In this document: positions 1 to 64,000 of the stretch, piece after piece
Layout: each line of letters starts with the position of its first letter
How positions within the stretch are numbered: the stretch's first letter is position 1
NCBI GenBank assembly: GCA_020444065.1
Contig: JAHLLQ010000006.1
Span: 248,001-312,000 of the forward strand
DNA: 64,000 nt
Source: a bacterium
GTDB lineage: Bacteria > Sumerlaeota > Sumerlaeia > SLMS01 > JAHLLQ01
Direction of reading: 5' to 3'
Translations under genes and position numbers: made by a program
The notes under the pieces: model-generated
Databases searched by the model: none
Seen by the model: only the letters and a program-made list of their open reading frames with translations
What the model was told of the DNA's origin: nothing

Positions 1-1
1 T

Positions 2-3000
2 GGTATTCGTGACTGCGAACCGGGAAACACAGAAGTCCGCGAGCGACTGGCTGAAGCCTACGACCGTGCCGGCCAGCACGTAGAGTACATCTCTGAGCTT
101 TCTTCGTTGGGGACCGAAGCACTCGGGACCGGCGATATCGATCGTGCCGAAGGGCTCTTCCGCAGAATTCTGGAACGTGATGCCGAGTCCATCTCGGCGC
201 GTGAAGGACTGGTCGAAGTCTACGCTACCCGTGGCGATAAGCAGGCCGAAGCGGGAGAACATCGTCACATCGCCAGGCTCTACGGAGATATGGGCTTGGA
301 GGATCAAGTAGCGGATCACTTGATCGCCGCGCGCGACGCGGATCCAGACGATCCTGAGCTTCGCGTGCTGCTCGCTGAGCGCATGGTGAGCGACTCGAAT
401 CCGACAGCCGCGATGAAGGAGTTCTTCGACGCCGGCCGGCTCTTCTTCGAACGGGAGAATCCGGATGAAGGCGAGAAGATCTTCGCGCGATTGATCGAAG
501 CCAATCCGACGGATCGAAACACGATCGATCGCATCGCCGGCTGCTATACAGAACACGATCGCCAGAATGCTGCACGGGATCTTTATCGCGATCTTGCCCG
601 TCGTCAGTTGGATGCGGGGAACGCCGATCACGCCGAAGAGGCCTGCAACAAGGCGCTGGAATTCGATCCCGGCAGTCCGGAACTGATGCAGTTGCGCTTT
701 GAGAGCCTGATGCAGTTGGAGGCCTATGTGCCTGCCTGCGATCTGGCGCTGGAGTTGCACGAGAAGCTGGCCGAGAATGAACAGATCGACCAGTCCCTGG
801 AGAACCTGGAAAGCATGCATCAGACCGGGGAGGCGAGCCCGGCGTTGCTGATGGTTCTGGGGCGTATCCTGCGCGATGCCGGACGGCGCGACGAAGCGCT
901 CGAAGTCTTCCACGGACTGCTTGAAGGCGCCACGGATGCATGTGCAGAAGAGCGGGCCGAAATCGCCGGTGAAGTCCTGGAACTGAAGCCGGCGGATGCC
1001 CCCGCTCGGCGCGGACTGGCACAGGCGCAGGAAGAACTGGGGCAAACCGAGGAGGCGACGAAGTCATTCCTCTGGGCGGCCTCGGACTTCCGACTGGATG
1101 ATCAGTTGAAGTACGCCCTCGAGTGCTTCGAAGCGGCTGCGGCGCTGGCTCCGGAGCACGCCGAGGCACTTCGAGGAATCGCCGACCTGCAGTACGAGAA
1201 CGGAAACGATGAGGAAGCGCTCGCAACGTTCCATAAGTTGCTCGATGCGCTGAAATCGCAGAATGATGAAGAAGCGATCCGCAAACTCTACGACCACATG
1301 CTCGAGCTCTTCGAGCCGGGAACGGAAATTCGGGTCGAGTTCGCAGAGTGGCTCGCGTCGATTGAAAAGAACGACGAGGCAATTACGCAGTTTGAGGCGA
1401 TCGAAAAGGATCTTCTGAAGAACGAAGAGGAACTCGATCGAGTCGTCGATGTTCTTTTGCGAATTCTCGCAATCGATTCTTCGCGACGTGAAGTGCGTCT
1501 GCGCCTGGCCGACACCTGCGAGAAGATCGGCGATACGGAAGCTGCTGCGAAGCAATACGCCAAGGCAGCCGAGGAAGCAGCCGAGGCTGGCGAAGCGGCC
1601 AAGGCTATCGAGTTGTTCCGCACGGTGCTGCGCATCGACCCGCAGGATGAGAATGCATGCCTTCGCCTGGCTGAAATCTATGCCGAAGATGGCGAGACGG
1701 ACCTCGCGGTCGGGGCCTTCCAACGAGTTTCACACATTCGTCGTGAAGAAGATCGAGAAGCAGAGAATATCGACATCTTCAGGCGCATTCTGGCTCTCGA
1801 TCCGGCAACCCCCGGCGCACGAAAGCGCCTGGCAGAGGCGTATGAAGCTGCGGAAGATGTGGCGAGCGCGATCAAGGAATGGGAAAGGGTTGCGTCGGAT
1901 CTGCTAGGCCAGTCGCCCCCCGGCGATCCTGTTCCAATTTACGCGCACCTGAAAGGTCTCGATCCAAAACGCCGCGAACCGCGGATGGCCCTGATCGAGT
2001 GGTTCGACGAAAACGATCAGCAGGCAGAGTTCCTGCGTGAGACAGTCGATTTCGTCCGTCTTTGCGAGGAGGACGACGACCTCGACACCGCCGCCGAGTA
2101 CCTTGATCGCGTTCGCAAGGTCTTCCCGAACGACCTGACCGTGGCTGAGCGATTGGCCGAGTTGCAGATACGACGTGGCGAGAACAAGGCAGCCTGCACC
2201 GTCCTCGCCGACACGGCGCATGCATGGGAGCAGAAGGGCGATTCGGAGAATGCCACGCGCTTGCTGCGTCGCGTGCTGGAAATCGATCCCGACGACTTCG
2301 GTGCACGCCGCGAACTCGCCGAAATCTATGAGCACGCCGGCAATACCACCGAAGCGCTGAAGGCGCACTCCGAACTGATCCAGTGGCACCTGGATAAAGG
2401 AAATCGCGACAAGGCGTTGGAGGTTGCAAACAAGTACGAAGACTCAGCGGGGCTGGATTGGGAAGCGCGTCAGGCGTTGTATGCGCTGCTGTCTAGTCAT
2501 GACGACATGTCGGATGAAATTGTCTCTCGCGTAACAATTCTCGCTGAAGAAGCAGAGAACGAGGGCGAGACGGAAGTTGCCCTGAATGCTGCGCTCTACG
2601 GAATCGGGCATGACGAGGGCATTCGTCGCCTGCGTGAAATCGCTGCGCATGCGTATAGAACTAAGGGGAATAATGACGAAGCGGCCCAGCAGTTCGAGCG
2701 ACTAACGCAATTGGCAATGGAGGCAGGAAGTCGCGATCACGCGATTGAGTATTGCCGCGAGCATCTGGAACTCGAGCCGAAAGACGCGAGCATCCACCGG
2801 CGGCTGGTCGATCTTTATCGCGATACCGGCCAGACTGGGCCATATCTTTCCGCGCTGGAGACGCTCTCCCAACTGCAGTGGGAGCATGGGGCACACGACG
2901 CCGCAGTCGAAGCCTCCTTCGAGATTCTCACCAAGGATGAAAAGAGGGACGGAGTTCGCGAGCGGCTGGTCGAACAGCTTCTGGAAATGGGCGATCGCGA

Positions 3001-6000
3001 GCGCGCCATCGCGCAGCTCGACGTTCTGGCAACGCAAGCAGAGAAGGCCAAGGACTGGGCGGAGGAAGAGAAGTACCTGGCGCGGATCCACGAGATGGGT
3101 CTGGAAACACTGGCCATTCTGCGAAGGATCTCGACGGCACAGTGGAAGCAGGAAAAGAAGGAAGAGGCGCGCGCGACCGATGCGACGGTCCTGAAGATCG
3201 CAAGCGAATCGGCATCTCCCAAGGAAGTCATCGACGAATACAGCCGCATCATCGAAGCTGATGCCGACAACACTGCACTGGAACTGGAATTCGCCCGCTA
3301 TCTGAAGGAACATGGTGACGAAGAGGAAGCCGTCGAGCGTTACAGGAGTGTCGCGGCGAAACATGTCGATGATGAATCGATGGAAGATGCAATTCTCATT
3401 CTGAGCGAGCTGGTGGAATGGCAGGATCAACGGTTCGACCTGCTGGAGCAGCTTGCCGAATGGTATGTCAAGGTCGGCGACGAATTCAGTGCGGCCGAGC
3501 TGTATCTGAATGCGGCGCGCGGATACGAGCACGCAGAAGATCTAGAAGCGTCTGCGCGTTGTGCCGAGCGTTCTCACGAGTTAGATGCCAGCAATGCCGT
3601 GACTCTGAGACTGCTGGCGCATGTGCAGGAAGGGCAGTCGAACTTCGACGAGGCGCTGAAGGCATGGCGCACCATCGCGGATCTGAATCGCGAAGCCGGC
3701 AAAGAAGAGCAGAACACGGAAGTCTTGCTCAAAATGCTGACGCTTGCGCCGGAAGACATCGAGACGCGCGAGCAATTGCTTGACTTGTACGAGAAGCTGG
3801 GACGCACGGAAGAGGCTGCGAATCAAGGTCTTGAACTCGCAACGATGTGTCAGTCTGCCGGAGACATGGATCGCGCGACTGAGATTCTGCGCCGCCTGAA
3901 GACCGCGGCGCCGGACAATCGCGAACCGCGCGAACGTCTCGTCGCACTCCTCGAGGAACTCGAAGATACTGCAGGTGCTAAGGACGAGCTGATCGAACTG
4001 GCGGACATGGCAGAAGTCGCCGGCGAGCTTGAAAAAGCGCTCGAATATTGGCAGAAGGCCTTCGAACTGGCGCCGGAAGACACAGCGGTTGGTCTATCCT
4101 ACGCTGAAGGTCTCCGCCAGGCGAATCGCACGGAAGAGGCCGTTGAGCAGTTCCGCAAGATCGCCGCAGTCATTCTGGAAAGCGATGGGCCAGAAGCCGC
4201 AGATACCGTTTACCGCGAAGCATTGGAACTGGCGCCGGATGACCTGGATCTTCGCAAGGAGCAGTTCGAGTGCACGAAGCGCGGAGGCGATGATCTGCAG
4301 ATCGCCGAGGATGCTCTTGAACTGGCGCGGCGCTGCTTCGGTGCAGACAAAGGCGACGAAGCCCTCTCATTCTGCCAGGAAGCCTCGACTCGCCAGCCAC
4401 GGAATGCGGACTTGCGCAAGCGCGTTGCTTCCCTGCAGTCAGATAATGGAAAGACGGATGAGGCGTCGCGCGAATTGCTTGAAACGGCTTCCGAACAGCT
4501 GGAGCAGGCCGAGCCGGAGACTGCTATCCAGATTCTACTCGAAGCGCGCGAAGGGACCGAAGACGCCATCCCGATTCTCCAGTTGTTGGTGCGTGCCGAG
4601 CTCTCGCGCGAGAACACAGAAGTCGCTTTCGACTACATGGAAGAGCTGGCTTCTGCCCATGCCGCAAAGGACGACTTCGAGAGCGTCGAAGGCACATGGC
4701 AGGAAGCGCTGGAGCTCGATCCGGAGAGCATCCGTGCACACCGTGGCCTGGTCGATGCCCTGAAATCGCAGGGCGATGACCGCCTCGCCGAGGCATTGGA
4801 CGCGCTGCATGACTTGAGTCAGTTGTACGTGAACGCCGAGTTGGATGAAGATGCCGCAGCCTGCTACCGCGAGATGCTCGAGATGGACGACGGGCAGTTT
4901 GAAGTTCGGGGCGCGCTCGCGGAGCTCTACGTCCGAATCGACGACAAGCCGGCGGCGACGGAAGAATTCCTCAAGCTGGCACGCGCCCACCGCGAGAAGG
5001 ACGATGCGGAGGCCGCGATTGAGTTCTTCCAGAAGGCGCGCGAGCAGGATGGGGAGAACCTCGAGGCAGTAGAATCGCTGATCGAAGTCACACGCGAATG
5101 CGGCGACAAGATGGGCTTCACGCGCTACAGCCTGGAACTGGCAGAGATTCACGAAGGCCATTCGGACATCGACGCTGCAATCGAAGTCGTGAAGGGTCTG
5201 GTCGAATCGGAACCGGAGAATACGGAAGCCGGTCTGCGGCTGGCGGCTTATTACGAGAAAGCGAATCGGCTGGACGACGCGATTCAGGTGTACCTGAGCG
5301 TTGCGCATACCTGCCTGTCGCTTGGCGAGTACACGGAAGGCATCTATGCGCTGCATCACATCGAGCGCCATCAGCCCACTTCGGTCGAAGTCCTGATCCC
5401 GCTGGGAGAGGCCTTCCTCGATGCCGGCGAGACGAACAACGCACATCTCCACCTCGTTCAGTCGGCCCGGCTTCTACAGCGGCATGATGAGGTCGATCGC
5501 GCGATCGAGGTCACGGAGCGCATCGTCAAGCACGTACCCGATTCGTCTGAATTGCGCACTCTGCGCGCGGAGCTCTTCGAAGCGGCCGACAACAAAGAGA
5601 GCGCTTCGGATGAACTCTCGAAACTTGCCGACATGTCGTCCGGCGATCGGTCGCGACATGTTCAGATTCTCGAGCACTTGTTACAACTGACACCGGATCG
5701 AAGCGATGAGCGGCAGAAATACGCCGATTGTCTGGCGGATCTCGGGCGTGAAGAGGATGCGGTCGAGCAGTTCCTGCAGTTGGCTGCGGAGATGCAGAAA
5801 GACGGAAAGCTGGAGTCCGCTCTGGCGCATGCCGAGTCGGCCCTTGTCGTTGCGGAAGGACGCATCGATGTTCACCTGTGCCTGGCGAATCTTCATCGCG
5901 AAATGGGGAACGCTGACGGCGCGGTGAAGGAGTATCTCTGGCTGGCCGAGGCTGCCACGGCGAGAGAAGACTCCGAAACAGCTCTATCGTACTTCTACGA

Positions 6001-8389
6001 AGGTCTGGAACTCGCACCCGCCGATGTCGATCTGCACAAACGGCTGGCCGAGTTCCATCGCTCTCAGAACGAGCCCGAGGAAGCCGCCAGTTGCTATCTG
6101 AAGGTGGCGGAATTCGCCATCGGCGACGCGGATTTCTCGCGCGCGGTGGACGCGATGTGCGCAGCGCGCGATCTGCTGCCCGAAGATGCGACTATTCGTA
6201 AGAACCTGTCCGGGTTGCTTTTGAAGCTCGGTCGTTCTCAAGAAGCCCTGGAAGAGCAGGTCGAAATATTCCGCATTCATCTGTCGCAAGGCCTTGTCGA
6301 TGAGGCGCGCGAACAACTGGATCGCATCTACGATACGGAAAGCGGAAACTTCGATCTTCGCGAACGGGCCGCTGCGATCTTCCAGGAGAACAGCATTCCG
6401 GAGCTCGCGGCGAACGAGTACACAGAGATCGCGCGGCTTTCAAAGCTGAAAGGCGATTTCCAGGGCGTACGAGATTTCTGTCTGCGTGCGCTCGAGTTGA
6501 AGAGCAGAGACATCGATGCGCGGGAACTCCTCGTCGCGGCGTACAAGCAGTTGGAGCAGATCCCCGAGGCCGTCGAGGTCCTCTCCGAACTGGCGCAGAT
6601 CTATCGCGAGAACGACTCGATCGAGAAGTCGGCCGAAGCGCTGCAGGCGATGGCTCTCTTCCAGCCTCATGCGACGGAACCGCGCGAGCGGCTTGCCGAG
6701 TTGTTCGAGTACCTCGGGCGTCGCGATGAGTTGACGCTGGAACTGCGCGAGCTGGCGCAACTCTATCACGAGCGTAATGACATCGACAACGCGATCCGGA
6801 CATGGCGGCGTCTGCTGGAGGTCAAGCCGGACGACACGCGTGCGCTGCACAAGGTAATCGAGGTCTATGCACAAGCGGGCGATGGGGGCGATGTTCTCGA
6901 CGACTACCTGCGACTCGCGGACATCTACTTCGAGGCGGGCGAATACAAGCCGGCAATCGATACACTCGAAGAGGCGCTGAAGGCGGATGAATCGAACATC
7001 CCGCTGCGGACTCGGCTGGTGGATTGCCTGCTGAAGAGCGGCTCCACCGATCGCGCCCTGGAAGTCTCGCGCGAGATTGCAACGTTGATGATCAACGAAG
7101 GCGATGGCCGCGGTGCACTCGATGTGCTGCAGAAGGTGCGGAGTGAAAGCTCCGGCGATCCGGAGTTCCACCAACTGATGGCTCGCGCACACAGCGCACA
7201 GAATGCCCGAGGCATGGCCCTGCAGGAACTTCGCCGCGCGGCGAAGCTGTTTGAGGAGACCGACAACCTGGGCGGCAAGGCCAGCGCGCTGGAGGAAATC
7301 CTCGAACTCGACAATCAGGATATTCACGTCCACGAAGAGCTTGTCGCCCTGCTGCGCAAAATGGGCCGCCCGAACGAGGCCGCACGACAGCAACTCGCTC
7401 TGGCGGATGTGTATGTCGGACGCGGCCTTCTCGATCTGGCCGAGGCGGAGTATCGCTCGATCGTGTCGACGTCTCCGGACAATCGAAAGGCCTGGACGCT
7501 GCTGTTCTCGACGCACCTGCAGTTCGGCGAAGAGAAGGACCTTTTGCTGGACTACATGGCACTCGCGGATTACCTGCTGGAGCAGCAGAATGTTCACGAA
7601 GCGCTGCAGTACTACAGCAAGATTATCCAGATCTCACCGCGCAGCATCGAGGCTCGCCGCAAGTATATCGATGCCTACTTGCGCGTCGGCGGCGAAAGCG
7701 ATCTGTGCGAGGAGTTCCTTGCGCTGGCCGATCTGCTGGTGGCCAGTGATCGTGTGGATGAAGGGATCGAGTTGTACGGCAAGGTGATGGCACTGGACCC
7801 GTCAAATCGCGAGGCGCGCGATCGACTCTCGGCTACGGAGGCGCGCGTGCGTGCCGGCCAATCGGTGACTCCCCCGCCGCAACCATCGGATGACTCGCCA
7901 CGGCACAAGCCCTATCAAAGCCCAGAGGGTTCGGAAGCCGAAGAGGAGCCGCTTGAGTCGGAGGAATCCACGAAGAGTGCAGCCGACTTCCTGGCCGGCG
8001 CGGTGAACGAAATTGAGGACGATGAGCGCGCGGGGCTGGAACAGGTCGTCAGGAGTTACGAGGATATCCTGGCCATTAATCCGCAGAACGCAAACGTGCG
8101 CGTGAAGATTGCTAATCTGCTCGAACAACTGGAACGCCCGAAGCAGGCATTCGAGCATCTGCTGCTGGCAAGCGAGACGCTTTTCCAGAAGGGCGAAGTG
8201 AACCTCTGTATCGAGGTCTGTGAGCGGATTCTGAAGATCGATCCAACAAATCAGAAGATCCGAGTTCGCCTGAAGCAGGCCTACAACAAGCGCGATGCCT
8301 TCAAGGCGCTGGAGTCTGCGATTCTGTTCACGGACCAGGTTTCCGGCGAGACCGAAACGGGCGGTCCCAGACCCCGGCGTAACGACTGA
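2..8389 (+). CDS. Giant tetratricopeptide-repeat (TPR) protein, 5' end outside the window
   Basis: The reading frame is open from the first complete codon of the window and already encodes TPR-like sequence there (VRERLAEAYDRAG), so the true start lies upstream and an internal TTG at 107 is not the start. At least 2,795 residues remain, almost all degenerate 34-residue TPR units with the usual A/L/Y/P spacing (ALELDPDN-type turns, RLAELYE-type helices), dozens in a row. About 60 residues near the C-terminus (around 7870-8000) break the pattern with a Pro- and Glu-rich linker, followed by a last TPR block. TPR solenoids are protein-protein scaffolds; no catalytic domain is visible. The next gene begins 29 bp downstream on the same strand, suggesting co-transcription. 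Cellular location cannot be judged without the N-terminus. Function unknown. Confidence 0.9.
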   Translation, partial: GIRDCEPGNTEVRERLAEAYDRAGQHVEYISELSSLGTEALGTGDIDRAEGLFRRILERDAESISAREGLVEVYATRGDKQAEAGEHRHIARLYGDMGLEDQVADHLIAARDADPDDPELRVLLAERMVSDSNPTAAMKEFFDAGRLFFERENPDEGEKIFARLIEANPTDRNTIDRIAGCYTEHDRQNAARDLYRDLARRQLDAGNADHAEEACNKALEFDPGSPELMQLRFESLMQLEAYVPACDLALELHEKLAENEQIDQSLENLESMHQTGEASPALLMVLGRILRDAGRRDEALEVFHGLLEGATDACAEERAEIAGEVLELKPADAPARRGLAQAQEELGQTEEATKSFLWAASDFRLDDQLKYALECFEAAAALAPEHAEALRGIADLQYENGNDEEALATFHKLLDALKSQNDEEAIRKLYDHMLELFEPGTEIRVEFAEWLASIEKNDEAITQFEAIEKDLLKNEEELDRVVDVLLRILAIDSSRREVRLRLADTCEKIGDTEAAAKQYAKAAEEAAEAGEAAKAIELFRTVLRIDPQDENACLRLAEIYAEDGETDLAVGAFQRVSHIRREEDREAENIDIFRRILALDPATPGARKRLAEAYEAAEDVASAIKEWERVASDLLGQSPPGDPVPIYAHLKGLDPKRREPRMALIEWFDENDQQAEFLRETVDFVRLCEEDDDLDTAAEYLDRVRKVFPNDLTVAERLAELQIRRGENKAACTVLADTAHAWEQKGDSENATRLLRRVLEIDPDDFGARRELAEIYEHAGNTTEALKAHSELIQWHLDKGNRDKALEVANKYEDSAGLDWEARQALYALLSSHDDMSDEIVSRVTILAEEAENEGETEVALNAALYGIGHDEGIRRLREIAAHAYRTKGNNDEAAQQFERLTQLAMEAGSRDHAIEYCREHLELEPKDASIHRRLVDLYRDTGQTGPYLSALETLSQLQWEHGAHDAAVEASFEILTKDEKRDGVRERLVEQLLEMGDRERAIAQLDVLATQAEKAKDWAEEEKYLARIHEMGLETLAILRRISTAQWKQEKKEEARATDATVLKIASESASPKEVIDEYSRIIEADADNTALELEFARYLKEHGDEEEAVERYRSVAAKHVDDESMEDAILILSELVEWQDQRFDLLEQLAEWYVKVGDEFSAAELYLNAARGYEHAEDLEASARCAERSHELDASNAVTLRLLAHVQEGQSNFDEALKAWRTIADLNREAGKEEQNTEVLLKMLTLAPEDIETREQLLDLYEKLGRTEEAANQGLELATMCQSAGDMDRATEILRRLKTAAPDNREPRERLVALLEELEDTAGAKDELIELADMAEVAGELEKALEYWQKAFELAPEDTAVGLSYAEGLRQANRTEEAVEQFRKIAAVILESDGPEAADTVYREALELAPDDLDLRKEQFECTKRGGDDLQIAEDALELARRCFGADKGDEALSFCQEASTRQPRNADLRKRVASLQSDNGKTDEASRELLETASEQLEQAEPETAIQILLEAREGTEDAIPILQLLVRAELSRENTEVAFDYMEELASAHAAKDDFESVEGTWQEALELDPESIRAHRGLVDALKSQGDDRLAEALDALHDLSQLYVNAELDEDAAACYREMLEMDDGQFEVRGALAELYVRIDDKPAATEEFLKLARAHREKDDAEAAIEFFQKAREQDGENLEAVESLIEVTRECGDKMGFTRYSLELAEIHEGHSDIDAAIEVVKGLVESEPENTEAGLRLAAYYEKANRLDDAIQVYLSVAHTCLSLGEYTEGIYALHHIERHQPTSVEVLIPLGEAFLDAGETNNAHLHLVQSARLLQRHDEVDRAIEVTERIVKHVPDSSELRTLRAELFEAADNKESASDELSKLADMSSGDRSRHVQILEHLLQLTPDRSDERQKYADCLADLGREEDAVEQFLQLAAEMQKDGKLESALAHAESALVVAEGRIDVHLCLANLHREMGNADGAVKEYLWLAEAATAREDSETALSYFYEGLELAPADVDLHKRLAEFHRSQNEPEEAASCYLKVAEFAIGDADFSRAVDAMCAARDLLPEDATIRKNLSGLLLKLGRSQEALEEQVEIFRIHLSQGLVDEAREQLDRIYDTESGNFDLRERAAAIFQENSIPELAANEYTEIARLSKLKGDFQGVRDFCLRALELKSRDIDARELLVAAYKQLEQIPEAVEVLSELAQIYRENDSIEKSAEALQAMALFQPHATEPRERLAELFEYLGRRDELTLELRELAQLYHERNDIDNAIRTWRRLLEVKPDDTRALHKVIEVYAQAGDGGDVLDDYLRLADIYFEAGEYKPAIDTLEEALKADESNIPLRTRLVDCLLKSGSTDRALEVSREIATLMINEGDGRGALDVLQKVRSESSGDPEFHQLMARAHSAQNARGMALQELRRAAKLFEETDNLGGKASALEEILELDNQDIHVHEELVALLRKMGRPNEAARQQLALADVYVGRGLLDLAEAEYRSIVSTSPDNRKAWTLLFSTHLQFGEEKDLLLDYMALADYLLEQQNVHEALQYYSKIIQISPRSIEARRKYIDAYLRVGGESDLCEEFLALADLLVASDRVDEGIELYGKVMALDPSNREARDRLSATEARVRAGQSVTPPPQPSDDSPRHKPYQSPEGSEAEEEPLESEESTKSAADFLAGAVNEIEDDERAGLEQVVRSYEDILAINPQNANVRVKIANLLEQLERPKQAFEHLLLASETLFQKGEVNLCIEVCERILKIDPTNQKIRVRLKQAYNKRDAFKALESAILFTDQVSGETETGGPRPRRND

Positions 8390-8418
8390 GCCGATCGCCT
8401 CTTCCCGGGTTTCCGATC

Positions 8419-10065
8419 ATGGCTGAAGCCAGTACCCGCGTGTTGCTCGACCGCACGACCATCCGGCTGGATGGCAGACCCTTCTTCGCGTTCGCTGCCC
8501 GGATCTTCCTGACTCCTCCAGAGAAGATAGACGAAGCCGTTTGCGATCTGGCGGAAGCCGGTTTCACCGCGGTGATGTCTCCCCCGGCCAGCCCCGGCAA
8601 CCGCAAGACGGTAGAGACGCTGTTCGATGCTGCAGGAAACTATGGGCTGCTGGTAATTCTGGCGGCGGAACCGCGCATGCCCGAGCCGGCCGTCTTCCTG
8701 GCGGCTCAGTACAAGCATCGCCCCGAGCTTCATTCCTACTACCTGCCATTGCGCGAGGATTCCGAGAAGGCCTTTGCGGAATTCTGTTCCGAACGAGATC
8801 ACCTGCGCGCGCAGGATCTGTTTCATCCAATCTGGACGCCGCGTCCTGCTTCGGTTCCGCTCAGCCGATGGCTCGATGCGGTCGAGGTTCACTCAGTGGC
8901 GCAGACACTTGGCGGTCCATTTCCGCGACGGGTGGAATCGGAAGGCCAGTTTCTTCTCACTCAAATCGTTGAAGAATGTGCGCGCCAGACGATCGGGCGG
9001 CCGCTGTTCTGTCACTCAATTCCAGTCGGAGTGCCGGACGCTGCCCGTGAGGCAGGCGTGTATGACTTTGATCCGTGGATCGAGCGACTGCCCTCCCGAT
9101 CCAAGGACTGGCACCCGTATCTGACCGATCTGGGCAATCTTCCGCGCCGGGATTTCATGCCACCGGAACCGGATCTCCTGCGCCTGAGAACTTATGAGAT
9201 CCTCGCGAACCGAGTGCGGGGAATTGTCGCAGACTTCTATGAGTTCATGCAGGGGCGCCCGCCGCTGACCGGTCGCGACCGCTTCTGCGAACTGGCGTGC
9301 ATCGCCCAGGAAGTCGGCGCGTTGCATGATTTCTTCGCCGAAGGCCAACTGGTCCGCGCAGAGATTGAGACGGGACATCCCCGGTTGCGTGCCGCAATGC
9401 TGCATCATGGGGACGACATACTGATCATGCTGTGGCGAACAACCCAGGGCGATGAATACTGGGTCGACCCCAATGCCATGTCGCGCGTGGAGATCACGAT
9501 TCGCCTGGAGTCGCACGTAGAGATGATGGCATGGCGGATGGATTTCCCTGCGGCACAGCCGATCGAGGTCGCGCGCGATCTAAAGGGGGCTGTTCGGCTT
9601 TATCTGCCGGAGGTCGACCTGACGGCTCTGATTCTGCTGACGCGGTCGAATCGCCGGCCGCGTGAACTGGCAGACGGCCTGCGAGATCGTCTGCCGCATG
9701 CCGCCTCGTACCGTGTGCAAGGTGCTGAGCTTCGTCTGCAGAAACACGAACTCATCGGGCAGGAGATGGCGTCCCAGGGTCGCGAGCTGCGGCAACCTCG
9801 CCTGCTTGAAGATGCTCGGGAGGCCGTCGCCCAGGCCCGAGAATTCCTTGACGAGGAAGACTACGTCCATGCCTGGGAATGTGCGAGTGCCGCGAATCGT
9901 CTGCTGCGTTTGATGGTCAATCGGGAGATGACGGAAACGCTCGGCATCAGGAAAGTGGAGCGCGACTCGCGTCTGGACTTGCTGCGCCGAAGTTTCTTCA
10001 CGCTGCCCAGATTCTATCAGGAAGCTCAGCTACCCATAAAGAAAGAGCCGCTCGACTACACTTAG
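8419..10065 (+). CDS. Hypothetical protein with glycoside-hydrolase-like N-terminus
   Basis: The product has 548 residues and no signal peptide or membrane segment. Its N-terminal stretch (IRLDGRPFFAFAARIF, then alternating predicted strands and helices such as GFTAVMSPPASP and YGLLVILAAEPRM) resembles the start of the TIM barrel in glycosidase-superfamily proteins, but I cannot point to a catalytic acid pair. A middle segment (about residues 310-420) looks beta-rich, and the C-terminal 110 residues are helical and Arg/Glu-rich. The ATG at 8419 lies 29 bp after the giant TPR gene, with no convincing ribosome binding site, so the two are probably co-transcribed. The last codons overlap a hairpin that probably terminates the convergent pilT gene. 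The family is not recognised with certainty. Confidence 0.75.
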   Translation: MAEASTRVLLDRTTIRLDGRPFFAFAARIFLTPPEKIDEAVCDLAEAGFTAVMSPPASPGNRKTVETLFDAAGNYGLLVILAAEPRMPEPAVFLAAQYKHRPELHSYYLPLREDSEKAFAEFCSERDHLRAQDLFHPIWTPRPASVPLSRWLDAVEVHSVAQTLGGPFPRRVESEGQFLLTQIVEECARQTIGRPLFCHSIPVGVPDAAREAGVYDFDPWIERLPSRSKDWHPYLTDLGNLPRRDFMPPEPDLLRLRTYEILANRVRGIVADFYEFMQGRPPLTGRDRFCELACIAQEVGALHDFFAEGQLVRAEIETGHPRLRAAMLHHGDDILIMLWRTTQGDEYWVDPNAMSRVEITIRLESHVEMMAWRMDFPAAQPIEVARDLKGAVRLYLPEVDLTALILLTRSNRRPRELADGLRDRLPHAASYRVQGAELRLQKHELIGQEMASQGRELRQPRLLEDAREAVAQAREFLDEEDYVHAWECASAANRLLRLMVNREMTETLGIRKVERDSRLDLLRRSFFTLPRFYQEAQLPIKKEPLDYT

Positions 10066-10078
10066 GTGCGAGCGGCTC
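10045..10078 (-). terminator. Intrinsic terminator of pilT, inside the 3' end of the convergent gene
   Basis: A perfect 10-bp inverted repeat (GAGCCGCTCG / CGAGCGGCTC, 14-nt loop) spans the last codons and stop of the upstream plus-strand gene. Read on the minus strand, the stem is followed by TTTCTTTATG, the T-rich tail expected of an intrinsic terminator. On the plus strand there is no T run. It therefore most likely stops pilT transcription, 25 bp after its stop codon. Confidence 0.7.
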
Positions 10079-10102
10079 GAAGAAGTCTCGTGCGATTGGG
10101 GA

Positions 10103-11209
10103 TCAGCCCAGGTAGCCTTGGCCTTCCTTGCGTGTACCGGTCGTGATACCTTCAACCATCAGTCGAAGTTCTTCGGGGCTGGTCGCGTAGGCCAGTGCGT
10201 CCTCGTAGGAGACGAGATTCGCTTCGATGAGCTTATGAAGCGACTGGTTGAAGCTCTGCATCCCCCAGTGCGCGCCTTCCTCGATCGCGGGTAAGAGTTC
10301 AAGCGTCTTGCCCTCGTTGAGGAGTTTCTTGACGAGTGGCGTCGTGACGAGAAGTTCGACCGCCGGGACACGGCCCTGGCCCCGCTTCAGCGGAAGCAGA
10401 CGCTGGCTGATGACGCCCTGCATGCCGAGGGCAAGCTCCATGCGAATCTGCTGGTGCAGGTACGCAGGGAAGAAGTTGATGATACGCTCGATCGTCTGCA
10501 CCGCATCGATCGTGTGTAGCGTCGAAAGAACAAGGTGGCCGGTTTCCGCGGCCGCCACGGCGGTGTTCACGGTTTCCAGGTCGCGCATTTCGCCGATCAG
10601 GATCACATCTGGTGCCTGGCGCAAGACGTGGCGCAAGGCATCGCCGAATGTCTTCGTGTCGAAACCGACTTCGCGCTGGCTGATGATGGCGTGCTTGTCG
10701 CTGTGCAGGAATTCGATCGGATCCTCGATCGTCACGACGTGGCACTTCCGAACGTCGTTGATGTGGTTGATCATTGCGGCCAGGGTCGTTGACTTGCCAG
10801 AGCCGGTGGTTCCGGTGACCAGCACAAGGCCACGGTGTTTCTCCGAAAGCACGCGAACGGTATCGGGTAGGTGGAGGTCGGAGAACTTGAAGTTCGGCCG
10901 GGTGATGTGGCGGAAGACCATCGCCACGGAACCGCGCTGGCGGAACAGGTTAACGCGGAAACGCCCAACGCCGGTCACGCCGATGGCAAGATCCATCTCG
11001 GGAATCTTCTCAAAAGCAGTAATCTGCTCCTCGGTCATCATGCCGTAGGCGAGGTCCTGAACGTCCTCGATGGTCATCTCGGAATAGTCCATAGCGCGAA
11101 TGATCCCGTCGACGCGCAGGTGAGGGGGAACGCCGGCTTTCAGGAAGAGGTCGGACGCGCCACGATCCACCATTTCTTGCAACAGATCTTCGAGACGAAT
11201 GGCAGGCAT
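10103..11209 (-). CDS. pilT: Type IV pilus retraction ATPase PilT
   Basis: PilT is the cytoplasmic hexameric ATPase that depolymerises type IV pili and powers twitching motility. The 368-residue product has the family's usual length and all expected motifs: Walker A GTTGSGKST at about residues 133-141, Walker B VILIGEMRD, the His box STLHTIDAVQTIERI, and the N-terminal start LEDLLQEMVDRGASDLFLK. The ATG at 11209 is preceded by AAGGAG at a good distance. No other pilus motor or pilin gene is adjacent, although a TPR lipoprotein and secretin that could belong to a pilus lie at 15.5-17.4 kb. It is transcribed divergently from the methyltransferase gene at 11353 across a 143-bp gap. Confidence 0.97.
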   Translation of the reverse strand: MPAIRLEDLLQEMVDRGASDLFLKAGVPPHLRVDGIIRAMDYSEMTIEDVQDLAYGMMTEEQITAFEKIPEMDLAIGVTGVGRFRVNLFRQRGSVAMVFRHITRPNFKFSDLHLPDTVRVLSEKHRGLVLVTGTTGSGKSTTLAAMINHINDVRKCHVVTIEDPIEFLHSDKHAIISQREVGFDTKTFGDALRHVLRQAPDVILIGEMRDLETVNTAVAAAETGHLVLSTLHTIDAVQTIERIINFFPAYLHQQIRMELALGMQGVISQRLLPLKRGQGRVPAVELLVTTPLVKKLLNEGKTLELLPAIEEGAHWGMQSFNQSLHKLIEANLVSYEDALAYATSPEELRLMVEGITTGTRKEGQGYLG

Positions 11210-11352
11210 GCACAGATCTCCTTAGTGCCCCGCGGGGCTGTTTCATTCCCTTCGATTCTGGCCTTCGCCCTCAGCGATGTCAGCAGAAAAAAGGCGGTTG
11301 TGCCTGGCAACGGGACAGGATTATCAAGACCTCCTGCCCAGGGAGAGAACAC

Positions 11353-12483
11353 ATGCCAATCATCGCGGATGCTCTGAAGGCCATCAAGGAAACTCGCTTC
11401 GACCGTGCAGAGGAGCTCTTCACGGAACTTGAGAAGGATCAGGCTAAGCGGTCTGAAGTTCTGGCACACAGGGCCTGGATGTACCGAGCTCTAGGGCGAT
11501 ATGAGGAAGCTCGACGGGACTACGAGGCGCTGGTTTCGATCCCATCCGATGACCTTTTGGTCCACGCTCTGCATGCGGATGCCGTGCGCCTGTGTGGCGA
11601 AGTGGACGAGGCTGCCAGGCTGGCTGTCGGGATTCTGGCGAAGGACCCTTTTCAAGCGCTCGCATGCACGGTCGTTCGCTCCTGCCAGGATGCAAAGGGC
11701 GTGACGACGCCCCTCCCGCCTATTGAACCGGGTCCGGAAAATGTCCCGCCTCATATTCCCTGGAACAAGGGCATCGCTGCCATCGAGTCCTCCCCTGACA
11801 GCTATCCGACATCGTCCTATCCGGAGGTCGGACGCTTTCTGTATGGGTTTGTGCGTGCCCTGCGGCCTTCGATTATCGTCGAGACGGGGACGTTCATTGC
11901 ACTCTCCTCGCTCTGTATGGCACAGGGATTAGAGGAAAACGGCTTCGGCCACCTGCACTCCTTTGACCTCTTCATGAACCGCCCCGGCTGGGTCTCGCCG
12001 GTGATCGGAAGGTGCGATGATGCTCTCCAGGTCGCCAGGGCGCACATCGAACATGGGGGGCTTTCTCACCGAGTGACGTTCCACAAAGGCGATTCTTCCT
12101 CAACCATTCGTGAGGCATTTGCGGGGAAGACGGATTGCGTGGACCTGGCCTTCATCGATGGGGACCACACGATCAAAGGAGCCTTACGCGACTGGGAAGC
12201 CATCCATCCGCTGATCAAGGAAGGCGGATTCATTCTGCTGCACGACACGGTCCCGGAGAAGTGCAACTGGATGGGACCGGAGTACCTGATGGTTGAGCTC
12301 GGGAAGCGCTGGCCCAAGGCCTATCGTTGGGTCAATGTTCCGACGCCCGAGGGATTTGGTATCGGGATTATTCAGAAGATCGCCCATGTCGATGCCAAGG
12401 CATGGCGCCCGCCGCTCATGGAGCTGTTCTTCGAAGAACTCCATCGAAAACGTATGGATCGCAAGATGCAAAAAGAGACCTAG
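11353..12483 (+). CDS. TPR-containing class I SAM-dependent methyltransferase
   Basis: The 376-residue cytoplasmic protein has two or three TPR-like helices at residues 1-110 and then a Rossmann-type methyltransferase domain of the Methyltransf_24 type. The SAM-binding motif I is IVETGTFIALSS (about residue 177), followed by the acidic strand end HSFDLF and the characteristic DLAFIDGDHTIKGAL and GGFILLHDT segments. The substrate cannot be told; relatives modify small molecules or sugars. The ATG follows AGGGAGAGA at ideal spacing. The gene converges on the DUF3800 gene and their stop codons share bases (12480-12483). Confidence 0.85.
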   Translation: MPIIADALKAIKETRFDRAEELFTELEKDQAKRSEVLAHRAWMYRALGRYEEARRDYEALVSIPSDDLLVHALHADAVRLCGEVDEAARLAVGILAKDPFQALACTVVRSCQDAKGVTTPLPPIEPGPENVPPHIPWNKGIAAIESSPDSYPTSSYPEVGRFLYGFVRALRPSIIVETGTFIALSSLCMAQGLEENGFGHLHSFDLFMNRPGWVSPVIGRCDDALQVARAHIEHGGLSHRVTFHKGDSSSTIREAFAGKTDCVDLAFIDGDHTIKGALRDWEAIHPLIKEGGFILLHDTVPEKCNWMGPEYLMVELGKRWPKAYRWVNVPTPEGFGIGIIQKIAHVDAKAWRPPLMELFFEELHRKRMDRKMQKET

Positions 12484-13292
12484 TCAGATCGGTCGGCCCC
12501 GGTTGTCGCGGTCTCACTGTACCGGTCGTGCTTCGCGGCCTCTCTTCGCCATAAGTAGACAAAGCCGCGAATTGGATAACCACGCGGATCCAAAGCCTCG
12601 GACTGGTAGGTGTGACGCTTCACAAGTCCCTGATAGAGGGCATTAATCTGGGCATCGTGGCCGTGAAGGATCTGCTTCGCGAACAGCTTCGGAAAGACAT
12701 ACTCATGATAGCGGCGCGCCACGGTCGCGACGAAGTCGGCCACCTGAAGGCCGCAGGCATCCTGCGGGCGCTGGATCAAGGGATAGCCAACCAGGCCACA
12801 TCGGCCTGCATCGGGATTCCCGAGAAGCTCCGTCTGAATGTCACACAGAATGTCCAGTTCCTCTGGCCGCCCGGGCGGGATCACGATGGTACCAGTAGTC
12901 TCTCGTTCGGCCAGGAGTTGAGTGATTGGCGCGAGAAGGTACTGATAGGAGAGCGGCAGGAGCCAGCGGCTGTGCGCAGGGCGATCGGTCGTGGCCTTGT
13001 CGACCACGACGAGGAAGAACCGCGCATCGAGCCCCGATACGATCCGCAGGAATCCTTTGCAGAGTCCCAGCGTCCAGCCCTTCTCTGCATTGCGAGGATG
13101 GAGCAGTGTATTCGCATCGAGCATGGGCGCGTGCGTTGTGGCGTCTCGATTGAAGGACCTGAGAAGGCCATTCAATCGGATCTGGAGCGATCTCCACTTG
13201 ATGTCCGGGATTGCGACACCTGCAAGCGTCCAAAACCTCCCGGCCGCCCCATCAACGGGCTTGCCGGATTGCTGCATATAGATGAAGTCCAT
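12480..13292 (-). CDS. DUF3800 family protein
   Basis: The 270-residue product matches the layout of DUF3800 proteins: a strand-turn N-terminus ending in SG (MDFIYMQQSG), a conserved WTLAGVAIP strand, a middle region with FFLVVVDKA, and a C-terminal QDACGLQVADFVATVARR segment typical of the family. In most members the N-terminus reads Y-I/V-D-E-S-G; here the acidic pair is replaced by Gln-Gln, so a metal- or nuclease-type active site may be altered. DUF3800 is a predicted RNase H-like fold often seen near mobile elements and defence genes, but no such neighbours are visible. GGAAGTGAG precedes the start codon. Its TAG overlaps the convergent methyltransferase stop. Confidence 0.8.
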   Translation of the reverse strand: MDFIYMQQSGKPVDGAAGRFWTLAGVAIPDIKWRSLQIRLNGLLRSFNRDATTHAPMLDANTLLHPRNAEKGWTLGLCKGFLRIVSGLDARFFLVVVDKATTDRPAHSRWLLPLSYQYLLAPITQLLAERETTGTIVIPPGRPEELDILCDIQTELLGNPDAGRCGLVGYPLIQRPQDACGLQVADFVATVARRYHEYVFPKLFAKQILHGHDAQINALYQGLVKRHTYQSEALDPRGYPIRGFVYLWRREAAKHDRYSETATTGADRSD

Positions 13293-13644
13293 CAGTTCTC
13301 ACTTCCGCCCAGAGCTTGTTCGGTCCCAGTCCCAAGGGCCTCCAAAGGCAAGAGCTCCACTCGCCTCGTTCACCAAAGATCAAATGCGACTTTGTGATTC
13401 TTCACATGTTCAAATACACACCTAATAAGATAGTCTGTCAGAAGTCCACCCTGATTTTGCGAACATGCGAAAAAATCGTATCTTCACCGACAACCCAGTA
13501 ATCATTGCGCACTGAGAGTATATTTGACGCACACCGACCGCCAATTCTTCCCACTTTGGCGTTTCCAATTGAACCTGTGCATCGGACTTGCCCATGTTCC
13601 GGGTATCGGGAAATGGAGCCACCTGTTCCCCGCAGAATCCTTTC
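13293..13644. other. Divergent intergenic region between DUF3800 and PBP2 genes
   Basis: This is an unusually AT-rich stretch for the window, especially 13380-13520, and holds no supported gene. It should contain the promoters of both divergent genes. A plus-strand candidate promoter is annotated separately. Two in-frame upstream starts for the PBP2 gene (TTG 13588, ATG 13594) fall in its right end. Confidence 0.6.
13457..13484 (+). promoter_or_regulatory. Candidate sigma-70 promoter for the PBP2 gene
   Basis: TTGCGA, a 16-bp spacer, then TATCTT gives a fair match to -35 and -10 boxes in the AT-rich gap, about 150 bp before the PBP2 start codon. Each hexamer matches consensus at four of six positions, so this is only a candidate. 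Confidence 0.35.
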
Positions 13645-15456
13645 ATGTTGAAGGCTCCCGTGGAGTTTCGTTCTCAACCTCTTCGCCAGTCGCCACGATT
13701 CGCGTTTCGCAAGCGCGCCAGCGCCGTCGTGCTGATTGCAATCGCCGTTGTCTTCGTCGGTCGTGTGGCGTGGCTGACCACGGTCCAGGGCGATCGCTAT
13801 GCCGAGGCTGCCGAAGACAATCTTCAGTCTCTTCGCCGACTGGAGGCTCCACGCGGGAATATCCTCGATCGCAACGGCGAACCACTTGCACTCAACCGCA
13901 AAGCCTATTCCATAACATTCTCTCGATATCGCCTTTCGCGCGCGGAGGTCGCTCAGTCGCTCCGTGATCTGGGTGAATTGCTCGATGAAGATCTGAGCGG
14001 CCGTGTGGACGAAATCATGGAGACGCGGCCCTCGTGGACGCGCCATCGACTCGCGCGACATCTGACGCAGAGCCAGGTCGTTCCGATTCTCGAGCGCCCG
14101 GAGGATTTCCTGGGCATGCGCGTAGCGGCCGATTTCCAGCGCGAGTATCCGCACGGCTCCGCAATGGCGCCGGTGCTGGGATTCCTTGGCAAGATTCAAC
14201 CGGCTGAGGTCGAGATCTACACAAGGCCCTTGTACTTGCCGGACGCCTACGTCGGACGAATGGGGCTCGAGGCGCAGTATGAAGATCGGCTTGTGGGCAA
14301 GCCGGGGCGCGAGCGATTGCGACGCGATGCCCGCGGGCGGCTCTTGGCCGATCCAAATGTCGAGCAGCCGGCGCGGCCGGGCGATGATCTCGTCCTGACC
14401 ATCGATCAGCAATTGCAGGAGTTTGCCTTCGAGAAACTCGGGCCTGATAAGGGTTCCGTTGTCGTTATGGATGTCGGTTCCGGCGAAGTGTTGGCGTTGG
14501 TGTCGTCGCCGAGCTTCGATCCAGAGCGCCCCTGGCTGAGTGAGATCGCCGACCAGCCTGTCTCGTATCTGAACCGTTCGGTGCAGGGCGGCTACCCGCC
14601 GGCGTCGACGTTTAAATTGGTTTCAGCCTCGGCCGCCCTGAAGGCCAATCTCTCCCCCACCGAGACGCGTGTCTGCCGCGGACATTATGAATTGCCCGGC
14701 TGGGGTCGTCCGTACTGGTGCGATGCGAGATCGGGACATGGTCCGACGAATCTGCACCACGCGATTCAGTGGTCGTGCAACGCGTACTTCTACGAGGTTG
14801 CTCACGAGATCGGCGGCGATCGCATTCTTGCCGCGGCGAGGGATTTCGGATTCGGTGATGTGACGGGGATCGATCTTCCGGGCGAACGCGCGGGAGCATT
14901 GATGAAAGATGGAAAGCATCCTAACGATGGGGAGACACTAAATATCGCAATCGGACAGGGCGCGTTGATCGCGACGCCACTGCAGGTTGCGGTCGCGTAT
15001 GCGGCGCTGGCAAACGGCGGCGAACTCGTGCGTCCCCGAGTCGTGCGAGAGATTCATCCCGGCGATGGCCGCGCAGCGGAGATGCTACCGACTCGAACAA
15101 ACGGGCGGATTTCGCTGAGCACACTGGAGCGCCAACGTCTGATCGCGGCATTCTACGATGTCGTCAATGCACCGGGCGGAACGGCTTATCGCGTCGGCTT
15201 CGAGCCGCATTGGGAAGTCTGCGGGAAGACGGGAACCGCCGAGAACGGCCGCGGCGGACTGGATGCGTGGTTTGCAGCGTTCTACCCCCGCAGCGCACCC
15301 CGATACGTGGTCATCACGCACTTGGAAGAGGCCGACGCCCACGGCGGCGAAGTGGCCGCGCCTCTGGCCCGCGATATCATTGCTTTCCAACATGGCGAGT
15401 ATGTCGAACCGACAGAGTCGGACGAGATGATGCTCAGCGACATGCTCGACGAGTAG
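13645..15456 (+). CDS. mrdA: Penicillin-binding protein 2, elongasome transpeptidase
   Basis: PBP2 cross-links peptidoglycan during lateral wall growth in the periplasm, anchored by one N-terminal membrane helix. From ATG 13645 the protein has 603 residues: a short basic cytoplasmic tail, a membrane helix (AVVLIAIAVVFVGRVAWL, about residues 30-48), a pedestal domain with RGNILDRNGEPLA, and the transpeptidase domain. The three active-site motifs are all present: STFK with the nucleophilic Ser at about 321, SCN at about 377, and KTGTA at about 528. Upstream in-frame starts at 13588 (TTG) and 13594 (ATG) would add 17-19 residues; none has a strong ribosome binding site. No rodA or mreCD neighbours are seen. 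Confidence 0.93.
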   Translation: MLKAPVEFRSQPLRQSPRFAFRKRASAVVLIAIAVVFVGRVAWLTTVQGDRYAEAAEDNLQSLRRLEAPRGNILDRNGEPLALNRKAYSITFSRYRLSRAEVAQSLRDLGELLDEDLSGRVDEIMETRPSWTRHRLARHLTQSQVVPILERPEDFLGMRVAADFQREYPHGSAMAPVLGFLGKIQPAEVEIYTRPLYLPDAYVGRMGLEAQYEDRLVGKPGRERLRRDARGRLLADPNVEQPARPGDDLVLTIDQQLQEFAFEKLGPDKGSVVVMDVGSGEVLALVSSPSFDPERPWLSEIADQPVSYLNRSVQGGYPPASTFKLVSASAALKANLSPTETRVCRGHYELPGWGRPYWCDARSGHGPTNLHHAIQWSCNAYFYEVAHEIGGDRILAAARDFGFGDVTGIDLPGERAGALMKDGKHPNDGETLNIAIGQGALIATPLQVAVAYAALANGGELVRPRVVREIHPGDGRAAEMLPTRTNGRISLSTLERQRLIAAFYDVVNAPGGTAYRVGFEPHWEVCGKTGTAENGRGGLDAWFAAFYPRSAPRYVVITHLEEADAHGGEVAAPLARDIIAFQHGEYVEPTESDEMMLSDMLDE

Positions 15457-15506
15457 TCCCGTTTGCACTTGCCGGATTCAAAACCTGACAGATAGGCTAG
15501 CTCCCG

Positions 15507-16124
15507 ATGCGAACTTCGACCCGAACCAGATTCGCCGTGCAGCTTCTCTTCGCCGTGCTCCTCGCGGGATGCGCGCACGGGCCCGACTTCGATCCGCAGG
15601 CTCCTTTCGAAGAGACCTACGCACAGGCTGTCGCCGCCCTGAACGCCAATGACTTCGGTGCGGCGGAAGAAGGATTCCGCATGGCGCTGAAGAAGAATCC
15701 GCGCCACGCGAATTGCCACTACTATCTCGGGACTCTTCTGGCGAGGCGGGGTGAGGAGGAGATGGCGATCGTCGGACTGGAGCGCGCGATCGAACTGGAG
15801 CCGGCTTTCCCGGAGGCCTACTATAATCTGGGAACTCTGCGGATGAATCGCGGCGATCTGGATCTTGCGATCAAGCTGCTCGAAGAATCCATCCGGCTGA
15901 ATCCGGACTACCCGCCGACCTATGTGAATTTGGGGAAGGCCTATTTCCTGGCCGGCTCACTCGAGTTGGCGGGTGCAGCCTACGAAGAAGCGCTGAGCCG
16001 CGATCCGGACAGCATTCCCGCGTTGGCAAACCTCGAGATGTTGGCGCGAGGGGCCGGCGAGGAGGAGCAGGCGCGCGAGTACGAACGTCGCCTCGAGGAA
16101 GCACGTTCCAAATCCAACCACTGA
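15507..16124 (+). CDS. TPR lipoprotein, TadD/PilF-like
   Basis: The 205-residue product begins with a lipoprotein signal (RFAVQLLFAVLLAGC; lipobox LAGC, acylated Cys about residue 22) and continues with four or five TPR units (residues 35-195), for example NCHYYLGTLLARRGEEE and PTYVNLGKAYFLAGSLE. This is the architecture of pilus-assembly lipoproteins: PilF/PilW for type IVa secretins and TadD for Flp/Tad pili, which help place the secretin in the outer membrane. The gene immediately downstream (10 bp) encodes a secretin, which supports this role. Start ATG 15507 fits the signal peptide; the ribosome binding site is weak. Confidence 0.8.
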   Translation: MRTSTRTRFAVQLLFAVLLAGCAHGPDFDPQAPFEETYAQAVAALNANDFGAAEEGFRMALKKNPRHANCHYYLGTLLARRGEEEMAIVGLERAIELEPAFPEAYYNLGTLRMNRGDLDLAIKLLEESIRLNPDYPPTYVNLGKAYFLAGSLELAGAAYEEALSRDPDSIPALANLEMLARGAGEEEQAREYERRLEEARSKSNH

Positions 16125-16134
16125 AGGATTACCA

Positions 16135-17403
16135 ATGACCTTCCGTTTTGTCCTTGTTCTGACATTGCTCATTTCGCTGGCGAGCACCGCCTTGGCCCAG
16201 GATGCCATCGATCTGCGCCAGGAGCGCTTGAATCGCTTGCTGGCCGATTATCCAACCGTGCAAACGGAACGGCGCGGCGATGACCTGGTACTGCTGGGAT
16301 GGGCGAAGGATGCGTCCGAACGCGCGAAGATTGATGCGATCCTGGCAGCCGAGGAAGGCGTGATCGATCTGACGACAGAGGACATCGCCGCATCGGACCG
16401 GATGATCGAAATCGATGTGATCATCGTCGTCGTGGGCGATACGATCACGGAAAGCACGGGATTCGATTTCCTGCAATTGATCAACATCCAGTCGCAATTC
16501 TTTGCCGCGCGCCACAAGCGTGACGGCACCGGTTTTCAGGGTCCGTCGGCGTTTGGCGCGGTCCTTGAAGATACGCAGTGGGGCGGCCTGTTTGCGGCGG
16601 CGGTGGATTACAATGTCACGATCGCGAATGCGAGCGATGAATCCGTGCGCGTGCTGGCTCGCCCGCACCTGACAACGCTGAATGGTCAGGAAGCCCACTT
16701 CCTCTCCGGCGGCGAAATCGTGTTCAAGGTCACCGGCATCGAGAGCGGCGATATCAAGCCGTATCCGTTCGGTATTCGCCTGGATGTCACGCCGACGATC
16801 CTGAAGTCACGCACCAGCGAAGGTGAAGAGCAAGTGCTGCTGAAAGTTTCGGCCGAACGCACCAGCGTACTGGGAAGATTGCTGGCGTCTGAGACGAACG
16901 ACGATGTGAACTTCGACAAGACCACGGTCTCCAGCCAGGCCGTGCTGCGCATGAACGAAACGCTGATTCTCAGCGGCCTGTACCTGCGGGAATACCGCGA
17001 GCGAAAGTCCGGCTTCCCCTACCTGCGCGATGTCCCTGTTCTGAAGTATCTCTTCTCCAACGAGACCGACGTAGATGATGTACAGAGTGCGGTGATCTTC
17101 CTGACACCACGAGAGCCTGGCAAGATCAACGAGGAACTTCAGAAGAACACACAGGCATTCCTCGATCGCCGGGAAGAGTACGTGGAGGCTCGCAATAGGG
17201 GCCCTGAGGCCATTGCCGAATTCAAGCAGCGTCACCCGGACTGGTACAAGCCTCAGCCGAACAAGTACGCGACGCACATCTATCTGTCGAACAACAGCGA
17301 TGTGTACCGCGCCATTCGCGGCGAGGATTTGAGTACGGAAGGCTTGCGTCGGGATATTCTGTCGGTGCCAACGGCCGAAGAGGCTCGCAAGAAGCGAGAC
17401 TGA
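16135..17403 (+). CDS. Short secretin (type II/III secretion or Tad pilus, CpaC/RcpA-like)
   Basis: Secretins form the outer-membrane ring for pili or secreted proteins. The 422-residue product has a Sec signal peptide (residues 1-21), a BON- or N-domain-like region (about 30-80, ERRGDDLVLLGWAKDASE), and a secretin core (about 85-325) with the family hallmarks VRVLARPHLTTLNGQEA, FLSGGEI, FGIRLDVTP and SGFPYLRDVPVLKYLF. An 85-residue hydrophilic tail follows. The length and domain plan match CpaC/RcpA-type Tad secretins better than PilQ or GspD, which are longer. AAGGAT precedes the ATG. It lies 10 bp after a TadD-like lipoprotein gene, so the two form an operon, but no other tad/cpa genes are in the window. 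Confidence 0.85.
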   Translation: MTFRFVLVLTLLISLASTALAQDAIDLRQERLNRLLADYPTVQTERRGDDLVLLGWAKDASERAKIDAILAAEEGVIDLTTEDIAASDRMIEIDVIIVVVGDTITESTGFDFLQLINIQSQFFAARHKRDGTGFQGPSAFGAVLEDTQWGGLFAAAVDYNVTIANASDESVRVLARPHLTTLNGQEAHFLSGGEIVFKVTGIESGDIKPYPFGIRLDVTPTILKSRTSEGEEQVLLKVSAERTSVLGRLLASETNDDVNFDKTTVSSQAVLRMNETLILSGLYLREYRERKSGFPYLRDVPVLKYLFSNETDVDDVQSAVIFLTPREPGKINEELQKNTQAFLDRREEYVEARNRGPEAIAEFKQRHPDWYKPQPNKYATHIYLSNNSDVYRAIRGEDLSTEGLRRDILSVPTAEEARKKRD

Positions 17404-17414
17404 AAGCCTTCGAC

Positions 17415-18461
17415 CTAGAAATACCCGGAAAACCTGTACATCAAGCCAAGCAGGAACTCGACGACCACAAGTACACGAAGAAGTGACTTCCCTTTCCCCT
17501 CGTACTGCGAAAAGGCGTACCAGACTTTTGTCAAGCTGCAGCAGCAACAACAGATAAGAACAAGGATGCGAACCCACCTGCTTTCCGACTCATCCGTAAT
17601 CGCATGGATGAGACACCAGATCCATGTCCCGAGAAACAGGATGAAAATGCCCCCTGACAGAATCATGCCGGCGATCGAGATTTCCTCGGAACCGCCGTCA
17701 TTGAGAATGCTGTCCAGGATCCGAGAAAGCTCATCTGGCATCTCGGACGATCCCGTATCCGAGGCATCCCCATCCTCGGAAATAGTATCGTACCCCGCCA
17801 CCCCCTCGTTCCAATCGCCCGAGGGGTTCATTTCTGCGCCTGGGAGGTTGTTGCGATCGTAGCCGAGATTGCTTTCCTGATAGTTCTTGTATGTATCGGG
17901 GAGCGGAGCGGCATCGAAGGCGGGGTGATTGCCTTTGCTCTCCCCCGGCTGCATTGTGATCACGGCCGTCCCTTTGAGGGGAAATGCCTGTGTCCTGTTC
18001 TCGGGGATCAGTTGAAATTCGCCATCCTTGTATCCCAGGATGGTCACGTTCTCATAGACTCGCCGGCCACCGACTTGAGTAGGTGTCGCGAGGTGATAAG
18101 TGCGCCCCTCGCCATTGTCGCCGATCTCCAAACTGATCACGCGGCTCAGTTCCACCGGATAGGTGGCGGCGTCGGGGCTGGGTTTGACGTTCAGGACGAG
18201 ATGATTGTCCGCGTCCAACTCCGCACTGTGGATGATGACATTGTCGAAGGTATTGCTGGTGCCGTCCTTCATGTCCACGACGAGGCGATCCGCCCCCGCA
18301 ATCATGGGGATCAGCATGCAGACAAGAAGAAGTGCGCCCTTGATCAGGGCTAGGCGCGCCAATCCTGGAAATCGTCTCGTAGTGATCTGAGACACCAGTC
18401 TCTGCCCCTCCGGCAGCACATGATTTGACCTACTGTTCATGCAAAATGCTGGCATGCGCAT
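17415..18461 (-). CDS. Hypothetical membrane-anchored protein with C-terminal Cys cluster
   Basis: I do not recognise this family. Visible parts are an N-terminal hydrophobic segment (LIKGALLLVCMLIPMIAGA) likely to be a signal peptide or anchor, a beta-rich extracytoplasmic domain (DRLVVDMKDGTSNTFDNV onward), a long acidic Ser/Asp/Glu-rich linker, and two C-terminal hydrophobic segments, one containing five consecutive cysteines. The start is uncertain: an in-frame TTG at 18497 and ATGs at 18461 and 18440 are all possible, and none has a strong ribosome binding site. It converges with the secretin gene with an 11-bp gap. Roles in envelope biology are possible but unsupported. Confidence 0.65.
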   Translation of the reverse strand: MRMPAFCMNSRSNHVLPEGQRLVSQITTRRFPGLARLALIKGALLLVCMLIPMIAGADRLVVDMKDGTSNTFDNVIIHSAELDADNHLVLNVKPSPDAATYPVELSRVISLEIGDNGEGRTYHLATPTQVGGRRVYENVTILGYKDGEFQLIPENRTQAFPLKGTAVITMQPGESKGNHPAFDAAPLPDTYKNYQESNLGYDRNNLPGAEMNPSGDWNEGVAGYDTISEDGDASDTGSSEMPDELSRILDSILNDGGSEEISIAGMILSGGIFILFLGTWIWCLIHAITDESESRWVRILVLICCCCCSLTKVWYAFSQYEGKGKSLLRVLVVVEFLLGLMYRFSGYF

Positions 18462-18624
18462 GGAGGGGTCCAGGGAAAATCGCAGTGATGACCACAAAAC
18501 TCCGGATCACCCCGGTCTAATTCCTGCTCCGGGGGACGATTGCCCTTTGACGTGGAGTGGCAGTCTGTGCACCCTTGCGCGCCCCTGGCCGAGAGCCGGG
18601 GAGTTTTTGTGAAGATCGAGAGTT

Positions 18625-20520
18625 ATGACCGCTGTAGAGAACATCCGAAATCTGGCCATCATTGCCCACATCGATCATGGGAAAACGACCCTGATCGACT
18701 CCATTTTCCGCGCTGCCCAGGTGTTCCGCGAGAACGCCCGCCTGGAAGAGCGCCTGATGGACAACAACGAACTGGAGCGCGAGCGCGGCATTACCATTCG
18801 CTCGAAGCACTGTACGGTCGAGTGGGATGGGCACTTGATCAACATCGTTGATACGCCCGGTCACGCGGATTTCAGCGGCGAAGTCGAACGCGTGCTCTCG
18901 ATGGTGGACTCGGTCCTTCTGCTGGTTGACGCCAACGAAGGCCCGATGCCCCAGACGCGCTACGTTCTGATGCGCGCCCTGCGCCTGGGCCTGCGCCCGA
19001 TCGTGATCGTCAACAAGGTCGATCGGCCGAATGCCATGCCGGACGAAGCGCTGAACAAGACGTTCGATCTCTTCATCGAACTCGGCGCAACGGACGAGCA
19101 GGCCGACTTTCCGGTCCTTTACGGGTCGGGACTGGATGGATGGCTGGTGCGTGAGTTGGAAGACGATAGCTCGACCAAGGGAATGAAGGAACTCTTCGAG
19201 ACGATCATCGAAAAGGTCCCCGCTCCGGAGGCCGACCTGGATGCACCATTCCGGATGCAGATCAGCACACTCGCCTGGAGCGAATTCATCGGCCAGATCG
19301 GCTGCGGCCGTGTCCTGAGTGGACGTCATCGCCTCGGCCAGCACTTCGCCCGCACCGCAACTCGCTGGCGGGATTATGTCCGCCAGGAAGGCGAGTGGGA
19401 CGTGGTCGACACGTTTAACGAACGCTCTGCGCATGTGTGGGTGACGCGCGGCTTAGAACGCCTCGCTGTCGAAGAAGTCTCAGCGGGCGACATCGTATGG
19501 ATCGCAGGTCCCGAAGAGATCAACATCGGAGACACGTTTTCGTCTCCCGACTTCCACGAGCCGGCATTGCCGCCCTTGGAAATCGAGGAGCCTACGCTGA
19601 GCATGTTGTTCTGCGTCAACAGCGGTCCGTTCGCTGGCGATGAAGGCAAAGCCGCCACGATGCGCATGATTCGCGAACGTCTTGAGCGCGAACTGCACGT
19701 CAATGTTGCCCTTCGCATGGAGGACGTTGGCCGCGCCGATGCCGTGAAGGTCTCCGGCCGTGGTGAGTTGCACCTGGCGATCCTGATCGAAGAAATGCGC
19801 CGCGAAGGATTCGAGTTCTGCGTCTCCCGCCCCGAAGTGATTACGACACACGATGACGAGCACAACTTGCTGGAGCCGATTGAGCAGTTGATTATCGACG
19901 TTCCGGAAGACTACCAGGGCATCGTGATTGAGAAGTTGTCCAACCGTAAGGCCGAGTTGTCCAACATGGAAAACACGGGCACGGGTATTATGCGAATTGA
20001 GTTCACGATTCCGACGCGCGGGTTGATCGGGTATCGCAGCGACTTCCTGACCGATACGCGCGGGCTTGGAATCATGTCGTCCCGCTTCCTTGGTTATGGC
20101 CCGTGGCGCGGCGACTTCTCATCCCGCAACCGTGGCAGCATGGTCAGCATGGATATCGGCGCCGCAACGACGTACTCGCTGGAGAATCTCCAGACGCGCG
20201 GCACGCTGTTCGTGAAGCCGATGGATCGCGTTTATGCCGGGATGATCGTGGGCGAAAACTCGCGTCCAGGTGATATGCCCTGCAATCCGACGAAGCGCAA
20301 ACACGTCACGAATCACCGCTCCTCGACAAAGGAAATCGATGTCGGACTGAAGGTGCCACGCGAGATGACGCTCGACCAGGCACTTGAGTGGATCGCCGAG
20401 GATGAGCTTGTGGAAGTGACTCCCGAGAGTGTCCGCGTGCGAAAGGCGATCCTCGATGCGGAAGAGCGCAAGAAAGATGAGAAGCGCCGCAAGATGATGT
20501 CGGAAGCAGCGACTGCGTAA
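18625..20520 (+). CDS. typA: Translational GTPase TypA/BipA
   Basis: BipA is a ribosome-binding GTPase related to EF-G that assists large-subunit assembly under stress or cold. The 631-residue product starts with the classical G domain: [10 protein letters not shown] (G1), RGITIRS (G2), DTPGHADF (G3), NKVDRP (G4). The BipA-specific C-terminal part is present ([16 protein letters not shown] and [10 protein letters not shown]). A charged Lys/Glu/Arg-rich tail makes it slightly longer than typical members of about 610 residues. GAGAG precedes ATG 18625. It is followed by two hairpins before the convergent tetR gene. Confidence 0.97.
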
Positions 20521-20550
20521 GTTCCTGCAGACTTCTCCCACTAAAGTCCA

Positions 20551-20578
20551 AGCCCGCGACCACTAAGGATCGCGGGCT
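20551..20578. terminator. Hairpin between convergent typA and tetR genes (first)
   Basis: A perfect 9-bp inverted repeat (AGCCCGCGA / TCGCGGGCT, 10-nt loop) lies in the short gap between two convergent genes. There is no strong T run on either side, although the minus-strand side reads TTGGACTTTAG. It may act as part of a bidirectional terminator. Confidence 0.5.
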
Positions 20579-20598
20579 GGCCACCTGGCACTGAGCAG

Positions 20599-20633
20599 TT
20601 CGTCCTGCGGTGGACAGGACGAATTCTTGATTT
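20599..20633 (+). terminator. Intrinsic terminator of typA (second hairpin)
   Basis: A perfect 9-bp stem (TTCGTCCTG / CAGGACGAA, 7-nt loop, 20599-20623) is followed on the plus strand by the T-rich run TTCTTGATTT. It lies 79 bp after the typA stop codon and reaches the stop codon of the convergent tetR gene. Confidence 0.6.
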
Positions 20634-21207
20634 ACTGCTTCTTCTCGCGCAATGGAGACGGATCGCTGGCGAGTTCGATCAGGCGGCGGACGACCTGCTC
20701 TCGCTGGCCGTCCAGGAAAGGCGAATGGTCCATCAGGTCGAGAAACTTAAGACCGTGGCCCGCCAACCATAAGATTGCCGCATCAGCCTTGAACTCGCTC
20801 CTCTTCCCCCACAGTTGCTCTTCGAATTCCTCGAATCGATCATTGACTTCATGCAGGATCCCGGGCTCGTTTGCAACGGCGGCGAGCAGTGCGATTCCCA
20901 TTTCCCGATTCTTCATCGGGCTGTGTTCCGATTCCAAAGTGGCCCGGAGGTGGAGTTCCAATTCCGTCTGGTATTGCCCGGCGAGCCGATCGCGTTCCTT
21001 ATCACATGCCGCAACGATGGCATCGATGTGCGCGGCAAGAATCTCTGCGATGAGTTCCCGTTTCGATTTGAAGTGATAGAGTAAGCCACCCTTGCTGACT
21101 CCGGCTTCCTGAGCCACGGCGTCCAGCGTCAGGTGCCCTGCGCCATCGCGAGAGGCAATTGTCTCCGCGGCCTTCAGGATACGCTCTCTTGAACTTGGTC
21201 GACCCAT
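20632..21207 (-). CDS. TetR/AcrR family repressor of the adjacent RND pump
   Basis: The 191-residue protein begins with a TetR-type helix-turn-helix (ERILKAAETIASRDG, then TLDAVAQEAGVSKGGLLYHF at residues 20-45), followed by a helical ligand-binding domain with an HLRATLESEHS core. An in-frame upstream start would add 26 residues, but AAGGAG sits correctly before ATG 21207, so that start is preferred. It is the last gene of a four-gene minus-strand operon, 28 bp after the outer-membrane factor gene. It probably represses the pump by binding the tandem palindromes upstream of the first gene (27322-27357) and so regulates itself. The inducer is unknown. Confidence 0.9.
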   Translation of the reverse strand: MGRPSSRERILKAAETIASRDGAGHLTLDAVAQEAGVSKGGLLYHFKSKRELIAEILAAHIDAIVAACDKERDRLAGQYQTELELHLRATLESEHSPMKNREMGIALLAAVANEPGILHEVNDRFEEFEEQLWGKRSEFKADAAILWLAGHGLKFLDLMDHSPFLDGQREQVVRRLIELASDPSPLREKKQ

Positions 21208-21235
21208 CGTTCTTCCATCTCCTTCCTGCCCGAGT

Positions 21236-22678
21236 CTACTTCTGCGCAACCACTGCGGTGTCGGCGATATCGGCGCCGCCGCCAAGCACGGAGAAAAGAC
21301 TCACCTGGTTTGCGACCTTGGCGTATCGAAGCGCCAAGAGTCCCTGTTCCGCTGCATAGAGCGAACGCTGTGCATCGAGGACGCCGAGGTAATTGTCCAA
21401 CCCCTTCTCGTAGCGCAATGTGGCCAGTCGATGTGTGTGCTCTACCGACTCGACGACGTTCTCCTGTGCGGCGATTTGTTCGTCGATGGTTCCGCGCACG
21501 GCCAGTGCGTCGGCCACTTCGCGGAACGCGTTCTGGATGGCTCGTTCGTACTGAACAACGGCGATCTTCTGCTGAGATTTGCTGACCTTAAGCGCAGACC
21601 AGGTGCGAGCATCGAAAATCGGCATCACAATGTTCGGGACGAAGCTCCAGGTCTCGGTCCCCTGCTCGAACAGGCGATTGAGATCATTACTGGCAGTGCC
21701 GAGCGTGGTTGTGAGTGAGATCCGCGGGAAGAACGCTGCCCGCGCCGCGCCGATGTTGGCGTAGGAACCCTTCAGGGAAGCCTCGGCCTGCAAGACATCC
21801 GGACGGCGAAGCAGGACTTCCGAATTGAGGCCCGGTTCCAATGCCTTCGGCGCGGCCACGCCTTCGAGACTGTCCGGAAGCAGACTGTCAGGAACCGGCG
21901 CCCCGACGAGGAACTCGAGCGCATTCCTGTCCTGCGCGATCATTTGTGCGTAACTCGCGAGGTCCTTGCGGGCGGAGTCCACCGGCGTCTTTGCGCGATA
22001 AAGGTCAAGCTCTGTCGCCACGCCGGCGTCGAACTGCCGCTGCACGATTCGCAGTGCGTGCTCCTGGGTTTCCAGAGTCTCGCGTGCGAGTTGAAGGTTC
22101 TCAAGGTCGGTCGCCATCGCCAGGTAGGTCTGCGCGACGGACGACGTCAGAAGGATCTCGGTGCTCTTCCGCGCGTGCTCGCTGGCAAGGAACTCTTGCA
22201 GCCCTTCGTCTTTCAAGCTGCGCAGGCGGCCGAAGAAGTCCAGTTCCCACGAAAGGATGCCGAGGTCTACGCTGTACTGATTGACATTTCGAGGAGCGCC
22301 GACACCGACCAGGTCGCCCGAGAGGCGCTGCTTCGACATCGTGCCGGCTGCAGAGACGGTCGGAAGCAACTCGCGCTGCTTGATTCCGTAGAGCCCTCGC
22401 ATCTGTTCGACATTCAGAGCGGCGATCTGGAGGTCCCGGTTGTTCTCCAGAGCCATCTCAATGACTTGGCACATGTTGTCATCGACGAAGTACTCTCGCC
22501 ATGAGATGTCCGGGGCTTCGATCGTCGGCGTGGTGTATTCGTCGTACGCTGCTCCCGCGGGCCACTGATCCGGAACGGGCGCATCTGGGCGCTCGTACTT
22601 CGGAGCGAGACTGCATGCCGTCAGGGCGACTGTCGCCAGCGCGGTCAGGAAGAGGGAAGTGATGCGTGCGCTTTTCAT
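21236..22678 (-). CDS. RND efflux outer-membrane factor, NodT/OprM family lipoprotein
   Basis: The product (480 residues) is the outer-membrane channel of a tripartite pump. It starts with a lipoprotein signal (TALATVALTACSLAPKYERP, lipobox LTAC), followed by the OprM-family opening YERPDAPVPDQW and the two repeated coiled-coil halves (for example LETQEHALRIVQRQFDAGVATELDL and VESVEHTHRLATLRYEKG with LDNYLGVLDAQR). Its ATG overlaps the stop codon of the RND gene (ATGA), implying translational coupling. The TetR gene follows 28 bp downstream. Confidence 0.93.
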   Translation of the reverse strand: MKSARITSLFLTALATVALTACSLAPKYERPDAPVPDQWPAGAAYDEYTTPTIEAPDISWREYFVDDNMCQVIEMALENNRDLQIAALNVEQMRGLYGIKQRELLPTVSAAGTMSKQRLSGDLVGVGAPRNVNQYSVDLGILSWELDFFGRLRSLKDEGLQEFLASEHARKSTEILLTSSVAQTYLAMATDLENLQLARETLETQEHALRIVQRQFDAGVATELDLYRAKTPVDSARKDLASYAQMIAQDRNALEFLVGAPVPDSLLPDSLEGVAAPKALEPGLNSEVLLRRPDVLQAEASLKGSYANIGAARAAFFPRISLTTTLGTASNDLNRLFEQGTETWSFVPNIVMPIFDARTWSALKVSKSQQKIAVVQYERAIQNAFREVADALAVRGTIDEQIAAQENVVESVEHTHRLATLRYEKGLDNYLGVLDAQRSLYAAEQGLLALRYAKVANQVSLFSVLGGGADIADTAVVAQK

Positions 22679-25600
22679 GTCAACTCACCTTCGGGCAAAC
22701 TCGGAGTATCGGAGGGTTCATCTTCTTCTGATTCGCTCTTCTTCTTCCTTCGCTCGAAGAGTTGCACGATGAGTACGAAGAACAACGGGATGAAGATGAG
22801 GTCGATGAATGTGGCGGAGACCATGCCGCCGGTAACAGCCGTGCCGATGGCTTTCATCGCGCCGGCACCCGCGCCGACCGCGATGGCCAGCGGCAAGGTA
22901 CCGAAGAAAAATGCCAGCGACGTCATGATAACCGGGCGGAAACGAATGCGAACGGCGGCCAGTGTAGCTTCGCGCAATGGCATGCCTTCGCGCCGCTGTT
23001 CCTTGATGAACTGGATGATCAGAATGGCGTTCTTGGTGGACAGACCGAGCGTCGTGAGGAACCCGATCTGGAAGTACACGTCGTTGGACAAGCCACGCAG
23101 CGTTGTTGCAGCCAGGGCACCAAGCACGCCGAGTGGCAGCATCAGAAGGTTCACGAATGGAATTGTCCAACTCTCGTAGAGCGCAGCCACGCAAAGGAAG
23201 ATCACGAGCAGCGAGAACGCGTACAGGATCGGCCCCTGAGCCGTGGTGATGCGTTCCTGGTAAGAGAGTCCCGTCCAGTCGTACCCGACGCCCTGGGGCA
23301 GCTTGTCGACGATTTCTTCCATCGCCTGCATCGCCTCGCCGGAGCTGCGTCCTGGCGCGGCCTGGCCCCAGATGTTGAGCGATGGGAATCCATTGAAGCG
23401 TTCGAGGCGCGGCGAGCCGGATGCCCAGCGCGTCGTTGCGAACGAACTGAACGGCACCATCTTGCCTTCATTGTTGCGCACGTACAGGTTCTCCAGATCC
23501 TTTGGCGCCATGCGGTATTCCGCGTCCGCCTGCGCATAGACACGCTTCACACGTCCGCTCTGGATGAAGTCATTGACGTACGAGCTTCCGAATGCCGTGG
23601 AGATCGTCTGGTGAATCGAAGAGATCGGGATGCCCAAGGCACCGGCTTTCTCCCAATCCACGTCGACTCGGAATTCAGGAACGTCCTCGAGACCATTCGG
23701 GCGAACGCTGGCCAGACGCGGGTCCTGCATCGCCATGCCGAGGAACATATTCCTGGCCTGCATCAGCTCATCGTGGCCGATGCCGCCACGATCCAGGAGT
23801 TCGAAGTCCTGTCCTTGAGCGGTGCCAAGCTCGACAATCGACGGCGGCAGGAATGTGAAGACAATCGCGTTGCGGATTGACGACAAGCCCGCCATCGCGC
23901 GGCCCGCGATTGCCGGCGCACGGAGGTCCGGGCGCTTCCGCAGTTCCCAGTCCTTCAGCTTGATGAAGACCATCGCGTTGTTCTGGGCGCGTCCGGAAAA
24001 GCCCATGCCGGCAATCGTCAGAACCGATTCAACTCCTTCTTTTTCGTTCTGCTCGAAGTACGTGCGGACCTGGTCGGCAACTTCTTGAGTCTGCTCGAGC
24101 GTGCTGCCGGTCGGAAGCATCATCTGCGTCAGCAGAATGCCCTGATCTTCCTGCGGCACGTAGCTCGTCGGCAGGCGATGGAACAGGTAACCGACACCTG
24201 CGACGAGGATCAGATAGAGAGCGATGTAGCGAAACATCTTGCGCAGCGAGTGTCCGACAAGCCCGACGTAGCGATCGCGGATCCAGAAGAAGACGCGATC
24301 GAATCCCATCAGGAACGGTCGGATCAGGAACCATGCGCTCTCTGCAGGCTCGTGGCCTTTGGGAATAGGCTTTAGCAGCGTCGCGCAAAGCACTGGCGTC
24401 AGGATCAACGCAACAATCACTGACAAGAGCATCGACGCAACGATGGTGACGGAGAACTGGCGATAGATGACGCCAGTGGAGCCGCCAAAGAATGCCATGG
24501 GTCCGAACACAGCCGACAGGACAAGGCCAATGCCGATCAGCGCACTCGTGATCTGATCCATCGACTTTGCAGTCGCTTCACGCGGCCCGAGGCCCTCTTC
24601 GCTCATGATGCGTTCGACGTTTTCCACCACGACGATCGCATCGTCGACGAGAAGTCCGATGGCTAGTACCATCGCAAACATCGTCAGCATGTTAATCGAG
24701 AATCCGAACAGGCCGAGACATGCGAATGTTCCGAGCAACACGACCGGCACGGCGATCGTTGGAATCAACGTCGCGCGCAGGTTGCCCATGAATAGCCACA
24801 TCACAAGGAAAACAAGAACGATGGCCTCGATGAGCGTCTTGATGACTTCGTAGATCGAGACCTTCACAAACGGTGTCGTGTCGTACGGATAGGTAACCTT
24901 CATGCCCGATGGGAAGTAGTTGCTCATTTCCGCCATCTTGGCCTTCACGGAATTGGCCGTATCGACCGCGTTTGCGCCGGGGGCCTGACGGACCGCTAGG
25001 GCCGCCGCAGGCTTTCCATTATCGAAGACTTGAACGTCGTAGAACTCCGTCCCCAGTTCCGTGCGACCAATGTCACTGACTCTGACGATCGAGCCATCGG
25101 GGTTCACGCGAATCGGAATCGACGCGAATTCCTCCGGCGTTTGAAGGAGGTTCTGCACGACAATCGATGCGTTCAGGCGCTGGCCCTCAACGGCGGGCAA
25201 AGCACCAAACTGACCAGCGGAGATCTCGACATTGTAAGCTCTCAAGGCCGTCACGACGTCGCCGACGGTCAACGCGTAGCTGGTCAACTTCTCCGGGTTC
25301 AGCCAGATGCGCATGGCGTATTGCGAACCGAATGTTTCGACTTCGCCGACGCCAGGGACACGCGCGAGCACCTTCTCGATGTTCGAGGCGGCGTAATCGC
25401 GAAGATCCTCGCCCTTCATGTTCGGATCTTCGGAAACCAAACCGATAATCATCAGGTAATTGCGCGTCGACTTGCTGACCTTAACACCCGAGCGCTGCAC
25501 CGCTTCCGGCAAGCTCGGCATGGCCAACTGCAGCTTGTTCTGCACCTTCGCCCAGGCCAGATCGGGATCGGTTCCTGCGCGGAAGGTCAATTCGATACGC

Positions 25601-25866
25601 GAGGCACCGGCGGAATCGCTCGTCGCGGACATGTAGAGCATGTCCTCGAAACCAGTCATCTTCTGCTCGATGATCTGGGTCACGCTGTCCTCGACCGTTT
25701 GCGCCGAACCGCCTGGATAGAAGGCATCGATCGCAATCGATGGTGGCGCGATGGGGGGATACTGAGAGATTGGCAGCTTGTAGATCGCGAGGCCGCCCAG
25801 CACCATGATGCCGATGGCGATTACCCACGCAAAGACGGGCCGATCAAGGAAGAATCTCGATAACAT
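22675..25866 (-). CDS. acrB: HAE-1 type RND multidrug efflux transporter, AcrB-like
   Basis: This is the inner-membrane proton/drug antiporter of the pump. At 1,063 residues with twelve expected membrane helices it matches AcrB/MexB in length. The start MLSRFFLDRPVFAWVIAI is typical. The proton-relay Asp pair is present in helix 4 (AIGLLVDDAIVVVENVER), and the relay Lys in helix 10 (LGLSTKNAILIIQF). HAE-1 markers are PISQYPPIAPP near the N-terminus and YVPQEDQG in the second half. The C-terminus is a charged Glu/Lys/Ser-rich tail. It lies 13 bp after the adaptor gene and overlaps the outer-membrane factor gene. Substrates are probably amphiphilic drugs, not metals; that is inferred from family. 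Confidence 0.96.
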   Translation of the reverse strand: MLSRFFLDRPVFAWVIAIGIMVLGGLAIYKLPISQYPPIAPPSIAIDAFYPGGSAQTVEDSVTQIIEQKMTGFEDMLYMSATSDSAGASRIELTFRAGTDPDLAWAKVQNKLQLAMPSLPEAVQRSGVKVSKSTRNYLMIIGLVSEDPNMKGEDLRDYAASNIEKVLARVPGVGEVETFGSQYAMRIWLNPEKLTSYALTVGDVVTALRAYNVEISAGQFGALPAVEGQRLNASIVVQNLLQTPEEFASIPIRVNPDGSIVRVSDIGRTELGTEFYDVQVFDNGKPAAALAVRQAPGANAVDTANSVKAKMAEMSNYFPSGMKVTYPYDTTPFVKVSIYEVIKTLIEAIVLVFLVMWLFMGNLRATLIPTIAVPVVLLGTFACLGLFGFSINMLTMFAMVLAIGLLVDDAIVVVENVERIMSEEGLGPREATAKSMDQITSALIGIGLVLSAVFGPMAFFGGSTGVIYRQFSVTIVASMLLSVIVALILTPVLCATLLKPIPKGHEPAESAWFLIRPFLMGFDRVFFWIRDRYVGLVGHSLRKMFRYIALYLILVAGVGYLFHRLPTSYVPQEDQGILLTQMMLPTGSTLEQTQEVADQVRTYFEQNEKEGVESVLTIAGMGFSGRAQNNAMVFIKLKDWELRKRPDLRAPAIAGRAMAGLSSIRNAIVFTFLPPSIVELGTAQGQDFELLDRGGIGHDELMQARNMFLGMAMQDPRLASVRPNGLEDVPEFRVDVDWEKAGALGIPISSIHQTISTAFGSSYVNDFIQSGRVKRVYAQADAEYRMAPKDLENLYVRNNEGKMVPFSSFATTRWASGSPRLERFNGFPSLNIWGQAAPGRSSGEAMQAMEEIVDKLPQGVGYDWTGLSYQERITTAQGPILYAFSLLVIFLCVAALYESWTIPFVNLLMLPLGVLGALAATTLRGLSNDVYFQIGFLTTLGLSTKNAILIIQFIKEQRREGMPLREATLAAVRIRFRPVIMTSLAFFFGTLPLAIAVGAGAGAMKAIGTAVTGGMVSATFIDLIFIPLFFVLIVQLFERRKKKSESEEDEPSDTPSLPEGELT

Positions 25867-25878
25867 GACGTCTCTCCC

Positions 25879-27243
25879 CTACCCCTTCGTCTCGGTCGCT
25901 GGTGCAGTGCTGCTCTCGAACGGAACGGCGTTTACTGGAGTACCTGGGCGAGCGCGAAGCGCACCTTCGACGATCACGCGATCGCCCACGGACAGTCCCG
26001 AATCGACGAGCCAACGATTGCCGACTGCGCGATCAATCACGATCGGGCGCTGCACGACAGTGCCATCCTCGCCCACCAGCAACACGTACGGGTCGCCACG
26101 ACGGTCACGGGAAACGCCCTGCTGCGGCACCAGGATCGCCTTGTCCATCATTCCTTCTTCGACCACGGCGCGCACATACATGCCCGGCAGAAGGAGATTG
26201 TCGGGATTCGGAAACGTCATGCGGAAAATGAAAGAGCCTGTGCTGGGCTCCACGGTGACATCGGAGAACTTCAGCGTGCCGGCCGTGTTGTAGGGAGTCC
26301 CGTCCTCGAAGAGCAGTTCAACATCGGTCGCATCGGCCTCGCTGCTCTTGATGCGACCTGCCTGCATATTGCGAAGCAGTTGCAGCCGGCTGGCGTTCGA
26401 TTGCGGAGCGTCGACGTATACCGGGTCGAGTTGCTGAATCGTCGCGAAAGCAATTCCTTGGTAGGCGGTGGCCATTGCACCCACCGTGACGTTGGACTTC
26501 CCGATCCAACCGAAAATCGGGGCCTTGATCTTCGTGTAGTTCAACTCGATTCGCGCGGCCTTCAGCGAGGCCTCTGCCTGCTTGATCGACGCCTCGGCCA
26601 CTGCCAGTGCGCTGCGATCGCTTTCGATCTGCGCGCGCGCTGCTTCCAGCGCGGCCCTGGCCACATCGGAGTTCGTCACGGCTGCGTCGCGATCACTCGC
26701 TGAAACGGCTCCGTCGACAACAAGGTCCTCGGCGCGCTCTCGGTTCAGTTCTGCAAGTTCACTCGTCGCTTCCTGCTGCTTGACGTTCGCCTCGCTGGCT
26801 TCAAGCGCTGCGCGAGCCCGCTCGGCGGTCCGCTTGGCGACTTCCAGATTCGCTTCCGCGATATCGACGGATGCCTGAAACGGTGCCGGATCGATTTCGT
26901 AGAGCACCTCGCCGGCTTTGACCTGCGATCCTTCATTGAAGAGCCTCTTCTGCACAATTCCACTCACTTGAGGACGGACCTCGGCCACGAGGAAGGCCGA
27001 GGTCCGTGCCGGCAGTTCGGTGGTCAGCGTCAACGGCTCCGTCCCAATGACCACATAAGCGACCTGCGGCTTCGGCGCCGCCTGTGCAGCCGCCGGCGCC
27101 GCCTTCCCATCTTTGCCTTCCTCGGCCATCGCTCGGCCTGAGCCCACTTCGAGGATGACCATTCCCAGGGTCGCCACGATTGCTGCTGCCAGAAGTCGCT
27201 TTGCGATCGACCATCTCGATCCCGTCTTGCGTTCACGCGTCAT
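25879..27243 (-). CDS. acrA: RND efflux periplasmic adaptor, AcrA-like
   Basis: The membrane-fusion protein links the AcrB-like pump to its outer-membrane channel. From ATG 27243 it has 454 residues: an N-terminal membrane helix or signal (RLLAAAIVATLGMVILEVG), the first lipoyl half (VRPQVSGIVQKRLFNEGSQVKAGEVLYEIDP), a long alpha-hairpin (about residues 130-230), the second lipoyl half (YTKIKAPIFGWIG) and beta-barrel (MTFPNPDNLLLPGMYVRA). An upstream in-frame start would add 32 residues without hydrophobic character and would overlap regulatory sequence, so 27243 is preferred. It is the first gene of the operon acrA-acrB-outer-membrane factor-tetR. Confidence 0.94.
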   Translation of the reverse strand: MTRERKTGSRWSIAKRLLAAAIVATLGMVILEVGSGRAMAEEGKDGKAAPAAAQAAPKPQVAYVVIGTEPLTLTTELPARTSAFLVAEVRPQVSGIVQKRLFNEGSQVKAGEVLYEIDPAPFQASVDIAEANLEVAKRTAERARAALEASEANVKQQEATSELAELNRERAEDLVVDGAVSASDRDAAVTNSDVARAALEAARAQIESDRSALAVAEASIKQAEASLKAARIELNYTKIKAPIFGWIGKSNVTVGAMATAYQGIAFATIQQLDPVYVDAPQSNASRLQLLRNMQAGRIKSSEADATDVELLFEDGTPYNTAGTLKFSDVTVEPSTGSFIFRMTFPNPDNLLLPGMYVRAVVEEGMMDKAILVPQQGVSRDRRGDPYVLLVGEDGTVVQRPIVIDRAVGNRWLVDSGLSVGDRVIVEGALRARPGTPVNAVPFESSTAPATETKG

Positions 27244-27321
27244 TTGACCTGAACCGCCTTTCTGAAGTCCTTCTCCTGTTTGCGAAGCCTCGATTCCACT
27301 TCGCCCGCCCCGCATTAGCAT

Positions 27322-27357
27322 ACCGACCAGTCGGCACACTTTGACCGTCTGGATGGT
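27322..27357 (-). promoter_or_regulatory. Tandem TetR-type operators upstream of the efflux operon
   Basis: Two palindromes lie about 80-115 bp upstream of acrA: ACCGAC-CA-GTCGGC (27322-27335, 5 of 6 base pairs per half-site) and ACCGTC-TG-GATGGT (27344-27357, again 5 of 6). They share the same outer form (ACC..C, 2-bp centre) and their centres are 22 bp apart, about two helical turns. A minus-strand -10-like TATGCT overlaps the first site. With a TetR gene in the operon, these are the natural operator candidates. Binding is inferred. Confidence 0.6.
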
Positions 27358-27533
27358 ACAGTAATGGCCCGCCCGTCAACGACTTTTTTTGCCCCGCGGT
27401 CCAAGTTGGCGCTGTGGGGGGCATCCGCCTGGCAAGGCGGCGGTGAGGGGCCTCTGCATCGAGAAACAGATTGCCCTGACTGAACATCTCATCGCATTAT
27501 GGACTGTTGTCGCCAGGATCGGAGGGATTCGGG

Positions 27534-30254
27534 ATGAGAAAGCGGCTGGGTCTTCTGCTTCTATTGTGTCTGATCTGTGTGAAGGGGGTCTGCGGCGATA
27601 CTGTGCCTGCGGACAAGACGCCCCTGCTACCCGGAGGAATCGAGCTGCCCTTGATCTTTGTCCGTGCGCCGCGGGGTTCGGATGAAGGTACGGGCATCAC
27701 ACGTGACTTTTACATGGGCCAGTTCGAAATCACAAACGGCCAATGGCAAGCTCTCACTGGCTCCACACCGACCGGCGAATCTGGCGATCCGGAGTCACCG
27801 GACTTTCTGAAACCGGCCACCAACATGACGCAGGACGAGGCCGTGAACTTCGCGAAGACTCTCGGCGATTATCTGTGCGCTGAATACCCCGAGGACTTCG
27901 CCGGGGCGGCTCTACCGACGTCAGATCAGTGGAAGTATGCCTGCGCTGCCGGGACGAGAACCGAGTACTACTGGGGGGACGACCCGGACTACACCGCAAT
28001 CGACGATTATGCCTGGTACAATGCGAATGCGAATGGCATGAAGCAGCCTGTTGGAGGCAAGCTCCCGAACGCCTGGGGTCTCTACGACACGAGTGGCAAT
28101 GTCGCCGAATGGATAGATAATCGAGACTCCGGGTGTTGGTGGCCGGATCCTCCCTACAGACCCTACGGCTTGTGGGAGACTGCAATCTGGGTGCACGGCG
28201 GGAGCTGCGACAGCGGCCCCTGGGATTGTGCCAGCGATTCATTGGAGGTTCTCCAATGGACTGAGATTATCGAAGACTGCCCATATGCGGGCGATCAATC
28301 CGCGTGGTTTCTCATTCGTTCCGATTTTGTCGGATTGCGCGTCGTTGTCTTCCCTGCAGCCGAAGCACCAACTTCCAATCCCTATCCTATCCCTGTCGAA
28401 TTCGAGTTCGCCAGGAACGGGGAAGGATGGAGAGCTTTCGGTTGGCCACCTTTTGATTCGCCGATCTTCGCCACTACGATTGGTTCACCTGGGACATTGG
28501 ACATGACCGCAATACCCAGCACGGAACTGGTCGGTATCTGGCGATCGCCATCGCTGGAAGTCACCGAGGCTGGCGCATCGCTGAATATTGCAACCAACAT
28601 CCCGTTGAGTATCGAGAAGGCTGAAGGACAGACTGTGTTCAGGGCCTCCTGTCGAATCACTTGCGATGAAGAAGATCCGGGTATCGTGCCGACGATCCGC
28701 ATTCGCACCACGGCTGAGAATAGCCAGCAGTCCGATGTCCTTGTTATCGAATCGAATGCAGGCGGCGCATACTCGCCTGGGCCAAATGGAAGGCAATACG
28801 ACTTGTACTTCTCTCCACCCGCCACGAGTTCTATCTTCTCCTTGCATTTTGACATGTTGAATTTCACGCCACGGGATTCCCAGACGGCAACGTTGCGGCT
28901 GGATCAAGTCTCGATCTCTCCGGTTCCGGATTATGCCTTCCTCCAATCAAGAGAGGAGAAGATATACGATTTTTCGGAAGGGACCAATGACTGGCAGTAC
29001 TTCGGGATTCCAGAGGCCTTTGCTTCACCTGTCTTCTCATACGATCAAGCCGGCCAGCGGCTGGTAGCTTCTCCATCCGACGCGGATGAGTTTCAGTTTG
29101 GTTTTTGGGGATCGTCGCTTGAGTCTTCCAACAACGTAACAATCGAACCCCATCGAATGTACTACGGGATATTCACGGTAGGAAGCGACTTGGTGGACCC
29201 ACAACTGGCACCCACGTTTAGACTGCGAATGAACGAGTCCCTGTTCCGAGCGTGCGCCTATACCGTGATCGCGCCAACCGGTCAGGCATTGAACACTCCG
29301 ACTCTGGGAGTACCCCGAGATTACACTGTCTATTTCCCTCCAGACTTCGGCGTTGAGACAAGCTTGCTCTCATCATTTGACTTCCTGGCAGATCCCGAAC
29401 ATGCGCTCTTGGACCGGAACGGCTCTCTATTCCTGGAACGCGTCCAGATCCGCTCCGTTCCGACAGAAATCACGATGATGCTGCCCGGAAATGTGCCTCT
29501 CACATTCCTCCCCGTTCCGCCTGGCTTGTTCTTGATGGGATGTTATCCAGGAGAAGAAGCAGCCACCGCCTATGAGGTGCCTCAGCACTGGGTCGAGATT
29601 GGATACTCTTTCTACATGGCCAAGTTTGAGCTGACCAAAGGGCAGTGGGAAGCTGTCATGGGGACACAGCCCTGGGCTGAGGAAGCGACAAATGTACCCC
29701 ACTACTCCGACCAACCTGCGAACTACATTTCATGGGATGATGCCCAGATGTATATTTCGACGCTAAACAGCTATCTCTATGCGTCAGGGCAGGGAGAATT
29801 CCAGGTGCGACTTCCCTCTGAAGCCGAGTGGGAATATGTCTGCAGGGCGGGGACAACGACACGCTACTATTGGGGGGATGATCCCAACTATGAGGACATC
29901 GATGAATATGCCTGGTACAACCTGAACAGTGGGGAGGACTACTCACATGCGGTCGGGCAAAAGCCCCCAAATCGATGGGGCTTCCATGATATGAGTGGCA
30001 GTATCCGCGAATGGTGTCAGGATGAAGGACATTTCAACTACAATGGAGCACCACCCACCGATGGCTCTGCTTGGGAGGATGGTTCGGGATATCCCGAAGG
30101 GCAAAGAGTTTTCCGTGGGGGAAGTTACAGCACAATGCGAAGTCAGTGCCGCTCTGCCTTCCGATATCCCTACTGCTGTCCGCCGGAAGCCAAACACAGA
30201 GAGTATGGATTCAGGTTAGTTGGATATTGGGATGTCGGGGGCGGAGGGCAATGA
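27534..30254 (+). CDS. Secreted protein with two FGE-sulfatase (SUMF1) domains
   Basis: The 906-residue product starts at ATG 27534, with GGAGG 8 bp upstream; an earlier in-frame TTG is unlikely. A signal peptide (MRKRLGLLLLLCLICV) precedes a formylglycine-generating-enzyme-like domain at about 30-275 (MGQFEITNGQWQALTG, LPTSDQWKYACAAGT, NAWGLYDTSGNVAEW). Two similar beta-rich modules follow, at about 288-470 and 474-640, each opening with an F..NGEGW/F..GTNDW motif as in carbohydrate-binding or galactose-binding-like domains. A second FGE domain covers 645-903 (MAKFELTKGQWEAVMG, LPSEAEWEYVCRAGT, RVFRGGSYSTMRSQCRSAFR). FGE-like domains activate sulfatases or act as binding domains; no sulfatase gene is nearby, so binding is equally possible. 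The gene is probably monocistronic. Confidence 0.88.
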   Translation: MRKRLGLLLLLCLICVKGVCGDTVPADKTPLLPGGIELPLIFVRAPRGSDEGTGITRDFYMGQFEITNGQWQALTGSTPTGESGDPESPDFLKPATNMTQDEAVNFAKTLGDYLCAEYPEDFAGAALPTSDQWKYACAAGTRTEYYWGDDPDYTAIDDYAWYNANANGMKQPVGGKLPNAWGLYDTSGNVAEWIDNRDSGCWWPDPPYRPYGLWETAIWVHGGSCDSGPWDCASDSLEVLQWTEIIEDCPYAGDQSAWFLIRSDFVGLRVVVFPAAEAPTSNPYPIPVEFEFARNGEGWRAFGWPPFDSPIFATTIGSPGTLDMTAIPSTELVGIWRSPSLEVTEAGASLNIATNIPLSIEKAEGQTVFRASCRITCDEEDPGIVPTIRIRTTAENSQQSDVLVIESNAGGAYSPGPNGRQYDLYFSPPATSSIFSLHFDMLNFTPRDSQTATLRLDQVSISPVPDYAFLQSREEKIYDFSEGTNDWQYFGIPEAFASPVFSYDQAGQRLVASPSDADEFQFGFWGSSLESSNNVTIEPHRMYYGIFTVGSDLVDPQLAPTFRLRMNESLFRACAYTVIAPTGQALNTPTLGVPRDYTVYFPPDFGVETSLLSSFDFLADPEHALLDRNGSLFLERVQIRSVPTEITMMLPGNVPLTFLPVPPGLFLMGCYPGEEAATAYEVPQHWVEIGYSFYMAKFELTKGQWEAVMGTQPWAEEATNVPHYSDQPANYISWDDAQMYISTLNSYLYASGQGEFQVRLPSEAEWEYVCRAGTTTRYYWGDDPNYEDIDEYAWYNLNSGEDYSHAVGQKPPNRWGFHDMSGSIREWCQDEGHFNYNGAPPTDGSAWEDGSGYPEGQRVFRGGSYSTMRSQCRSAFRYPYCCPPEAKHREYGFRLVGYWDVGGGGQ

Positions 30255-30312
30255 TCCGACATGATGGATGCCGATTCGATTCTGGCCCGTTCGTTTTCTT
30301 CGCCCAAACCAA

Positions 30313-31745
30313 GGCCCAACGGGCCGGTAATTCCTCAGCCCAGGCCGTCAGGCCTGGGTCCCCGGACGGACCCACGTCCGCGGCCTGAAGGGTCGCGACG
30401 AAGCATCATGTGTCGCCCCTTCAGGGCTCGGAAAAACGGACGCGCCTCGAACCCAGCCCGATGGGCTCGGCTATGGGATGACGCGCCGTTGGCGCTCAGG
30501 CGTTCGACAGGAAATGCGGCAATCAATTTCAACAACACGCCGGGGCTACCCGCCTGGATTTCCGCTGGGGTAAGCCTCACAACGTGAATGCCATTTCCAC
30601 CCATCCCCAGGCCCAAAGGGCCGGTAATTCCTTAGCCCAGGCCGCAGGCCTGGGTTCCCGGGACGGACCCAAGTCCGCGGCCTGAAGGGTCGCGACGAAG
30701 CATCATGTGTCGCCCCTTCAGGGCTCGGAAAAACGGACGCGCCTCGAACCCAGCCCGATGGGCTCGGCTATGGGATGACGCGCCGTTGGCGCTCAGGCGT
30801 TCGACAGGAAATGCGGCAATCAATTTCAACAACACGCCGGGGCTACCCGCCTGGATTTCCGCTGGGGTAAGCCTCACAACGTGAATGCCATTTCCACCCA
30901 TCCCCAGGCCCAAAGGGCCGGTAATTCCTTAGCCCAGGCCGCAGGCCTGGGTTCCCGGGACGGACCCAAGTCCGCGGCCTGAAGGGTCGCGATGCAGGAT
31001 CCTGTGTCGCCCTTTCAGGGCTCAAAAAAACGGACGCGCCTTAGCCCCAGCCCGATGGGCTGGGCTAAGGGATGACGCGCCGTTGGCGCTCAAGAATGTT
31101 CCGCCCATTCGTTTGAATCCAATTCCACCAACACCCCGTGCCCAACGAGGCAATGATTCCGTTGTCGCTCAGGCGTTCGATGCGCAATGCGGCAATCAAT
31201 TTCAACAACACGCCGGGGCTACCCGCCAGGATTTCCGCTGGGGTAAGCCTCACGACGTGAATGCCATCTCCACCCATCCCCAGGCCCAAAGGGCCGGTAA
31301 TTCCTTAGCCCAGGCCGCAGGCCTGGGTTCCCGGGACGGACCCAAGTCCGCGGCCTGAAGGGTCGCGATGCAGGATCCTGTGTCGCCCTTTCAGGGCTCA
31401 AAAAAACGGACGCGCCTTAGCCCCAGCCCGATGGGCTGGGCTAAGGGATGACGCGCCGTTGGCGCTCAAGAATGTTCCGCCCATTCGTTTGAATCCAATT
31501 CCACCAATACGCCGTGCCCAACGAGGCAATGAATCCGTTGGCATTCGTTGGCTGCAATCCAACTGCGCCAGCCGCCCCATACCTCCCACCTGGATTTCAA
31601 ACTGTGGTGAGGCTTACAAGATGATTGCCATTTCCACCCGCGTGCAGGCCCAACGGGCCGGCAATTCCTCAGCCCAAGCCGCAGGCCTGGGTCCCCGGAC
31701 GGACCCGCGTCCGCGGCCTGAAGGGCCGCGACCGCGCATCACCAG
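30313..31745. repeat. Array of five long direct repeats built from short hairpins
   Basis: Five copies begin at 30313, 30610, 30907, 31283 and 31647 (spacings 297, 297, 376, 364 bp). The first two units are near-identical to each other, and the third and fourth form a second subtype; the last is partial. Each unit carries the same hairpins in order: GGCCC-aaa-GGGCC, CCCAGGCC-gca-GGCCTGGG, CGGAC-ccaa-GTCCG, AGCCC-gat-GGGCT and GCGCC-gtt-GGCGC, plus a distant pair TGAAGGG/CCCTTCA. Loops vary between copies (aac/aaa; gtca/gca; ccac/ccaa/ccgc) while stems stay, with one stem mismatch in the last copy. No gene is supported here; the open frames on both strands follow the repeats and are not coding. 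Confidence 0.9.
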
Positions 31746-32119
31746 GGATATGATGGAAATGCACGAGGGTGCTTGCTGCAAATGCGACGCACTTCGGGCT
31801 GGGCAACCGTGACAATGGGGAGCACGACGACGTAACCCGCCTACTTTCAACCACATGCATTCAGGCGCTCCTTCTGCGAAGTCGCGGAATGCGCATTGCC
31901 TTCTATAACGTGCGGTTGGAGGCAAACGCGCTGCATGAAGCCGGGTCGACAAATTCAGCGGAATCCCAAGCGATGAGCCTGGTGCGCGTTTCTTGCGTTC
32001 GTTCTAGTCCGGCTTGATTTGGGTGGTTACGGGGTAGGATCTCCATCACATCGCTGAGGATCGTGATCGGTGATCTGCCCCGATGCATACCAGAGCACAA
32101 GAGGATGAGATTCGACAAA
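31746..32119. other. Intergenic region before the metal-efflux operon
   Basis: About 370 bp without a supported gene. It must contain the promoter of the metal-efflux operon. A weak candidate is TTGATT, a 15-bp spacer and TAGGAT at about 32008-32034. I see no clear palindromic metal-regulator operator and no regulator gene. Confidence 0.45.
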
Positions 32120-34204
32120 ATGGGGACACACGATAGAATGAACGAACGGGCTTTCATGTGCCATGCAAGGGGCGCCGTCCTGCTTCTTCCATTCCTGGTC
32201 GTTCTTGCCTTCCTGAGTTCCCCCGTGCGGGCTCAGGAGATGAAGACGTTGTATACTTGCGGGATGCACCCGGAGGTCATCTCGGATGAACCGGGCATGT
32301 GTCCGAAGTGCGATATGAAGCTGACGCCGATGGATAAGGACCGGGCGCGGATGATTCTAGCGGCTCGCGGGGAGATTGTCCCGGAGGATGACGGCGGCGG
32401 CAGAGAGCGCGAGATTCTCTATTGGCGCGCGCCGATGGATCCCACCTACATCCGGAACGAGCCGGGCAAGAGCCCGATGGGCATGGACCTGGTCCCGGTC
32501 TATGCAGACGACGTGGCAGGCGGCCCCACCATCCGCATCGATCCGGTAACGGAGCAGAACATGGGCGTGCGCTACGATGTCGTTCGGCGCGGGCCTTTGG
32601 ACAAGAGCGTGCGCACGGTTGGCACCATCGCCTACGATGAGCAGAGCATCGGCACCGTCACGACGAAGATCGACGGGTGGGCCGAGAAGGTGTATGTGGA
32701 CTCGACCGGCACCCAGGTTCACGAGGGCGAGAAGCTGTTCGATTTGTATTCGCCGGAGCTCTACAGCGCCCAGGAGGAGTACCTGGTGGCGCTGCGAAAT
32801 CTGGAAACGGCCGAGGCGAACGATTCGGAGCGCACCGCCGAACTGGCGCGCTCTCGTTCGCGCTCGGCGCGCGAGCGGCTGCTCTTCTTCGACATCGGAG
32901 AGGATCAGATCGATGCCCTGCGCAAAGAGAAGCGGCTTCAGAAGACGCTGCCTATCAACGCGCGCCTGACGGGGATTGTGACGAAGAAGAACGTCCAGGA
33001 GGGCGACCACCTGAAAGCCGGCCAGCCGGCCTATACGATCGCGGACCTGTCGACGGTCTGGGTCATGGGCAAGGTTTACGAGTCGGATCTGCCGTACGTG
33101 AAGCTGGGCCAGGAGGCGGAGATGCGCCTCGATTACTTACCCGGCCGCACGTACCACGGCCGCGTGACGTACATTTACCCTTACCTCGAGGAAGGCACGC
33201 GCGAAATCCCCGTGCGCATGGAGTTCCACAACCCCGGCTATGTGTTGAAGCCCGGAATGTACGCGACGATTGAACTGAAGGCCGATCTGGGCGAGGCCGT
33301 CCTCGTGCCATCCATGGCCGTTATCAAGACCGGCGAGCGCGAAGTTGCCTTTGTCTCGCGCGAGGCCGGCAAGTTCGAGCCGCGCGAAGTGCAAACGGGA
33401 TTACGCAATGCCACCGATGAGTTGCAGGTTCTGAGCGGCCTGGCCCCCGGAGAGAAAGTGGTCGTCAGCGGCCAGTTCCTGCTCGATTCGGAGAGCCGGC
33501 TGCGAGAGGCGACGCTGAAGATGCTGAGCCCGGGCATGAAGAACACTTCCGAGATCATGGAGCATGATCCGGATGCTCACGAAGAAATGGACATGGGGGA
33601 CGGAGCCGCCGGGGGCGAGACAAAGTGGGTCTGCCCGATGCCGAGTCACGCGGGAATTTACTACGACGAGTCGGGGGATTGCCCGCTTTGCGGGATGATG
33701 CTGGTCCCGGTTGATCATGACCAGGATATCGGTTCTGCGATCGACCACTACACTTGCCCGATGCCGCAGCACTACCACATCAACGAAGACAGCCCGGGGA
33801 AGTGTCCCGAGTGCGGCATGACGCTGATCCCTGTCACCAAAGCGGAACTGGAGCGATTCGCCGTCGCGAAGGACGATGCGCCGCCGAATCTCTATACGTG
33901 CCCGATGCCAAGCCATGCTCACGTCGTGAGCGAAGAAGCAGGCAAATGCCCTGAGTGCGGAATGAAGTTGGTGCCGACGGAAAGCGTTCCCCACGGCCGC
34001 GATGCGGAGTTGAAGTGGGAGCAAGATCAGGCTGAAGCCCGAGGCGAAACGGTGCTCTACGTCTGCCCGATGGAATCGCACAAACACATCGTCTCCGATG
34101 AACCCGGCCGTTGCCCGGACTGCAATATGAAGCTCGTTCCGACGAGCGAGGTCGACTTTGGTGCGGAATCCGAACGTATCTGGCATGAGGAGCACGGGGG
34201 CTAA
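32120..34204 (+). CDS. cusB: CusB-like metal efflux adaptor with six heavy-metal-binding modules
   Basis: This periplasmic adaptor should hand Cu(I)/Ag(I)-type metals to the CusA-like pump. After a signal peptide (LLLPFLVVLAFLSSPVRAQ) come two N-terminal heavy-metal-binding modules: YTCGMHPEVISDEPG..CPKCDMKL (about 32249-32339) and a Cys-less, Met-bearing one, MDPTYIRNEPGKSPMGMDL (about 32415-32505). The CusB core follows (MGVRYDVVRRGPLDK, YSPELYSAQEEYL, MGKVYESDLPYVKLGQ). Four more Cys/His/Met modules are strung at the C-terminus (about 33625-34150), each with CPM..H and CP.CGM/CNM motifs. Start codons at 32105, 32120 and 32138 are possible. Only 3 bp separate it from cusA. Confidence 0.93.
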   Translation: MGTHDRMNERAFMCHARGAVLLLPFLVVLAFLSSPVRAQEMKTLYTCGMHPEVISDEPGMCPKCDMKLTPMDKDRARMILAARGEIVPEDDGGGREREILYWRAPMDPTYIRNEPGKSPMGMDLVPVYADDVAGGPTIRIDPVTEQNMGVRYDVVRRGPLDKSVRTVGTIAYDEQSIGTVTTKIDGWAEKVYVDSTGTQVHEGEKLFDLYSPELYSAQEEYLVALRNLETAEANDSERTAELARSRSRSARERLLFFDIGEDQIDALRKEKRLQKTLPINARLTGIVTKKNVQEGDHLKAGQPAYTIADLSTVWVMGKVYESDLPYVKLGQEAEMRLDYLPGRTYHGRVTYIYPYLEEGTREIPVRMEFHNPGYVLKPGMYATIELKADLGEAVLVPSMAVIKTGEREVAFVSREAGKFEPREVQTGLRNATDELQVLSGLAPGEKVVVSGQFLLDSESRLREATLKMLSPGMKNTSEIMEHDPDAHEEMDMGDGAAGGETKWVCPMPSHAGIYYDESGDCPLCGMMLVPVDHDQDIGSAIDHYTCPMPQHYHINEDSPGKCPECGMTLIPVTKAELERFAVAKDDAPPNLYTCPMPSHAHVVSEEAGKCPECGMKLVPTESVPHGRDAELKWEQDQAEARGETVLYVCPMESHKHIVSDEPGRCPDCNMKLVPTSEVDFGAESERIWHEEHGG

Positions 34205-34207
34205 GTC

Positions 34208-37200
34208 ATGATTCGGAGAATCATTGAGTTCTCGCTCGACAACAAGTTTGTCATCTTTCTGGTGATGGCGGCCATTCTGGCGGGAGGGATTTACTCGACG
34301 AAGAATATCCGCCTGGATGCGATTCCCGATCTGTCCGACGTGCAGGTGATTATCTATACGGAATACCCGGGGCAGGCGCCCCGGATCGTCGAGGATCAGA
34401 TTACTTACCCGATCACGACGAAGATGCTCTCGGTCCCTTATGCGAAGGTCGTCCGCGGGTACTCGTTCTACAATTCTTCGTTCGTGTACGTGATCTTCGA
34501 AGATGGGACTGACATGTACTGGGCGCGCAGTCGCGTGCTGGAGTACCTGTCGCAGTTGCAGAGCCAGATGCCCGAGGGCGTAACGCCACAGTTGGGCCCG
34601 GATGCCACGGGCGTCGGATGGGCATATCAGTATACGCTAACGAGCAATAAGCGCGACTTGGCGCAGCTTCGTTCAATCCAGGATTGGTTCCTCAAGTACG
34701 AACTCACCGGCGTGCAAGGAGTGAGCGAAGTCGCCAGCGTCGGCGGATTTGTGCGCCAGTACCAGGTGACCGTCGACCCCGAGAAGATGCGCGGCTACGG
34801 CATACCGATTACAAAGATCCGGAGCGCCATTCAGCGAAGCAACAACGAGGTGGGCGGTCGCACAATCGAGATGGCCGAGACCGAGTACATGCTGCGCGGG
34901 CTGGGTTATCTCGGGCACATGACCGAGAAGGAGCGACGCGAGGCTTCAGAGGCCGGTATCTCAATCGATATTGCTCGCAGCCAGAAGACAATCGACGAGT
35001 TGAACGAGATCGCCGTGGGGGTACGGGACGACGGGACGCCGATTCTGCTCCGTGATGTTGCACGCGTGACGACTGGTCCTGAGATGCGCCGCGGCATTAT
35101 GGAGTGGAACGGCGAAGGCGAAGCCGTCGGCGGGATCGTAGTCGTGCGCTACGGCGCGGATACGCTCGATACCATCGCGCGCGTGAAAGACAAACTGGCG
35201 GAGTTGGAGAAGTCCCTGCCGGATGACGTGGAAGTGCACGTCGGCTATGACCGCACAACACTCATCGAGCACTCCATAGACACGCTGCGCCATACATTAT
35301 TTGAAGAATCGCTGATCGTCTCTCTCATCATCGCCCTCTTCCTGCTGCATTTCCGAAGTGCCCTTGTGCCGATTCTGACCTTGCCGCTCGCGGTACTGGT
35401 CAGTTTCATCATCATGTACTTCCAGGGCCTCGGCGCGAACATCATGAGCCTTGGCGGAATCGCGATCGCCATCGGCGCCATGGTCGATGCGTCGATCATC
35501 ATTGTCGAAAACGTTCACAAGCACTACGAGGCTGAGCGGGGCAAGCGGCCCCACTGGGAGATTGTGAAGGAAGCGTGCGTGGAGGTGGGGCCAACGCTCT
35601 TCTACGCGCTGCTGATCATCACGGTCAGTTTCCTGCCCATCTTCGCGCTCGAAGCTCAAGAAGGCCGGCTATTCAAACCGTTGGCCTTTACGAAGACGTA
35701 TGCGATGGGAGCGTCGGCCCTGCTGGCGATCACCGTATCGCCCGTCCTCGCGGGCTTCTTCATCCGTCGTGCGTTGCTGCCTGAGACATGGTCGAGGCTG
35801 CGCAAGAGGATGACGATTATTCTGTCCCCCATCTTGTCGGCTCTGCTGATCTTCTTTGTCACACGGCGCTTCGGCGGTGAACATGAAGCCTTCATGTGGG
35901 GGCTGGATCTTTGGACGTGGATGTCGATTCTGGTTGGGGTGATTGTTCTGCTGGCGCTAATTCCGCAGGCACTTCAGCCGGAAGAGAAGAACCCCATCAG
36001 CCGCGGCCTGATTGCCGTCTATCGCCCGATCCTGGTCGGAATGCTGAGGCACCGGAAGACTTGCTGGATTGTGATTTTCGTGGCGATCGGAATCATGTCC
36101 TCGGCAATCTATCCGTACAAGAAACTCGGCAGCGAATTCATGCCTCCGCTCTACGAGGGCAATCTGCTCTATATGCCCACGACGTTGCCAGGGATCAGTG
36201 TCACAAAGGCTCGTGAGCTCCTGCAGCAAACCGACAAGATCATCCAATCCTTTCCCGAGGTCGAATCCACCTACGGCAAGATCGGTCGCGCGGAAACGGC
36301 CACCGATCCTGCGCCCATGACGATGATCGAAACGACGATTCGCCTGAAGCCGGAGAAAGAATGGCCGGACGTCGACGTCCGAGACGATCAGGGTGAGATG
36401 ATTGCACACCGCAAACGCACGCCGGACGAGTTGATCAGTGCGCTCAACCGCGAAATCAAGTTCCCCGGCCTAACCAATGCCTGGACGATGCCGATCAAGA
36501 CGCGCATCGATATGCTCTCGACAGGGATCAAGACGCCCGTCGGGATCAAGATCGGCGGACCGGATCTGCGCACGTTGGAGCGCATCGGCGAGCAGGTCGA
36601 GGCTGTCGTGCGCAAAGTGCCGAACACGATGAGCGTCTACAGCGAACGCGTCATGGGCGGGCGTTACGTCAACTTTCTGCCTGATCGCCAAGCGATTCAG
36701 CGCTATGGCCTGACGGTTGGCGACGTGCAGGATGTCTTCATGTCGGCCATCGGAGGAATGAATATCAGCACGACGGTGGAGGGACTTGAGCGCTACCCCA
36801 TCAACCTCCGCTATCCCCGAGAGTTACGCGACAACGTCGATAGTCTGCGTTCTGTTCTCGTTCCCACGCCCCAGGGGTACCAGGTGCCCCTCGGCGATCT
36901 GGGAACGTTCTCCATCGAAGACGGTGCGCCTGGTATCAAGAGTGAACAGAGTCGTCCCAACGCGTGGGTCTATGTCGACATCCAGAACATCGACGTGGGG
37001 ACCTATGTCCAGCACGCGCAAGCGGCCGTCGATGAAGCGGTGGCCAGCGGGCAAATCGACCTGCCGCAGGGATACTCCATCGGATGGTCTGGACAGTACG
37101 AGTATATGCTGCGTGCGAAGGCGAAACTGATGATTGTTGTGCCGGTGACGTTGATCGTCATCATCTTGATCATCTTCCTCAGCACTCGCAGCTTGATCAA

Positions 37201-37684
37201 GACAGCTATCGTCATGCTGGCCGTTCCCTTCAGTCTGGTCGGCGCGTTCTGGTTACTGTATTGGCTCGACTACAACATGTCTGTCGCTGTCTGGGTTGGT
37301 ATGATCGCTTTAGCGGGGCTGGATGCAGAGACGGGCCAGGTTATGCTCTTGTATCTGGAAGTTGCCTTCGAGAAAGCGAAGAAGGCCGGCAAGCTGATCG
37401 ATCTGGCCGCGCTTCGGGAAGCCGTTTACGAAGGCGCGGCCGCGCGTGTGCGCCCAAAAGCAATGACGGTGGGGTCGACATTACTGGGCCTGATGCCAAT
37501 CATGTGGGCAACTGGCAGCGGAGCGGACACAATGAAGCGCATTGCTGTTCCGATGATCGGCGGCGTGTTGACCAGTTTCGCGATGGAACTGCTCATCTAC
37601 CCGGTCATCTACTACCTGTGGAAGGGGCGCGAAGTGAAGCGCCTGGAAGGACAGGGGGCGGAACCGGAAGGAGGCACAGCATGA
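34208..37684 (+). CDS. cusA: Heavy-metal RND efflux pump, CusA type (Cu/Ag)
   Basis: This is the inner-membrane proton-driven metal exporter of a Cus-like tripartite system. The 1,158-residue protein has the HME-RND start (MIRRIIEFSLDNKFVIFL) and the segment RLDAIPDLSDVQVIIYTEYP. Helix 4 carries the single-Asp signature GAMVDASIIIVENVHKHYE typical of HME pumps, unlike the Asp pair of drug pumps. The stretch NAWTMPIKTRIDMLSTGI and KTPVGIKIGG is diagnostic of the monovalent CusA/SilA clade. It is about 110 residues longer than E. coli CusA, mostly through an extra hydrophobic region and loop around residues 515-590. Its stop overlaps the next gene's ATG (ATGA). Confidence 0.95.
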   Translation: MIRRIIEFSLDNKFVIFLVMAAILAGGIYSTKNIRLDAIPDLSDVQVIIYTEYPGQAPRIVEDQITYPITTKMLSVPYAKVVRGYSFYNSSFVYVIFEDGTDMYWARSRVLEYLSQLQSQMPEGVTPQLGPDATGVGWAYQYTLTSNKRDLAQLRSIQDWFLKYELTGVQGVSEVASVGGFVRQYQVTVDPEKMRGYGIPITKIRSAIQRSNNEVGGRTIEMAETEYMLRGLGYLGHMTEKERREASEAGISIDIARSQKTIDELNEIAVGVRDDGTPILLRDVARVTTGPEMRRGIMEWNGEGEAVGGIVVVRYGADTLDTIARVKDKLAELEKSLPDDVEVHVGYDRTTLIEHSIDTLRHTLFEESLIVSLIIALFLLHFRSALVPILTLPLAVLVSFIIMYFQGLGANIMSLGGIAIAIGAMVDASIIIVENVHKHYEAERGKRPHWEIVKEACVEVGPTLFYALLIITVSFLPIFALEAQEGRLFKPLAFTKTYAMGASALLAITVSPVLAGFFIRRALLPETWSRLRKRMTIILSPILSALLIFFVTRRFGGEHEAFMWGLDLWTWMSILVGVIVLLALIPQALQPEEKNPISRGLIAVYRPILVGMLRHRKTCWIVIFVAIGIMSSAIYPYKKLGSEFMPPLYEGNLLYMPTTLPGISVTKARELLQQTDKIIQSFPEVESTYGKIGRAETATDPAPMTMIETTIRLKPEKEWPDVDVRDDQGEMIAHRKRTPDELISALNREIKFPGLTNAWTMPIKTRIDMLSTGIKTPVGIKIGGPDLRTLERIGEQVEAVVRKVPNTMSVYSERVMGGRYVNFLPDRQAIQRYGLTVGDVQDVFMSAIGGMNISTTVEGLERYPINLRYPRELRDNVDSLRSVLVPTPQGYQVPLGDLGTFSIEDGAPGIKSEQSRPNAWVYVDIQNIDVGTYVQHAQAAVDEAVASGQIDLPQGYSIGWSGQYEYMLRAKAKLMIVVPVTLIVIILIIFLSTRSLIKTAIVMLAVPFSLVGAFWLLYWLDYNMSVAVWVGMIALAGLDAETGQVMLLYLEVAFEKAKKAGKLIDLAALREAVYEGAAARVRPKAMTVGSTLLGLMPIMWATGSGADTMKRIAVPMIGGVLTSFAMELLIYPVIYYLWKGREVKRLEGQGAEPEGGTA

Positions 37685-39078
37685 GGATGAGGAAGGCACG
37701 ACGCGCTCGCTACACACTGTTGGGCACTCTTGTGCTCGGAGCAGTCCTGCTCACAGCATGTGCACCGACGGATATTGGCAAGTGGGACGATCCGGCGACG
37801 CTGCGAGCAGAATACCAGCCGGCACTGGAGTCCGAAACGGCCGAGATTTTGGAAGATGGGCCAGCGCTGGCAGAGGCAATCCGCCTTTGCGCTGAGCGCA
37901 ATCCTCGAGTTGAAGCGGCTCGACAGCGCTGGCTGGCGGCGATCTACAAGGCACCCCAGGCGCGATCTCTTCCCGACCCACGACTGCAATACGGCTATCA
38001 GTTCAAGAGTGTCGAGACTCGCGTCGGCCCGCAGCAGTGGAACGCGGGCTTGACCCAGACGATTCCCTGGTGGCGAAAGCTGTGGGCCAGTGGGGAGAAG
38101 GCAGAACTGCAGGCCGCCATTGCGCGACTGCAGTATGAGGCGACCCAGCGCGATCTGATCGTTGAAGTGAAGGACGCGTACTACGAGCTCTACTACCTCG
38201 ACAATGCGACGCAGATCACAGAGAAGATCGAGGAGACTCTTCGCACGCAGGGACTTGTGGCGTACACGGAACTCGATTCCGGGCGTACACAGTTGGGCGA
38301 AGCCTTTCGTGCGGAAAGCCAGGCGGCACAGTTGGCGTATGATCTGATCCTTCTCCGCGAGCAACGGGCGGCTCAGGCCGAACGTTTGCGATCGCTTCTG
38401 AACCTGCCTCCAGGGACGGAGATTGGCACGATCAAGAGCGCCCCAGTCTATGAGGTGACGGATGACCTGGAGGAGCTCCAGGAACGGGCCGAGGCCTATC
38501 GCGAAGTTCTTGCTATTCGAGGTCTCGAGGTTCAGCAGGCTCAGTACACCACGTACCTTGCAAAGCTCTCGCGCATCCCAGACGTGGGGCTCGGATTCAA
38601 TCTGATCAATACAGAACCCGCGCGAATGGCCGGCGTCGCAGACAGTGGAAAGGACCCCTTCATCGGACTTCTGAACATGAATCTCCCAATCTGGGAAAAC
38701 CGCACGCGCTCCCTGATCAAAGAGAAGGAGGCAATGGAGGAGGCGATGCGCCTGGATGCGATGGATGAACTGAATGAGGCGCGCCGAGCCGTGGCGAAGA
38801 CTTTCTTTGCCGTGCAACTGACCGATCGCCTCGCGACGTTGTATCGCGATACCCTTCTGCCCCAAGCGGAATCCGTGATGGGCCAAGCCGAACTGGACTT
38901 CCGTGTGGATGCTGCCTCCTACTCATCGGTCCTCGAAACCACTCTCGCGTACCACAACTTCCTGCTCGCCTATCACCGCGCAATTGCCGATCACGGACAG
39001 GCCATCGGACGCCTGGAGAAGGCTGTTGGTTCCACCGCCGAAGCGCGAATGGAATCCAGCGAGGAGGTGGCCGAGTGA
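37681..39078 (+). CDS. TolC-family outer-membrane factor lipoprotein (first of two)
   Basis: The 465-residue product has a lipoprotein signal (YTLLGTLVLGAVLLTAC, lipobox LTAC) and two coiled-coil halves typical of TolC/CusC-family channels (QTIPWWRKLWASGEKAEL, FYAVQ-like segment FFAVQLTDRLATLYRDT, AYHNFLLAYHRAIADHG). The frame is open far upstream within cusA, but ATG 37681 overlapping the cusA stop gives the only sensible N-terminus. It should form the outer-membrane exit for the Cus-like pump. The next gene begins at GTG 39075, overlapping this stop codon (GTGA), so the genes are translationally coupled. Confidence 0.9.
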   Translation: MRMRKARRARYTLLGTLVLGAVLLTACAPTDIGKWDDPATLRAEYQPALESETAEILEDGPALAEAIRLCAERNPRVEAARQRWLAAIYKAPQARSLPDPRLQYGYQFKSVETRVGPQQWNAGLTQTIPWWRKLWASGEKAELQAAIARLQYEATQRDLIVEVKDAYYELYYLDNATQITEKIEETLRTQGLVAYTELDSGRTQLGEAFRAESQAAQLAYDLILLREQRAAQAERLRSLLNLPPGTEIGTIKSAPVYEVTDDLEELQERAEAYREVLAIRGLEVQQAQYTTYLAKLSRIPDVGLGFNLINTEPARMAGVADSGKDPFIGLLNMNLPIWENRTRSLIKEKEAMEEAMRLDAMDELNEARRAVAKTFFAVQLTDRLATLYRDTLLPQAESVMGQAELDFRVDAASYSSVLETTLAYHNFLLAYHRAIADHGQAIGRLEKAVGSTAEARMESSEEVAE

Positions 39079-40646
39079 AACGCGCAAAGGAGAAATGGCC
39101 GCAGGTCAGATTGTTCGCCACGGCTATCCTGATCCTGGTCGTCCTGGCCGGGTGTGCTTCGGGAACAAGAAAAGCGCTGGACGATTACTTTAAAGCCGAA
39201 CCGCTGCCGTACTACGAGAAGTCGATTGGGCTGGCAGAAGAGTCGCCCGGCGAGGATATGGGGACGGAGTCTCCTGCCATGGCAGAGATTCGAGCAGAGG
39301 TTGCCCCTGACGACAAGTTCCTGGAGATCGCTGCCAGTTTCTTCGACACTTCCAGCGAGGAGTTGCAGGGCGCGTTCGATGACCTCAAGAGCGACGAACA
39401 GCTTGATGAAACACTGGGCGCACAGTTGGAACTGAACGAATTCCTCTATGCCTTAGCCATTCACAACCCCTCCGTGAAATCCGCGCGACATCGTTGGAAA
39501 GCAACGCTGAAGCAATACTCTCAAGCGGAGTTTCTGGAGACGCTTGTCTCCGAATACCGCACATTCACGCGCTATTTGGATGTCCAGACCGGAAAGCCGA
39601 TGAACAAGGCCATGGCGCAGCAACAGTACCCGTTCCCCAGCACCATCAGTCTAAAGGGTGAACTGGTGCGAGAGCAAGTTCGCCTCGCCGAGATCGAATG
39701 GCAGAAGTCCCTTCGCGATGCAGTTGTCGAGGCAGGCAAGGATTACTTCGATTACCAGTACCTTGTCCGCGCCGAAGCCTCGACCCGTGAGAACCTCATG
39801 TTGGTGCAGGGACTTGTCGACGTCGTCGAGCGTCGTTACGGCGCAGGAGAATCTTCGCAGCCCGATCTGCTGAGAGTTCAAACGGAACTGGAGCGCCAGC
39901 GCACCATGCTTGAAGACTTGCGATCGAAACAGAAAGCCGTGCGCGCCCGAATCAACGCAGCGCTCGATCGCGCTCCAGACGCGAATCTGGGCGGGCCTGC
40001 CGGGACAGACCTGCCGGAAGTCACCGATGATGTGAAGGCGCTGATGGAAGAGGCCTTGGCCCATCGGCAGGAGGTGCGCATGCAGCGGGCGAAGGTCAAT
40101 CGGATTGGGATCGCTATCCGGCTCGGTGAAGTCATGAACCGTCCACTGTTCAGTCAGGGCTATAGCACGTTTGAACGCGGCATGAAGCCGGAAGCCTCCG
40201 AAGACGAATCACGCGTGTCCTACGGCCTGATGAGTAAATCTGGCGATCGACCCGACTATGCCCGCGCCGAAGCCTATCTCGCGGAAATGCGAGAGCGCCA
40301 CGCCGCGACGAAAGCCGACCTGGATCAGGTCCGCGCACGAACAAAGGCCCTGGCCCAGACCGTGTTCGAACAAGCCATGATCGCGCAACGCCAGGTGGAT
40401 CTCATCGATCAGGTCGTTTTGCCGCAGAGCCAATCTGCCTACGAAACAACGCTGAGTGCATACACATCGGACCGAATGTCGTTCATCGATCTTCTGGACG
40501 CCGAACGAGCGCTCATCCGTGCGCGACTGGAAGAACACGCGAGCCGACGAGATCTCAATCAGGCATTGCTCGAACTGGCGAGAACTCGTGGCCTCTTCTC
40601 TCTTCCGCCCCAGTCCGCACAGGAAGATGGCCCTCCAGAGCATTAG
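39075..40646 (+). CDS. TolC-family outer-membrane factor lipoprotein (second of two)
   Basis: The 523-residue product starts with GTG and a lipoprotein signal (ATAILILVVLAGC, lipobox LAGC). A 90-residue acidic N-terminal extension precedes the TolC-like coiled-coil repeats (YPFPSTISLKGELVREQV, VERRYGAGESSQPDLLRVQ, ETTLSAYTSDRMSFIDLLDAE). The last segment is a family hallmark (xSFIDLLDAxR). It is clearly divergent from the preceding outer-membrane factor, so it is not a recent duplicate. It may form an alternative channel or a hetero-oligomer with its neighbour. It ends the operon; about 200 bp follow before the next gene, holding only a short palindrome (GGCAGA-ca-TCTGCC at 40657-40670). Confidence 0.9.
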   Translation: MKRAKEKWPQVRLFATAILILVVLAGCASGTRKALDDYFKAEPLPYYEKSIGLAEESPGEDMGTESPAMAEIRAEVAPDDKFLEIAASFFDTSSEELQGAFDDLKSDEQLDETLGAQLELNEFLYALAIHNPSVKSARHRWKATLKQYSQAEFLETLVSEYRTFTRYLDVQTGKPMNKAMAQQQYPFPSTISLKGELVREQVRLAEIEWQKSLRDAVVEAGKDYFDYQYLVRAEASTRENLMLVQGLVDVVERRYGAGESSQPDLLRVQTELERQRTMLEDLRSKQKAVRARINAALDRAPDANLGGPAGTDLPEVTDDVKALMEEALAHRQEVRMQRAKVNRIGIAIRLGEVMNRPLFSQGYSTFERGMKPEASEDESRVSYGLMSKSGDRPDYARAEAYLAEMRERHAATKADLDQVRARTKALAQTVFEQAMIAQRQVDLIDQVVLPQSQSAYETTLSAYTSDRMSFIDLLDAERALIRARLEEHASRRDLNQALLELARTRGLFSLPPQSAQEDGPPEH

Positions 40647-40843
40647 TGTGCGTCAAGGCAGACATCTGCCGGGGAATTCCGCAGTTCCAATGTGAAGAAA
40701 GAATGGATGGACGCTGCTTGCGATCCGAAGGGAGCCTCAGGAGTATTCGCGGGAGGGATTTCAGAAAATGCGATGATCGAAATCTTGTGATTCGCTCAGA
40801 ACCCACTTTCGAATCTGGCTTGGGGTCCCTGGGAGCAGCTTGA

Positions 40844-42553
40844 ATGGCCGGACAACACCTGGAAAAACAGCGACGCTACTGTCTAGACTTTCTGGCATTG
40901 GCACTGGCTCCATGGACGATCCTGCTCCAAGGGCATCAATTTGGACTGGGAAATCACTATCCGACACTCGTCTTCATGCGTCGATACTTGAACGCGGAAT
41001 ACCTGTCGGGCGATTGGATGCTTTCAACACCAGCCATCCACCCACTGTGGACCCATCTCCTGGCGAATCTGTCTCAGTTCACAGGAGAAAGCGGTGCTCT
41101 CCTGATCGCTCATCTGGTGACCCGGGTTCTGCTTCTGATGGGAATCTGGAGGCTCGTGTTTGCCCTGGTTCTCCGTGCCGGCATTATTGCGGGCGGTGTC
41201 GCAATGGCTCTCGCGATCTTTGAACCGAGATTGCATGTCGGTTCGCACTACCTGCAGGGAGGCCATTGGGAGGCAGCGTTCCTTGGCATGGCGTTTGGCG
41301 TTTGGATTCTTGCCCAGGGAATCCACTTCTGGGCTGATGGAAAGCACGCCGTGCCACTGGCAATTGCCGGGGGACTCGGAGTGCTCTCGCATCTCTTCAT
41401 CAATCTCCCTCTGATCATCCTCGTGTGCATTGGGGCCATCCTGGTTCGGAAGGACTGGAGAAGCCCTTCATTGGTCCTGGCTGCCGCGCTCTTGATCAGC
41501 ATTCCGTCATGGGGACCTGCAGCTATGGCATTCCTGTTCCCCGCCGCTTCTCCTCTGAGTTCGCAGGAAGTCATTCAGATTCTGCAGTTCCGGCATCCCC
41601 ATCACCATCAACCGTGGACCTGGCCCGTTCTCGACTTCGTATCTGCTCTATTCCTGATCGGGGGTGGTCTCTTTGTCGCCTGGCGATACACAACCCGAGA
41701 TTCCGCAGCCAATCGGATGTTTCTTCCGATGGTGTTCCTGGGTTGTTACGTGATTGCCTGTGCTGCATTCTGGATTGCCGGTCGATTCCAAGTACTTGCC
41801 GTCATCGCCTATTTCCAGCCCTTTCGTCTGACCTCTCTGTTCTTCGCATTCGTTGTCGCCGGTGCAGGCCTTGCCGTGGAAAGCGCGCTGCGTCGGTATC
41901 CACTGCCACTCGTGATTCTCACTTCGGTTGTCGCTGCCGGGGTCTGCCGCTTCGCTGGTCCAATCGGGCCGATATTATCAGTCCTCATCCTTGTCTATTT
42001 CGCCATTCAATTGACGCGGCAACAACCTGGCGAGCAGCCTGGAATCTTGCACACGAATCGTCTGCTCGCGATTTCGGCGATCGTCTTGGTGCTGGGATTT
42101 GCCGGTGTCCTTACCCTCGAGTGGATCCCCGCGGCGAGAGCGATTCCAAATCGCTTCAGATCAACTCATTGGCTGACGGAGACCAAACCGCTTTCGGCAG
42201 GTCGTCAGGATCTCGCAAACTGGATCCGGGAGAATACAGAACCGGGGTCTTTGTTTGCGATTCCCCCTGACATGGGCTATTTCCGTCTGTGGGAAGAACG
42301 GCCCGTGATAGTCGACATGAAAGTCGTTCCGTATGAAAACAGCGATCTGGCAGAGTGGGCAGAGAGACTTCGGGAGGTGGGTGCTGGGGATCCGTTCAGC
42401 AGCCTGATCCCCCCCTCTGAAGACCCGTCATTGGAGGAACTGATGTCGGCGGCTCGTACCTATGAGGCAGATTTTGTTGTTCTCCGATCGGGAAACCACA
42501 ACGGAGATCATGCCTTCACGAATTCGCAATACACAATTCTCAGAGTCCCGTAG
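40844..42553 (+). CDS. Polytopic membrane protein, DUF6798/GT-C-like
   Basis: The 569-residue product has about ten to twelve hydrophobic segments (residues 15-430) and a C-terminal soluble part containing LANWIRENTEPGSLFAIPPD and WEERPVIVDMKVVPY. That C-terminal pattern is known from uncharacterised membrane proteins (DUF6798-like) related in layout to GT-C glycosyltransferases and mannosyltransferases. No signature catalytic Asp/Glu loop could be assigned securely. GGGAG lies upstream of ATG 40844. It may belong to cell-surface glycan metabolism, but no neighbouring gene supports a specific role. It converges on the protease gene with a 55-bp gap. Confidence 0.75.
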   Translation: MAGQHLEKQRRYCLDFLALALAPWTILLQGHQFGLGNHYPTLVFMRRYLNAEYLSGDWMLSTPAIHPLWTHLLANLSQFTGESGALLIAHLVTRVLLLMGIWRLVFALVLRAGIIAGGVAMALAIFEPRLHVGSHYLQGGHWEAAFLGMAFGVWILAQGIHFWADGKHAVPLAIAGGLGVLSHLFINLPLIILVCIGAILVRKDWRSPSLVLAAALLISIPSWGPAAMAFLFPAASPLSSQEVIQILQFRHPHHHQPWTWPVLDFVSALFLIGGGLFVAWRYTTRDSAANRMFLPMVFLGCYVIACAAFWIAGRFQVLAVIAYFQPFRLTSLFFAFVVAGAGLAVESALRRYPLPLVILTSVVAAGVCRFAGPIGPILSVLILVYFAIQLTRQQPGEQPGILHTNRLLAISAIVLVLGFAGVLTLEWIPAARAIPNRFRSTHWLTETKPLSAGRQDLANWIRENTEPGSLFAIPPDMGYFRLWEERPVIVDMKVVPYENSDLAEWAERLREVGAGDPFSSLIPPSEDPSLEELMSAARTYEADFVVLRSGNHNGDHAFTNSQYTILRVP

Positions 42554-42608
42554 ATGAAGAAGTCGGGGGACCTCCGCATTTGCTGTGCAGAATTCGGAGT
42601 CACACGGG

Positions 42609-45600
42609 CTATGGGACGATTTCACGTTCCGCGAGGAGTGCCCGCAGGTCGCTTGCATCGACCATCCCGTCGGTGTTGCGATCCAGGCTGATGGCGCTGG
42701 CCGATGGGTCCGATCTCCCGAGAAGGCAATCCAGGAAGAGTGCCACTCCTCCGTCCCCTCCCGGCTGAGGATTCACCTGAACCCAGGTCTCGGCGGATTC
42801 CCCGAAGACACCAGTGCCTTCGCGCCAGAGTTGCCACGCGGTTCGGTAGGAACCGGGAGTATCCGGCATTCGGGCGGAGAGGCGAATCATTCCATCCCGT
42901 CCACGCTCAACCATGTCCATTCCCCCCCACTCGCCAGCGGTAAAGCGTGTGAGCGGATCGACGGGATCCACAGGTCGAAAGGCAAACCCGTCATCCTTCG
43001 TCCACGGCAGGTTCGAGTCGTTGCGGACGTGCACCAGAATTTCCTGGTCGCTACCGGCATACACGAGGCCCGGGACTTCGATCCCGATGACGGCTCCGCC
43101 AAACCGGGGGACCTCAAACAAGTAGCATGAAGGAGAAGTCTCCGGCGTCCCTGTATTGTCGATGAGCGTGAGCTGCAGCTCGAATGCGACGGTCCCGTCG
43201 TCGGGCCAATTCCACGAGAAATCCGACACCCAGAGACCGTATGTAGGATCGATCCGGTTGAAGGAGAAATCGCCATAGCGCGTCCAGGTCTCCGTCCCTT
43301 GCGGGCGATAGTCGACCTCCAGCCGTTGCGGCTTCTCGGATGTAGAGCCGGCCAAGGCGGTGAGAGGCAAAGGGTTCTGGTCGAGCTCGATATCTTCATA
43401 TCCCACCAGACTCGAGTAGGGCCAGGGCGGGAAAAAGACCGCGGGGAATTCGAGAGTGAGTGAGTCGGCTGCTCCCCAGGAATCCGTTGCGCCGAGAGAC
43501 ACAAACTGCGGTTCGGAGGCGTAGCCGCCAATGTACTGAATGCGCAAGATTCCGGATGCCTCGTCGAGAGTCACGTCGAGGAGAGGGGAGTGCTCAACCG
43601 TCCAGCGGACCGGGTCTCCTTCGAGATCGACTGCGGCAAAGGGGACCTCAAGAGGCTGGGTCGCCCAGAGGGTCTCGTTGAAGTCGGCGGGTTCGGTAAT
43701 TTGCGGGGCCGTGTTACGATCCAGCAGGGTGAACTGCAGATCGGCGGCAAGCGGGTCGCTCCCTCCGGAACTCTGCATTCCGGAGTCGGCGTCTCGGAGA
43801 GTGGCCTCAGCCCCGAGGCCAATGCGGAGAGCTTCGGGAGGAACATTCCAGGCTGCCCGGTACTCTCCCGCAGCCTCGCCGGGTGCCAGGTCAACGCGGG
43901 CGATTTCGACTCCATCCTCGAGCCGTGAGACGAGGATTTCGCCCGAAAGCCCATTTCGCCCAGTGGCTTCTTGAACGGTGAACCGCATGACGCCCTGGGG
44001 AGCAACGAATCCTCCGCGCGACACCACAGGATCGGAAGCGAGGGCCAAGACAACGGGAGCGACCGGATCTGCGGTAGCCTCGACGGCGAGCACAAACGCC
44101 AGTTCGGGCTGGAGCGGGTCGTTTGCCTGAAAGATCGGCGAAGCGACGAGAAGCCCCGGCGCGCCGGCCAGGATGTCGAAATAGAGATCTCGAGATCGGC
44201 CTGCCGCGACCTGGATCGGGCCGGGACGACGTGGAACAAGCCACGAGGGGAGGGAGGTGGGATCGAGTGTTGCCTTCAGGACTCCCCCGCCGGCATTGGC
44301 CAGACGGAGCACGACCATGGAGCGTTGCCCCAGGGCGACCGGAAGAGGCAACTCCCACGCGGTGATCAATCTTGCGGCGGGTGCGGTGTTGTAGCCTGCC
44401 ACAGCGACTGGTCCCATCTCGTCACGGGCAGAGCGTGTCCCATCAGAAACCAGCACCTTGAGGCGCCCGCTTTCGGTTGCAGGCAATTGGGAACAGTCGA
44501 GTGTGTACGTGTTCGCCCCGTACTCGATTGGGAACGGTGGAGCCACTGGCATCCACGAGGCTCCCCCATCGGGGCTGAATTTGACCCAGGCGTAGAGTGC
44601 TTCTCCGCCGTCGGGGTCCCCTGCCTCGAACTGAATTGGGACGGAGCCGCTTAGGGCCTGCCCGGCAAGCGGAGCATTGAGGGCAACCATCGGAGCGGAC
44701 GGGGAAAATGCGATCGTATCGATCGTATCGTCCAAGGTCCCGTCAGCGAGCCGGATCTCGAAACTCGCGGAAGTGACGGCGGGGTCCCATGGGAATCGGA
44801 ACTGGGGAGAACCGGCCAGCCCCCAGTCGTCATCGCGATCGGGGTAGCCGGTCCAACCCGTAGGGACACGCGCTGTGCTTCCATTGGAAAGGGACACGCC
44901 GATGGACCGCGATCCAAGATCAACCTCGTCCGGAACCCACGGTTCATCGATGTCGACGAAGAAGGGCCAGACTTTGTCCATGTCGAAGTGCATGGTGGAC
45001 CACTGCTGACGTTGGAGAAAAACCCCTCCGACATACAGAACTTCCTGGGGGCTGCTGGCTTGGGAAAGCCGCCGACCGGTGCCAACGGTGGCTTCGTTCA
45101 GAATGCGTTCGTAAGTCTCCTCCGTAAGCCATGGTGAGGAGGCGCGGTCATACATGATCGTCTGGAAGTCCGGGTGGAGGGCTCCAGGGGTGTTGTAGAC
45201 CCGCGTGCCCTTGTCAGGATCGTACCCGTTGGCACTGGCTCCGTGATCGCCGTCGCCTTCCTCGTAGTGGTAGTTATCCAGGAACCCAAGGGTGTGGAAG
45301 TACTCGTGAAGGAGGTAGTGGGAGCGGGCAGTAACGCCATCGATCAGGACCACGTGCTCGTAGCGTGGTTCGGAGAGACCATCGGCACCGAAGATACCGG
45401 GGGCGGTTACGCCAACCACAAGGTCCGGCCGGGGGCTCATGGTCTCGCGAAGGCGCTCGAGGTCGGTGAAGTAAGAAAGAGTCTTCCACTTCCAGACAGC
45501 GCTCCATGGTTCGCTGGCCACGAGATCGGGACCGGAAGTGAATTCCACGGGAGCAGGGAAGAACTTCTGGAAGAAGTCGTTCATCGAACCCAGGGAAGCC

Positions 45601-47165
45601 GTGGAGGTCCATGATCCCAGCATCGTCTTGCTGCCGATGGTCGATGCGCCGGACGTCTGGAGACCCACGTAGTGGATGTGGAAGGGGCGATCGCGCATCG
45701 GGATGCGCTGCTCCTGGATCGTCGTACCGCCTATCCCGATGGAAAGTGGAATCTCGTCCCCGAGGTCATCGATCCAGTAGGCCTGGTGGGAATAGAGCTT
45801 AGGAACAGATTCGGGGAGGACGCCATAGAAGAACTCGTTCACGTTCCCCTTCAGGTGCTCGGCGTCTGTGAAATCATCCTGACACAATGCCTTGAGGCCA
45901 GTCAGGTCTGCGGCCTCTTCTCCGTTTTCGAGAATCCGCAGAGTGAAGTCCTCGAACCCCTCGTCCGCGTCGTCATAGGTGGTGGCGCTGTCGAGGATGC
46001 GGAACGTCGCGTGGTAATAGGCTGGGGCCTGAGAGTGCACCTGACTTTGGTGGACGCCATCGACGACTTGGGTGATTTCGGCTCCCATGGCGAGGCGGGG
46101 TGGCAACTTAAGGGTGACCTCTTCAGTAGCGGGGCCGCCGCCGTTAACATCAACTTCCACGAAGCCAGAAGCATCGGTCGTCACCGTCTGATCAACGGCC
46201 CCATCGATTTCGACGAAGGCGCCACCGACAGGACGGTCCTTCAGATCAACCGTGTGGATCTGGAGCTTGCCCTTGAAAGATCGCATATCCGGAACTCGAG
46301 CTCGGTTGTGCCCGTACCCCCCTTCGCCCGTGGAGCGATGCGCTGTAATGGCGGCGTAGGGTGGCGGGGCTGAGATCGGGTTGGCGGTCTCGATGACTTC
46401 GCCGCCTCCGCCGATATCCACGTAGGCTTCGCCTAACTCGTCGGTCGCAACCCAGGGGGAGATATAGTAAGTGGGACAATCATAGCTGGGGAGACAGGAA
46501 GCGTAAACGACCCGGACTTCGAGTCCCTCGTTGGGAATAGGAGCGTTGGCGTTGAACGGATCCGGAGCCACGGCCGTGATCTTGAATGTCAGGTTCAAAA
46601 TGTCGGTGGATGTCGCGATGTTGCTGATTTCGCTGTCTGTCTCATAAGGAAATGCAAGACTGAACGGGTTGGGATCGTCCCAGTCAGCCAAACGGTACTG
46701 CACGTAAACGTGTGAGACGCCGACATCAAAGCGGTGTGAGAAATACACTGAGCCGCTCTCCGGTCCGGAAGCGGAGTAGTAAGATGCAAAGCTGTCATCG
46801 AGTTCCCCGATACGCGCGTCGGATTCGGCGGCATAGGAGATGAAGGTCCCATTGTTCGACCTCACCTCATGGGTGATGACCTCAACATCAGAAGGGAGAA
46901 GATCCGGCGTGTCGTGGATCACGTTGACCATCATCTGCTTATGGCCAACAAAGAAATTCCCCTGCCGAATCAACGGTGAAGGAGCCTCGACCGCAAGAGT
47001 GACGGTGACCGGTTCGCCAGAGGTGGAGAAGTAGTCCGTCCCTGATTGTTCGATCCGCGTCACCGACTCCCAGCCGGGCTGAAGCCCGACAACGGGGTCC
47101 TCGGCAAACAGAGAAATGGTCGCGCAGCTAAGGATAGCAACGAGTAACAAGCCTGTTCTATTCAT
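42609..47165 (-). CDS. Large secreted metzincin-like protease with dockerin-like C-terminus
   Basis: From ATG 47165, preceded by GGGAGGGGAG, the product has 1,518 residues. A signal peptide (RTGLLLVAILSCATISLFA) is followed by beta-rich modules, one of carboxypeptidase-regulatory type (DRPVGGAFVEIDGAVDQTV). A zinc-protease motif HEYFHTLGFLD (HExxHxxGxxD, first His about residue 620) follows, with a Met-turn-like TIMYDRASS about 50 residues further, as in metzincins. Several Ig-like or cadherin-like modules follow (RLADGTLDDTID, ITEPADFNETLWATQPLE). The last 40 residues resemble one and a half dockerin EF-hands (LDRNTDGMVDASDLRALLA). It is likely an extracellular or surface protease. It is transcribed divergently from the NHL/cytochrome cluster. 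Confidence 0.85.
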   Translation of the reverse strand: MNRTGLLLVAILSCATISLFAEDPVVGLQPGWESVTRIEQSGTDYFSTSGEPVTVTLAVEAPSPLIRQGNFFVGHKQMMVNVIHDTPDLLPSDVEVITHEVRSNNGTFISYAAESDARIGELDDSFASYYSASGPESGSVYFSHRFDVGVSHVYVQYRLADWDDPNPFSLAFPYETDSEISNIATSTDILNLTFKITAVAPDPFNANAPIPNEGLEVRVVYASCLPSYDCPTYYISPWVATDELGEAYVDIGGGGEVIETANPISAPPPYAAITAHRSTGEGGYGHNRARVPDMRSFKGKLQIHTVDLKDRPVGGAFVEIDGAVDQTVTTDASGFVEVDVNGGGPATEEVTLKLPPRLAMGAEITQVVDGVHQSQVHSQAPAYYHATFRILDSATTYDDADEGFEDFTLRILENGEEAADLTGLKALCQDDFTDAEHLKGNVNEFFYGVLPESVPKLYSHQAYWIDDLGDEIPLSIGIGGTTIQEQRIPMRDRPFHIHYVGLQTSGASTIGSKTMLGSWTSTASLGSMNDFFQKFFPAPVEFTSGPDLVASEPWSAVWKWKTLSYFTDLERLRETMSPRPDLVVGVTAPGIFGADGLSEPRYEHVVLIDGVTARSHYLLHEYFHTLGFLDNYHYEEGDGDHGASANGYDPDKGTRVYNTPGALHPDFQTIMYDRASSPWLTEETYERILNEATVGTGRRLSQASSPQEVLYVGGVFLQRQQWSTMHFDMDKVWPFFVDIDEPWVPDEVDLGSRSIGVSLSNGSTARVPTGWTGYPDRDDDWGLAGSPQFRFPWDPAVTSASFEIRLADGTLDDTIDTIAFSPSAPMVALNAPLAGQALSGSVPIQFEAGDPDGGEALYAWVKFSPDGGASWMPVAPPFPIEYGANTYTLDCSQLPATESGRLKVLVSDGTRSARDEMGPVAVAGYNTAPAARLITAWELPLPVALGQRSMVVLRLANAGGGVLKATLDPTSLPSWLVPRRPGPIQVAAGRSRDLYFDILAGAPGLLVASPIFQANDPLQPELAFVLAVEATADPVAPVVLALASDPVVSRGGFVAPQGVMRFTVQEATGRNGLSGEILVSRLEDGVEIARVDLAPGEAAGEYRAAWNVPPEALRIGLGAEATLRDADSGMQSSGGSDPLAADLQFTLLDRNTAPQITEPADFNETLWATQPLEVPFAAVDLEGDPVRWTVEHSPLLDVTLDEASGILRIQYIGGYASEPQFVSLGATDSWGAADSLTLEFPAVFFPPWPYSSLVGYEDIELDQNPLPLTALAGSTSEKPQRLEVDYRPQGTETWTRYGDFSFNRIDPTYGLWVSDFSWNWPDDGTVAFELQLTLIDNTGTPETSPSCYLFEVPRFGGAVIGIEVPGLVYAGSDQEILVHVRNDSNLPWTKDDGFAFRPVDPVDPLTRFTAGEWGGMDMVERGRDGMIRLSARMPDTPGSYRTAWQLWREGTGVFGESAETWVQVNPQPGGDGGVALFLDCLLGRSDPSASAISLDRNTDGMVDASDLRALLAEREIVP

Positions 47166-47762
47166 CCGGGACTCCCCTCCCATTAGATCGAGAGGATTCT
47201 GACGACAGAAGGTTTATCCCGTCAACTGCAAGCAATACCGGCAATCCTGGTGGAATTCTTAAATGTCGCCCGACTGATCTTCATACAGCTCGGATACTTC
47301 CGAGGTGATCGGGAGGGATGCGCCCTCCCGAACTCGAGGTGCTCTGGCATCCCTTTCAGGACACATGAGACCTGCAAAATCATTGCAGAGATACGAAGGA
47401 CGCCAAAAGGACGGCTGTGGCTCGTTCGCCCTTTCTCTCCCATGCTGGTTACTCACAACGCCTCCCAGGGCGAATTGGGCTGCGTGGACGTCTGAGATTG
47501 CTATGCCGGATAGGACTTCGTTGGGAGGGTGCACATGCCCTCTTTGGACTTCATTACAAGATGGCCATTTGGCGAGTTTCACCACGCTGCGAATGTGGCC
47601 CTGATCCCACTGTGCCAACATAGTCACGGTTGAATTCATTATTGACTTCACCCCCAACGAACCTCCAGAACCTCTAGAAATGCCATCCTCGGTGATGGAC
47701 TAAACCCTCTAGATATCAGCCAGCGAGAGGACGTTGGCGGAGGGATACGAGGTGAGAGAACA
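47166..47762. other. Long divergent intergenic region upstream of the cytochrome cluster
   Basis: About 600 bp with no supported gene. It must hold the promoters of the protease and of the NHL/cytochrome operon. It contains a perfect 8-bp hairpin (CGGGAGGG-atgcg-CCCTCCCG, 47310-47330) close to a CCCTTTCAGGAC motif reminiscent of the CCCTTTCAGGGC element in the 30-kb repeat array. A minus-strand open frame at 47259-47657 has no ribosome binding site or recognisable domain and is not annotated. Confidence 0.55.
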
Positions 47763-48731
47763 ATGAGACGATCAAAGGTCTTGTCTGGTTGGACAGTTGC
47801 ATTAAGTCTACTTGTCTTGATTGCAGGTACCCAGGCGGTGAGTGGTGTAACAATCGAGTACCCGATGCGAACGATTCTGACTGACACGAGTTCGCCCGCA
47901 AGGCTGGCGCTCGATAGTTCGCAGAATCTCTACATCACAGATCCTTGGGGAACACGAGTCCTTGTCTATGATTCGACGGGGTCTGCAGTCACCCAGTTCA
48001 CACCATCTCAGACCGCGGCTCCGCTCGGAATCGCCATTTGGGCGGACGGGAGTTTTGCGCTCTCGGACGCTATGACGGGTTCGGTCGACTTGTACGATGC
48101 CGGGCAGAACTACGTCGGCTCGCTCGGAGCGGGCGATGGGGAGTTTGGCCTTCCGTGCGACCTGGAGATCGATCGCTCAACTGGCCATCTCTACGTGGTT
48201 GATTCGGCGAGCGCTCAGATCAGCGAGTACGATTCCACCGGAAGCTTCATTGGTTCGTTCGGAGCCTCTGGGACAGGTCCCAGCGAATTCATCAAACCGA
48301 CCGGCATCTCCATCAGCGAAGACGGAACTCGGCTGTATGTAGCCGATCAGGCGAACGGACGCGTTCAGGTCTTCGATTCCAACAAGACGTATCTTCGCGA
48401 GTTCGGTTCGATGGGTTCGCTGCCGGGGCAATTCGTCAGAGTTCAAGGAATCGCTGCAAGCACGAGCGGGTTCGTTTGCGCATCCGATTCATTCTTGAAT
48501 TCTGTGCAACTCGTCGATTCCTCCGACGGGGCTTGGCAAACCGACTTCGGAGAGATGGGGCTGCTGCCAGGAGACGGGTTCCTGCAAGCCGTCGATGCCG
48601 AACTGGACGAGACCAACGGCCTCCTGTACGTCGCTTCGCACAATACGCTCGCCGTCGAGGTCTTTCAGTCCGCCGGCGTGATTCCGACAGAAAGCGCTGT
48701 GCCTGACTGGTACATTCTGGAACAACCATAG
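47763..48731 (+). CDS. Secreted NHL-repeat beta-propeller protein
   Basis: The 322-residue product has an N-terminal signal sequence (VALSLLVLIAGTQAVSG) and about five or six NHL-type blades, for example LALDSSQNLYITDPWGTRVLVYD, EIDRSTGHLYVVDSASAQ and RLYVADQANGRVQVFD. NHL propellers bind proteins or other polymers outside the cytoplasm. GAGGTGAGAG precedes ATG 47763. It opens the NHL - cytochrome - NHL - cytochrome series and is clearly related to the second NHL protein at 52348, though it lacks that protein's N-terminal Ig-like domain. A structural or docking role for the following cytochrome is inferred from context only. Confidence 0.88.
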   Translation: MRRSKVLSGWTVALSLLVLIAGTQAVSGVTIEYPMRTILTDTSSPARLALDSSQNLYITDPWGTRVLVYDSTGSAVTQFTPSQTAAPLGIAIWADGSFALSDAMTGSVDLYDAGQNYVGSLGAGDGEFGLPCDLEIDRSTGHLYVVDSASAQISEYDSTGSFIGSFGASGTGPSEFIKPTGISISEDGTRLYVADQANGRVQVFDSNKTYLREFGSMGSLPGQFVRVQGIAASTSGFVCASDSFLNSVQLVDSSDGAWQTDFGEMGLLPGDGFLQAVDAELDETNGLLYVASHNTLAVEVFQSAGVIPTESAVPDWYILEQP

Positions 48732-48812
48732 TCCATCGAGAAACCTCAGGGGTGGGGATCGCGCAAGATCGATGGATGATGAAACTCACTATTCGCGCCA
48801 GGGAGTAATACA

Positions 48813-51800
48813 ATGATTCGCCATTTCCGGATCACGCTTCTCATTTCTGCACTTTCCATTCTCTGCGGTCTCGCTCTTGGGGCCGACGCCCCACACGATC
48901 AAACACAGGGCATCGATTGCGACTCCTGCCATACGATCCCATTGAATGCTTTGGCATTGATAACGACACCGACAGGCGGTCCCAGTCTTTGCCTGAGTTG
49001 CCACACGGTAGGCAGTGTTCCGTACGACATGGCACTGCAGTCCGAGAGCCAGGCGATCCCTGGTATCTCGGGTTACTCCCATCGCTGGGACTCGAATCTG
49101 CTGCAGTATGTTCACGTTCTGACTCCGGCCGGTGAAACCGGTTCGGTCGCACTCACCGGAGACTATGCGGAAGCGACGAGCTACACGCTGAGTGCCATGA
49201 TCACATCAGGCGGCGCGGTTGGAGTCGCCCAGTTCGCCTGGGCTGACAACTGGGGGAATTCCGGAACCGATACCGTTCAGTCCAGCGTTGCCGTTGGTCA
49301 GGGGCTTTCGCTGCTGTTCGAAGATCATCCCAGTACGACATCGTTTCCTCTGGACATGCGCTTTGAGGCCTTCGCCCTCCCGCTCGAAGTCGATACGCCG
49401 GCGATCGCAGATGCTTTGTCTCACGATATCGTTGTGTGCAACACTTGTCACGATCAGCACGCAAACACGTTCCCTCCATTCCTTCGCGTAGACAACTCGA
49501 GCGACGTTTTATGCGCGTCCTGTCACCCCGATCGTTCAATGGGAACCTGGGCGGACGATCCGATCAATAACGTTGGAAACCACCCGACCGGGGTTCTGAT
49601 GCCCTCGGTGTCCTGGTATGCAACGTCGATCGCTCCGCTCGAGCTCGAGGACCACGGCACAACTGCCGATGCGTCCGATGATACGGTACAATGTCTCTCC
49701 TGCCACTCCGCCCATCATGGCGACAGTAACACGAATGCAGATCCGTCGATGCTCGGCGAAGGCGATGGGAATCTGCTCCGAATGGCGAACGATGCGACCC
49801 TCTGCAAGACGTGCCATCTGTACGAGGATCACAGCGGACTTACGTGCTCGAATTGCCACGAACCGCACGGAGCGAGCAACAAGCGCCTCGTCCGCGACTG
49901 GCTGAATGGCCAGCCGGCTACCTACCAGTCGGCGGATGACTTCCTGAGTGGATCGCCGGACTACGATGGCGTGTGCGAGCGCTGCCACACGGCAACTGCT
50001 TATCATCAGGACAACGCGGGCGGCGATCATTCGCACTACGCGACGACCGATTGCATGCAGTGCCATTCTCACGTCACTGGGTTCGTGCCTCAGATGGTCG
50101 ATTGCCTGTCATGTCACCGCAATGAGCTCAATGTGACAGCCGATGGGATCGCGACGCGGTCCATCAGTGAAGATTTCGAGAATGAAGGTGGGCATCATCC
50201 CTTCACGTATGATCGCTCGGGAGATCTTTCCGATCCACAGAACAACAACTGCCTGATCTGCCACCTGGAGGATTCCTACGATAATCCGCTGCATGGCGAT
50301 GAGACTGTCGATCTGGATCTGGATCCGGATGGTTCTGGAGATCAGGAATGGCAAACGTATCCTGGCTCGCGTCACTCCTGGTGCGTCGATTGTCATGACG
50401 GTGACAATCCCAACCCGGCTTACCGTTTGTCCGGTCTCATTGCTTCCGACAAGTCCGACATGGCTACTGTCTCCAGTCACCGTGACGACTACCCGAATTC
50501 GGGTGCGGTGTTTGGCGGGCTTTGCGATTCCTGCCACGATGATGGGCATCGCGTCCGCGTTCGCTTCTATTCGCCGATGTACGGTGGCGGGCACGAAGAA
50601 GAAACCTGCTATGGATGCCACGGTGGGTTTGCCAATGTGAGCGTGAACGAAGGCACGACACGCTACATGGAGAATATGAAGGTCGCCTTTGTCGGCACCG
50701 GTGCGGTCCATCCGCGTTCACAACACATGGATCCTTACAAGGAGATTGGCGATGGCGCTGTCGTCTGCAGAAACTGCCACGATCCCCATCGATTGGATCA
50801 CGACACGAACCTTCTCTGCGATCCGGACGACCGGTCAACGTCATGGGGAGGAGATGTCGACAACGCATGGTGTCTGACTTGCCATGATGGCACGCAAGCG
50901 GACGCACCGCTTCACCTCGACATCGATGTCACCGGAGTGGACTGCGCGTCGTGCCACCTGGCTCACGCCTCGACGAATAAGAATCTCCTGCTGATCGACG
51001 AACTCTCGACGTACACGTTGTCACTGACACCGGATCCGGCTTCTGTGCCGGTGAACTCATTCCAACAGTTCCAGCCGGTCATCTCGCCGTCGGCCTACTT
51101 CCTATCGCCAGGTGGTTTGCAGCGCCAGGCGGATTGGGGACTCGAAGGCCTGACTGGCGGAAGCGCGGGCCAGCGTTTCGACTTCGATGCCAACATCCCG
51201 TTCGACCGAACGGAGGGCTACGATCCATCCGGCTGGGGACTAATCAACGTCACCGATGACGGGACCGTCTCGGGCGGGCCAAGCCTCGTGACTGACCTGA
51301 ATGTCTTCGTCGATGTTCCGCATCACTACCGCGGAGACCTTGAGGTCTGGCTGAGAAATCTGACGACTGGCGAGGAAGCTCAGATCGTCCAGTCCAATTG
51401 GAATGATGGAACCGATAACCTGTACAAGATCTACGATAGCGAATCGCCGAATGCCCCGAACACCGATGTGACAGAGCTTCCCGGAAAGACCGGCACTGGC
51501 ATCTTGCTCGGTTACATCAACCGCGATGGGTACACCGGCCCGAACAATCTGGAATACACGATTACGATCACTGCCGAAGGCGACATGGGAACAGCGCTCT
51601 TCGACTGGTCCGACAACCAGGGCGGTTCCGCAACGGACGTGGTGACATCTCTCACCACCCCATTGCAATACGGCGCCATGGCGGGATTCTATCACCTGCA
51701 CGCCTATTACGGTGGTGTGTCGCCGCAGTTCAAGGTCGGCGACTCGTGGACCTACAAGCCGATGGCGTTCTGGAATACGGCGCCGGATTCACTGACGGTC

Positions 51801-52322
51801 TTCAACGATCGCAACTCGAACGGCGATTGGCAGATCGAGGTCCATGACACGTGGCCGTCCGACAATCCGACCGATCCTGCGTCGCCGTCGTTCTGCTACT
51901 TCCGATCCTGGGCACTTCTCTTCAATTCGGGCCTGATCGGTACGATCGATGAACAGGGTCTCTTCAAGGGACTGTTCGCCGGCACCGGACGCGTCCAGGC
52001 CACGCTCCATCATGGTCGAATCTGGCCGATCCAGAGTGGACTCTCGGACTTCGTCTTTGAAGATCCGCTGCCGATCTCGGCAACCTCCGACGTCACAGTG
52101 ACAAGCACTCGAGCCGCGACTTCCGACAACGCATCGGTTTCACAATCGGTGTCGGAGACTCACAGGCAAATCACCCGCCCATTCGACAGGGGCGAAGTAG
52201 AGATGGAACGCCGAGCAACATGGGCAGAAGAGACAAAACGAAACCTTGCTGCAACCGGACTGACGCCACACGCACCTGAGCTTCTGCAAACGGTCAGTTG
52301 CGCCAGTTGCCACAAGCACTGA
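48813..52322 (+). CDS. Secreted 18-heme c-type cytochrome with split P-domain
   Basis: The 1,169-residue product has a Sec signal (HFRITLLISALSILCGLALG) and eighteen CxxCH c-heme sites. Seventeen lie between residues 36 and about 715 (CDSCH, CLSCH, CNTCH onward to CASCH at 711); the eighteenth (CASCHKH) sits seven residues from the C-terminus. Between them, about residues 826-1040 form a proprotein-convertase P-domain (DLNVFVDVPHHYRGDLEVWL ... NGDWQIEVHDTW), interrupted around 900-993 by a module (EYTITITAEGDMGTALFDWS) of which a similar copy occurs near residues 120-190. GGGAGTAA precedes ATG 48813. Many His residues outside the motifs could be distal ligands. Likely a surface or periplasmic electron carrier. 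Confidence 0.92.
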   Translation: MIRHFRITLLISALSILCGLALGADAPHDQTQGIDCDSCHTIPLNALALITTPTGGPSLCLSCHTVGSVPYDMALQSESQAIPGISGYSHRWDSNLLQYVHVLTPAGETGSVALTGDYAEATSYTLSAMITSGGAVGVAQFAWADNWGNSGTDTVQSSVAVGQGLSLLFEDHPSTTSFPLDMRFEAFALPLEVDTPAIADALSHDIVVCNTCHDQHANTFPPFLRVDNSSDVLCASCHPDRSMGTWADDPINNVGNHPTGVLMPSVSWYATSIAPLELEDHGTTADASDDTVQCLSCHSAHHGDSNTNADPSMLGEGDGNLLRMANDATLCKTCHLYEDHSGLTCSNCHEPHGASNKRLVRDWLNGQPATYQSADDFLSGSPDYDGVCERCHTATAYHQDNAGGDHSHYATTDCMQCHSHVTGFVPQMVDCLSCHRNELNVTADGIATRSISEDFENEGGHHPFTYDRSGDLSDPQNNNCLICHLEDSYDNPLHGDETVDLDLDPDGSGDQEWQTYPGSRHSWCVDCHDGDNPNPAYRLSGLIASDKSDMATVSSHRDDYPNSGAVFGGLCDSCHDDGHRVRVRFYSPMYGGGHEEETCYGCHGGFANVSVNEGTTRYMENMKVAFVGTGAVHPRSQHMDPYKEIGDGAVVCRNCHDPHRLDHDTNLLCDPDDRSTSWGGDVDNAWCLTCHDGTQADAPLHLDIDVTGVDCASCHLAHASTNKNLLLIDELSTYTLSLTPDPASVPVNSFQQFQPVISPSAYFLSPGGLQRQADWGLEGLTGGSAGQRFDFDANIPFDRTEGYDPSGWGLINVTDDGTVSGGPSLVTDLNVFVDVPHHYRGDLEVWLRNLTTGEEAQIVQSNWNDGTDNLYKIYDSESPNAPNTDVTELPGKTGTGILLGYINRDGYTGPNNLEYTITITAEGDMGTALFDWSDNQGGSATDVVTSLTTPLQYGAMAGFYHLHAYYGGVSPQFKVGDSWTYKPMAFWNTAPDSLTVFNDRNSNGDWQIEVHDTWPSDNPTDPASPSFCYFRSWALLFNSGLIGTIDEQGLFKGLFAGTGRVQATLHHGRIWPIQSGLSDFVFEDPLPISATSDVTVTSTRAATSDNASVSQSVSETHRQITRPFDRGEVEMERRATWAEETKRNLAATGLTPHAPELLQTVSCASCHKH

Positions 52323-52347
52323 TGCAAGCGAATCGAGGGAACAGAGG

Positions 52348-53520
52348 ATGAGAATCACTGCACTCGTGGTGGGATGCCTCTTGGCTGGCGCCGGGACTTG
52401 TTCCGCCGCCAACCAACCACCGAAGATCGAGGGATTTGTTGTCACGCCTGCCGTCTGGAGTGCCGGCGACGAGGTTCAAGTTCGTTGCCGCGCGACCGAT
52501 CCGGAAGGGACGGACTTGACCTTCAGTTGGACAGCAGCCGACGGGACGATTCTCGAGGCCGAGCCTGGGGCCGACCGCATTCGTTGGGCTCTACCGGGCG
52601 AATCCGGGAACTTCATGGTGAAGGTCCAGATCGCGGATCGCTCGGGGAAGATGACGAACGCCGAGTTCCTTCTTCCAGTCGGACCGATTGCCGCACACGC
52701 GGCACTCGGCGGCATCGGCTTTGCCCCGGCGCGCATTGCGGTCACCGCGGACGAGACGCTCTGGGTAACCGATCCGATCGGAAACCGGGTCGCCCAATTC
52801 TCCAAGGGCAGCCTCAAGCTGGCCGAATTTCCGACGGGTCCTCAGCCCGTGGGACTGGCAGTGCTGGATAATGGAACGGTTGTTGTCGGTGAAGACGGCC
52901 TCGATCGAATCGCTCTCTATTCGCCCGATGGAACCTTCATCGACACACTCGGCAGCGGCATCGGAGAGATCGGACGCCCCACGGCGATCGCGGTGGATAA
53001 CCAGTCGGGACGAATCTACGCCATCGACTCGGAATCCGCTCGGGTACGCGTCTTCACAACAAATGGAGATCCCGCAACGTCTTGGGGCGGGCACAGCCTC
53101 TTCGAGTATCCGGTCGACGTTGCCGTCAATCCGAATGCCGGCGAGGTTTATGTCGCCGATCAGCAGAAGCTTGAGATCTTCGCCTTCAGCCCGAGCGGAA
53201 CGCTCTTGCGCCGATTCGGAACCGCCGGATATGCGCCGGGACAATTCGGACGCATCCAGGCACTGGAAGTTGATGGCCAGGGGCAGATCCTTGTTCTGGA
53301 TTCCTACCAGAACCACATCCAGTTGCTGACTCCGACCGGAGATCACATCACAACGTTCGGCTACTTCGGGAACTGGCGTGGCAGCCTGGCAAACCCAATC
53401 GACCTGGGCGTCATTCCATCGGAACGCGTCTATGTGACATCCCCCGGAACCCAGACAATCCAGAGCTATCGATATTGGACATCAAGTCGCCTGTCCGGCG
53501 ACGCGTGGACATTTGAATGA
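52348..53520 (+). CDS. Secreted Ig-like plus NHL-repeat beta-propeller protein
   Basis: The 390-residue product has a signal peptide (MRITALVVGCLLAGAGTCSA), a PKD/Ig-like domain at about 25-110 (ATDPEGTDLTFSWTAADGT, FMVKVQIADRSGKM), and about six NHL blades (IAVTADETLWVTDPIGNRVAQF, AIAVDNQSGRIYAIDSESARVRVF, AVNPNAGEVYVADQQKLEIF). It is a longer relative of the NHL protein at 47763. It begins 26 bp after the 18-heme cytochrome, with AGAGG directly before the ATG, and its stop overlaps the next cytochrome's ATG (ATGA), so the genes form one transcription and translation unit. A partner role for the following cytochrome is inferred. Confidence 0.9.
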   Translation: MRITALVVGCLLAGAGTCSAANQPPKIEGFVVTPAVWSAGDEVQVRCRATDPEGTDLTFSWTAADGTILEAEPGADRIRWALPGESGNFMVKVQIADRSGKMTNAEFLLPVGPIAAHAALGGIGFAPARIAVTADETLWVTDPIGNRVAQFSKGSLKLAEFPTGPQPVGLAVLDNGTVVVGEDGLDRIALYSPDGTFIDTLGSGIGEIGRPTAIAVDNQSGRIYAIDSESARVRVFTTNGDPATSWGGHSLFEYPVDVAVNPNAGEVYVADQQKLEIFAFSPSGTLLRRFGTAGYAPGQFGRIQALEVDGQGQILVLDSYQNHIQLLTPTGDHITTFGYFGNWRGSLANPIDLGVIPSERVYVTSPGTQTIQSYRYWTSSRLSGDAWTFE

Positions 53521-56500
53521 TGCGAAAACTTGTTATCGTCTTCTCAGCCCTTTTGGTTCTCACCCTCCCGCAATGTCTCTATGCGCAGGCGGCACCGCAT
53601 AACGTCGGATGCGCGGCCTGTCACCGCCAGACGTTGCAACCGTCCGCCGCCGGGACCCTAGCAACGGGGAACGCAGGGCTCTGCATCTCCTGTCACAATC
53701 CGACAGCAGTCGGTGGCGCGGTTTCTGTGCAAGCATCGCAGGCAGCCGAACCGGGCCAGTCGGGATCTTCTCACGCGTGGAATGTCGCGCCGATCAACGA
53801 GGAACTCGACACGCTCGCTCCGCAGATTGGAGCTGTCAGCGGTGCATTGCTTGATGGAATGATCGTCTGCAGCACTTGCCACGATCAACATTCGCATGAC
53901 TCCGGCGAGCCATTTCTGCGCGCTTCGAATGATAATGACGAGCTGTGCCTCGACTGCCATCGTGCGCGAGACCTGGGCCGGTGGGTTGACGATCCCGCCG
54001 CCAACATCGGCAGCCATCCCGTGCGCGTCTCTATCGATCCCACCAATCAAGACATGCACCCGCCAGCCGATGGCGGCTACTACTTGCCATTGAAGGAAGA
54101 GGGGATTGTCTGCAGCACATGCCACTCGGTTCACAGAGGCTACTCGGATGAGACGCTGTGGTTCCACGCGACGGGCGGAGATGCAGAGAGAACTTCCGCC
54201 GTCGTCGATGGAGCCGGATGGACAACGGATACTCTTGTCGGTCGGGAGGCCACGTTTATCTCCAGTGGTGAGAACGACCGGGAGATTCGATCCATCATCG
54301 CGAACGATTCCGACACGCTCTGGTGGAATCTCCCGCTTCCGGTTGCGGTCGCCCCAGGCGATGGCATTGCTCTGGCTCAGCCAGGCGAGGGCGACGGGTA
54401 TCTTCTGCGCGCCCCTAACGATGAAACTCTCTGTCAGGCCTGCCATTTGTATGAAGGACACCCGACGGGCGAACGGTTCAGTTGTCGAGACTGCCACGAA
54501 CCACACGATACGACGAATATCCTTCTCGTTGCCGACGTGATCAACGGGCACGCAGTCGACTATTCCAGCAAGACTCCGCCCGACTTCATTCATGGCGCGC
54601 CCGATTACGACGGCGTTTGCGAGACTTGCCACACAAACACCCGCTACCATCGCAACAACTCCACGGGCAGCCACGATCACAACAATGGAACGGCCTGTAC
54701 CGACTGCCATCTGCACTCTGAAGGATTCAAGGCAGAGTGCGGCACTTGCCACGCGGCAACGCCGGAAACACTCACGACCGGTTCGCATCCGATGCACTTC
54801 GCGGATAGCACTGGACCGGGGATCGCGACCTGTTCCGCGTGCCATGGCGAAGGAGCCGACACAGCGTCTCATGCAGGCCACAACAACGGCGTGGTGAACT
54901 TCAATGGCGTTGCCACCGAGTCGCTTGCCCAGACTTCCGCCTGTAATACCTGCCACAGTCCATCAGGGTTCTTCGACGGCGTAAACGATTCGAACGTCGG
55001 CGCGAAGGCCCTGTGGGCAACCGGCGCCTACTCCTCCCCCGGCGTGCTTTCCGCATCCGCAACCATGTGGTGCGAAGGATGTCACGATGACAACCCGCAA
55101 ACGGTCGAGAATGAATCGTCGCTTGTGGATGGCGTATCTGCGCCGTCGCGGCTTGGCGACAACACAACGTTCGGATTCCTGGTCACCGGGCACGGTCGTT
55201 CCGGCTCGTCATATCCGGCCGAATCCTGGCAAGCCGAGAGCGATGCTGGGAATCCGCCTGGCGCATTGGACTGCACCGCGTGTCACGATGCATCGGCACC
55301 GCACTTCGACGGACAGCCCGGGAGCGTTGATCGACTTCGCAATGGGTTTGCGCCGGATCAGAACAACGATTCCTGCACGCAATGTCACAAGGAAGGCGAA
55401 GCCGCTTGGGGGCCGCCGGAGTACTTCGTCGATTCCGTCGGGTACGAGGCGTCCGAGCACGGTCGATTCCTTTGCACCGCCTGCCACGATGTCCACGGCG
55501 ACTCCGGAACGGGAGCGGCCATGACAACCAGCGTGGAAGAGGAACTCTGCGCACGATGCCACAACGATGTCGTTCAGGCATTCGGTGGCCTAAGCCATCA
55601 TGATATCGATGATGCCGAGCAGGCGGTGAACGGCTCGCGCATCGAATGCACGATGTGCCACAACCCGCACATCGCCAGTGAAACCAACCCACTGATTTCC
55701 TTGGATGACCCCACGAGCGGCTGGACTGCCGACACGCGCGGTTTCTGCCTGGTTTGTCACGATGGCGATCCGCCATCCGGCGTGGTTTACCCCGCCCAGG
55801 CCCCGGGGGCCAGTTGGGATCAGAGCGGCTACGAAGATCATCCGCACGACAACCCACAGTATTCCTGCGACGATTGCCATGGTCCGCATGGATCGACGAA
55901 TCTCCTGCTCGTCAGGCCCGTGGTGAACGGCCGATCGGTTGTATTCACGAGCCGCGAGGCCGGCGGATTCACGAGTGGCGATCCTGACTACAACGGCATC
56001 TGCGAAGTCTGTCACACGCAGACGGCCTATCATCAGAACAACCCAGCAGGCGATCACACACACAACACCCAGGCTCCTTGCACAGCCTGTCACGCACACG
56101 AGCAGGAATTCACGGCGTCCTGCGGAAGCTGTCACGACGCCACGCCGGAGACGCTGAACACCGGCTCGCATGCGACTCACTTCGGGACTGAAATCGGCCC
56201 AGGCATTCAGTCCTGCGACGAGTGCCATGGCAATGGCGCGCAGTTCGGAATGCACGCCGGACACAACAATGGAACCGTGAACTTCCTTGAAGGTGCTCAG
56301 GCGGGCCTGACGAGTACGGCCGCTTGCGATTCCTGCCACAGTCCGGACGGAATCAGCGATGGCGTCAGTGAAGCCAAGGGCGCATGGGCAACCGGCGTGT
56401 ACCTGGCTCCTGGAACGCTTCATCCGGCCCACGCCCGTTGGTGTCAGAGCTGCCACGACGACGATCCGGCAACAGCCGCGACGAATGAATCCGCAGTCAT

Positions 56501-57710
56501 CGGAGGAGTCTACGCTCCTCCGGTCTACGGCGATTCCCAGACGTACGGTTATTATGTGACGGGACACGGCCGAAAGGATACGCGATTCCCCACGATGTCC
56601 TGGCAGTCCGAAGGAGCTAACGGAAATCCGGCGGCAAACATGGCCTGCAGTTGGTGCCACGATCTGACCGCCAAGCACATCGACGGTTCGGCCGGCACAG
56701 AGTTGCGCTTCAAGCCCGGGTTTGCTCCCGACCAGGACAACACGGGCTGCAACCAGTGCCATCGCGAAGGAGGCGCGGGCAACAGCCTGCCCACCTACTA
56801 CACGCACTCGGCCGCTTACGAAGACTCTGCCCACGGCGGACTTCTTTGCACCGCCTGCCACGATCCTCACGGTCAGGGCGGTCCCGGTACCGCGATGTCA
56901 CCGGAGATTGAGGAAGCTCTGTGCGCCGAATGTCACCAGAATGAGATGAACGAATTCGGCATGACCAACCATCACGACATTGATGATGCGGAACAAGCTA
57001 CCAACGGTTCGCGCGTCGAATGCACGATGTGCCACAATCCCCACAACGGAACAAAGGGCGCCAGCCTGGCGAACCCGGACAATCCGACGCTGCCTTGGGG
57101 CGACGCCGGCATGCGCGAGTTCTGTCTCGCCTGTCACGATGCCCAGGCGCCGGATGCCGTGGAATTCCCGGCGACATCGCCCGGAACCGGATGGGATCAG
57201 ACAGCCTTCATTGGAACACGCCACGACGTGACCTTGGGCGGCGACTGCACTCTCTGTCACAACGCTCATGGTTCAGATTCGCTGGCGACGCTGCGGGCCA
57301 ACTACGCGGTGGCCGACTACACGAGTTCGTCCACTTCGGCCTACGCCCTGTGCTTCACGTGCCACGACTCTCAACAGATCCTGAATGGTGATGATGCGTT
57401 CCGCGAATACCACAAGAAGCACATCATTGAAGAGCGATCGCCGTGCATCGCGTGTCACAATGCGCATGCCCCGTATGATGCGAACGAGAGTGGACTGATT
57501 TACTTCGAATACGGCCTGAATCATGGGTTCAATATCTCGCTCACGACCGGCGGAACCACCTATACCCCATCAAGCGCCTTCCTCGATACAGGAGACGATC
57601 GCGGGCGCTGCTACCTGCGCTGCCACGGCGAAGGCCACAATGGAGAAAGCTACACGGGCTATCGAGTCACGACGGTAGATTGCCTGCAATGCCACCAGAC
57701 GCAGCCGTAG
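53517..57710 (+). CDS. Giant secreted multiheme cytochrome, 36 CxxCH plus one CxxxCH
   Basis: The 1,397-residue product begins with a Sec signal (VIVFSALLVLTLPQCLYAQ) and carries 36 CxxCH sites, the first at residue 32 and the last at 1389, plus one CYLRCH (CxxxCH) at 1365. Residues 30-190 parallel the first cytochrome (CSTCHDQHSHD, CLDCHRARDLGRWVDDP). Sites 8-20 (from residue 368) and 21-33 (from residue 829) form two homologous 13-heme modules, offset by 461 residues, sharing for example GSRIECTMCHNPH/GSRVECTMCHNPH and CTACHDVHG/CTACHDPHG. It overlaps the preceding NHL gene (ATGA; a second ATG follows at 53520). The protein is probably exported and matured by cytochrome c biogenesis, and may serve extracellular electron transfer. 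Confidence 0.93.
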   Translation: MMRKLVIVFSALLVLTLPQCLYAQAAPHNVGCAACHRQTLQPSAAGTLATGNAGLCISCHNPTAVGGAVSVQASQAAEPGQSGSSHAWNVAPINEELDTLAPQIGAVSGALLDGMIVCSTCHDQHSHDSGEPFLRASNDNDELCLDCHRARDLGRWVDDPAANIGSHPVRVSIDPTNQDMHPPADGGYYLPLKEEGIVCSTCHSVHRGYSDETLWFHATGGDAERTSAVVDGAGWTTDTLVGREATFISSGENDREIRSIIANDSDTLWWNLPLPVAVAPGDGIALAQPGEGDGYLLRAPNDETLCQACHLYEGHPTGERFSCRDCHEPHDTTNILLVADVINGHAVDYSSKTPPDFIHGAPDYDGVCETCHTNTRYHRNNSTGSHDHNNGTACTDCHLHSEGFKAECGTCHAATPETLTTGSHPMHFADSTGPGIATCSACHGEGADTASHAGHNNGVVNFNGVATESLAQTSACNTCHSPSGFFDGVNDSNVGAKALWATGAYSSPGVLSASATMWCEGCHDDNPQTVENESSLVDGVSAPSRLGDNTTFGFLVTGHGRSGSSYPAESWQAESDAGNPPGALDCTACHDASAPHFDGQPGSVDRLRNGFAPDQNNDSCTQCHKEGEAAWGPPEYFVDSVGYEASEHGRFLCTACHDVHGDSGTGAAMTTSVEEELCARCHNDVVQAFGGLSHHDIDDAEQAVNGSRIECTMCHNPHIASETNPLISLDDPTSGWTADTRGFCLVCHDGDPPSGVVYPAQAPGASWDQSGYEDHPHDNPQYSCDDCHGPHGSTNLLLVRPVVNGRSVVFTSREAGGFTSGDPDYNGICEVCHTQTAYHQNNPAGDHTHNTQAPCTACHAHEQEFTASCGSCHDATPETLNTGSHATHFGTEIGPGIQSCDECHGNGAQFGMHAGHNNGTVNFLEGAQAGLTSTAACDSCHSPDGISDGVSEAKGAWATGVYLAPGTLHPAHARWCQSCHDDDPATAATNESAVIGGVYAPPVYGDSQTYGYYVTGHGRKDTRFPTMSWQSEGANGNPAANMACSWCHDLTAKHIDGSAGTELRFKPGFAPDQDNTGCNQCHREGGAGNSLPTYYTHSAAYEDSAHGGLLCTACHDPHGQGGPGTAMSPEIEEALCAECHQNEMNEFGMTNHHDIDDAEQATNGSRVECTMCHNPHNGTKGASLANPDNPTLPWGDAGMREFCLACHDAQAPDAVEFPATSPGTGWDQTAFIGTRHDVTLGGDCTLCHNAHGSDSLATLRANYAVADYTSSSTSAYALCFTCHDSQQILNGDDAFREYHKKHIIEERSPCIACHNAHAPYDANESGLIYFEYGLNHGFNISLTTGGTTYTPSSAFLDTGDDRGRCYLRCHGEGHNGESYTGYRVTTVDCLQCHQTQP

Positions 57711-57794
57711 TGGCGGACTGCCATGACAAGAGGCGCCCCCGAGTGCACGACCGATCGGACGATCGATAGCTCTCGGAAACGTCACCAGAAACAC

Positions 57795-57825
57795 CGAAGC
57801 CGCCGAGTAACCCTCGGCGGCTTCG
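57795..57825. terminator. Strong hairpin between cytochrome operon and tRNA-Arg
   Basis: A perfect 13-bp stem (CGAAGCCGCCGAG / CTCGGCGGCTTCG, loop taacc) lies 85 bp after the giant cytochrome gene and 20 bp after the 3' end of the convergent tRNA. The plus-strand side continues TATCAGTGCTTTG and the minus-strand side GTGTTTCTGG. It probably terminates both transcripts. Confidence 0.75.
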
Positions 57826-57845
57826 TATCAGTGCTTTGTCTTGAA

Positions 57846-57923
57846 TGGCACGCCCGGAGGGATTCGAACCCCCGACCTCCTGATCCGTAGTCAGGCGCTC
57901 TAATCCAGCTGAGCTACGGGCGC
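57846..57923 (-). tRNA. tRNA-Arg, anticodon ACG
   Basis: The minus strand folds into a complete cloverleaf. The acceptor GCGCCCG pairs with CGGGCGT (one G-U), the D arm is GCTC/GAGC, the anticodon stem CCTGA/TCAGG holds the loop CTACGGA with anticodon ACG, and the T arm has the loop TTCGAAT. Discriminator G is followed by an encoded CCA. It is the tRNA that, once A34 becomes inosine, reads CGU/CGC/CGA codons. Confidence 0.97.
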
Positions 57924-57961
57924 GCAAAGTCTGTGGCGGCATCGCCGCAACAACGGTGGGG

Positions 57962-57990
57962 ATAGTCTTCACATCGGCGGGTGCTGTCAA
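57962..57990 (-). promoter_or_regulatory. Candidate promoter of tRNA-Arg
   Basis: On the minus strand a perfect -35 box TTGACA (57985-57990) is followed after 17 bp by GACTAT (57962-57967), a weak -10 match. The predicted start is about 30 bp before the mature tRNA 5' end, which fits a tRNA leader. Confidence 0.5.
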
Positions 57991-58310
57991 GGGCGAACCG
58001 CGGAGTTTTTTTGCTCCACGGATCCCTCTGATGCGCACAGATCAAAAAAGAACCAGTCTGGCTACATGGCGATGGCTGAATGTTTGCCATCTGAGCAATT
58101 CGGAGCACCAGCACGGTGGCTCGATTCCATCAGATCGCTTGAGCATGTTGCCTCTAACTCCATTCATCACAGCGCACAAGAAGCCGCTTGGACCGAGCTG
58201 TGGCATAATACTCAGTCTGGATGTCAGCTTGCAGAAAGGCTCGGGTGAACCAGGTCCCGACCTCACGACTCGGGGCTGCGATTTCACGACGCGAGGAGTC
58301 CTCACGAGCC
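57991..58310. other. Leader region upstream of amtB
   Basis: About 320 bp with no supported gene. It contains a T7-looped imperfect hairpin (CCGCGGAG/CTCCACGG at about 58000-58023) and the sigma-54-like site annotated separately. Open frames here, including those opposite the tRNA, show no coding signals. Confidence 0.5.
58073..58088 (+). promoter_or_regulatory. Candidate sigma-54 promoter for amtB
   Basis: TGGCTGAATGTTTGCC keeps the invariant GG-N10-GC spacing of -24/-12 promoters and the full TGGC and TTGC blocks, although the inner -24 bases differ from TGGCACG. Ammonium-transporter genes are classically under sigma-54/NtrC control, which makes the position meaningful. It would give a leader of about 210 nt. 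No clear NtrC site was found. Confidence 0.35.
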
Positions 58311-59708
<1,398 letters not shown>

Positions 59709-59734
59709 CTCGCGGCTTAGCACAGCGCACTTTC

Positions 59735-59772
59735 GGGCCGGTCGGTTTACTCCGACCGGCCCGTTGTTTTTG
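59735..59772 (+). terminator. Intrinsic terminator of amtB
   Basis: A perfect 11-bp GC-rich stem (GGGCCGGTCGG / CCGACCGGCCC, loop tttact, 59735-59762) is followed by GTTGTTTTTGG, 27 bp after the amtB stop codon. Confidence 0.92.
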
Positions 59773-59880
59773 GGCGACAACCAAAAAGCCAGCGCATCTC
59801 TGAAAGGTGCCAATTGACGAATTGGCTGCCGGCGGGAATCACAAACTGGACGAACATCCAATCAACAAGGAGAATGCATC

Positions 59881-60267
59881 ATGGCGCCTCCCCCCGGTCC
59901 TGGACGTATCGGATGGCTGGATCTTACCGTTCCCAATGCAGTGGAGGTCAGGGACTTCTACCAGAAGGTCGTCGGATGGACGGTGGACGAAGTTCCCATG
60001 GGAGATTACAGCGACTTCAGCATGACCGCCGCGGACGGCGAATGCGTCGCCGGGATCTGTCACGCACAAGGATCCAACGCATCAATGCCGCCGGCCTGGA
60101 TAGTCTACCTGATGGTGGAGGACCTGGATGCGAGCCTGGCGAGTGTTGCAGCCGGCGGCGGAAAGGTCCGTGTTCCCGAAAGGAGCGCGGGCGGTATGGG
60201 TCGCTTCGCAGTCGTCGAAGACCCCGCGGGGGCTGTCGTTGCCTTGTTCGAGGCTGCCAAGACCTGA
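59881..60267 (+). CDS. VOC-superfamily (glyoxalase/bleomycin-resistance fold) protein
   Basis: The 128-residue product has the two-babbb layout of a VOC domain: GRIGWLDLTVPNAVEVRDFY at the start, a mid-protein strand WIVYLMVEDLDASLA, and the C-terminal FAVVEDPAGAVVALFEA in which DPAGA and the final Glu are typical. It is cytoplasmic, with no signal peptide. VOC proteins use the fold for metal-dependent isomerisation, dioxygenation or drug binding, and the substrate here is unknown. AAGGAG precedes the ATG at suitable spacing. It lies about 110 bp after the amtB terminator and is probably transcribed alone. Confidence 0.88.
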   Translation: MAPPPGPGRIGWLDLTVPNAVEVRDFYQKVVGWTVDEVPMGDYSDFSMTAADGECVAGICHAQGSNASMPPAWIVYLMVEDLDASLASVAAGGGKVRVPERSAGGMGRFAVVEDPAGAVVALFEAAKT

Positions 60268-60313
60268 CTCAGTTGGGCTTTAGGTATGGATGAAGGCCCG
60301 GTGTGAACAACAC

Positions 60314-60341
60314 TTGACACCAATGGATACACGAGTAAATT
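60314..60341 (+). promoter_or_regulatory. Sigma-70 promoter for the small secreted/beta-helix genes
   Basis: A perfect TTGACA is followed after 16 bp by TAAATT (four of six), giving a predicted start near 60348, about 27 bp before the next gene's GTG. It probably serves the genes at 60375, 60698 and perhaps 62131. Confidence 0.55.
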
Positions 60342-60374
60342 TTGTTCTCGGAAATGTAGGAGAAGGAGGGCCAA

Positions 60375-60653
60375 GTGAAGAAGGAGAGACTCCTGCGTGG
60401 CCCAATCTGGGCGGGGATGCTTGTCGTCCTCTGCTGGCTCGCAGCACCAGGGTCCTCAGGGCCAAGATCCGTTCTCAGCATTCCCACCAGCATCATCTCA
60501 TATGGAGGGGGCACGGCCGTCTCTTCCGATTACTCGGCAACCTCATCCATCACATTAGTGGAATCGGCAGCGGGGTCCTCCTCGATGAGCTATTCCATCG
60601 GCGAGGATCCGGAAGTCGCGCCGTCATCGGTTCCTCATTGGTGGGTTTACTGA
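60375..60653 (+). CDS. Small secreted protein of unknown function
   Basis: The 92-residue product starts at GTG 60375, with AAGGAGGG 8 bp upstream. It has a signal sequence (GPIWAGMLVVLCWLAAPGSS) and a Ser/Tyr/Gly-rich mature part with two similar beta-strand motifs (SSDYSATSSITLVESAAG, SSSMSYSIGEDPEV) and ends HWWVY. This resembles small exported proteins with repeated S-S-x-Y strands followed by a short aromatic end, whose function is not known. It precedes the first beta-helix gene by 44 bp and is probably co-transcribed. Confidence 0.65.
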   Translation: MKKERLLRGPIWAGMLVVLCWLAAPGSSGPRSVLSIPTSIISYGGGTAVSSDYSATSSITLVESAAGSSSMSYSIGEDPEVAPSSVPHWWVY

Positions 60654-60697
60654 TGCATTTCGTGTGATAACACCAGAGGAAAGGGAGAGAGATTCGG

Positions 60698-62083
60698 ATG
60701 AAGCGTCTTTCGATTGCCTTGTGGGCACTTATTATCGTGCTTGGGCTTGGCGATGTCGCCAATGCGTCCGGCGTATTCAACTATCAGGGCCATCTAAACA
60801 GAGATGGGCACTCCTTCACCGGCACGGCGGACTTCTATTTCGCGATCTACCGCAAAGATGGATCCACAGACACATTCCTGTGGGTGAACGATGATGGCGA
60901 TCTCTCAGTCCTTCCGCCCTCCTCCGGCGTCCCCGTGGATGTCGATGAGGGGCGCTTCTCGCTGGAGATCGGCGATACGTCCCTCCCGAATATGTCAGCC
61001 CTTCCTGCTGCCATCTTTGAAGATGACGCCCAACTCTTCATGCGTGTGTGGGTCGATGCCGGCGATGGAGTCCAACAGCTCTCGCCGGATAAGCGAGTTC
61101 ATTTGGGTCCTGGATTCGGCTATGGAGATGAAGACGTCCTGACGATCTACGTCGATGGGATTTCGGGAGATGACTTGAACTCGGGTCTACGGCCAAACCG
61201 CGCCAAAAAGACCATCCAGGGTGGCATCGATGCATTGCCGCCGGTGATACACGGCGAAGCAATCGTGCAAATCGCCGATGGGATTTATGAGGAGGGAGTT
61301 GCAATTCACAGCGTGACGCTGACTGGGAATCTCGCCTCGCTGACCATTCAGAAGAATCCCGGAACGCCGGGAGATGTCGTCTTGCAGCCGGGAAGTTCGG
61401 GAGAAACAACGGGACTCGACATCGCGGGGACCGATCGACCCATCACTATCACCGGCTTGACAGTCCAGGGCTTCAGTTTCGCCGGCGTTCAGATTTCCAG
61501 ATCCTCTGTCGATCTGGAAGACTGCACCATCAAGGACAACCTGGGAGCTACTGGATGGGGAATCTACGCGCTGCGAGGTGCTTCGGCTTCCTTGAAGAAC
61601 TGTACTCTGGACAACAATCACATGGGCATTTACGCCGATCACTTCTGCGATATCGGGCTCTACGACACCACCATCTCCAACTCCGAAGACACCGGTGTTT
61701 ATGCCCGATTCTCGACCGTGTTGCACACGAATACGGCGACGATTCAGAACTCCGGGGGTGATGGAATCTATCTTTGGATGAATTCCAATGCGGACCTTCG
61801 GTACACGACCCTCCAGGGCAATGCGGGAGCTGGGCTGCGTGGTACGAAGCAGTCCTGTGCGATGTTGATCGAAGTTGATTCCATTCAAAACGGAATTGGC
61901 ATCTGGTCCGATCGGGGCAGTTATCTCTTTCTCGGAAATGACTCCCATTCGATCTCGAACAACACACTGGGCCTGCGAGCCATTCACCGCAGCACGATTG
62001 AATATTATGGAGGATCGGTCACCATCAGCGGAAACGGAACCAACTCTGAAGAAGATTCAACCAGCGTGATTCTGGTAAACTGA
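60698..62083 (+). CDS. Secreted right-handed beta-helix (PbH1) protein, copy 1
   Basis: The 461-residue product has a signal peptide (ALWALIIVLGLGDVANA), an N-terminal beta-sandwich-like domain opening with VFNYQGHLNRDGHSFTGTAD (residues 25-145), and a parallel beta-helix (about 150-455) with repeated coils such as VDLEDCTIKDN, ASLKNCTLDNNHMGIY and ISNSEDTGVY. The opening motif is common in exported beta-rich proteins. The helix resembles NosD/pectate-lyase-type folds, but no catalytic Asp set is visible, so binding or structural roles are as likely as polysaccharide cleavage. GGGAGAGA precedes the ATG. It is a tandem paralogue of the next gene. Confidence 0.88.
   Translation: MKRLSIALWALIIVLGLGDVANASGVFNYQGHLNRDGHSFTGTADFYFAIYRKDGSTDTFLWVNDDGDLSVLPPSSGVPVDVDEGRFSLEIGDTSLPNMSALPAAIFEDDAQLFMRVWVDAGDGVQQLSPDKRVHLGPGFGYGDEDVLTIYVDGISGDDLNSGLRPNRAKKTIQGGIDALPPVIHGEAIVQIADGIYEEGVAIHSVTLTGNLASLTIQKNPGTPGDVVLQPGSSGETTGLDIAGTDRPITITGLTVQGFSFAGVQISRSSVDLEDCTIKDNLGATGWGIYALRGASASLKNCTLDNNHMGIYADHFCDIGLYDTTISNSEDTGVYARFSTVLHTNTATIQNSGGDGIYLWMNSNADLRYTTLQGNAGAGLRGTKQSCAMLIEVDSIQNGIGIWSDRGSYLFLGNDSHSISNNTLGLRAIHRSTIEYYGGSVTISGNGTNSEEDSTSVILVN
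60955..61245 (+). repeat. Near-identical 291-bp tract, copy 1 (partner 62391-62681)
   Basis: This stretch matches 62391-62681 at 290 of 291 bases (one A/G difference at 61207/62643). Identity stops abruptly on both sides although the proteins remain homologous. It encodes the end of the N-terminal domain and the start of the beta-helix. Confidence 0.95.
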
Positions 62084-62130
62084 CTCTGCCTCATGTTACC
62101 AGACGATCAATCCTGTAGGGAGACTTTGAC

Positions 62131-63522
62131 ATGAGAAGAGTGCGGATGAAACTCATACTCTTGCTGGCCATCGTTGTATTCATGGCGGATTTTGCTGCAG
62201 CGGCAAGTGTTTTCAACTACCAGGGCCACCTGAAAAAGGATGGGGCGAACTTCACCGGGACAGCGGACTTCTACTTCGCAATTTACCGAAAGGATGGTGC
62301 AACCGAGACCTTCCTTTGGGTCAATGACGATGGTGATCTGTCGGCCTTGCCTCCGGCCAGTGGCGTGCCTGTGACAGTGGAGGACGGCCACTTCTCGCTG
62401 GAGATCGGCGATACGTCCCTCCCGAATATGTCAGCCCTTCCTGCTGCCATCTTTGAAGATGACGCCCAACTCTTCATGCGTGTGTGGGTCGATGCCGGCG
62501 ATGGAGTCCAACAGCTCTCGCCGGATAAGCGAGTTCATTTGGGTCCTGGATTCGGCTATGGAGATGAAGACGTCCTGACGATCTACGTCGATGGGATTTC
62601 GGGAGATGACTTGAACTCGGGTCTACGGCCAAACCGCGCCAAGAAGACCATCCAGGGTGGCATCGATGCATTGCCGCCGGTCATCAATGGCGAGTCGATT
62701 GTTCAGATTGCCGACGGGATTTACGAGGAGGGCGTATCTGTTTTCAACATTGCATTGGCAGGCAAGAACGCCTCGCTCCTGGTTCGGAAGGATCCTGATA
62801 CACCGGGCGATGTGATCCTGCAGCCGGGCTCTACTGGCGCTGTTTATGGCTTTAGAATCGCTGGAGTTCCACAGACAATCTCCTTCAAAGGTCTAACGAT
62901 TCAGGGCTATACATCCGCCGGGATGATGGTGGACGCCTCGCGGGTTGCCGTAGAAGATTGCACGTTCCAGGACAACGTTGGTGCCTACGGACGATGCGGC
63001 ATCTATGCTCTGAAGGCGTCTTCAATCGACCTGTTGGATTGCACATTGGACAATAACCAGGAGGGCATTCGTGGACTCCACAATTCCTATGTCCGGGTAC
63101 GCAATTCAACGGTCACCAACTCGCAGGACACAGGCGTCCGCGTTGGCTATTCCACCTACTTCTACATGGAGAATTGCACGATTGATGGAGCCACCAATCA
63201 TGGCATCTACCTGAATGACAACGCCTCCGCGGACATTCGGGATACAACTGTGAGAGGCTGCGGGCTGGCGGGTCTTAACTGCATCACAAACTCCTATGCC
63301 ATGCTGATCCGAATCACCAGCGATGGTAATAAGTATGGCATCTGGAGCGATCGTGGCGGATACGTGATGATGGGAAGCAACAACCACCAGATTCTGAACA
63401 ACGACATCGGCCTCTACGCAATCCACCGGAGTACGATCGAGTACTACCTGGGTACAGTGACGCTTGGCGGCAACAGCGCCGACGAGTCCGTTGCTTCGAG
63501 CGGGCTGATTATCAAGAACTGA
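62131..63522 (+). CDS. Secreted right-handed beta-helix (PbH1) protein, copy 2
   Basis: The 463-residue product is a paralogue of the preceding protein with the same plan: signal peptide (LILLLAIVVFMADFAAA), opening domain VFNYQGHLKKDGANFTGTAD, and a beta-helix with coils such as VAVEDCTFQDN, IDLLDCTLDNNQEGIR and VTNSQDTGVRV. Outside a 291-bp tract that is nearly identical in DNA, the two genes have diverged clearly. GGGAGA lies before ATG 62131, and the gene starts 47 bp after copy 1, so the pair is likely co-transcribed. The last coils (GIWSDRGGYVMMGSNNHQI) match the end of copy 1 closely in protein. Function unknown, probably extracellular. Confidence 0.88.
   Translation: MRRVRMKLILLLAIVVFMADFAAAASVFNYQGHLKKDGANFTGTADFYFAIYRKDGATETFLWVNDDGDLSALPPASGVPVTVEDGHFSLEIGDTSLPNMSALPAAIFEDDAQLFMRVWVDAGDGVQQLSPDKRVHLGPGFGYGDEDVLTIYVDGISGDDLNSGLRPNRAKKTIQGGIDALPPVINGESIVQIADGIYEEGVSVFNIALAGKNASLLVRKDPDTPGDVILQPGSTGAVYGFRIAGVPQTISFKGLTIQGYTSAGMMVDASRVAVEDCTFQDNVGAYGRCGIYALKASSIDLLDCTLDNNQEGIRGLHNSYVRVRNSTVTNSQDTGVRVGYSTYFYMENCTIDGATNHGIYLNDNASADIRDTTVRGCGLAGLNCITNSYAMLIRITSDGNKYGIWSDRGGYVMMGSNNHQILNNDIGLYAIHRSTIEYYLGTVTLGGNSADESVASSGLIIKN
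62391..62681 (+). repeat. Near-identical 291-bp tract, copy 2 (partner 60955-61245)
   Basis: This is the second copy of the tract inside the paralogous beta-helix gene, offset by exactly 1,436 bp. The sharp borders indicate recent gene conversion or recombination between the tandem genes. Confidence 0.95.
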
Positions 63523-63555
63523 AATCGGGGCAAAAGGTACTCAGGTAAGGCATAA

Positions 63556-63614
63556 CCTGCACGGCTCTTGACAGTGCTCCTGCACGGCGGTCTAATTCTG
63601 GCACGACCCATGCA
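63556..63614 (+). promoter_or_regulatory. Dense promoter region before the processing-protease gene
   Basis: A near-consensus sigma-70 promoter is present: TTGACA (63568-63573), a 17-bp spacer, and TCTAAT (63591-63596). The direct repeat CCTGCACGGC occurs at 63556-63565 and 63579-63588, 23 bp apart, bracketing the -35 box, which suggests a regulator site. Directly downstream, TGGCACGACCCATGCA (63599-63614) matches the sigma-54 -24/-12 consensus except for one base and keeps the GG-N10-GC spacing. Confidence 0.55.
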
Positions 63615-63639
63615 GAGTTGGGCCGTGCCAAGTGTTTTT
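63600..63639 (+). terminator. Hairpin with T run, possible terminator or attenuator
   Basis: GGCACGACCCA pairs with TGGGCCGTGCC (one internal mismatch, 8-nt loop, 63600-63629), followed by AAGTGTTTTTG. It may terminate the upstream beta-helix operon. Its left arm coincides with the predicted sigma-70 start and the -24 element, so it may instead act on the new transcript. Confidence 0.55.
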
Positions 63640-63722
63640 GCCCTGACGCCTGCCAAACTCCGAAGTGGCCGGCGAGGTCTGATCGGGTGACAATGCGAGT
63701 CTTTTGCGGAAGGTAAACAAGT

Positions 63723-64000
63723 ATGAATCTCTGGAAACGCGCCCCGAAGTCGGATCGCTTCTTCTTCGTTTCAGCGGTCGGATTGCTGGTGCTCTCTCTC
63801 CTGCTCGTCGGATTGCGGGACTCTCAGATCCGCGCCGCCAGCGAAGACGAGGAGTTCTACCGCTTCGTCGATCTGGCCGCCGAGGTCTACACCGAGATCC
63901 AGACCAAGTACGTGGATGACGTGGAACCCCGGAAGGTGCTGGAAGGCGCCGTTGCGGGCATGTTCACGGCCCTTGATGAGCACAGCCAGTACCTGAATCC
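63723..64000 (+). CDS. ctpA: C-terminal processing peptidase (S41 family), 3' end outside the window
   Basis: Only the first 92 codons are present. After a short basic start (MNLWKRAPKSDRFF) comes one membrane helix (FVSAVGLLVLSLLLVGL), then the N-terminal region typical of CtpA/Prc-type carboxyl-terminal proteases: FYRFVDLAAEVYTEIQTKYV, VLEGAVAGMFTALDEHSQYL, which leads into the PDZ domain in this family. The active-site Ser/Lys pair would lie beyond the right edge. GGAAGG precedes ATG 63723. The gene follows the regulatory region at 63556-63639 with an 84-nt leader after the T run. S41 proteases trim or degrade exported proteins. Confidence 0.88.
   Translation, partial: MNLWKRAPKSDRFFFVSAVGLLVLSLLLVGLRDSQIRAASEDEEFYRFVDLAAEVYTEIQTKYVDDVEPRKVLEGAVAGMFTALDEHSQYLN

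What the first reader, a model, noticed from the sequence alone, without database searches (positions are those of the whole stretch)
47763..57710. Duplicated NHL-cytochrome, NHL-cytochrome operon: candidate undescribed surface electron-transfer unit
The order NHL propeller, large cytochrome, NHL propeller, larger cytochrome, with an ATGA overlap in the second pair, suggests two tandem pairs. The two NHL proteins are related and the two cytochromes share their N-terminal portions. A propeller may organise or anchor each heme wire. No porin, quinol oxidase or known conduit partner is present, so it does not fit the standard porin-cytochrome plan.
Basis: partly seen in the sequence, partly recalled or inferred. 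Interest (0 to 1): 0.82.

Follow-up and report, generated by a model that had tools for sequence, protein, structure and literature searches.

The report
Paired propeller and giant heme-wire proteins
A bacterium of the little-known phylum Sumerlaeota has two back-to-back gene pairs, each coding for a wheel-shaped propeller protein followed by a very large iron-heme protein that probably carries electrons out of the cell; the same pairing recurs, and is sometimes fused into one protein, in many unrelated bacteria, so the propeller looks like a dedicated partner of these heme wires.

Summary
In detail: NHL1 (322 aa), CYT1 (1169 aa, 18 hemes), NHL2 (390 aa), CYT2 (1397 aa, 36 CxxCH plus one CxxxCH), co-directional, with an ATGA overlap in the second pair and Sec-type leaders by eye. 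The pairing is not chance. A propeller-only profile run blind over 386 genomes gave 46 hits; 42 of 45 evaluable ones are followed by a multiheme cytochrome gene. Two Phycisphaerales species encode propeller and 18-heme cytochrome as one protein. NHL1 and NHL2 fall in a propeller group (support 88/99) tied to giant cytochromes, separate from the often lipoprotein-type propellers paired with a conserved 12-heme cytochrome whose N-terminus resembles nanowire cytochrome OmcE. CYT1 and CYT2 begin with an OmcE-related module; CYT2 also ends like the 12-heme family, so it reads as a stretched version with two 12-heme repeats. Best explanation: a secreted propeller binds and helps build or anchor a long heme wire for extracellular electron transfer. 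Physical partnership is likely; acceptor and exact propeller role are inferred. NHL genes beside EET cytochromes are already in print (Uet, D. ferrophilus, Geoalkalibacter), so this is a new variant of a known kind. A recent tandem duplication is not supported.

The parts
47763..48731 (+). NHL1: secreted NHL beta-propeller, 322 aa, leader by eye, no lipobox
48813..52322 (+). CYT1: 18-heme c-type cytochrome, 1169 aa; 17 hemes in residues 1-740, the last at the C-terminus
48813..49742 (+). CYT1 N-module (OmcE-related hemes 1-5) carrying an inserted beta segment at about residues 95-200
   Evidence: alignment A3; OmcE match of the A3 profile
50973..52298 (+). CYT1 heme-poor C-terminal region (residues about 721-1162), weak P-domain hit, contains a segment resembling the inserted beta segment; role unknown
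   Evidence: structure model failed
52348..53520 (+). NHL2: PKD-like N-terminal domain plus six-bladed NHL propeller (residues about 126-378), no accepted lipobox
53517..53520 (+). ATGA overlap of NHL2 stop and CYT2 start (translational coupling likely)
53517..57710 (+). CYT2: 37-heme c-type cytochrome (36 CxxCH + 1 CxxxCH), 1397 aa
53517..54161 (+). CYT2 N-module, 5 hemes, OmcE-related
54537..55796 (+). CYT2 12-heme repeat 1 (residues 341-760)
   Evidence: 52% identical to repeat 2
55920..57173 (+). CYT2 12-heme repeat 2 (residues 802-1219)
56814..57707 (+). CYT2 C-terminal region homologous to the C-terminal half of the widespread 12-heme cytochrome, including the CxxxCH motif; overlaps the end of repeat 2
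   Evidence: hhalign probability 99.9, E 7.4e-35; 42% identity to a Planctomycetota NHL-linked cytochrome

Best explanation
The locus is most likely one transcription unit of two propeller-plus-cytochrome pairs. Each propeller and its cytochrome are exported by Sec; hemes are attached in the periplasm. The propeller, which has no heme and almost no metal-ligand residues, acts as a dedicated structural partner: it docks on the cytochrome (most likely near its OmcE-related N-module), helping it fold, reach the outer surface, or dock to a mineral, a partner cell or the next cytochrome. The cytochromes are long heme wires (18 and 37 hemes; if stacked as in OmcE, up to roughly 15 and 31 nm) that carry respiratory electrons outward, fed by the conduit and periplasmic cytochromes encoded elsewhere in the genome. 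Shown: gene order, overlap, heme counts, propeller fold, conserved adjacency, natural fusions, homology of both ends of CYT2 to the 12-heme family and of the N-module to OmcE. Inferred: direct binding, surface location, direction of electron flow, acceptor.
For: Blind propeller profile: 40 of 45 evaluable hits have a cytochrome ORF of at least 4 hemes within 600 nt downstream, and 2 more have one after a longer NHL gene. Control: the 11-row group of MHC-free propellers in the same tree has none; its own-genome member sits with vWA and MoxR genes. 61 of 80 named loci of the 12-heme cytochrome from over ten phyla have NHL directly upstream, often with a 4-base overlap. Fusions: two Phycisphaerales ORFs join an NHL propeller (about 48-331) to an 18-heme cytochrome starting with the N-module; a third genome joins PKD-NHL and the N-module in one frame. 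NHL1, NHL2 and the partners of other giant cytochromes share a propeller group, 88/99. N-module profile hits OmcE at 3.4e-8. Enough His for bis-His ligation (58 for 18 hemes, 92 for 37).
Against: No relative of CYT1 at E<=1e-20 in the 40 phylum genomes searched other than the window's own and no near relative of CYT2 in the family, so the quartet itself is lineage-specific. Some N-module giant cytochromes have no NHL neighbour (L262, L269, L271, L272). In D. ferrophilus, deleting cytochromes from clusters that contain NHL genes did not impair Fe(III) oxide reduction (PMC9769857). No expression, localisation or binding data; no complex model could be made. The propeller group support (88/99) is below the tree tool's star threshold.
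Confidence: 0.6

Rival explanations
1. The propeller is a transient periplasmic assembly or export chaperone for the cytochrome, not part of the finished wire.
For: Propeller gene comes first and is often translationally coupled; no heme and few possible metal ligands in it; partners range from 4 to 38 hemes.
Against: Single-chain fusions in two Phycisphaerales species favour a permanent partner; propeller group tracks cytochrome type.
Confidence: 0.25
2. The cytochromes store electrons (capacitor) or bridge periplasmic redox enzymes and never reach the surface; the propeller anchors them to the envelope.
For: No porin in the operon, no lipobox in the propellers and no surface-sorting signal noticed in the quartet.
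Against: Relatives carry domains typical of extracellular proteins: LamG and Big in L196, beta-helix in L233; OmcE-related N-module.
Confidence: 0.15
3. Recent tandem duplication of one NHL-cytochrome pair, with redundant copies.
For: Same order twice; homologous parts.
Against: NHL1/NHL2 are 30% identical, not resolved as sisters, with about equally close paralogs elsewhere; CYT1 lacks the CYT2 repeat pair and C-terminus and has its own beta regions.
Confidence: 0.1
4. Chance neighbourhood in a genome rich in multiheme genes.
For: The genome has about ten multiheme genes.
Against: Adjacency conserved across phyla and tested with propellers alone.
Confidence: 0.01

Closest known systems
Uet pathway (UetHI NHL proteins, UetJ undecaheme cytochrome, UetA, UetC porin) of Gallionella / Ca. 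Tenderia, PMC10734462
   Same: NHL-repeat genes with a multiheme cytochrome of 11 hemes; likely counterpart of the 12-heme family (11 CxxCH + 1 CxxxCH) found here (inference, Uet sequences not compared)
   Different: Quartet has no porin, tetraheme or triheme genes; its cytochromes have 18 and 37 hemes and its propellers belong to another group than the partners of the 12-heme family and lack lipoboxes
OmcE cytochrome nanowire (PDB 7TFS)
   Same: N-module of CYT1/CYT2 is homologous in sequence
   Different: OmcE is a small tetraheme polymer subunit; CYT1/CYT2 are giant, multi-domain proteins, and polymerisation is untested
Desulfovibrio ferrophilus clusters around DFE_0448-0451 and DFE_0461-0465, PMC9769857
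   Same: Multiheme cytochrome genes clustered with NHL genes
   Different: Cytochrome families not compared; deletions there had no Fe(III) oxide phenotype
Geoalkalibacter ferrihydriticus OmcE/MtoA locus with two NHL proteins, PMC12016550
   Same: NHL proteins beside an OmcE-type cytochrome; authors suggest mineral binding
   Different: Contains MtoA-type conduit genes; not described as an alternating NHL-cytochrome operon
Porin-cytochrome conduits (Mtr, Pcc)
   Same: Multiheme electron carriers of the outer envelope
   Different: No barrel in the quartet
MoxR-vWA-beta-propeller systems
   Same: NHL propeller in a conserved operon (own genome C3:43-50 kb)
   Different: No cytochromes; a separate propeller group

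Membership tests
Porin-cytochrome conduit (Mtr/Pcc) | Outer-membrane barrel encoded with the cytochromes | tested here: not met
   No barrel gene in 47763-57710; direct neighbours are a 1524-aa secreted protein and an ammonium transporter. A barrel-like protein (by eye, no Pfam hit) is at C1:703-705 kb
OmcA/MtrC or DmsE decaheme families | Score above NCBIfam cut-off | tested here: not met
   CYT2 decahem_SO 153 vs cut-off 192; decahem_SO1788 50 vs 209
OmcE-type nanowire subunit | Sequence homology to OmcE | tested here: met
   N-module profile, E 3.4e-8 to 7tfs, 5e-7 to 9yuq; CYT1 alone gives a weak match over 39 residues and CYT2 alone none
OmcE-type nanowire subunit | Small tetraheme subunit | tested here: not met
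   18 and 37 heme motifs
OmcE-type nanowire subunit | Helical polymer with inter-subunit His ligation | not testable with these tools
   Needs cryo-EM
Uet pathway | NHL plus undecaheme plus porin plus tetraheme and triheme genes | tested here: not met
   Quartet has only NHL and giant cytochromes
NHL propeller | NHL repeats and six-bladed fold | tested here: met
   Pfam; AF2 pLDDT mostly above 90 over the propeller of NHL2; TRIM3 TMt 0.85
NHL-multiheme cytochrome pair | NHL gene directly upstream of a multiheme gene, conserved | tested here: met

The most novel reading that the evidence does not exclude
Propellers of this group are permanent subunits of extracellular heme wires, so that propeller plus giant OmcE-derived cytochrome is a separate, unnamed class of electron-transfer apparatus, found across many phyla and built by stretching a 12-heme conduit cytochrome through repeat duplication.
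Probability: 0.3. Interest if true: 0.85.

Novelty: new variant of a known kind. Interest (0 to 1): 0.6.

Why it matters
NHL proteins appear repeatedly in lists of EET genes without an assigned role. A dedicated propeller group, naturally fused propeller-cytochrome proteins and an evolutionary link from OmcE-type cytochromes to 37-heme proteins make that role directly testable, and suggest extracellular electron transfer in Sumerlaeota.

Tried and rejected
The CYT1 C-terminal structure model from a single sequence failed, pLDDT 34, so that region stays unassigned. Horizontal transfer: composition of the quartet is the same as its surroundings (0.592 vs 0.588 GC), so no sign of recent arrival. 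Geobacter GSU2884-2887, recalled from memory as a possible parallel, could not be confirmed in the papers held. Tandem duplication rejected as a recent event. A search in the class of G052 added nothing because it holds one genome.

Full report
What is there. The window is G000:C6:248001-312000 of a 5.2 Mb genome in 14 contigs. Contigs of other genomes of the same class agree in length with named Candidatus Sumerlaeota (BRC1) records (5461, 12730 and 34929 bases: MVZB01000224.1, JAPLSS010000767.1, JAFGKF010000046.1), so the window is assigned to that phylum. Heme motifs number 18 in CYT1 and 36 CxxCH plus one CxxxCH in CYT2; the NHL proteins have none. Gaps are 81 and 25 bp, then ATGA. A tRNA-Arg on the other strand follows the operon. 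Leaders look Sec-type and none of the four has a convincing lipobox (by eye; for the propellers).

The propellers. Pfam, an AlphaFold2 model and a fold search agree on a six-bladed NHL propeller in NHL2, residues about 126-378, with a PKD-like domain in front that was modelled poorly. Very low Cys and His content argues against a redox or metalloenzyme role (inference).

The cytochromes. Both open with a module of five hemes alignable to four other proteins. As a profile it finds the OmcE nanowire protein 7tfs at 3.4e-8 and another multiheme cytochrome, 9yuq, at 5e-7. In CYT2 a 12-heme block is duplicated at 52% identity, and the C-terminal 298 residues match the C-terminal half of a 12-heme cytochrome family, CxxxCH included (hhalign 99.9%); its N-module matches the start of that family too (98.8%). 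CYT2 therefore reads as that family stretched in the middle. CYT1 instead has an inserted beta segment and a heme-poor C-terminal region containing a similar segment (alignment score 86 against a shuffled maximum of 52).

Same genome. A third pair (NHL then 15 hemes, same overlap) lies at C6:30.7-33.6 kb. A fourth (NHL then the 12-heme cytochrome) lies at C1:700-703 kb beside a barrel-like protein, with 13-, 11-, 5-, 4- and 16-heme cytochromes and a second NHL gene nearby. An NrfD/FeS protein with 9- and 13-heme cytochromes lies about 45 kb downstream of the quartet. These are candidate conduit and quinone-side partners; that they connect to the quartet is inference. In all, five of six NHL hits of the genome are directly followed by a multiheme gene.

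Conservation of the pairing. The 12-heme cytochrome of C1 matches OmcE over its first 205 residues at 6.5e-26 and is 47-62% identical within the class. Among 80 named loci of this family from more than ten phyla, 61 have NHL directly upstream, often overlapping by four bases; several of the others are cut by contig ends or by crude ORF calling. Searching with propellers alone over 386 genomes gave 46 hits at E<=1e-45 in 31 genomes; 40 of 45 evaluable hits have a cytochrome ORF directly downstream, and two more (L261, L264) have one after a longer NHL gene. The profile was built from cytochrome-linked propellers and some hits are those same proteins or near relatives, so the count is not fully independent, but the search itself used no cytochrome information. 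The MHC-free propeller group in the same tree has 0 of 11; its own-genome member sits with vWA and MoxR genes.

Fusions. L234 and L235 (Phycisphaerales SURF_32 and SJ659) each encode one protein of about 1125 aa with a propeller at about 48-331 and 18 heme motifs at about 406-1022, with nearly the same spacing, and the cytochrome part opens with the N-module. Two species share it, so an assembly error is unlikely. L101/L266 carries PKD-NHL and an N-module in one frame, though a hydrophobic stretch before the cytochrome leaves open a merged pair of genes.

Propeller groups. In a 90-row tree NHL1, NHL2, the C6 propeller and the partners of giant cytochromes in Calditrichota, Planctomycetota, Phycisphaerales (fusions), G125 and G346 form one 13-row group, support 88/99. 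Partners of the 12-heme cytochrome form another; many of those carry lipobox-like leaders (23 of 61 by a strict pattern, more by eye) whereas none of the 13 does by the same pattern. NHL1 and NHL2 are not resolved as sisters. A second giant-cytochrome propeller group (L097, L103, L265, L268) lies elsewhere in the tree, so the association arose or was kept more than once.

How specific the quartet is. CYT1 has no relative at E<=1e-20 among the 40 phylum genomes other than in its own; CYT2 has relatives at 1e-25 in only two of 386 genomes besides its own. One of them, G125, shows the alternating order 17-heme, NHL, 11-heme, NHL, so the plan recurs even where sequences are far apart.

Mechanism. 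Shown: order, overlap, heme load, fold, adjacency, fusion, homologies. Inferred: the propeller binds the cytochrome, both are outside or at the outer membrane, and electrons flow outward to an unknown acceptor. The wire length (15 and 31 nm) scales OmcE's 34 A rise per four hemes (PMC12954529) and is an upper bound.

Literature. NHL genes in EET clusters are reported for the Uet pathway (PMC10734462), D. ferrophilus (PMC9769857), Geoalkalibacter (PMC12016550) and Dethiobacter (PMC10376724), with suggestions of mineral binding or complex assembly only. No paper found in the library searched describes the pair as a unit or the fusions; subscription papers were not searchable.

Verdict. Real, conserved and functionally suggestive; a new variant of a known but unexplained association.

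Noticed in passing
window 32063-34201 and 34208-37684: CusB-like membrane-fusion protein with six heavy-metal-binding HMBD stretches beside an RND pump; the repeat number looks unusual.
   Followed up: no
window 107-8389: 2760-aa TPR protein.
   Followed up: no
window 42609-47183 (-): 1524-aa secreted protein next to the quartet on the opposite strand with a dockerin-like C-terminus (by eye).
   Followed up: no
window 60698-63522: A right-handed beta-helix (NosD-like) protein at 62131-63522; 60698-62083 looks similar by eye.
   Followed up: partly
L092 5464-12374 (C3:43-50 kb): NHL propeller, vWA/GATase1-like 984-aa protein and MoxR ATPase in a row; NHL next to a protein of about 980 aa is conserved in other Sumerlaeota.
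   Followed up: partly
L271 8727-16304, L272 4375-11655, L239 4428-11972: Single ORFs of about 2430-2530 aa with 38-43 heme motifs and no NHL neighbour seen, among the most heme-rich found here.
   Followed up: no
L234 8125-11502, L235 8483-11857: Natural propeller-cytochrome fusion proteins in Phycisphaerales.
   Followed up: yes

Follow-up and report, generated by a model that had tools for sequence, protein, structure and literature searches.

Very large multiheme cytochromes and the growth of heme chains by copying have both been described before. The PCC3 cytochromes have 63 and 85 heme sites, with heme-site repeats and low residue-to-heme ratios (PMC5566968), and those of the Gallionellaceae have 10 to 35 sites (PMC10734462). 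Multiheme evolution has been said to proceed chiefly by a few modes, one of them duplication followed by divergence (PMC7829351), and for MtrA such growth has been proposed from NrfB/STC-like chains (PMC7198977). Big cytochromes built by module duplication, as well as larger ones with up to 85 hemes, have therefore already been reported, and the 37-site cytochrome analyzed here is a further example. No description of a tandem unit reaching 13 hemes, or of the present NHL-paired array, was found in a literature search that was thin on subscription papers.

Five known systems were compared with this locus. First, PCC3 of Sideroxydans, Leptothrix, and the Gallionellaceae (PMC5566968, PMC10734462) is similar by description, with very large secreted cytochromes (10 to 85 sites), low residue-to-heme ratios, and heme-site repeats. 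However, the PCC3 cluster encodes a five-TM inner-membrane protein and a porin together with a second cytochrome, and only the last of these is present here; the partners are instead NHL propellers and an 18-heme paralogue. Second, UetJ (11 to 12 sites, as opposed to 37 here) is encoded with the NHL proteins UetHI, again a likeness by description (PMC10734462), but the porin, the prolyl isomerase, and the triheme UetDEG of that system were not recognized beside our array. Third, GSU1996 and GSU2210 are single chains of repeated heme modules, as is the 37-site protein (PMC10138318). In GSU1996, the repeat consists of three hemes of the c7 type, arranged as four triheme domains, compared to 13 hemes here (PMC10138318), and the solved structure of GSU1996, in which neighboring hemes lie 3 to 5 Å apart edge to edge, was not among the sequence matches of a PDB search with the 37-site cytochrome. 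Fourth, the decaheme chain of MtrA has been proposed to arise by duplication of a smaller one (MtrA/NrfB; PMC7198977), but there the unit comprises about five hemes and MtrB serves as porin partner, whereas no porin is found here. Finally, the 11+1-heme CX3CH cytochromes of the class (L053, L057, L058, and L063) share the C-terminal 140 residues with the CX3CH site and have an NHL lipoprotein encoded directly upstream. They lack the duplicated 13-heme module and lie within a full conduit-like cluster.

The window, that is, the whole 64,000-nucleotide stretch of DNA that was analyzed, encodes a 1,397-aa multiheme c-type cytochrome on the plus strand (53517 to 57710). A direct motif count on the translation of this ORF gave 36 CxxCH motifs and one CxxxCH, exactly as the initial annotation had claimed. 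The protein contains 75 cysteines, 74 of which belong to heme motifs; the other, C20, is in the signal peptide. The N terminus is signal peptide-like, and neither a canonical lipobox nor a sorting signal was seen in the protein sequence. Only one other multiheme frame, the 18-heme ORF at 48813 to 52322, was detected in a six-frame scan of the window. There are 37.8 residues per heme in the whole protein and 35.5 in the 13-heme unit, close to the low residue-to-heme ratios that have been linked to conductive wires (PMC5566968).

Comparisons with protein families placed the cytochrome in broad groups. The doubled-CXXCH and cytochrome c7 families PF09699 and PF14522 were matched at 148.1 and 128.7 bits (curated cut-offs of 20.6 and 24.8 bits), and Pfam also gave an MtrC/MtrF-like match. 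The DmsE/MtrA-type decaheme model TIGR03508 scored 153.2 bits, under its NCBIfam cut-off of 192.2, and the OmcA/MtrC decaheme model TIGR03507 scored 50.1 bits, under its cut-off of 209.3. Among the PDB matches found by sequence similarity, there were no filament subunits of the OmcS, OmcE, or OmcZ type and no solved structure spanning the 13-heme module; NrfB (2ozy) was weakly matched by the module profile (E value of 8e-5). AlphaFold2 on the 13-heme unit, with a three-row alignment, reached a pLDDT of 28.5.

The most conspicuous feature of the protein is a tandem repeat. The initial annotation predicted a continuous diagonal at an offset near 461 residues, and self-alignment with the chain cut at residue 770 recovered it, pairing residues 312 to 770 with 772 to 1229 at 239 of 462 identical positions (52%) and a score of 1370. 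The identities are split mainly over offsets of 458 (162 identities) and 461 (133 identities) because of small indels. Since generic multiheme cytochromes align weakly via their motifs, the similarity might be thought to reflect merely the CxxCH spacing and a shared multiheme composition. This explanation has practically no chance of being correct and is refuted by the controls: shuffling all linker residues with the heme motifs fixed gave scores of 161 ± 21 and never more than 192, and a different chain cut gave a score of 1336 compared to 154 ± 21 in shuffles of the same kind. In addition, the single linkers are themselves similar. Those following sites 7 to 19 match those following sites 20 to 32 one to one, with 33 to 62% identity (for example, 18 of 40 residues after sites 7 and 20), and the linkers VTGHGR, FAPDQ, and DDAEQA cited in the initial annotation are all at matching positions in both copies. 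Outside these limits, the identity falls to background, 14% for the linkers after sites 6 and 19 and 17% for those after sites 20 and 33. This means that the copied unit comprises sites 7 to 19 and 20 to 32, with sharp edges at sites 7, 20, and 33. Thus, the one-to-one repeat claimed earlier is real, but its limits, given as sites 8 to 20 and 21 to 33, were placed one site too far downstream. By linker comparison and self-alignment, unit 1 spans residues 312 to 771 (54450 to 55829, plus strand) and unit 2 spans residues 772 to 1237 (55830 to 57227, plus strand).

A finer architecture was apparent within the chain. The 37 sites can be laid out as two sites, a five-site block T, an eight-site block H, a second T, a second H, a third T, and a four-site tail. 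The T blocks (sites 3 to 7, 16 to 20, and 29 to 33) pair only with T blocks and the H blocks (sites 8 to 15 and 21 to 28) only with H blocks, both in this protein and in the 18-heme neighbor. Against motif-fixed shuffles, z was 33.9 for H1-H2, 27.5 for T1-T2, 22.4 for T0 and the T0 of the neighbor, about 10 for H and the neighbor's H, and 8.7 for T0-T1, the values of the weak pairs being somewhat flattering as the segment limits were picked after viewing the motif spacing. T0 (sites 3 to 7; 53832 to 54506, plus strand) is thus a diverged relative of T1. It contains a non-heme insert of about 90 aa, and site 7 doubles as its last site and the first site of unit 1. As read from the sequence, the 13-heme duplication is only the last layer, with T present three times and the gene itself lying within a repeated NHL-MHC pair.

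The C-terminal domain (sites 33 to 36, residues 1244 to 1385; 57246 to 57671, plus strand) is conserved in the 11+1-heme cytochromes of the class, and its best-kept part, residues 1249 to 1385, contains two CxxCH sites (34 and 35) along with the CX3CH motif. A tail with CX3CH near the cytochrome end was found in at least 10 class genomes, and the complete proteins that were read have 11 CxxCH motifs and one CX3CH. This conservation makes CYLRCH (residues 1365 to 1370; 57609 to 57626, plus strand), which has the same spacing in the class relatives, a credible 37th heme site. The 37-site protein has one more CxxCH after it. Ten of the class matches contained in-frame stops, for which selenocysteine was considered and rejected; the stops are ordinary gene ends after CX3CH...Y.

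The initial annotation called for a search for proteins with a single module of like motif order. One such protein is encoded two genes upstream of the 37-site cytochrome, and others occur in two further phyla. A good example is a single-copy 16-heme protein of G125, from another phylum, whose sites map in order to sites 3, 4, and 5, then 8, 9, 11, 12, 13, 14, and 15, and then 16, 17, and 18; this mapping independently supports the T/H architecture. A like site order was seen in an 11-heme protein of G125, in a fragment from G275 (sites 11 to 18), and in the neighboring 18-heme paralogue. The single-module cytochrome of G275 (L072, G275:C81, 1108 to 3764) is split over two reading frames, which may reflect a frameshift or an error in the sequence.

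Trees were built on sites 11 to 18, the part common to all rows. Units 1 and 2 were sisters relative to the modules of the other phyla with a support of 100/99 under LG+G4, and a four-row tree also joined them (100/100); with a mixture model and long branches, the support dropped to 90/98. A seven-row version that took in the long MHC18 and 15-heme sequences could not be used, and few relatives were sampled. The identities were 52% between the two units, 47 to 48% between the units and G275, and 40 to 41% between the units and G125. These data bear on whether the two units could have come from a fusion of separate paralogous genes, or of two NHL-MHC pairs, rather than from a tandem duplication within one gene. 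The raw material for a fusion is present, as paralogous pairs adjoin one another here and in G014. Yet the two units are each other's closest relatives, their edges do not coincide with the ends of genes, and neither sites 1 and 2 nor the CX3CH tail occurs between them, which makes a fusion improbable. The claimed whole-module tandem duplication is therefore supported by its sharp edges, the one-to-one linkers, the single-module relatives, and the sister position of the copies.

Relatives of the module were rare among the genomes searched. No match with an E value of 1e-25 or better was found in 39 other genomes of the phylum, and the phyla to which G125 and G275 belong yielded no further members (2 and 7 genomes searched, respectively). 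At least 2 of about 385 sampled genomes had a module relative at an E value of 1e-20, a lower bound given that scoring was limited to four candidates in each genome. A genome-contig scan with both units returned weak generic multiheme matches only, and there were no matches to them in plasmids or viral contigs. This patchy distribution suggests that a single-module gene may have spread by horizontal transfer.

The duplication is old. At fourfold-degenerate third positions of identical residues along the extended diagonal, 31% agree, compared to 29% expected by chance from the base composition, so the duplication is older than synonymous saturation. With silent sites saturated and the protein still about 52% identical, the copies have been under long purifying selection. 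Both look constrained at candidate ligands as well: 18 of the 20 non-motif histidines of unit 1 are kept in unit 2, compared to 183 of 401 (46%) other linker residues (Fisher P = 7e-5). Eighteen kept candidate distal histidines are enough for 13 hemes, and bis-His ligation may thus be inferred in each copy.

The cytochrome is the last gene of a four-gene array on the plus strand. The order is an NHL beta-propeller gene (47763 to 48731), the gene for the 18-heme paralogue (48813 to 52322), a second NHL beta-propeller gene (52348 to 53520), and the 37-site cytochrome gene (53517). The first three genes are separated by 81 and 25 nt, whereas the stop of the second NHL gene overlaps the cytochrome start by 4 nt (ATGA). 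The second NHL protein has an N-terminal Ig/PKD-like stretch. The paralogue has a single T-H'-T' module and a non-heme C-terminal part; similar non-heme stretches occur in its N- and C-terminal parts (z of 13).

Similar pairs were found elsewhere. In the same genome, an NHL gene is followed by a 15-heme cytochrome gene through an ATGA junction (contig 6, ∼30.7 to 33.5 kb; L055) and another by a 12-site cytochrome gene on contig 1 (L053). G014 has an array of NHL, 24-heme, NHL, and 12-site genes (L057, G014:C26, 3288 to 10093), in which the 24-heme cytochrome (4229 to 7246) has an internal duplication of a different module, residues 312 to 635 versus 645 to 973, with 111 of 350 residues identical (32%) and a score of 346 compared to 91 ± 15. 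In G125, NHL genes occur in alternation with genes for 9-, 16-, and 11-heme cytochromes, which carry long non-heme regions of the LamG and Ig-like types (L071, G125:C310, 4091 to 16869). NHL-MHC pairing and internal module copying therefore recur in the group. It is possible, although we hold this only tentatively, that the pairs form a mobile cassette family in which the heme number (11, 12, 15, 16, 18, 24, or 37) is tuned by intragenic module copying and the propeller is a dedicated partner that builds or anchors heme chains of variable length.

The contig 1 pair lies in a conduit-like cluster that encodes 11- and 13+1-site cytochromes, a 687-aa protein with no Pfam match, which could be a porin, an NHL lipoprotein, and the 12-site cytochrome. 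In the L063 version, there is also a protein with 5 hemes, as well as a cytochrome b561-like part. Across the class (L063, L058, L057, and L053), this cluster comprises 5-heme, 11-heme (with the cytochrome b561-like part), and 13+1-heme proteins, a TPR or thioredoxin-like protein, a protein of ∼690 aa with no Pfam match (a possible porin), an NHL lipoprotein, and the 11+CX3CH cytochrome. It looks like an electron conduit and was matched to no named one. The genome also encodes ResB/CcsA heme attachment proteins.

It is fairly probable that this is a secreted cytochrome enlarged by intragenic tandem duplication of a 13-heme unit and acting with its NHL partner as a long electron conductor and/or store. 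The ancestor would have been a single-module protein of two sites, T, H, T, and the tail, and a tandem duplication within the gene would have added the second 13-heme unit to give the present 37 sites. Heme would be covalently attached at all sites with bis-His ligation, forming one continuous chain that conducts and/or stores electrons in the periplasm or at the cell surface. The wire of the initial annotation is accordingly a predicted function. The NHL partner may hold or assemble the cytochrome, and the separate contig 1 cytochrome cluster may feed it. A role in carrying or storing electrons outside the cytoplasm is probable; the place of the protein in the electron path is only inferred because no porin or inner-membrane redox gene was recognized in the array. 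The missing porin, together with a signal peptide lacking a canonical lipobox or sorting signal, would also fit a protein that is mainly a periplasmic electron store (capacitor), or a multiheme reductase, rather than an extracellular conductor. In Geobacter, both GSU1996 (12 hemes) and GSU2210 (27 hemes) are located in the periplasm, and a capacitor role has been proposed for the former (PMC10138318). We consider such a role the less likely one, though plausible, as beta-rich inserts and lectin-like domains in family members, along with the NHL partners, give some hint that the protein is located outside, and the active-site signatures of known multiheme enzymes were not recognized in it.

The tandem duplication shows with unusual clarity how a heme chain can be extended by a whole large module. 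Since both the array itself and other phyla provide single-module relatives, it can be tested directly whether the extra 13-heme unit simply lengthens the chain. The array also opens the role of NHL propellers beside multiheme cytochromes to testing.

Downstream of the array, a 13-bp G+C-rich hairpin (57795 to 57825), likely the end of the transcription unit, separates it from an opposite-strand tRNA-Arg gene, which is accompanied by an ammonium transporter gene. A protease-like ORF lies farther upstream. On the minus strand, 42609 to 47183 encodes a 1,524-aa secreted protein with no Pfam match, a metalloprotease-like HEYFHTLG motif, and a dockerin-like C-terminal end. Elsewhere in the window, consecutive genes at 32063 to 40646 encode a CusB-like adaptor in which a heavy-metal-binding domain is repeated six times, a CusA-like pump, and two OEP proteins, and tandem genes at 60698 to 63522 encode right-handed beta-helix proteins of 461 and 463 aa.
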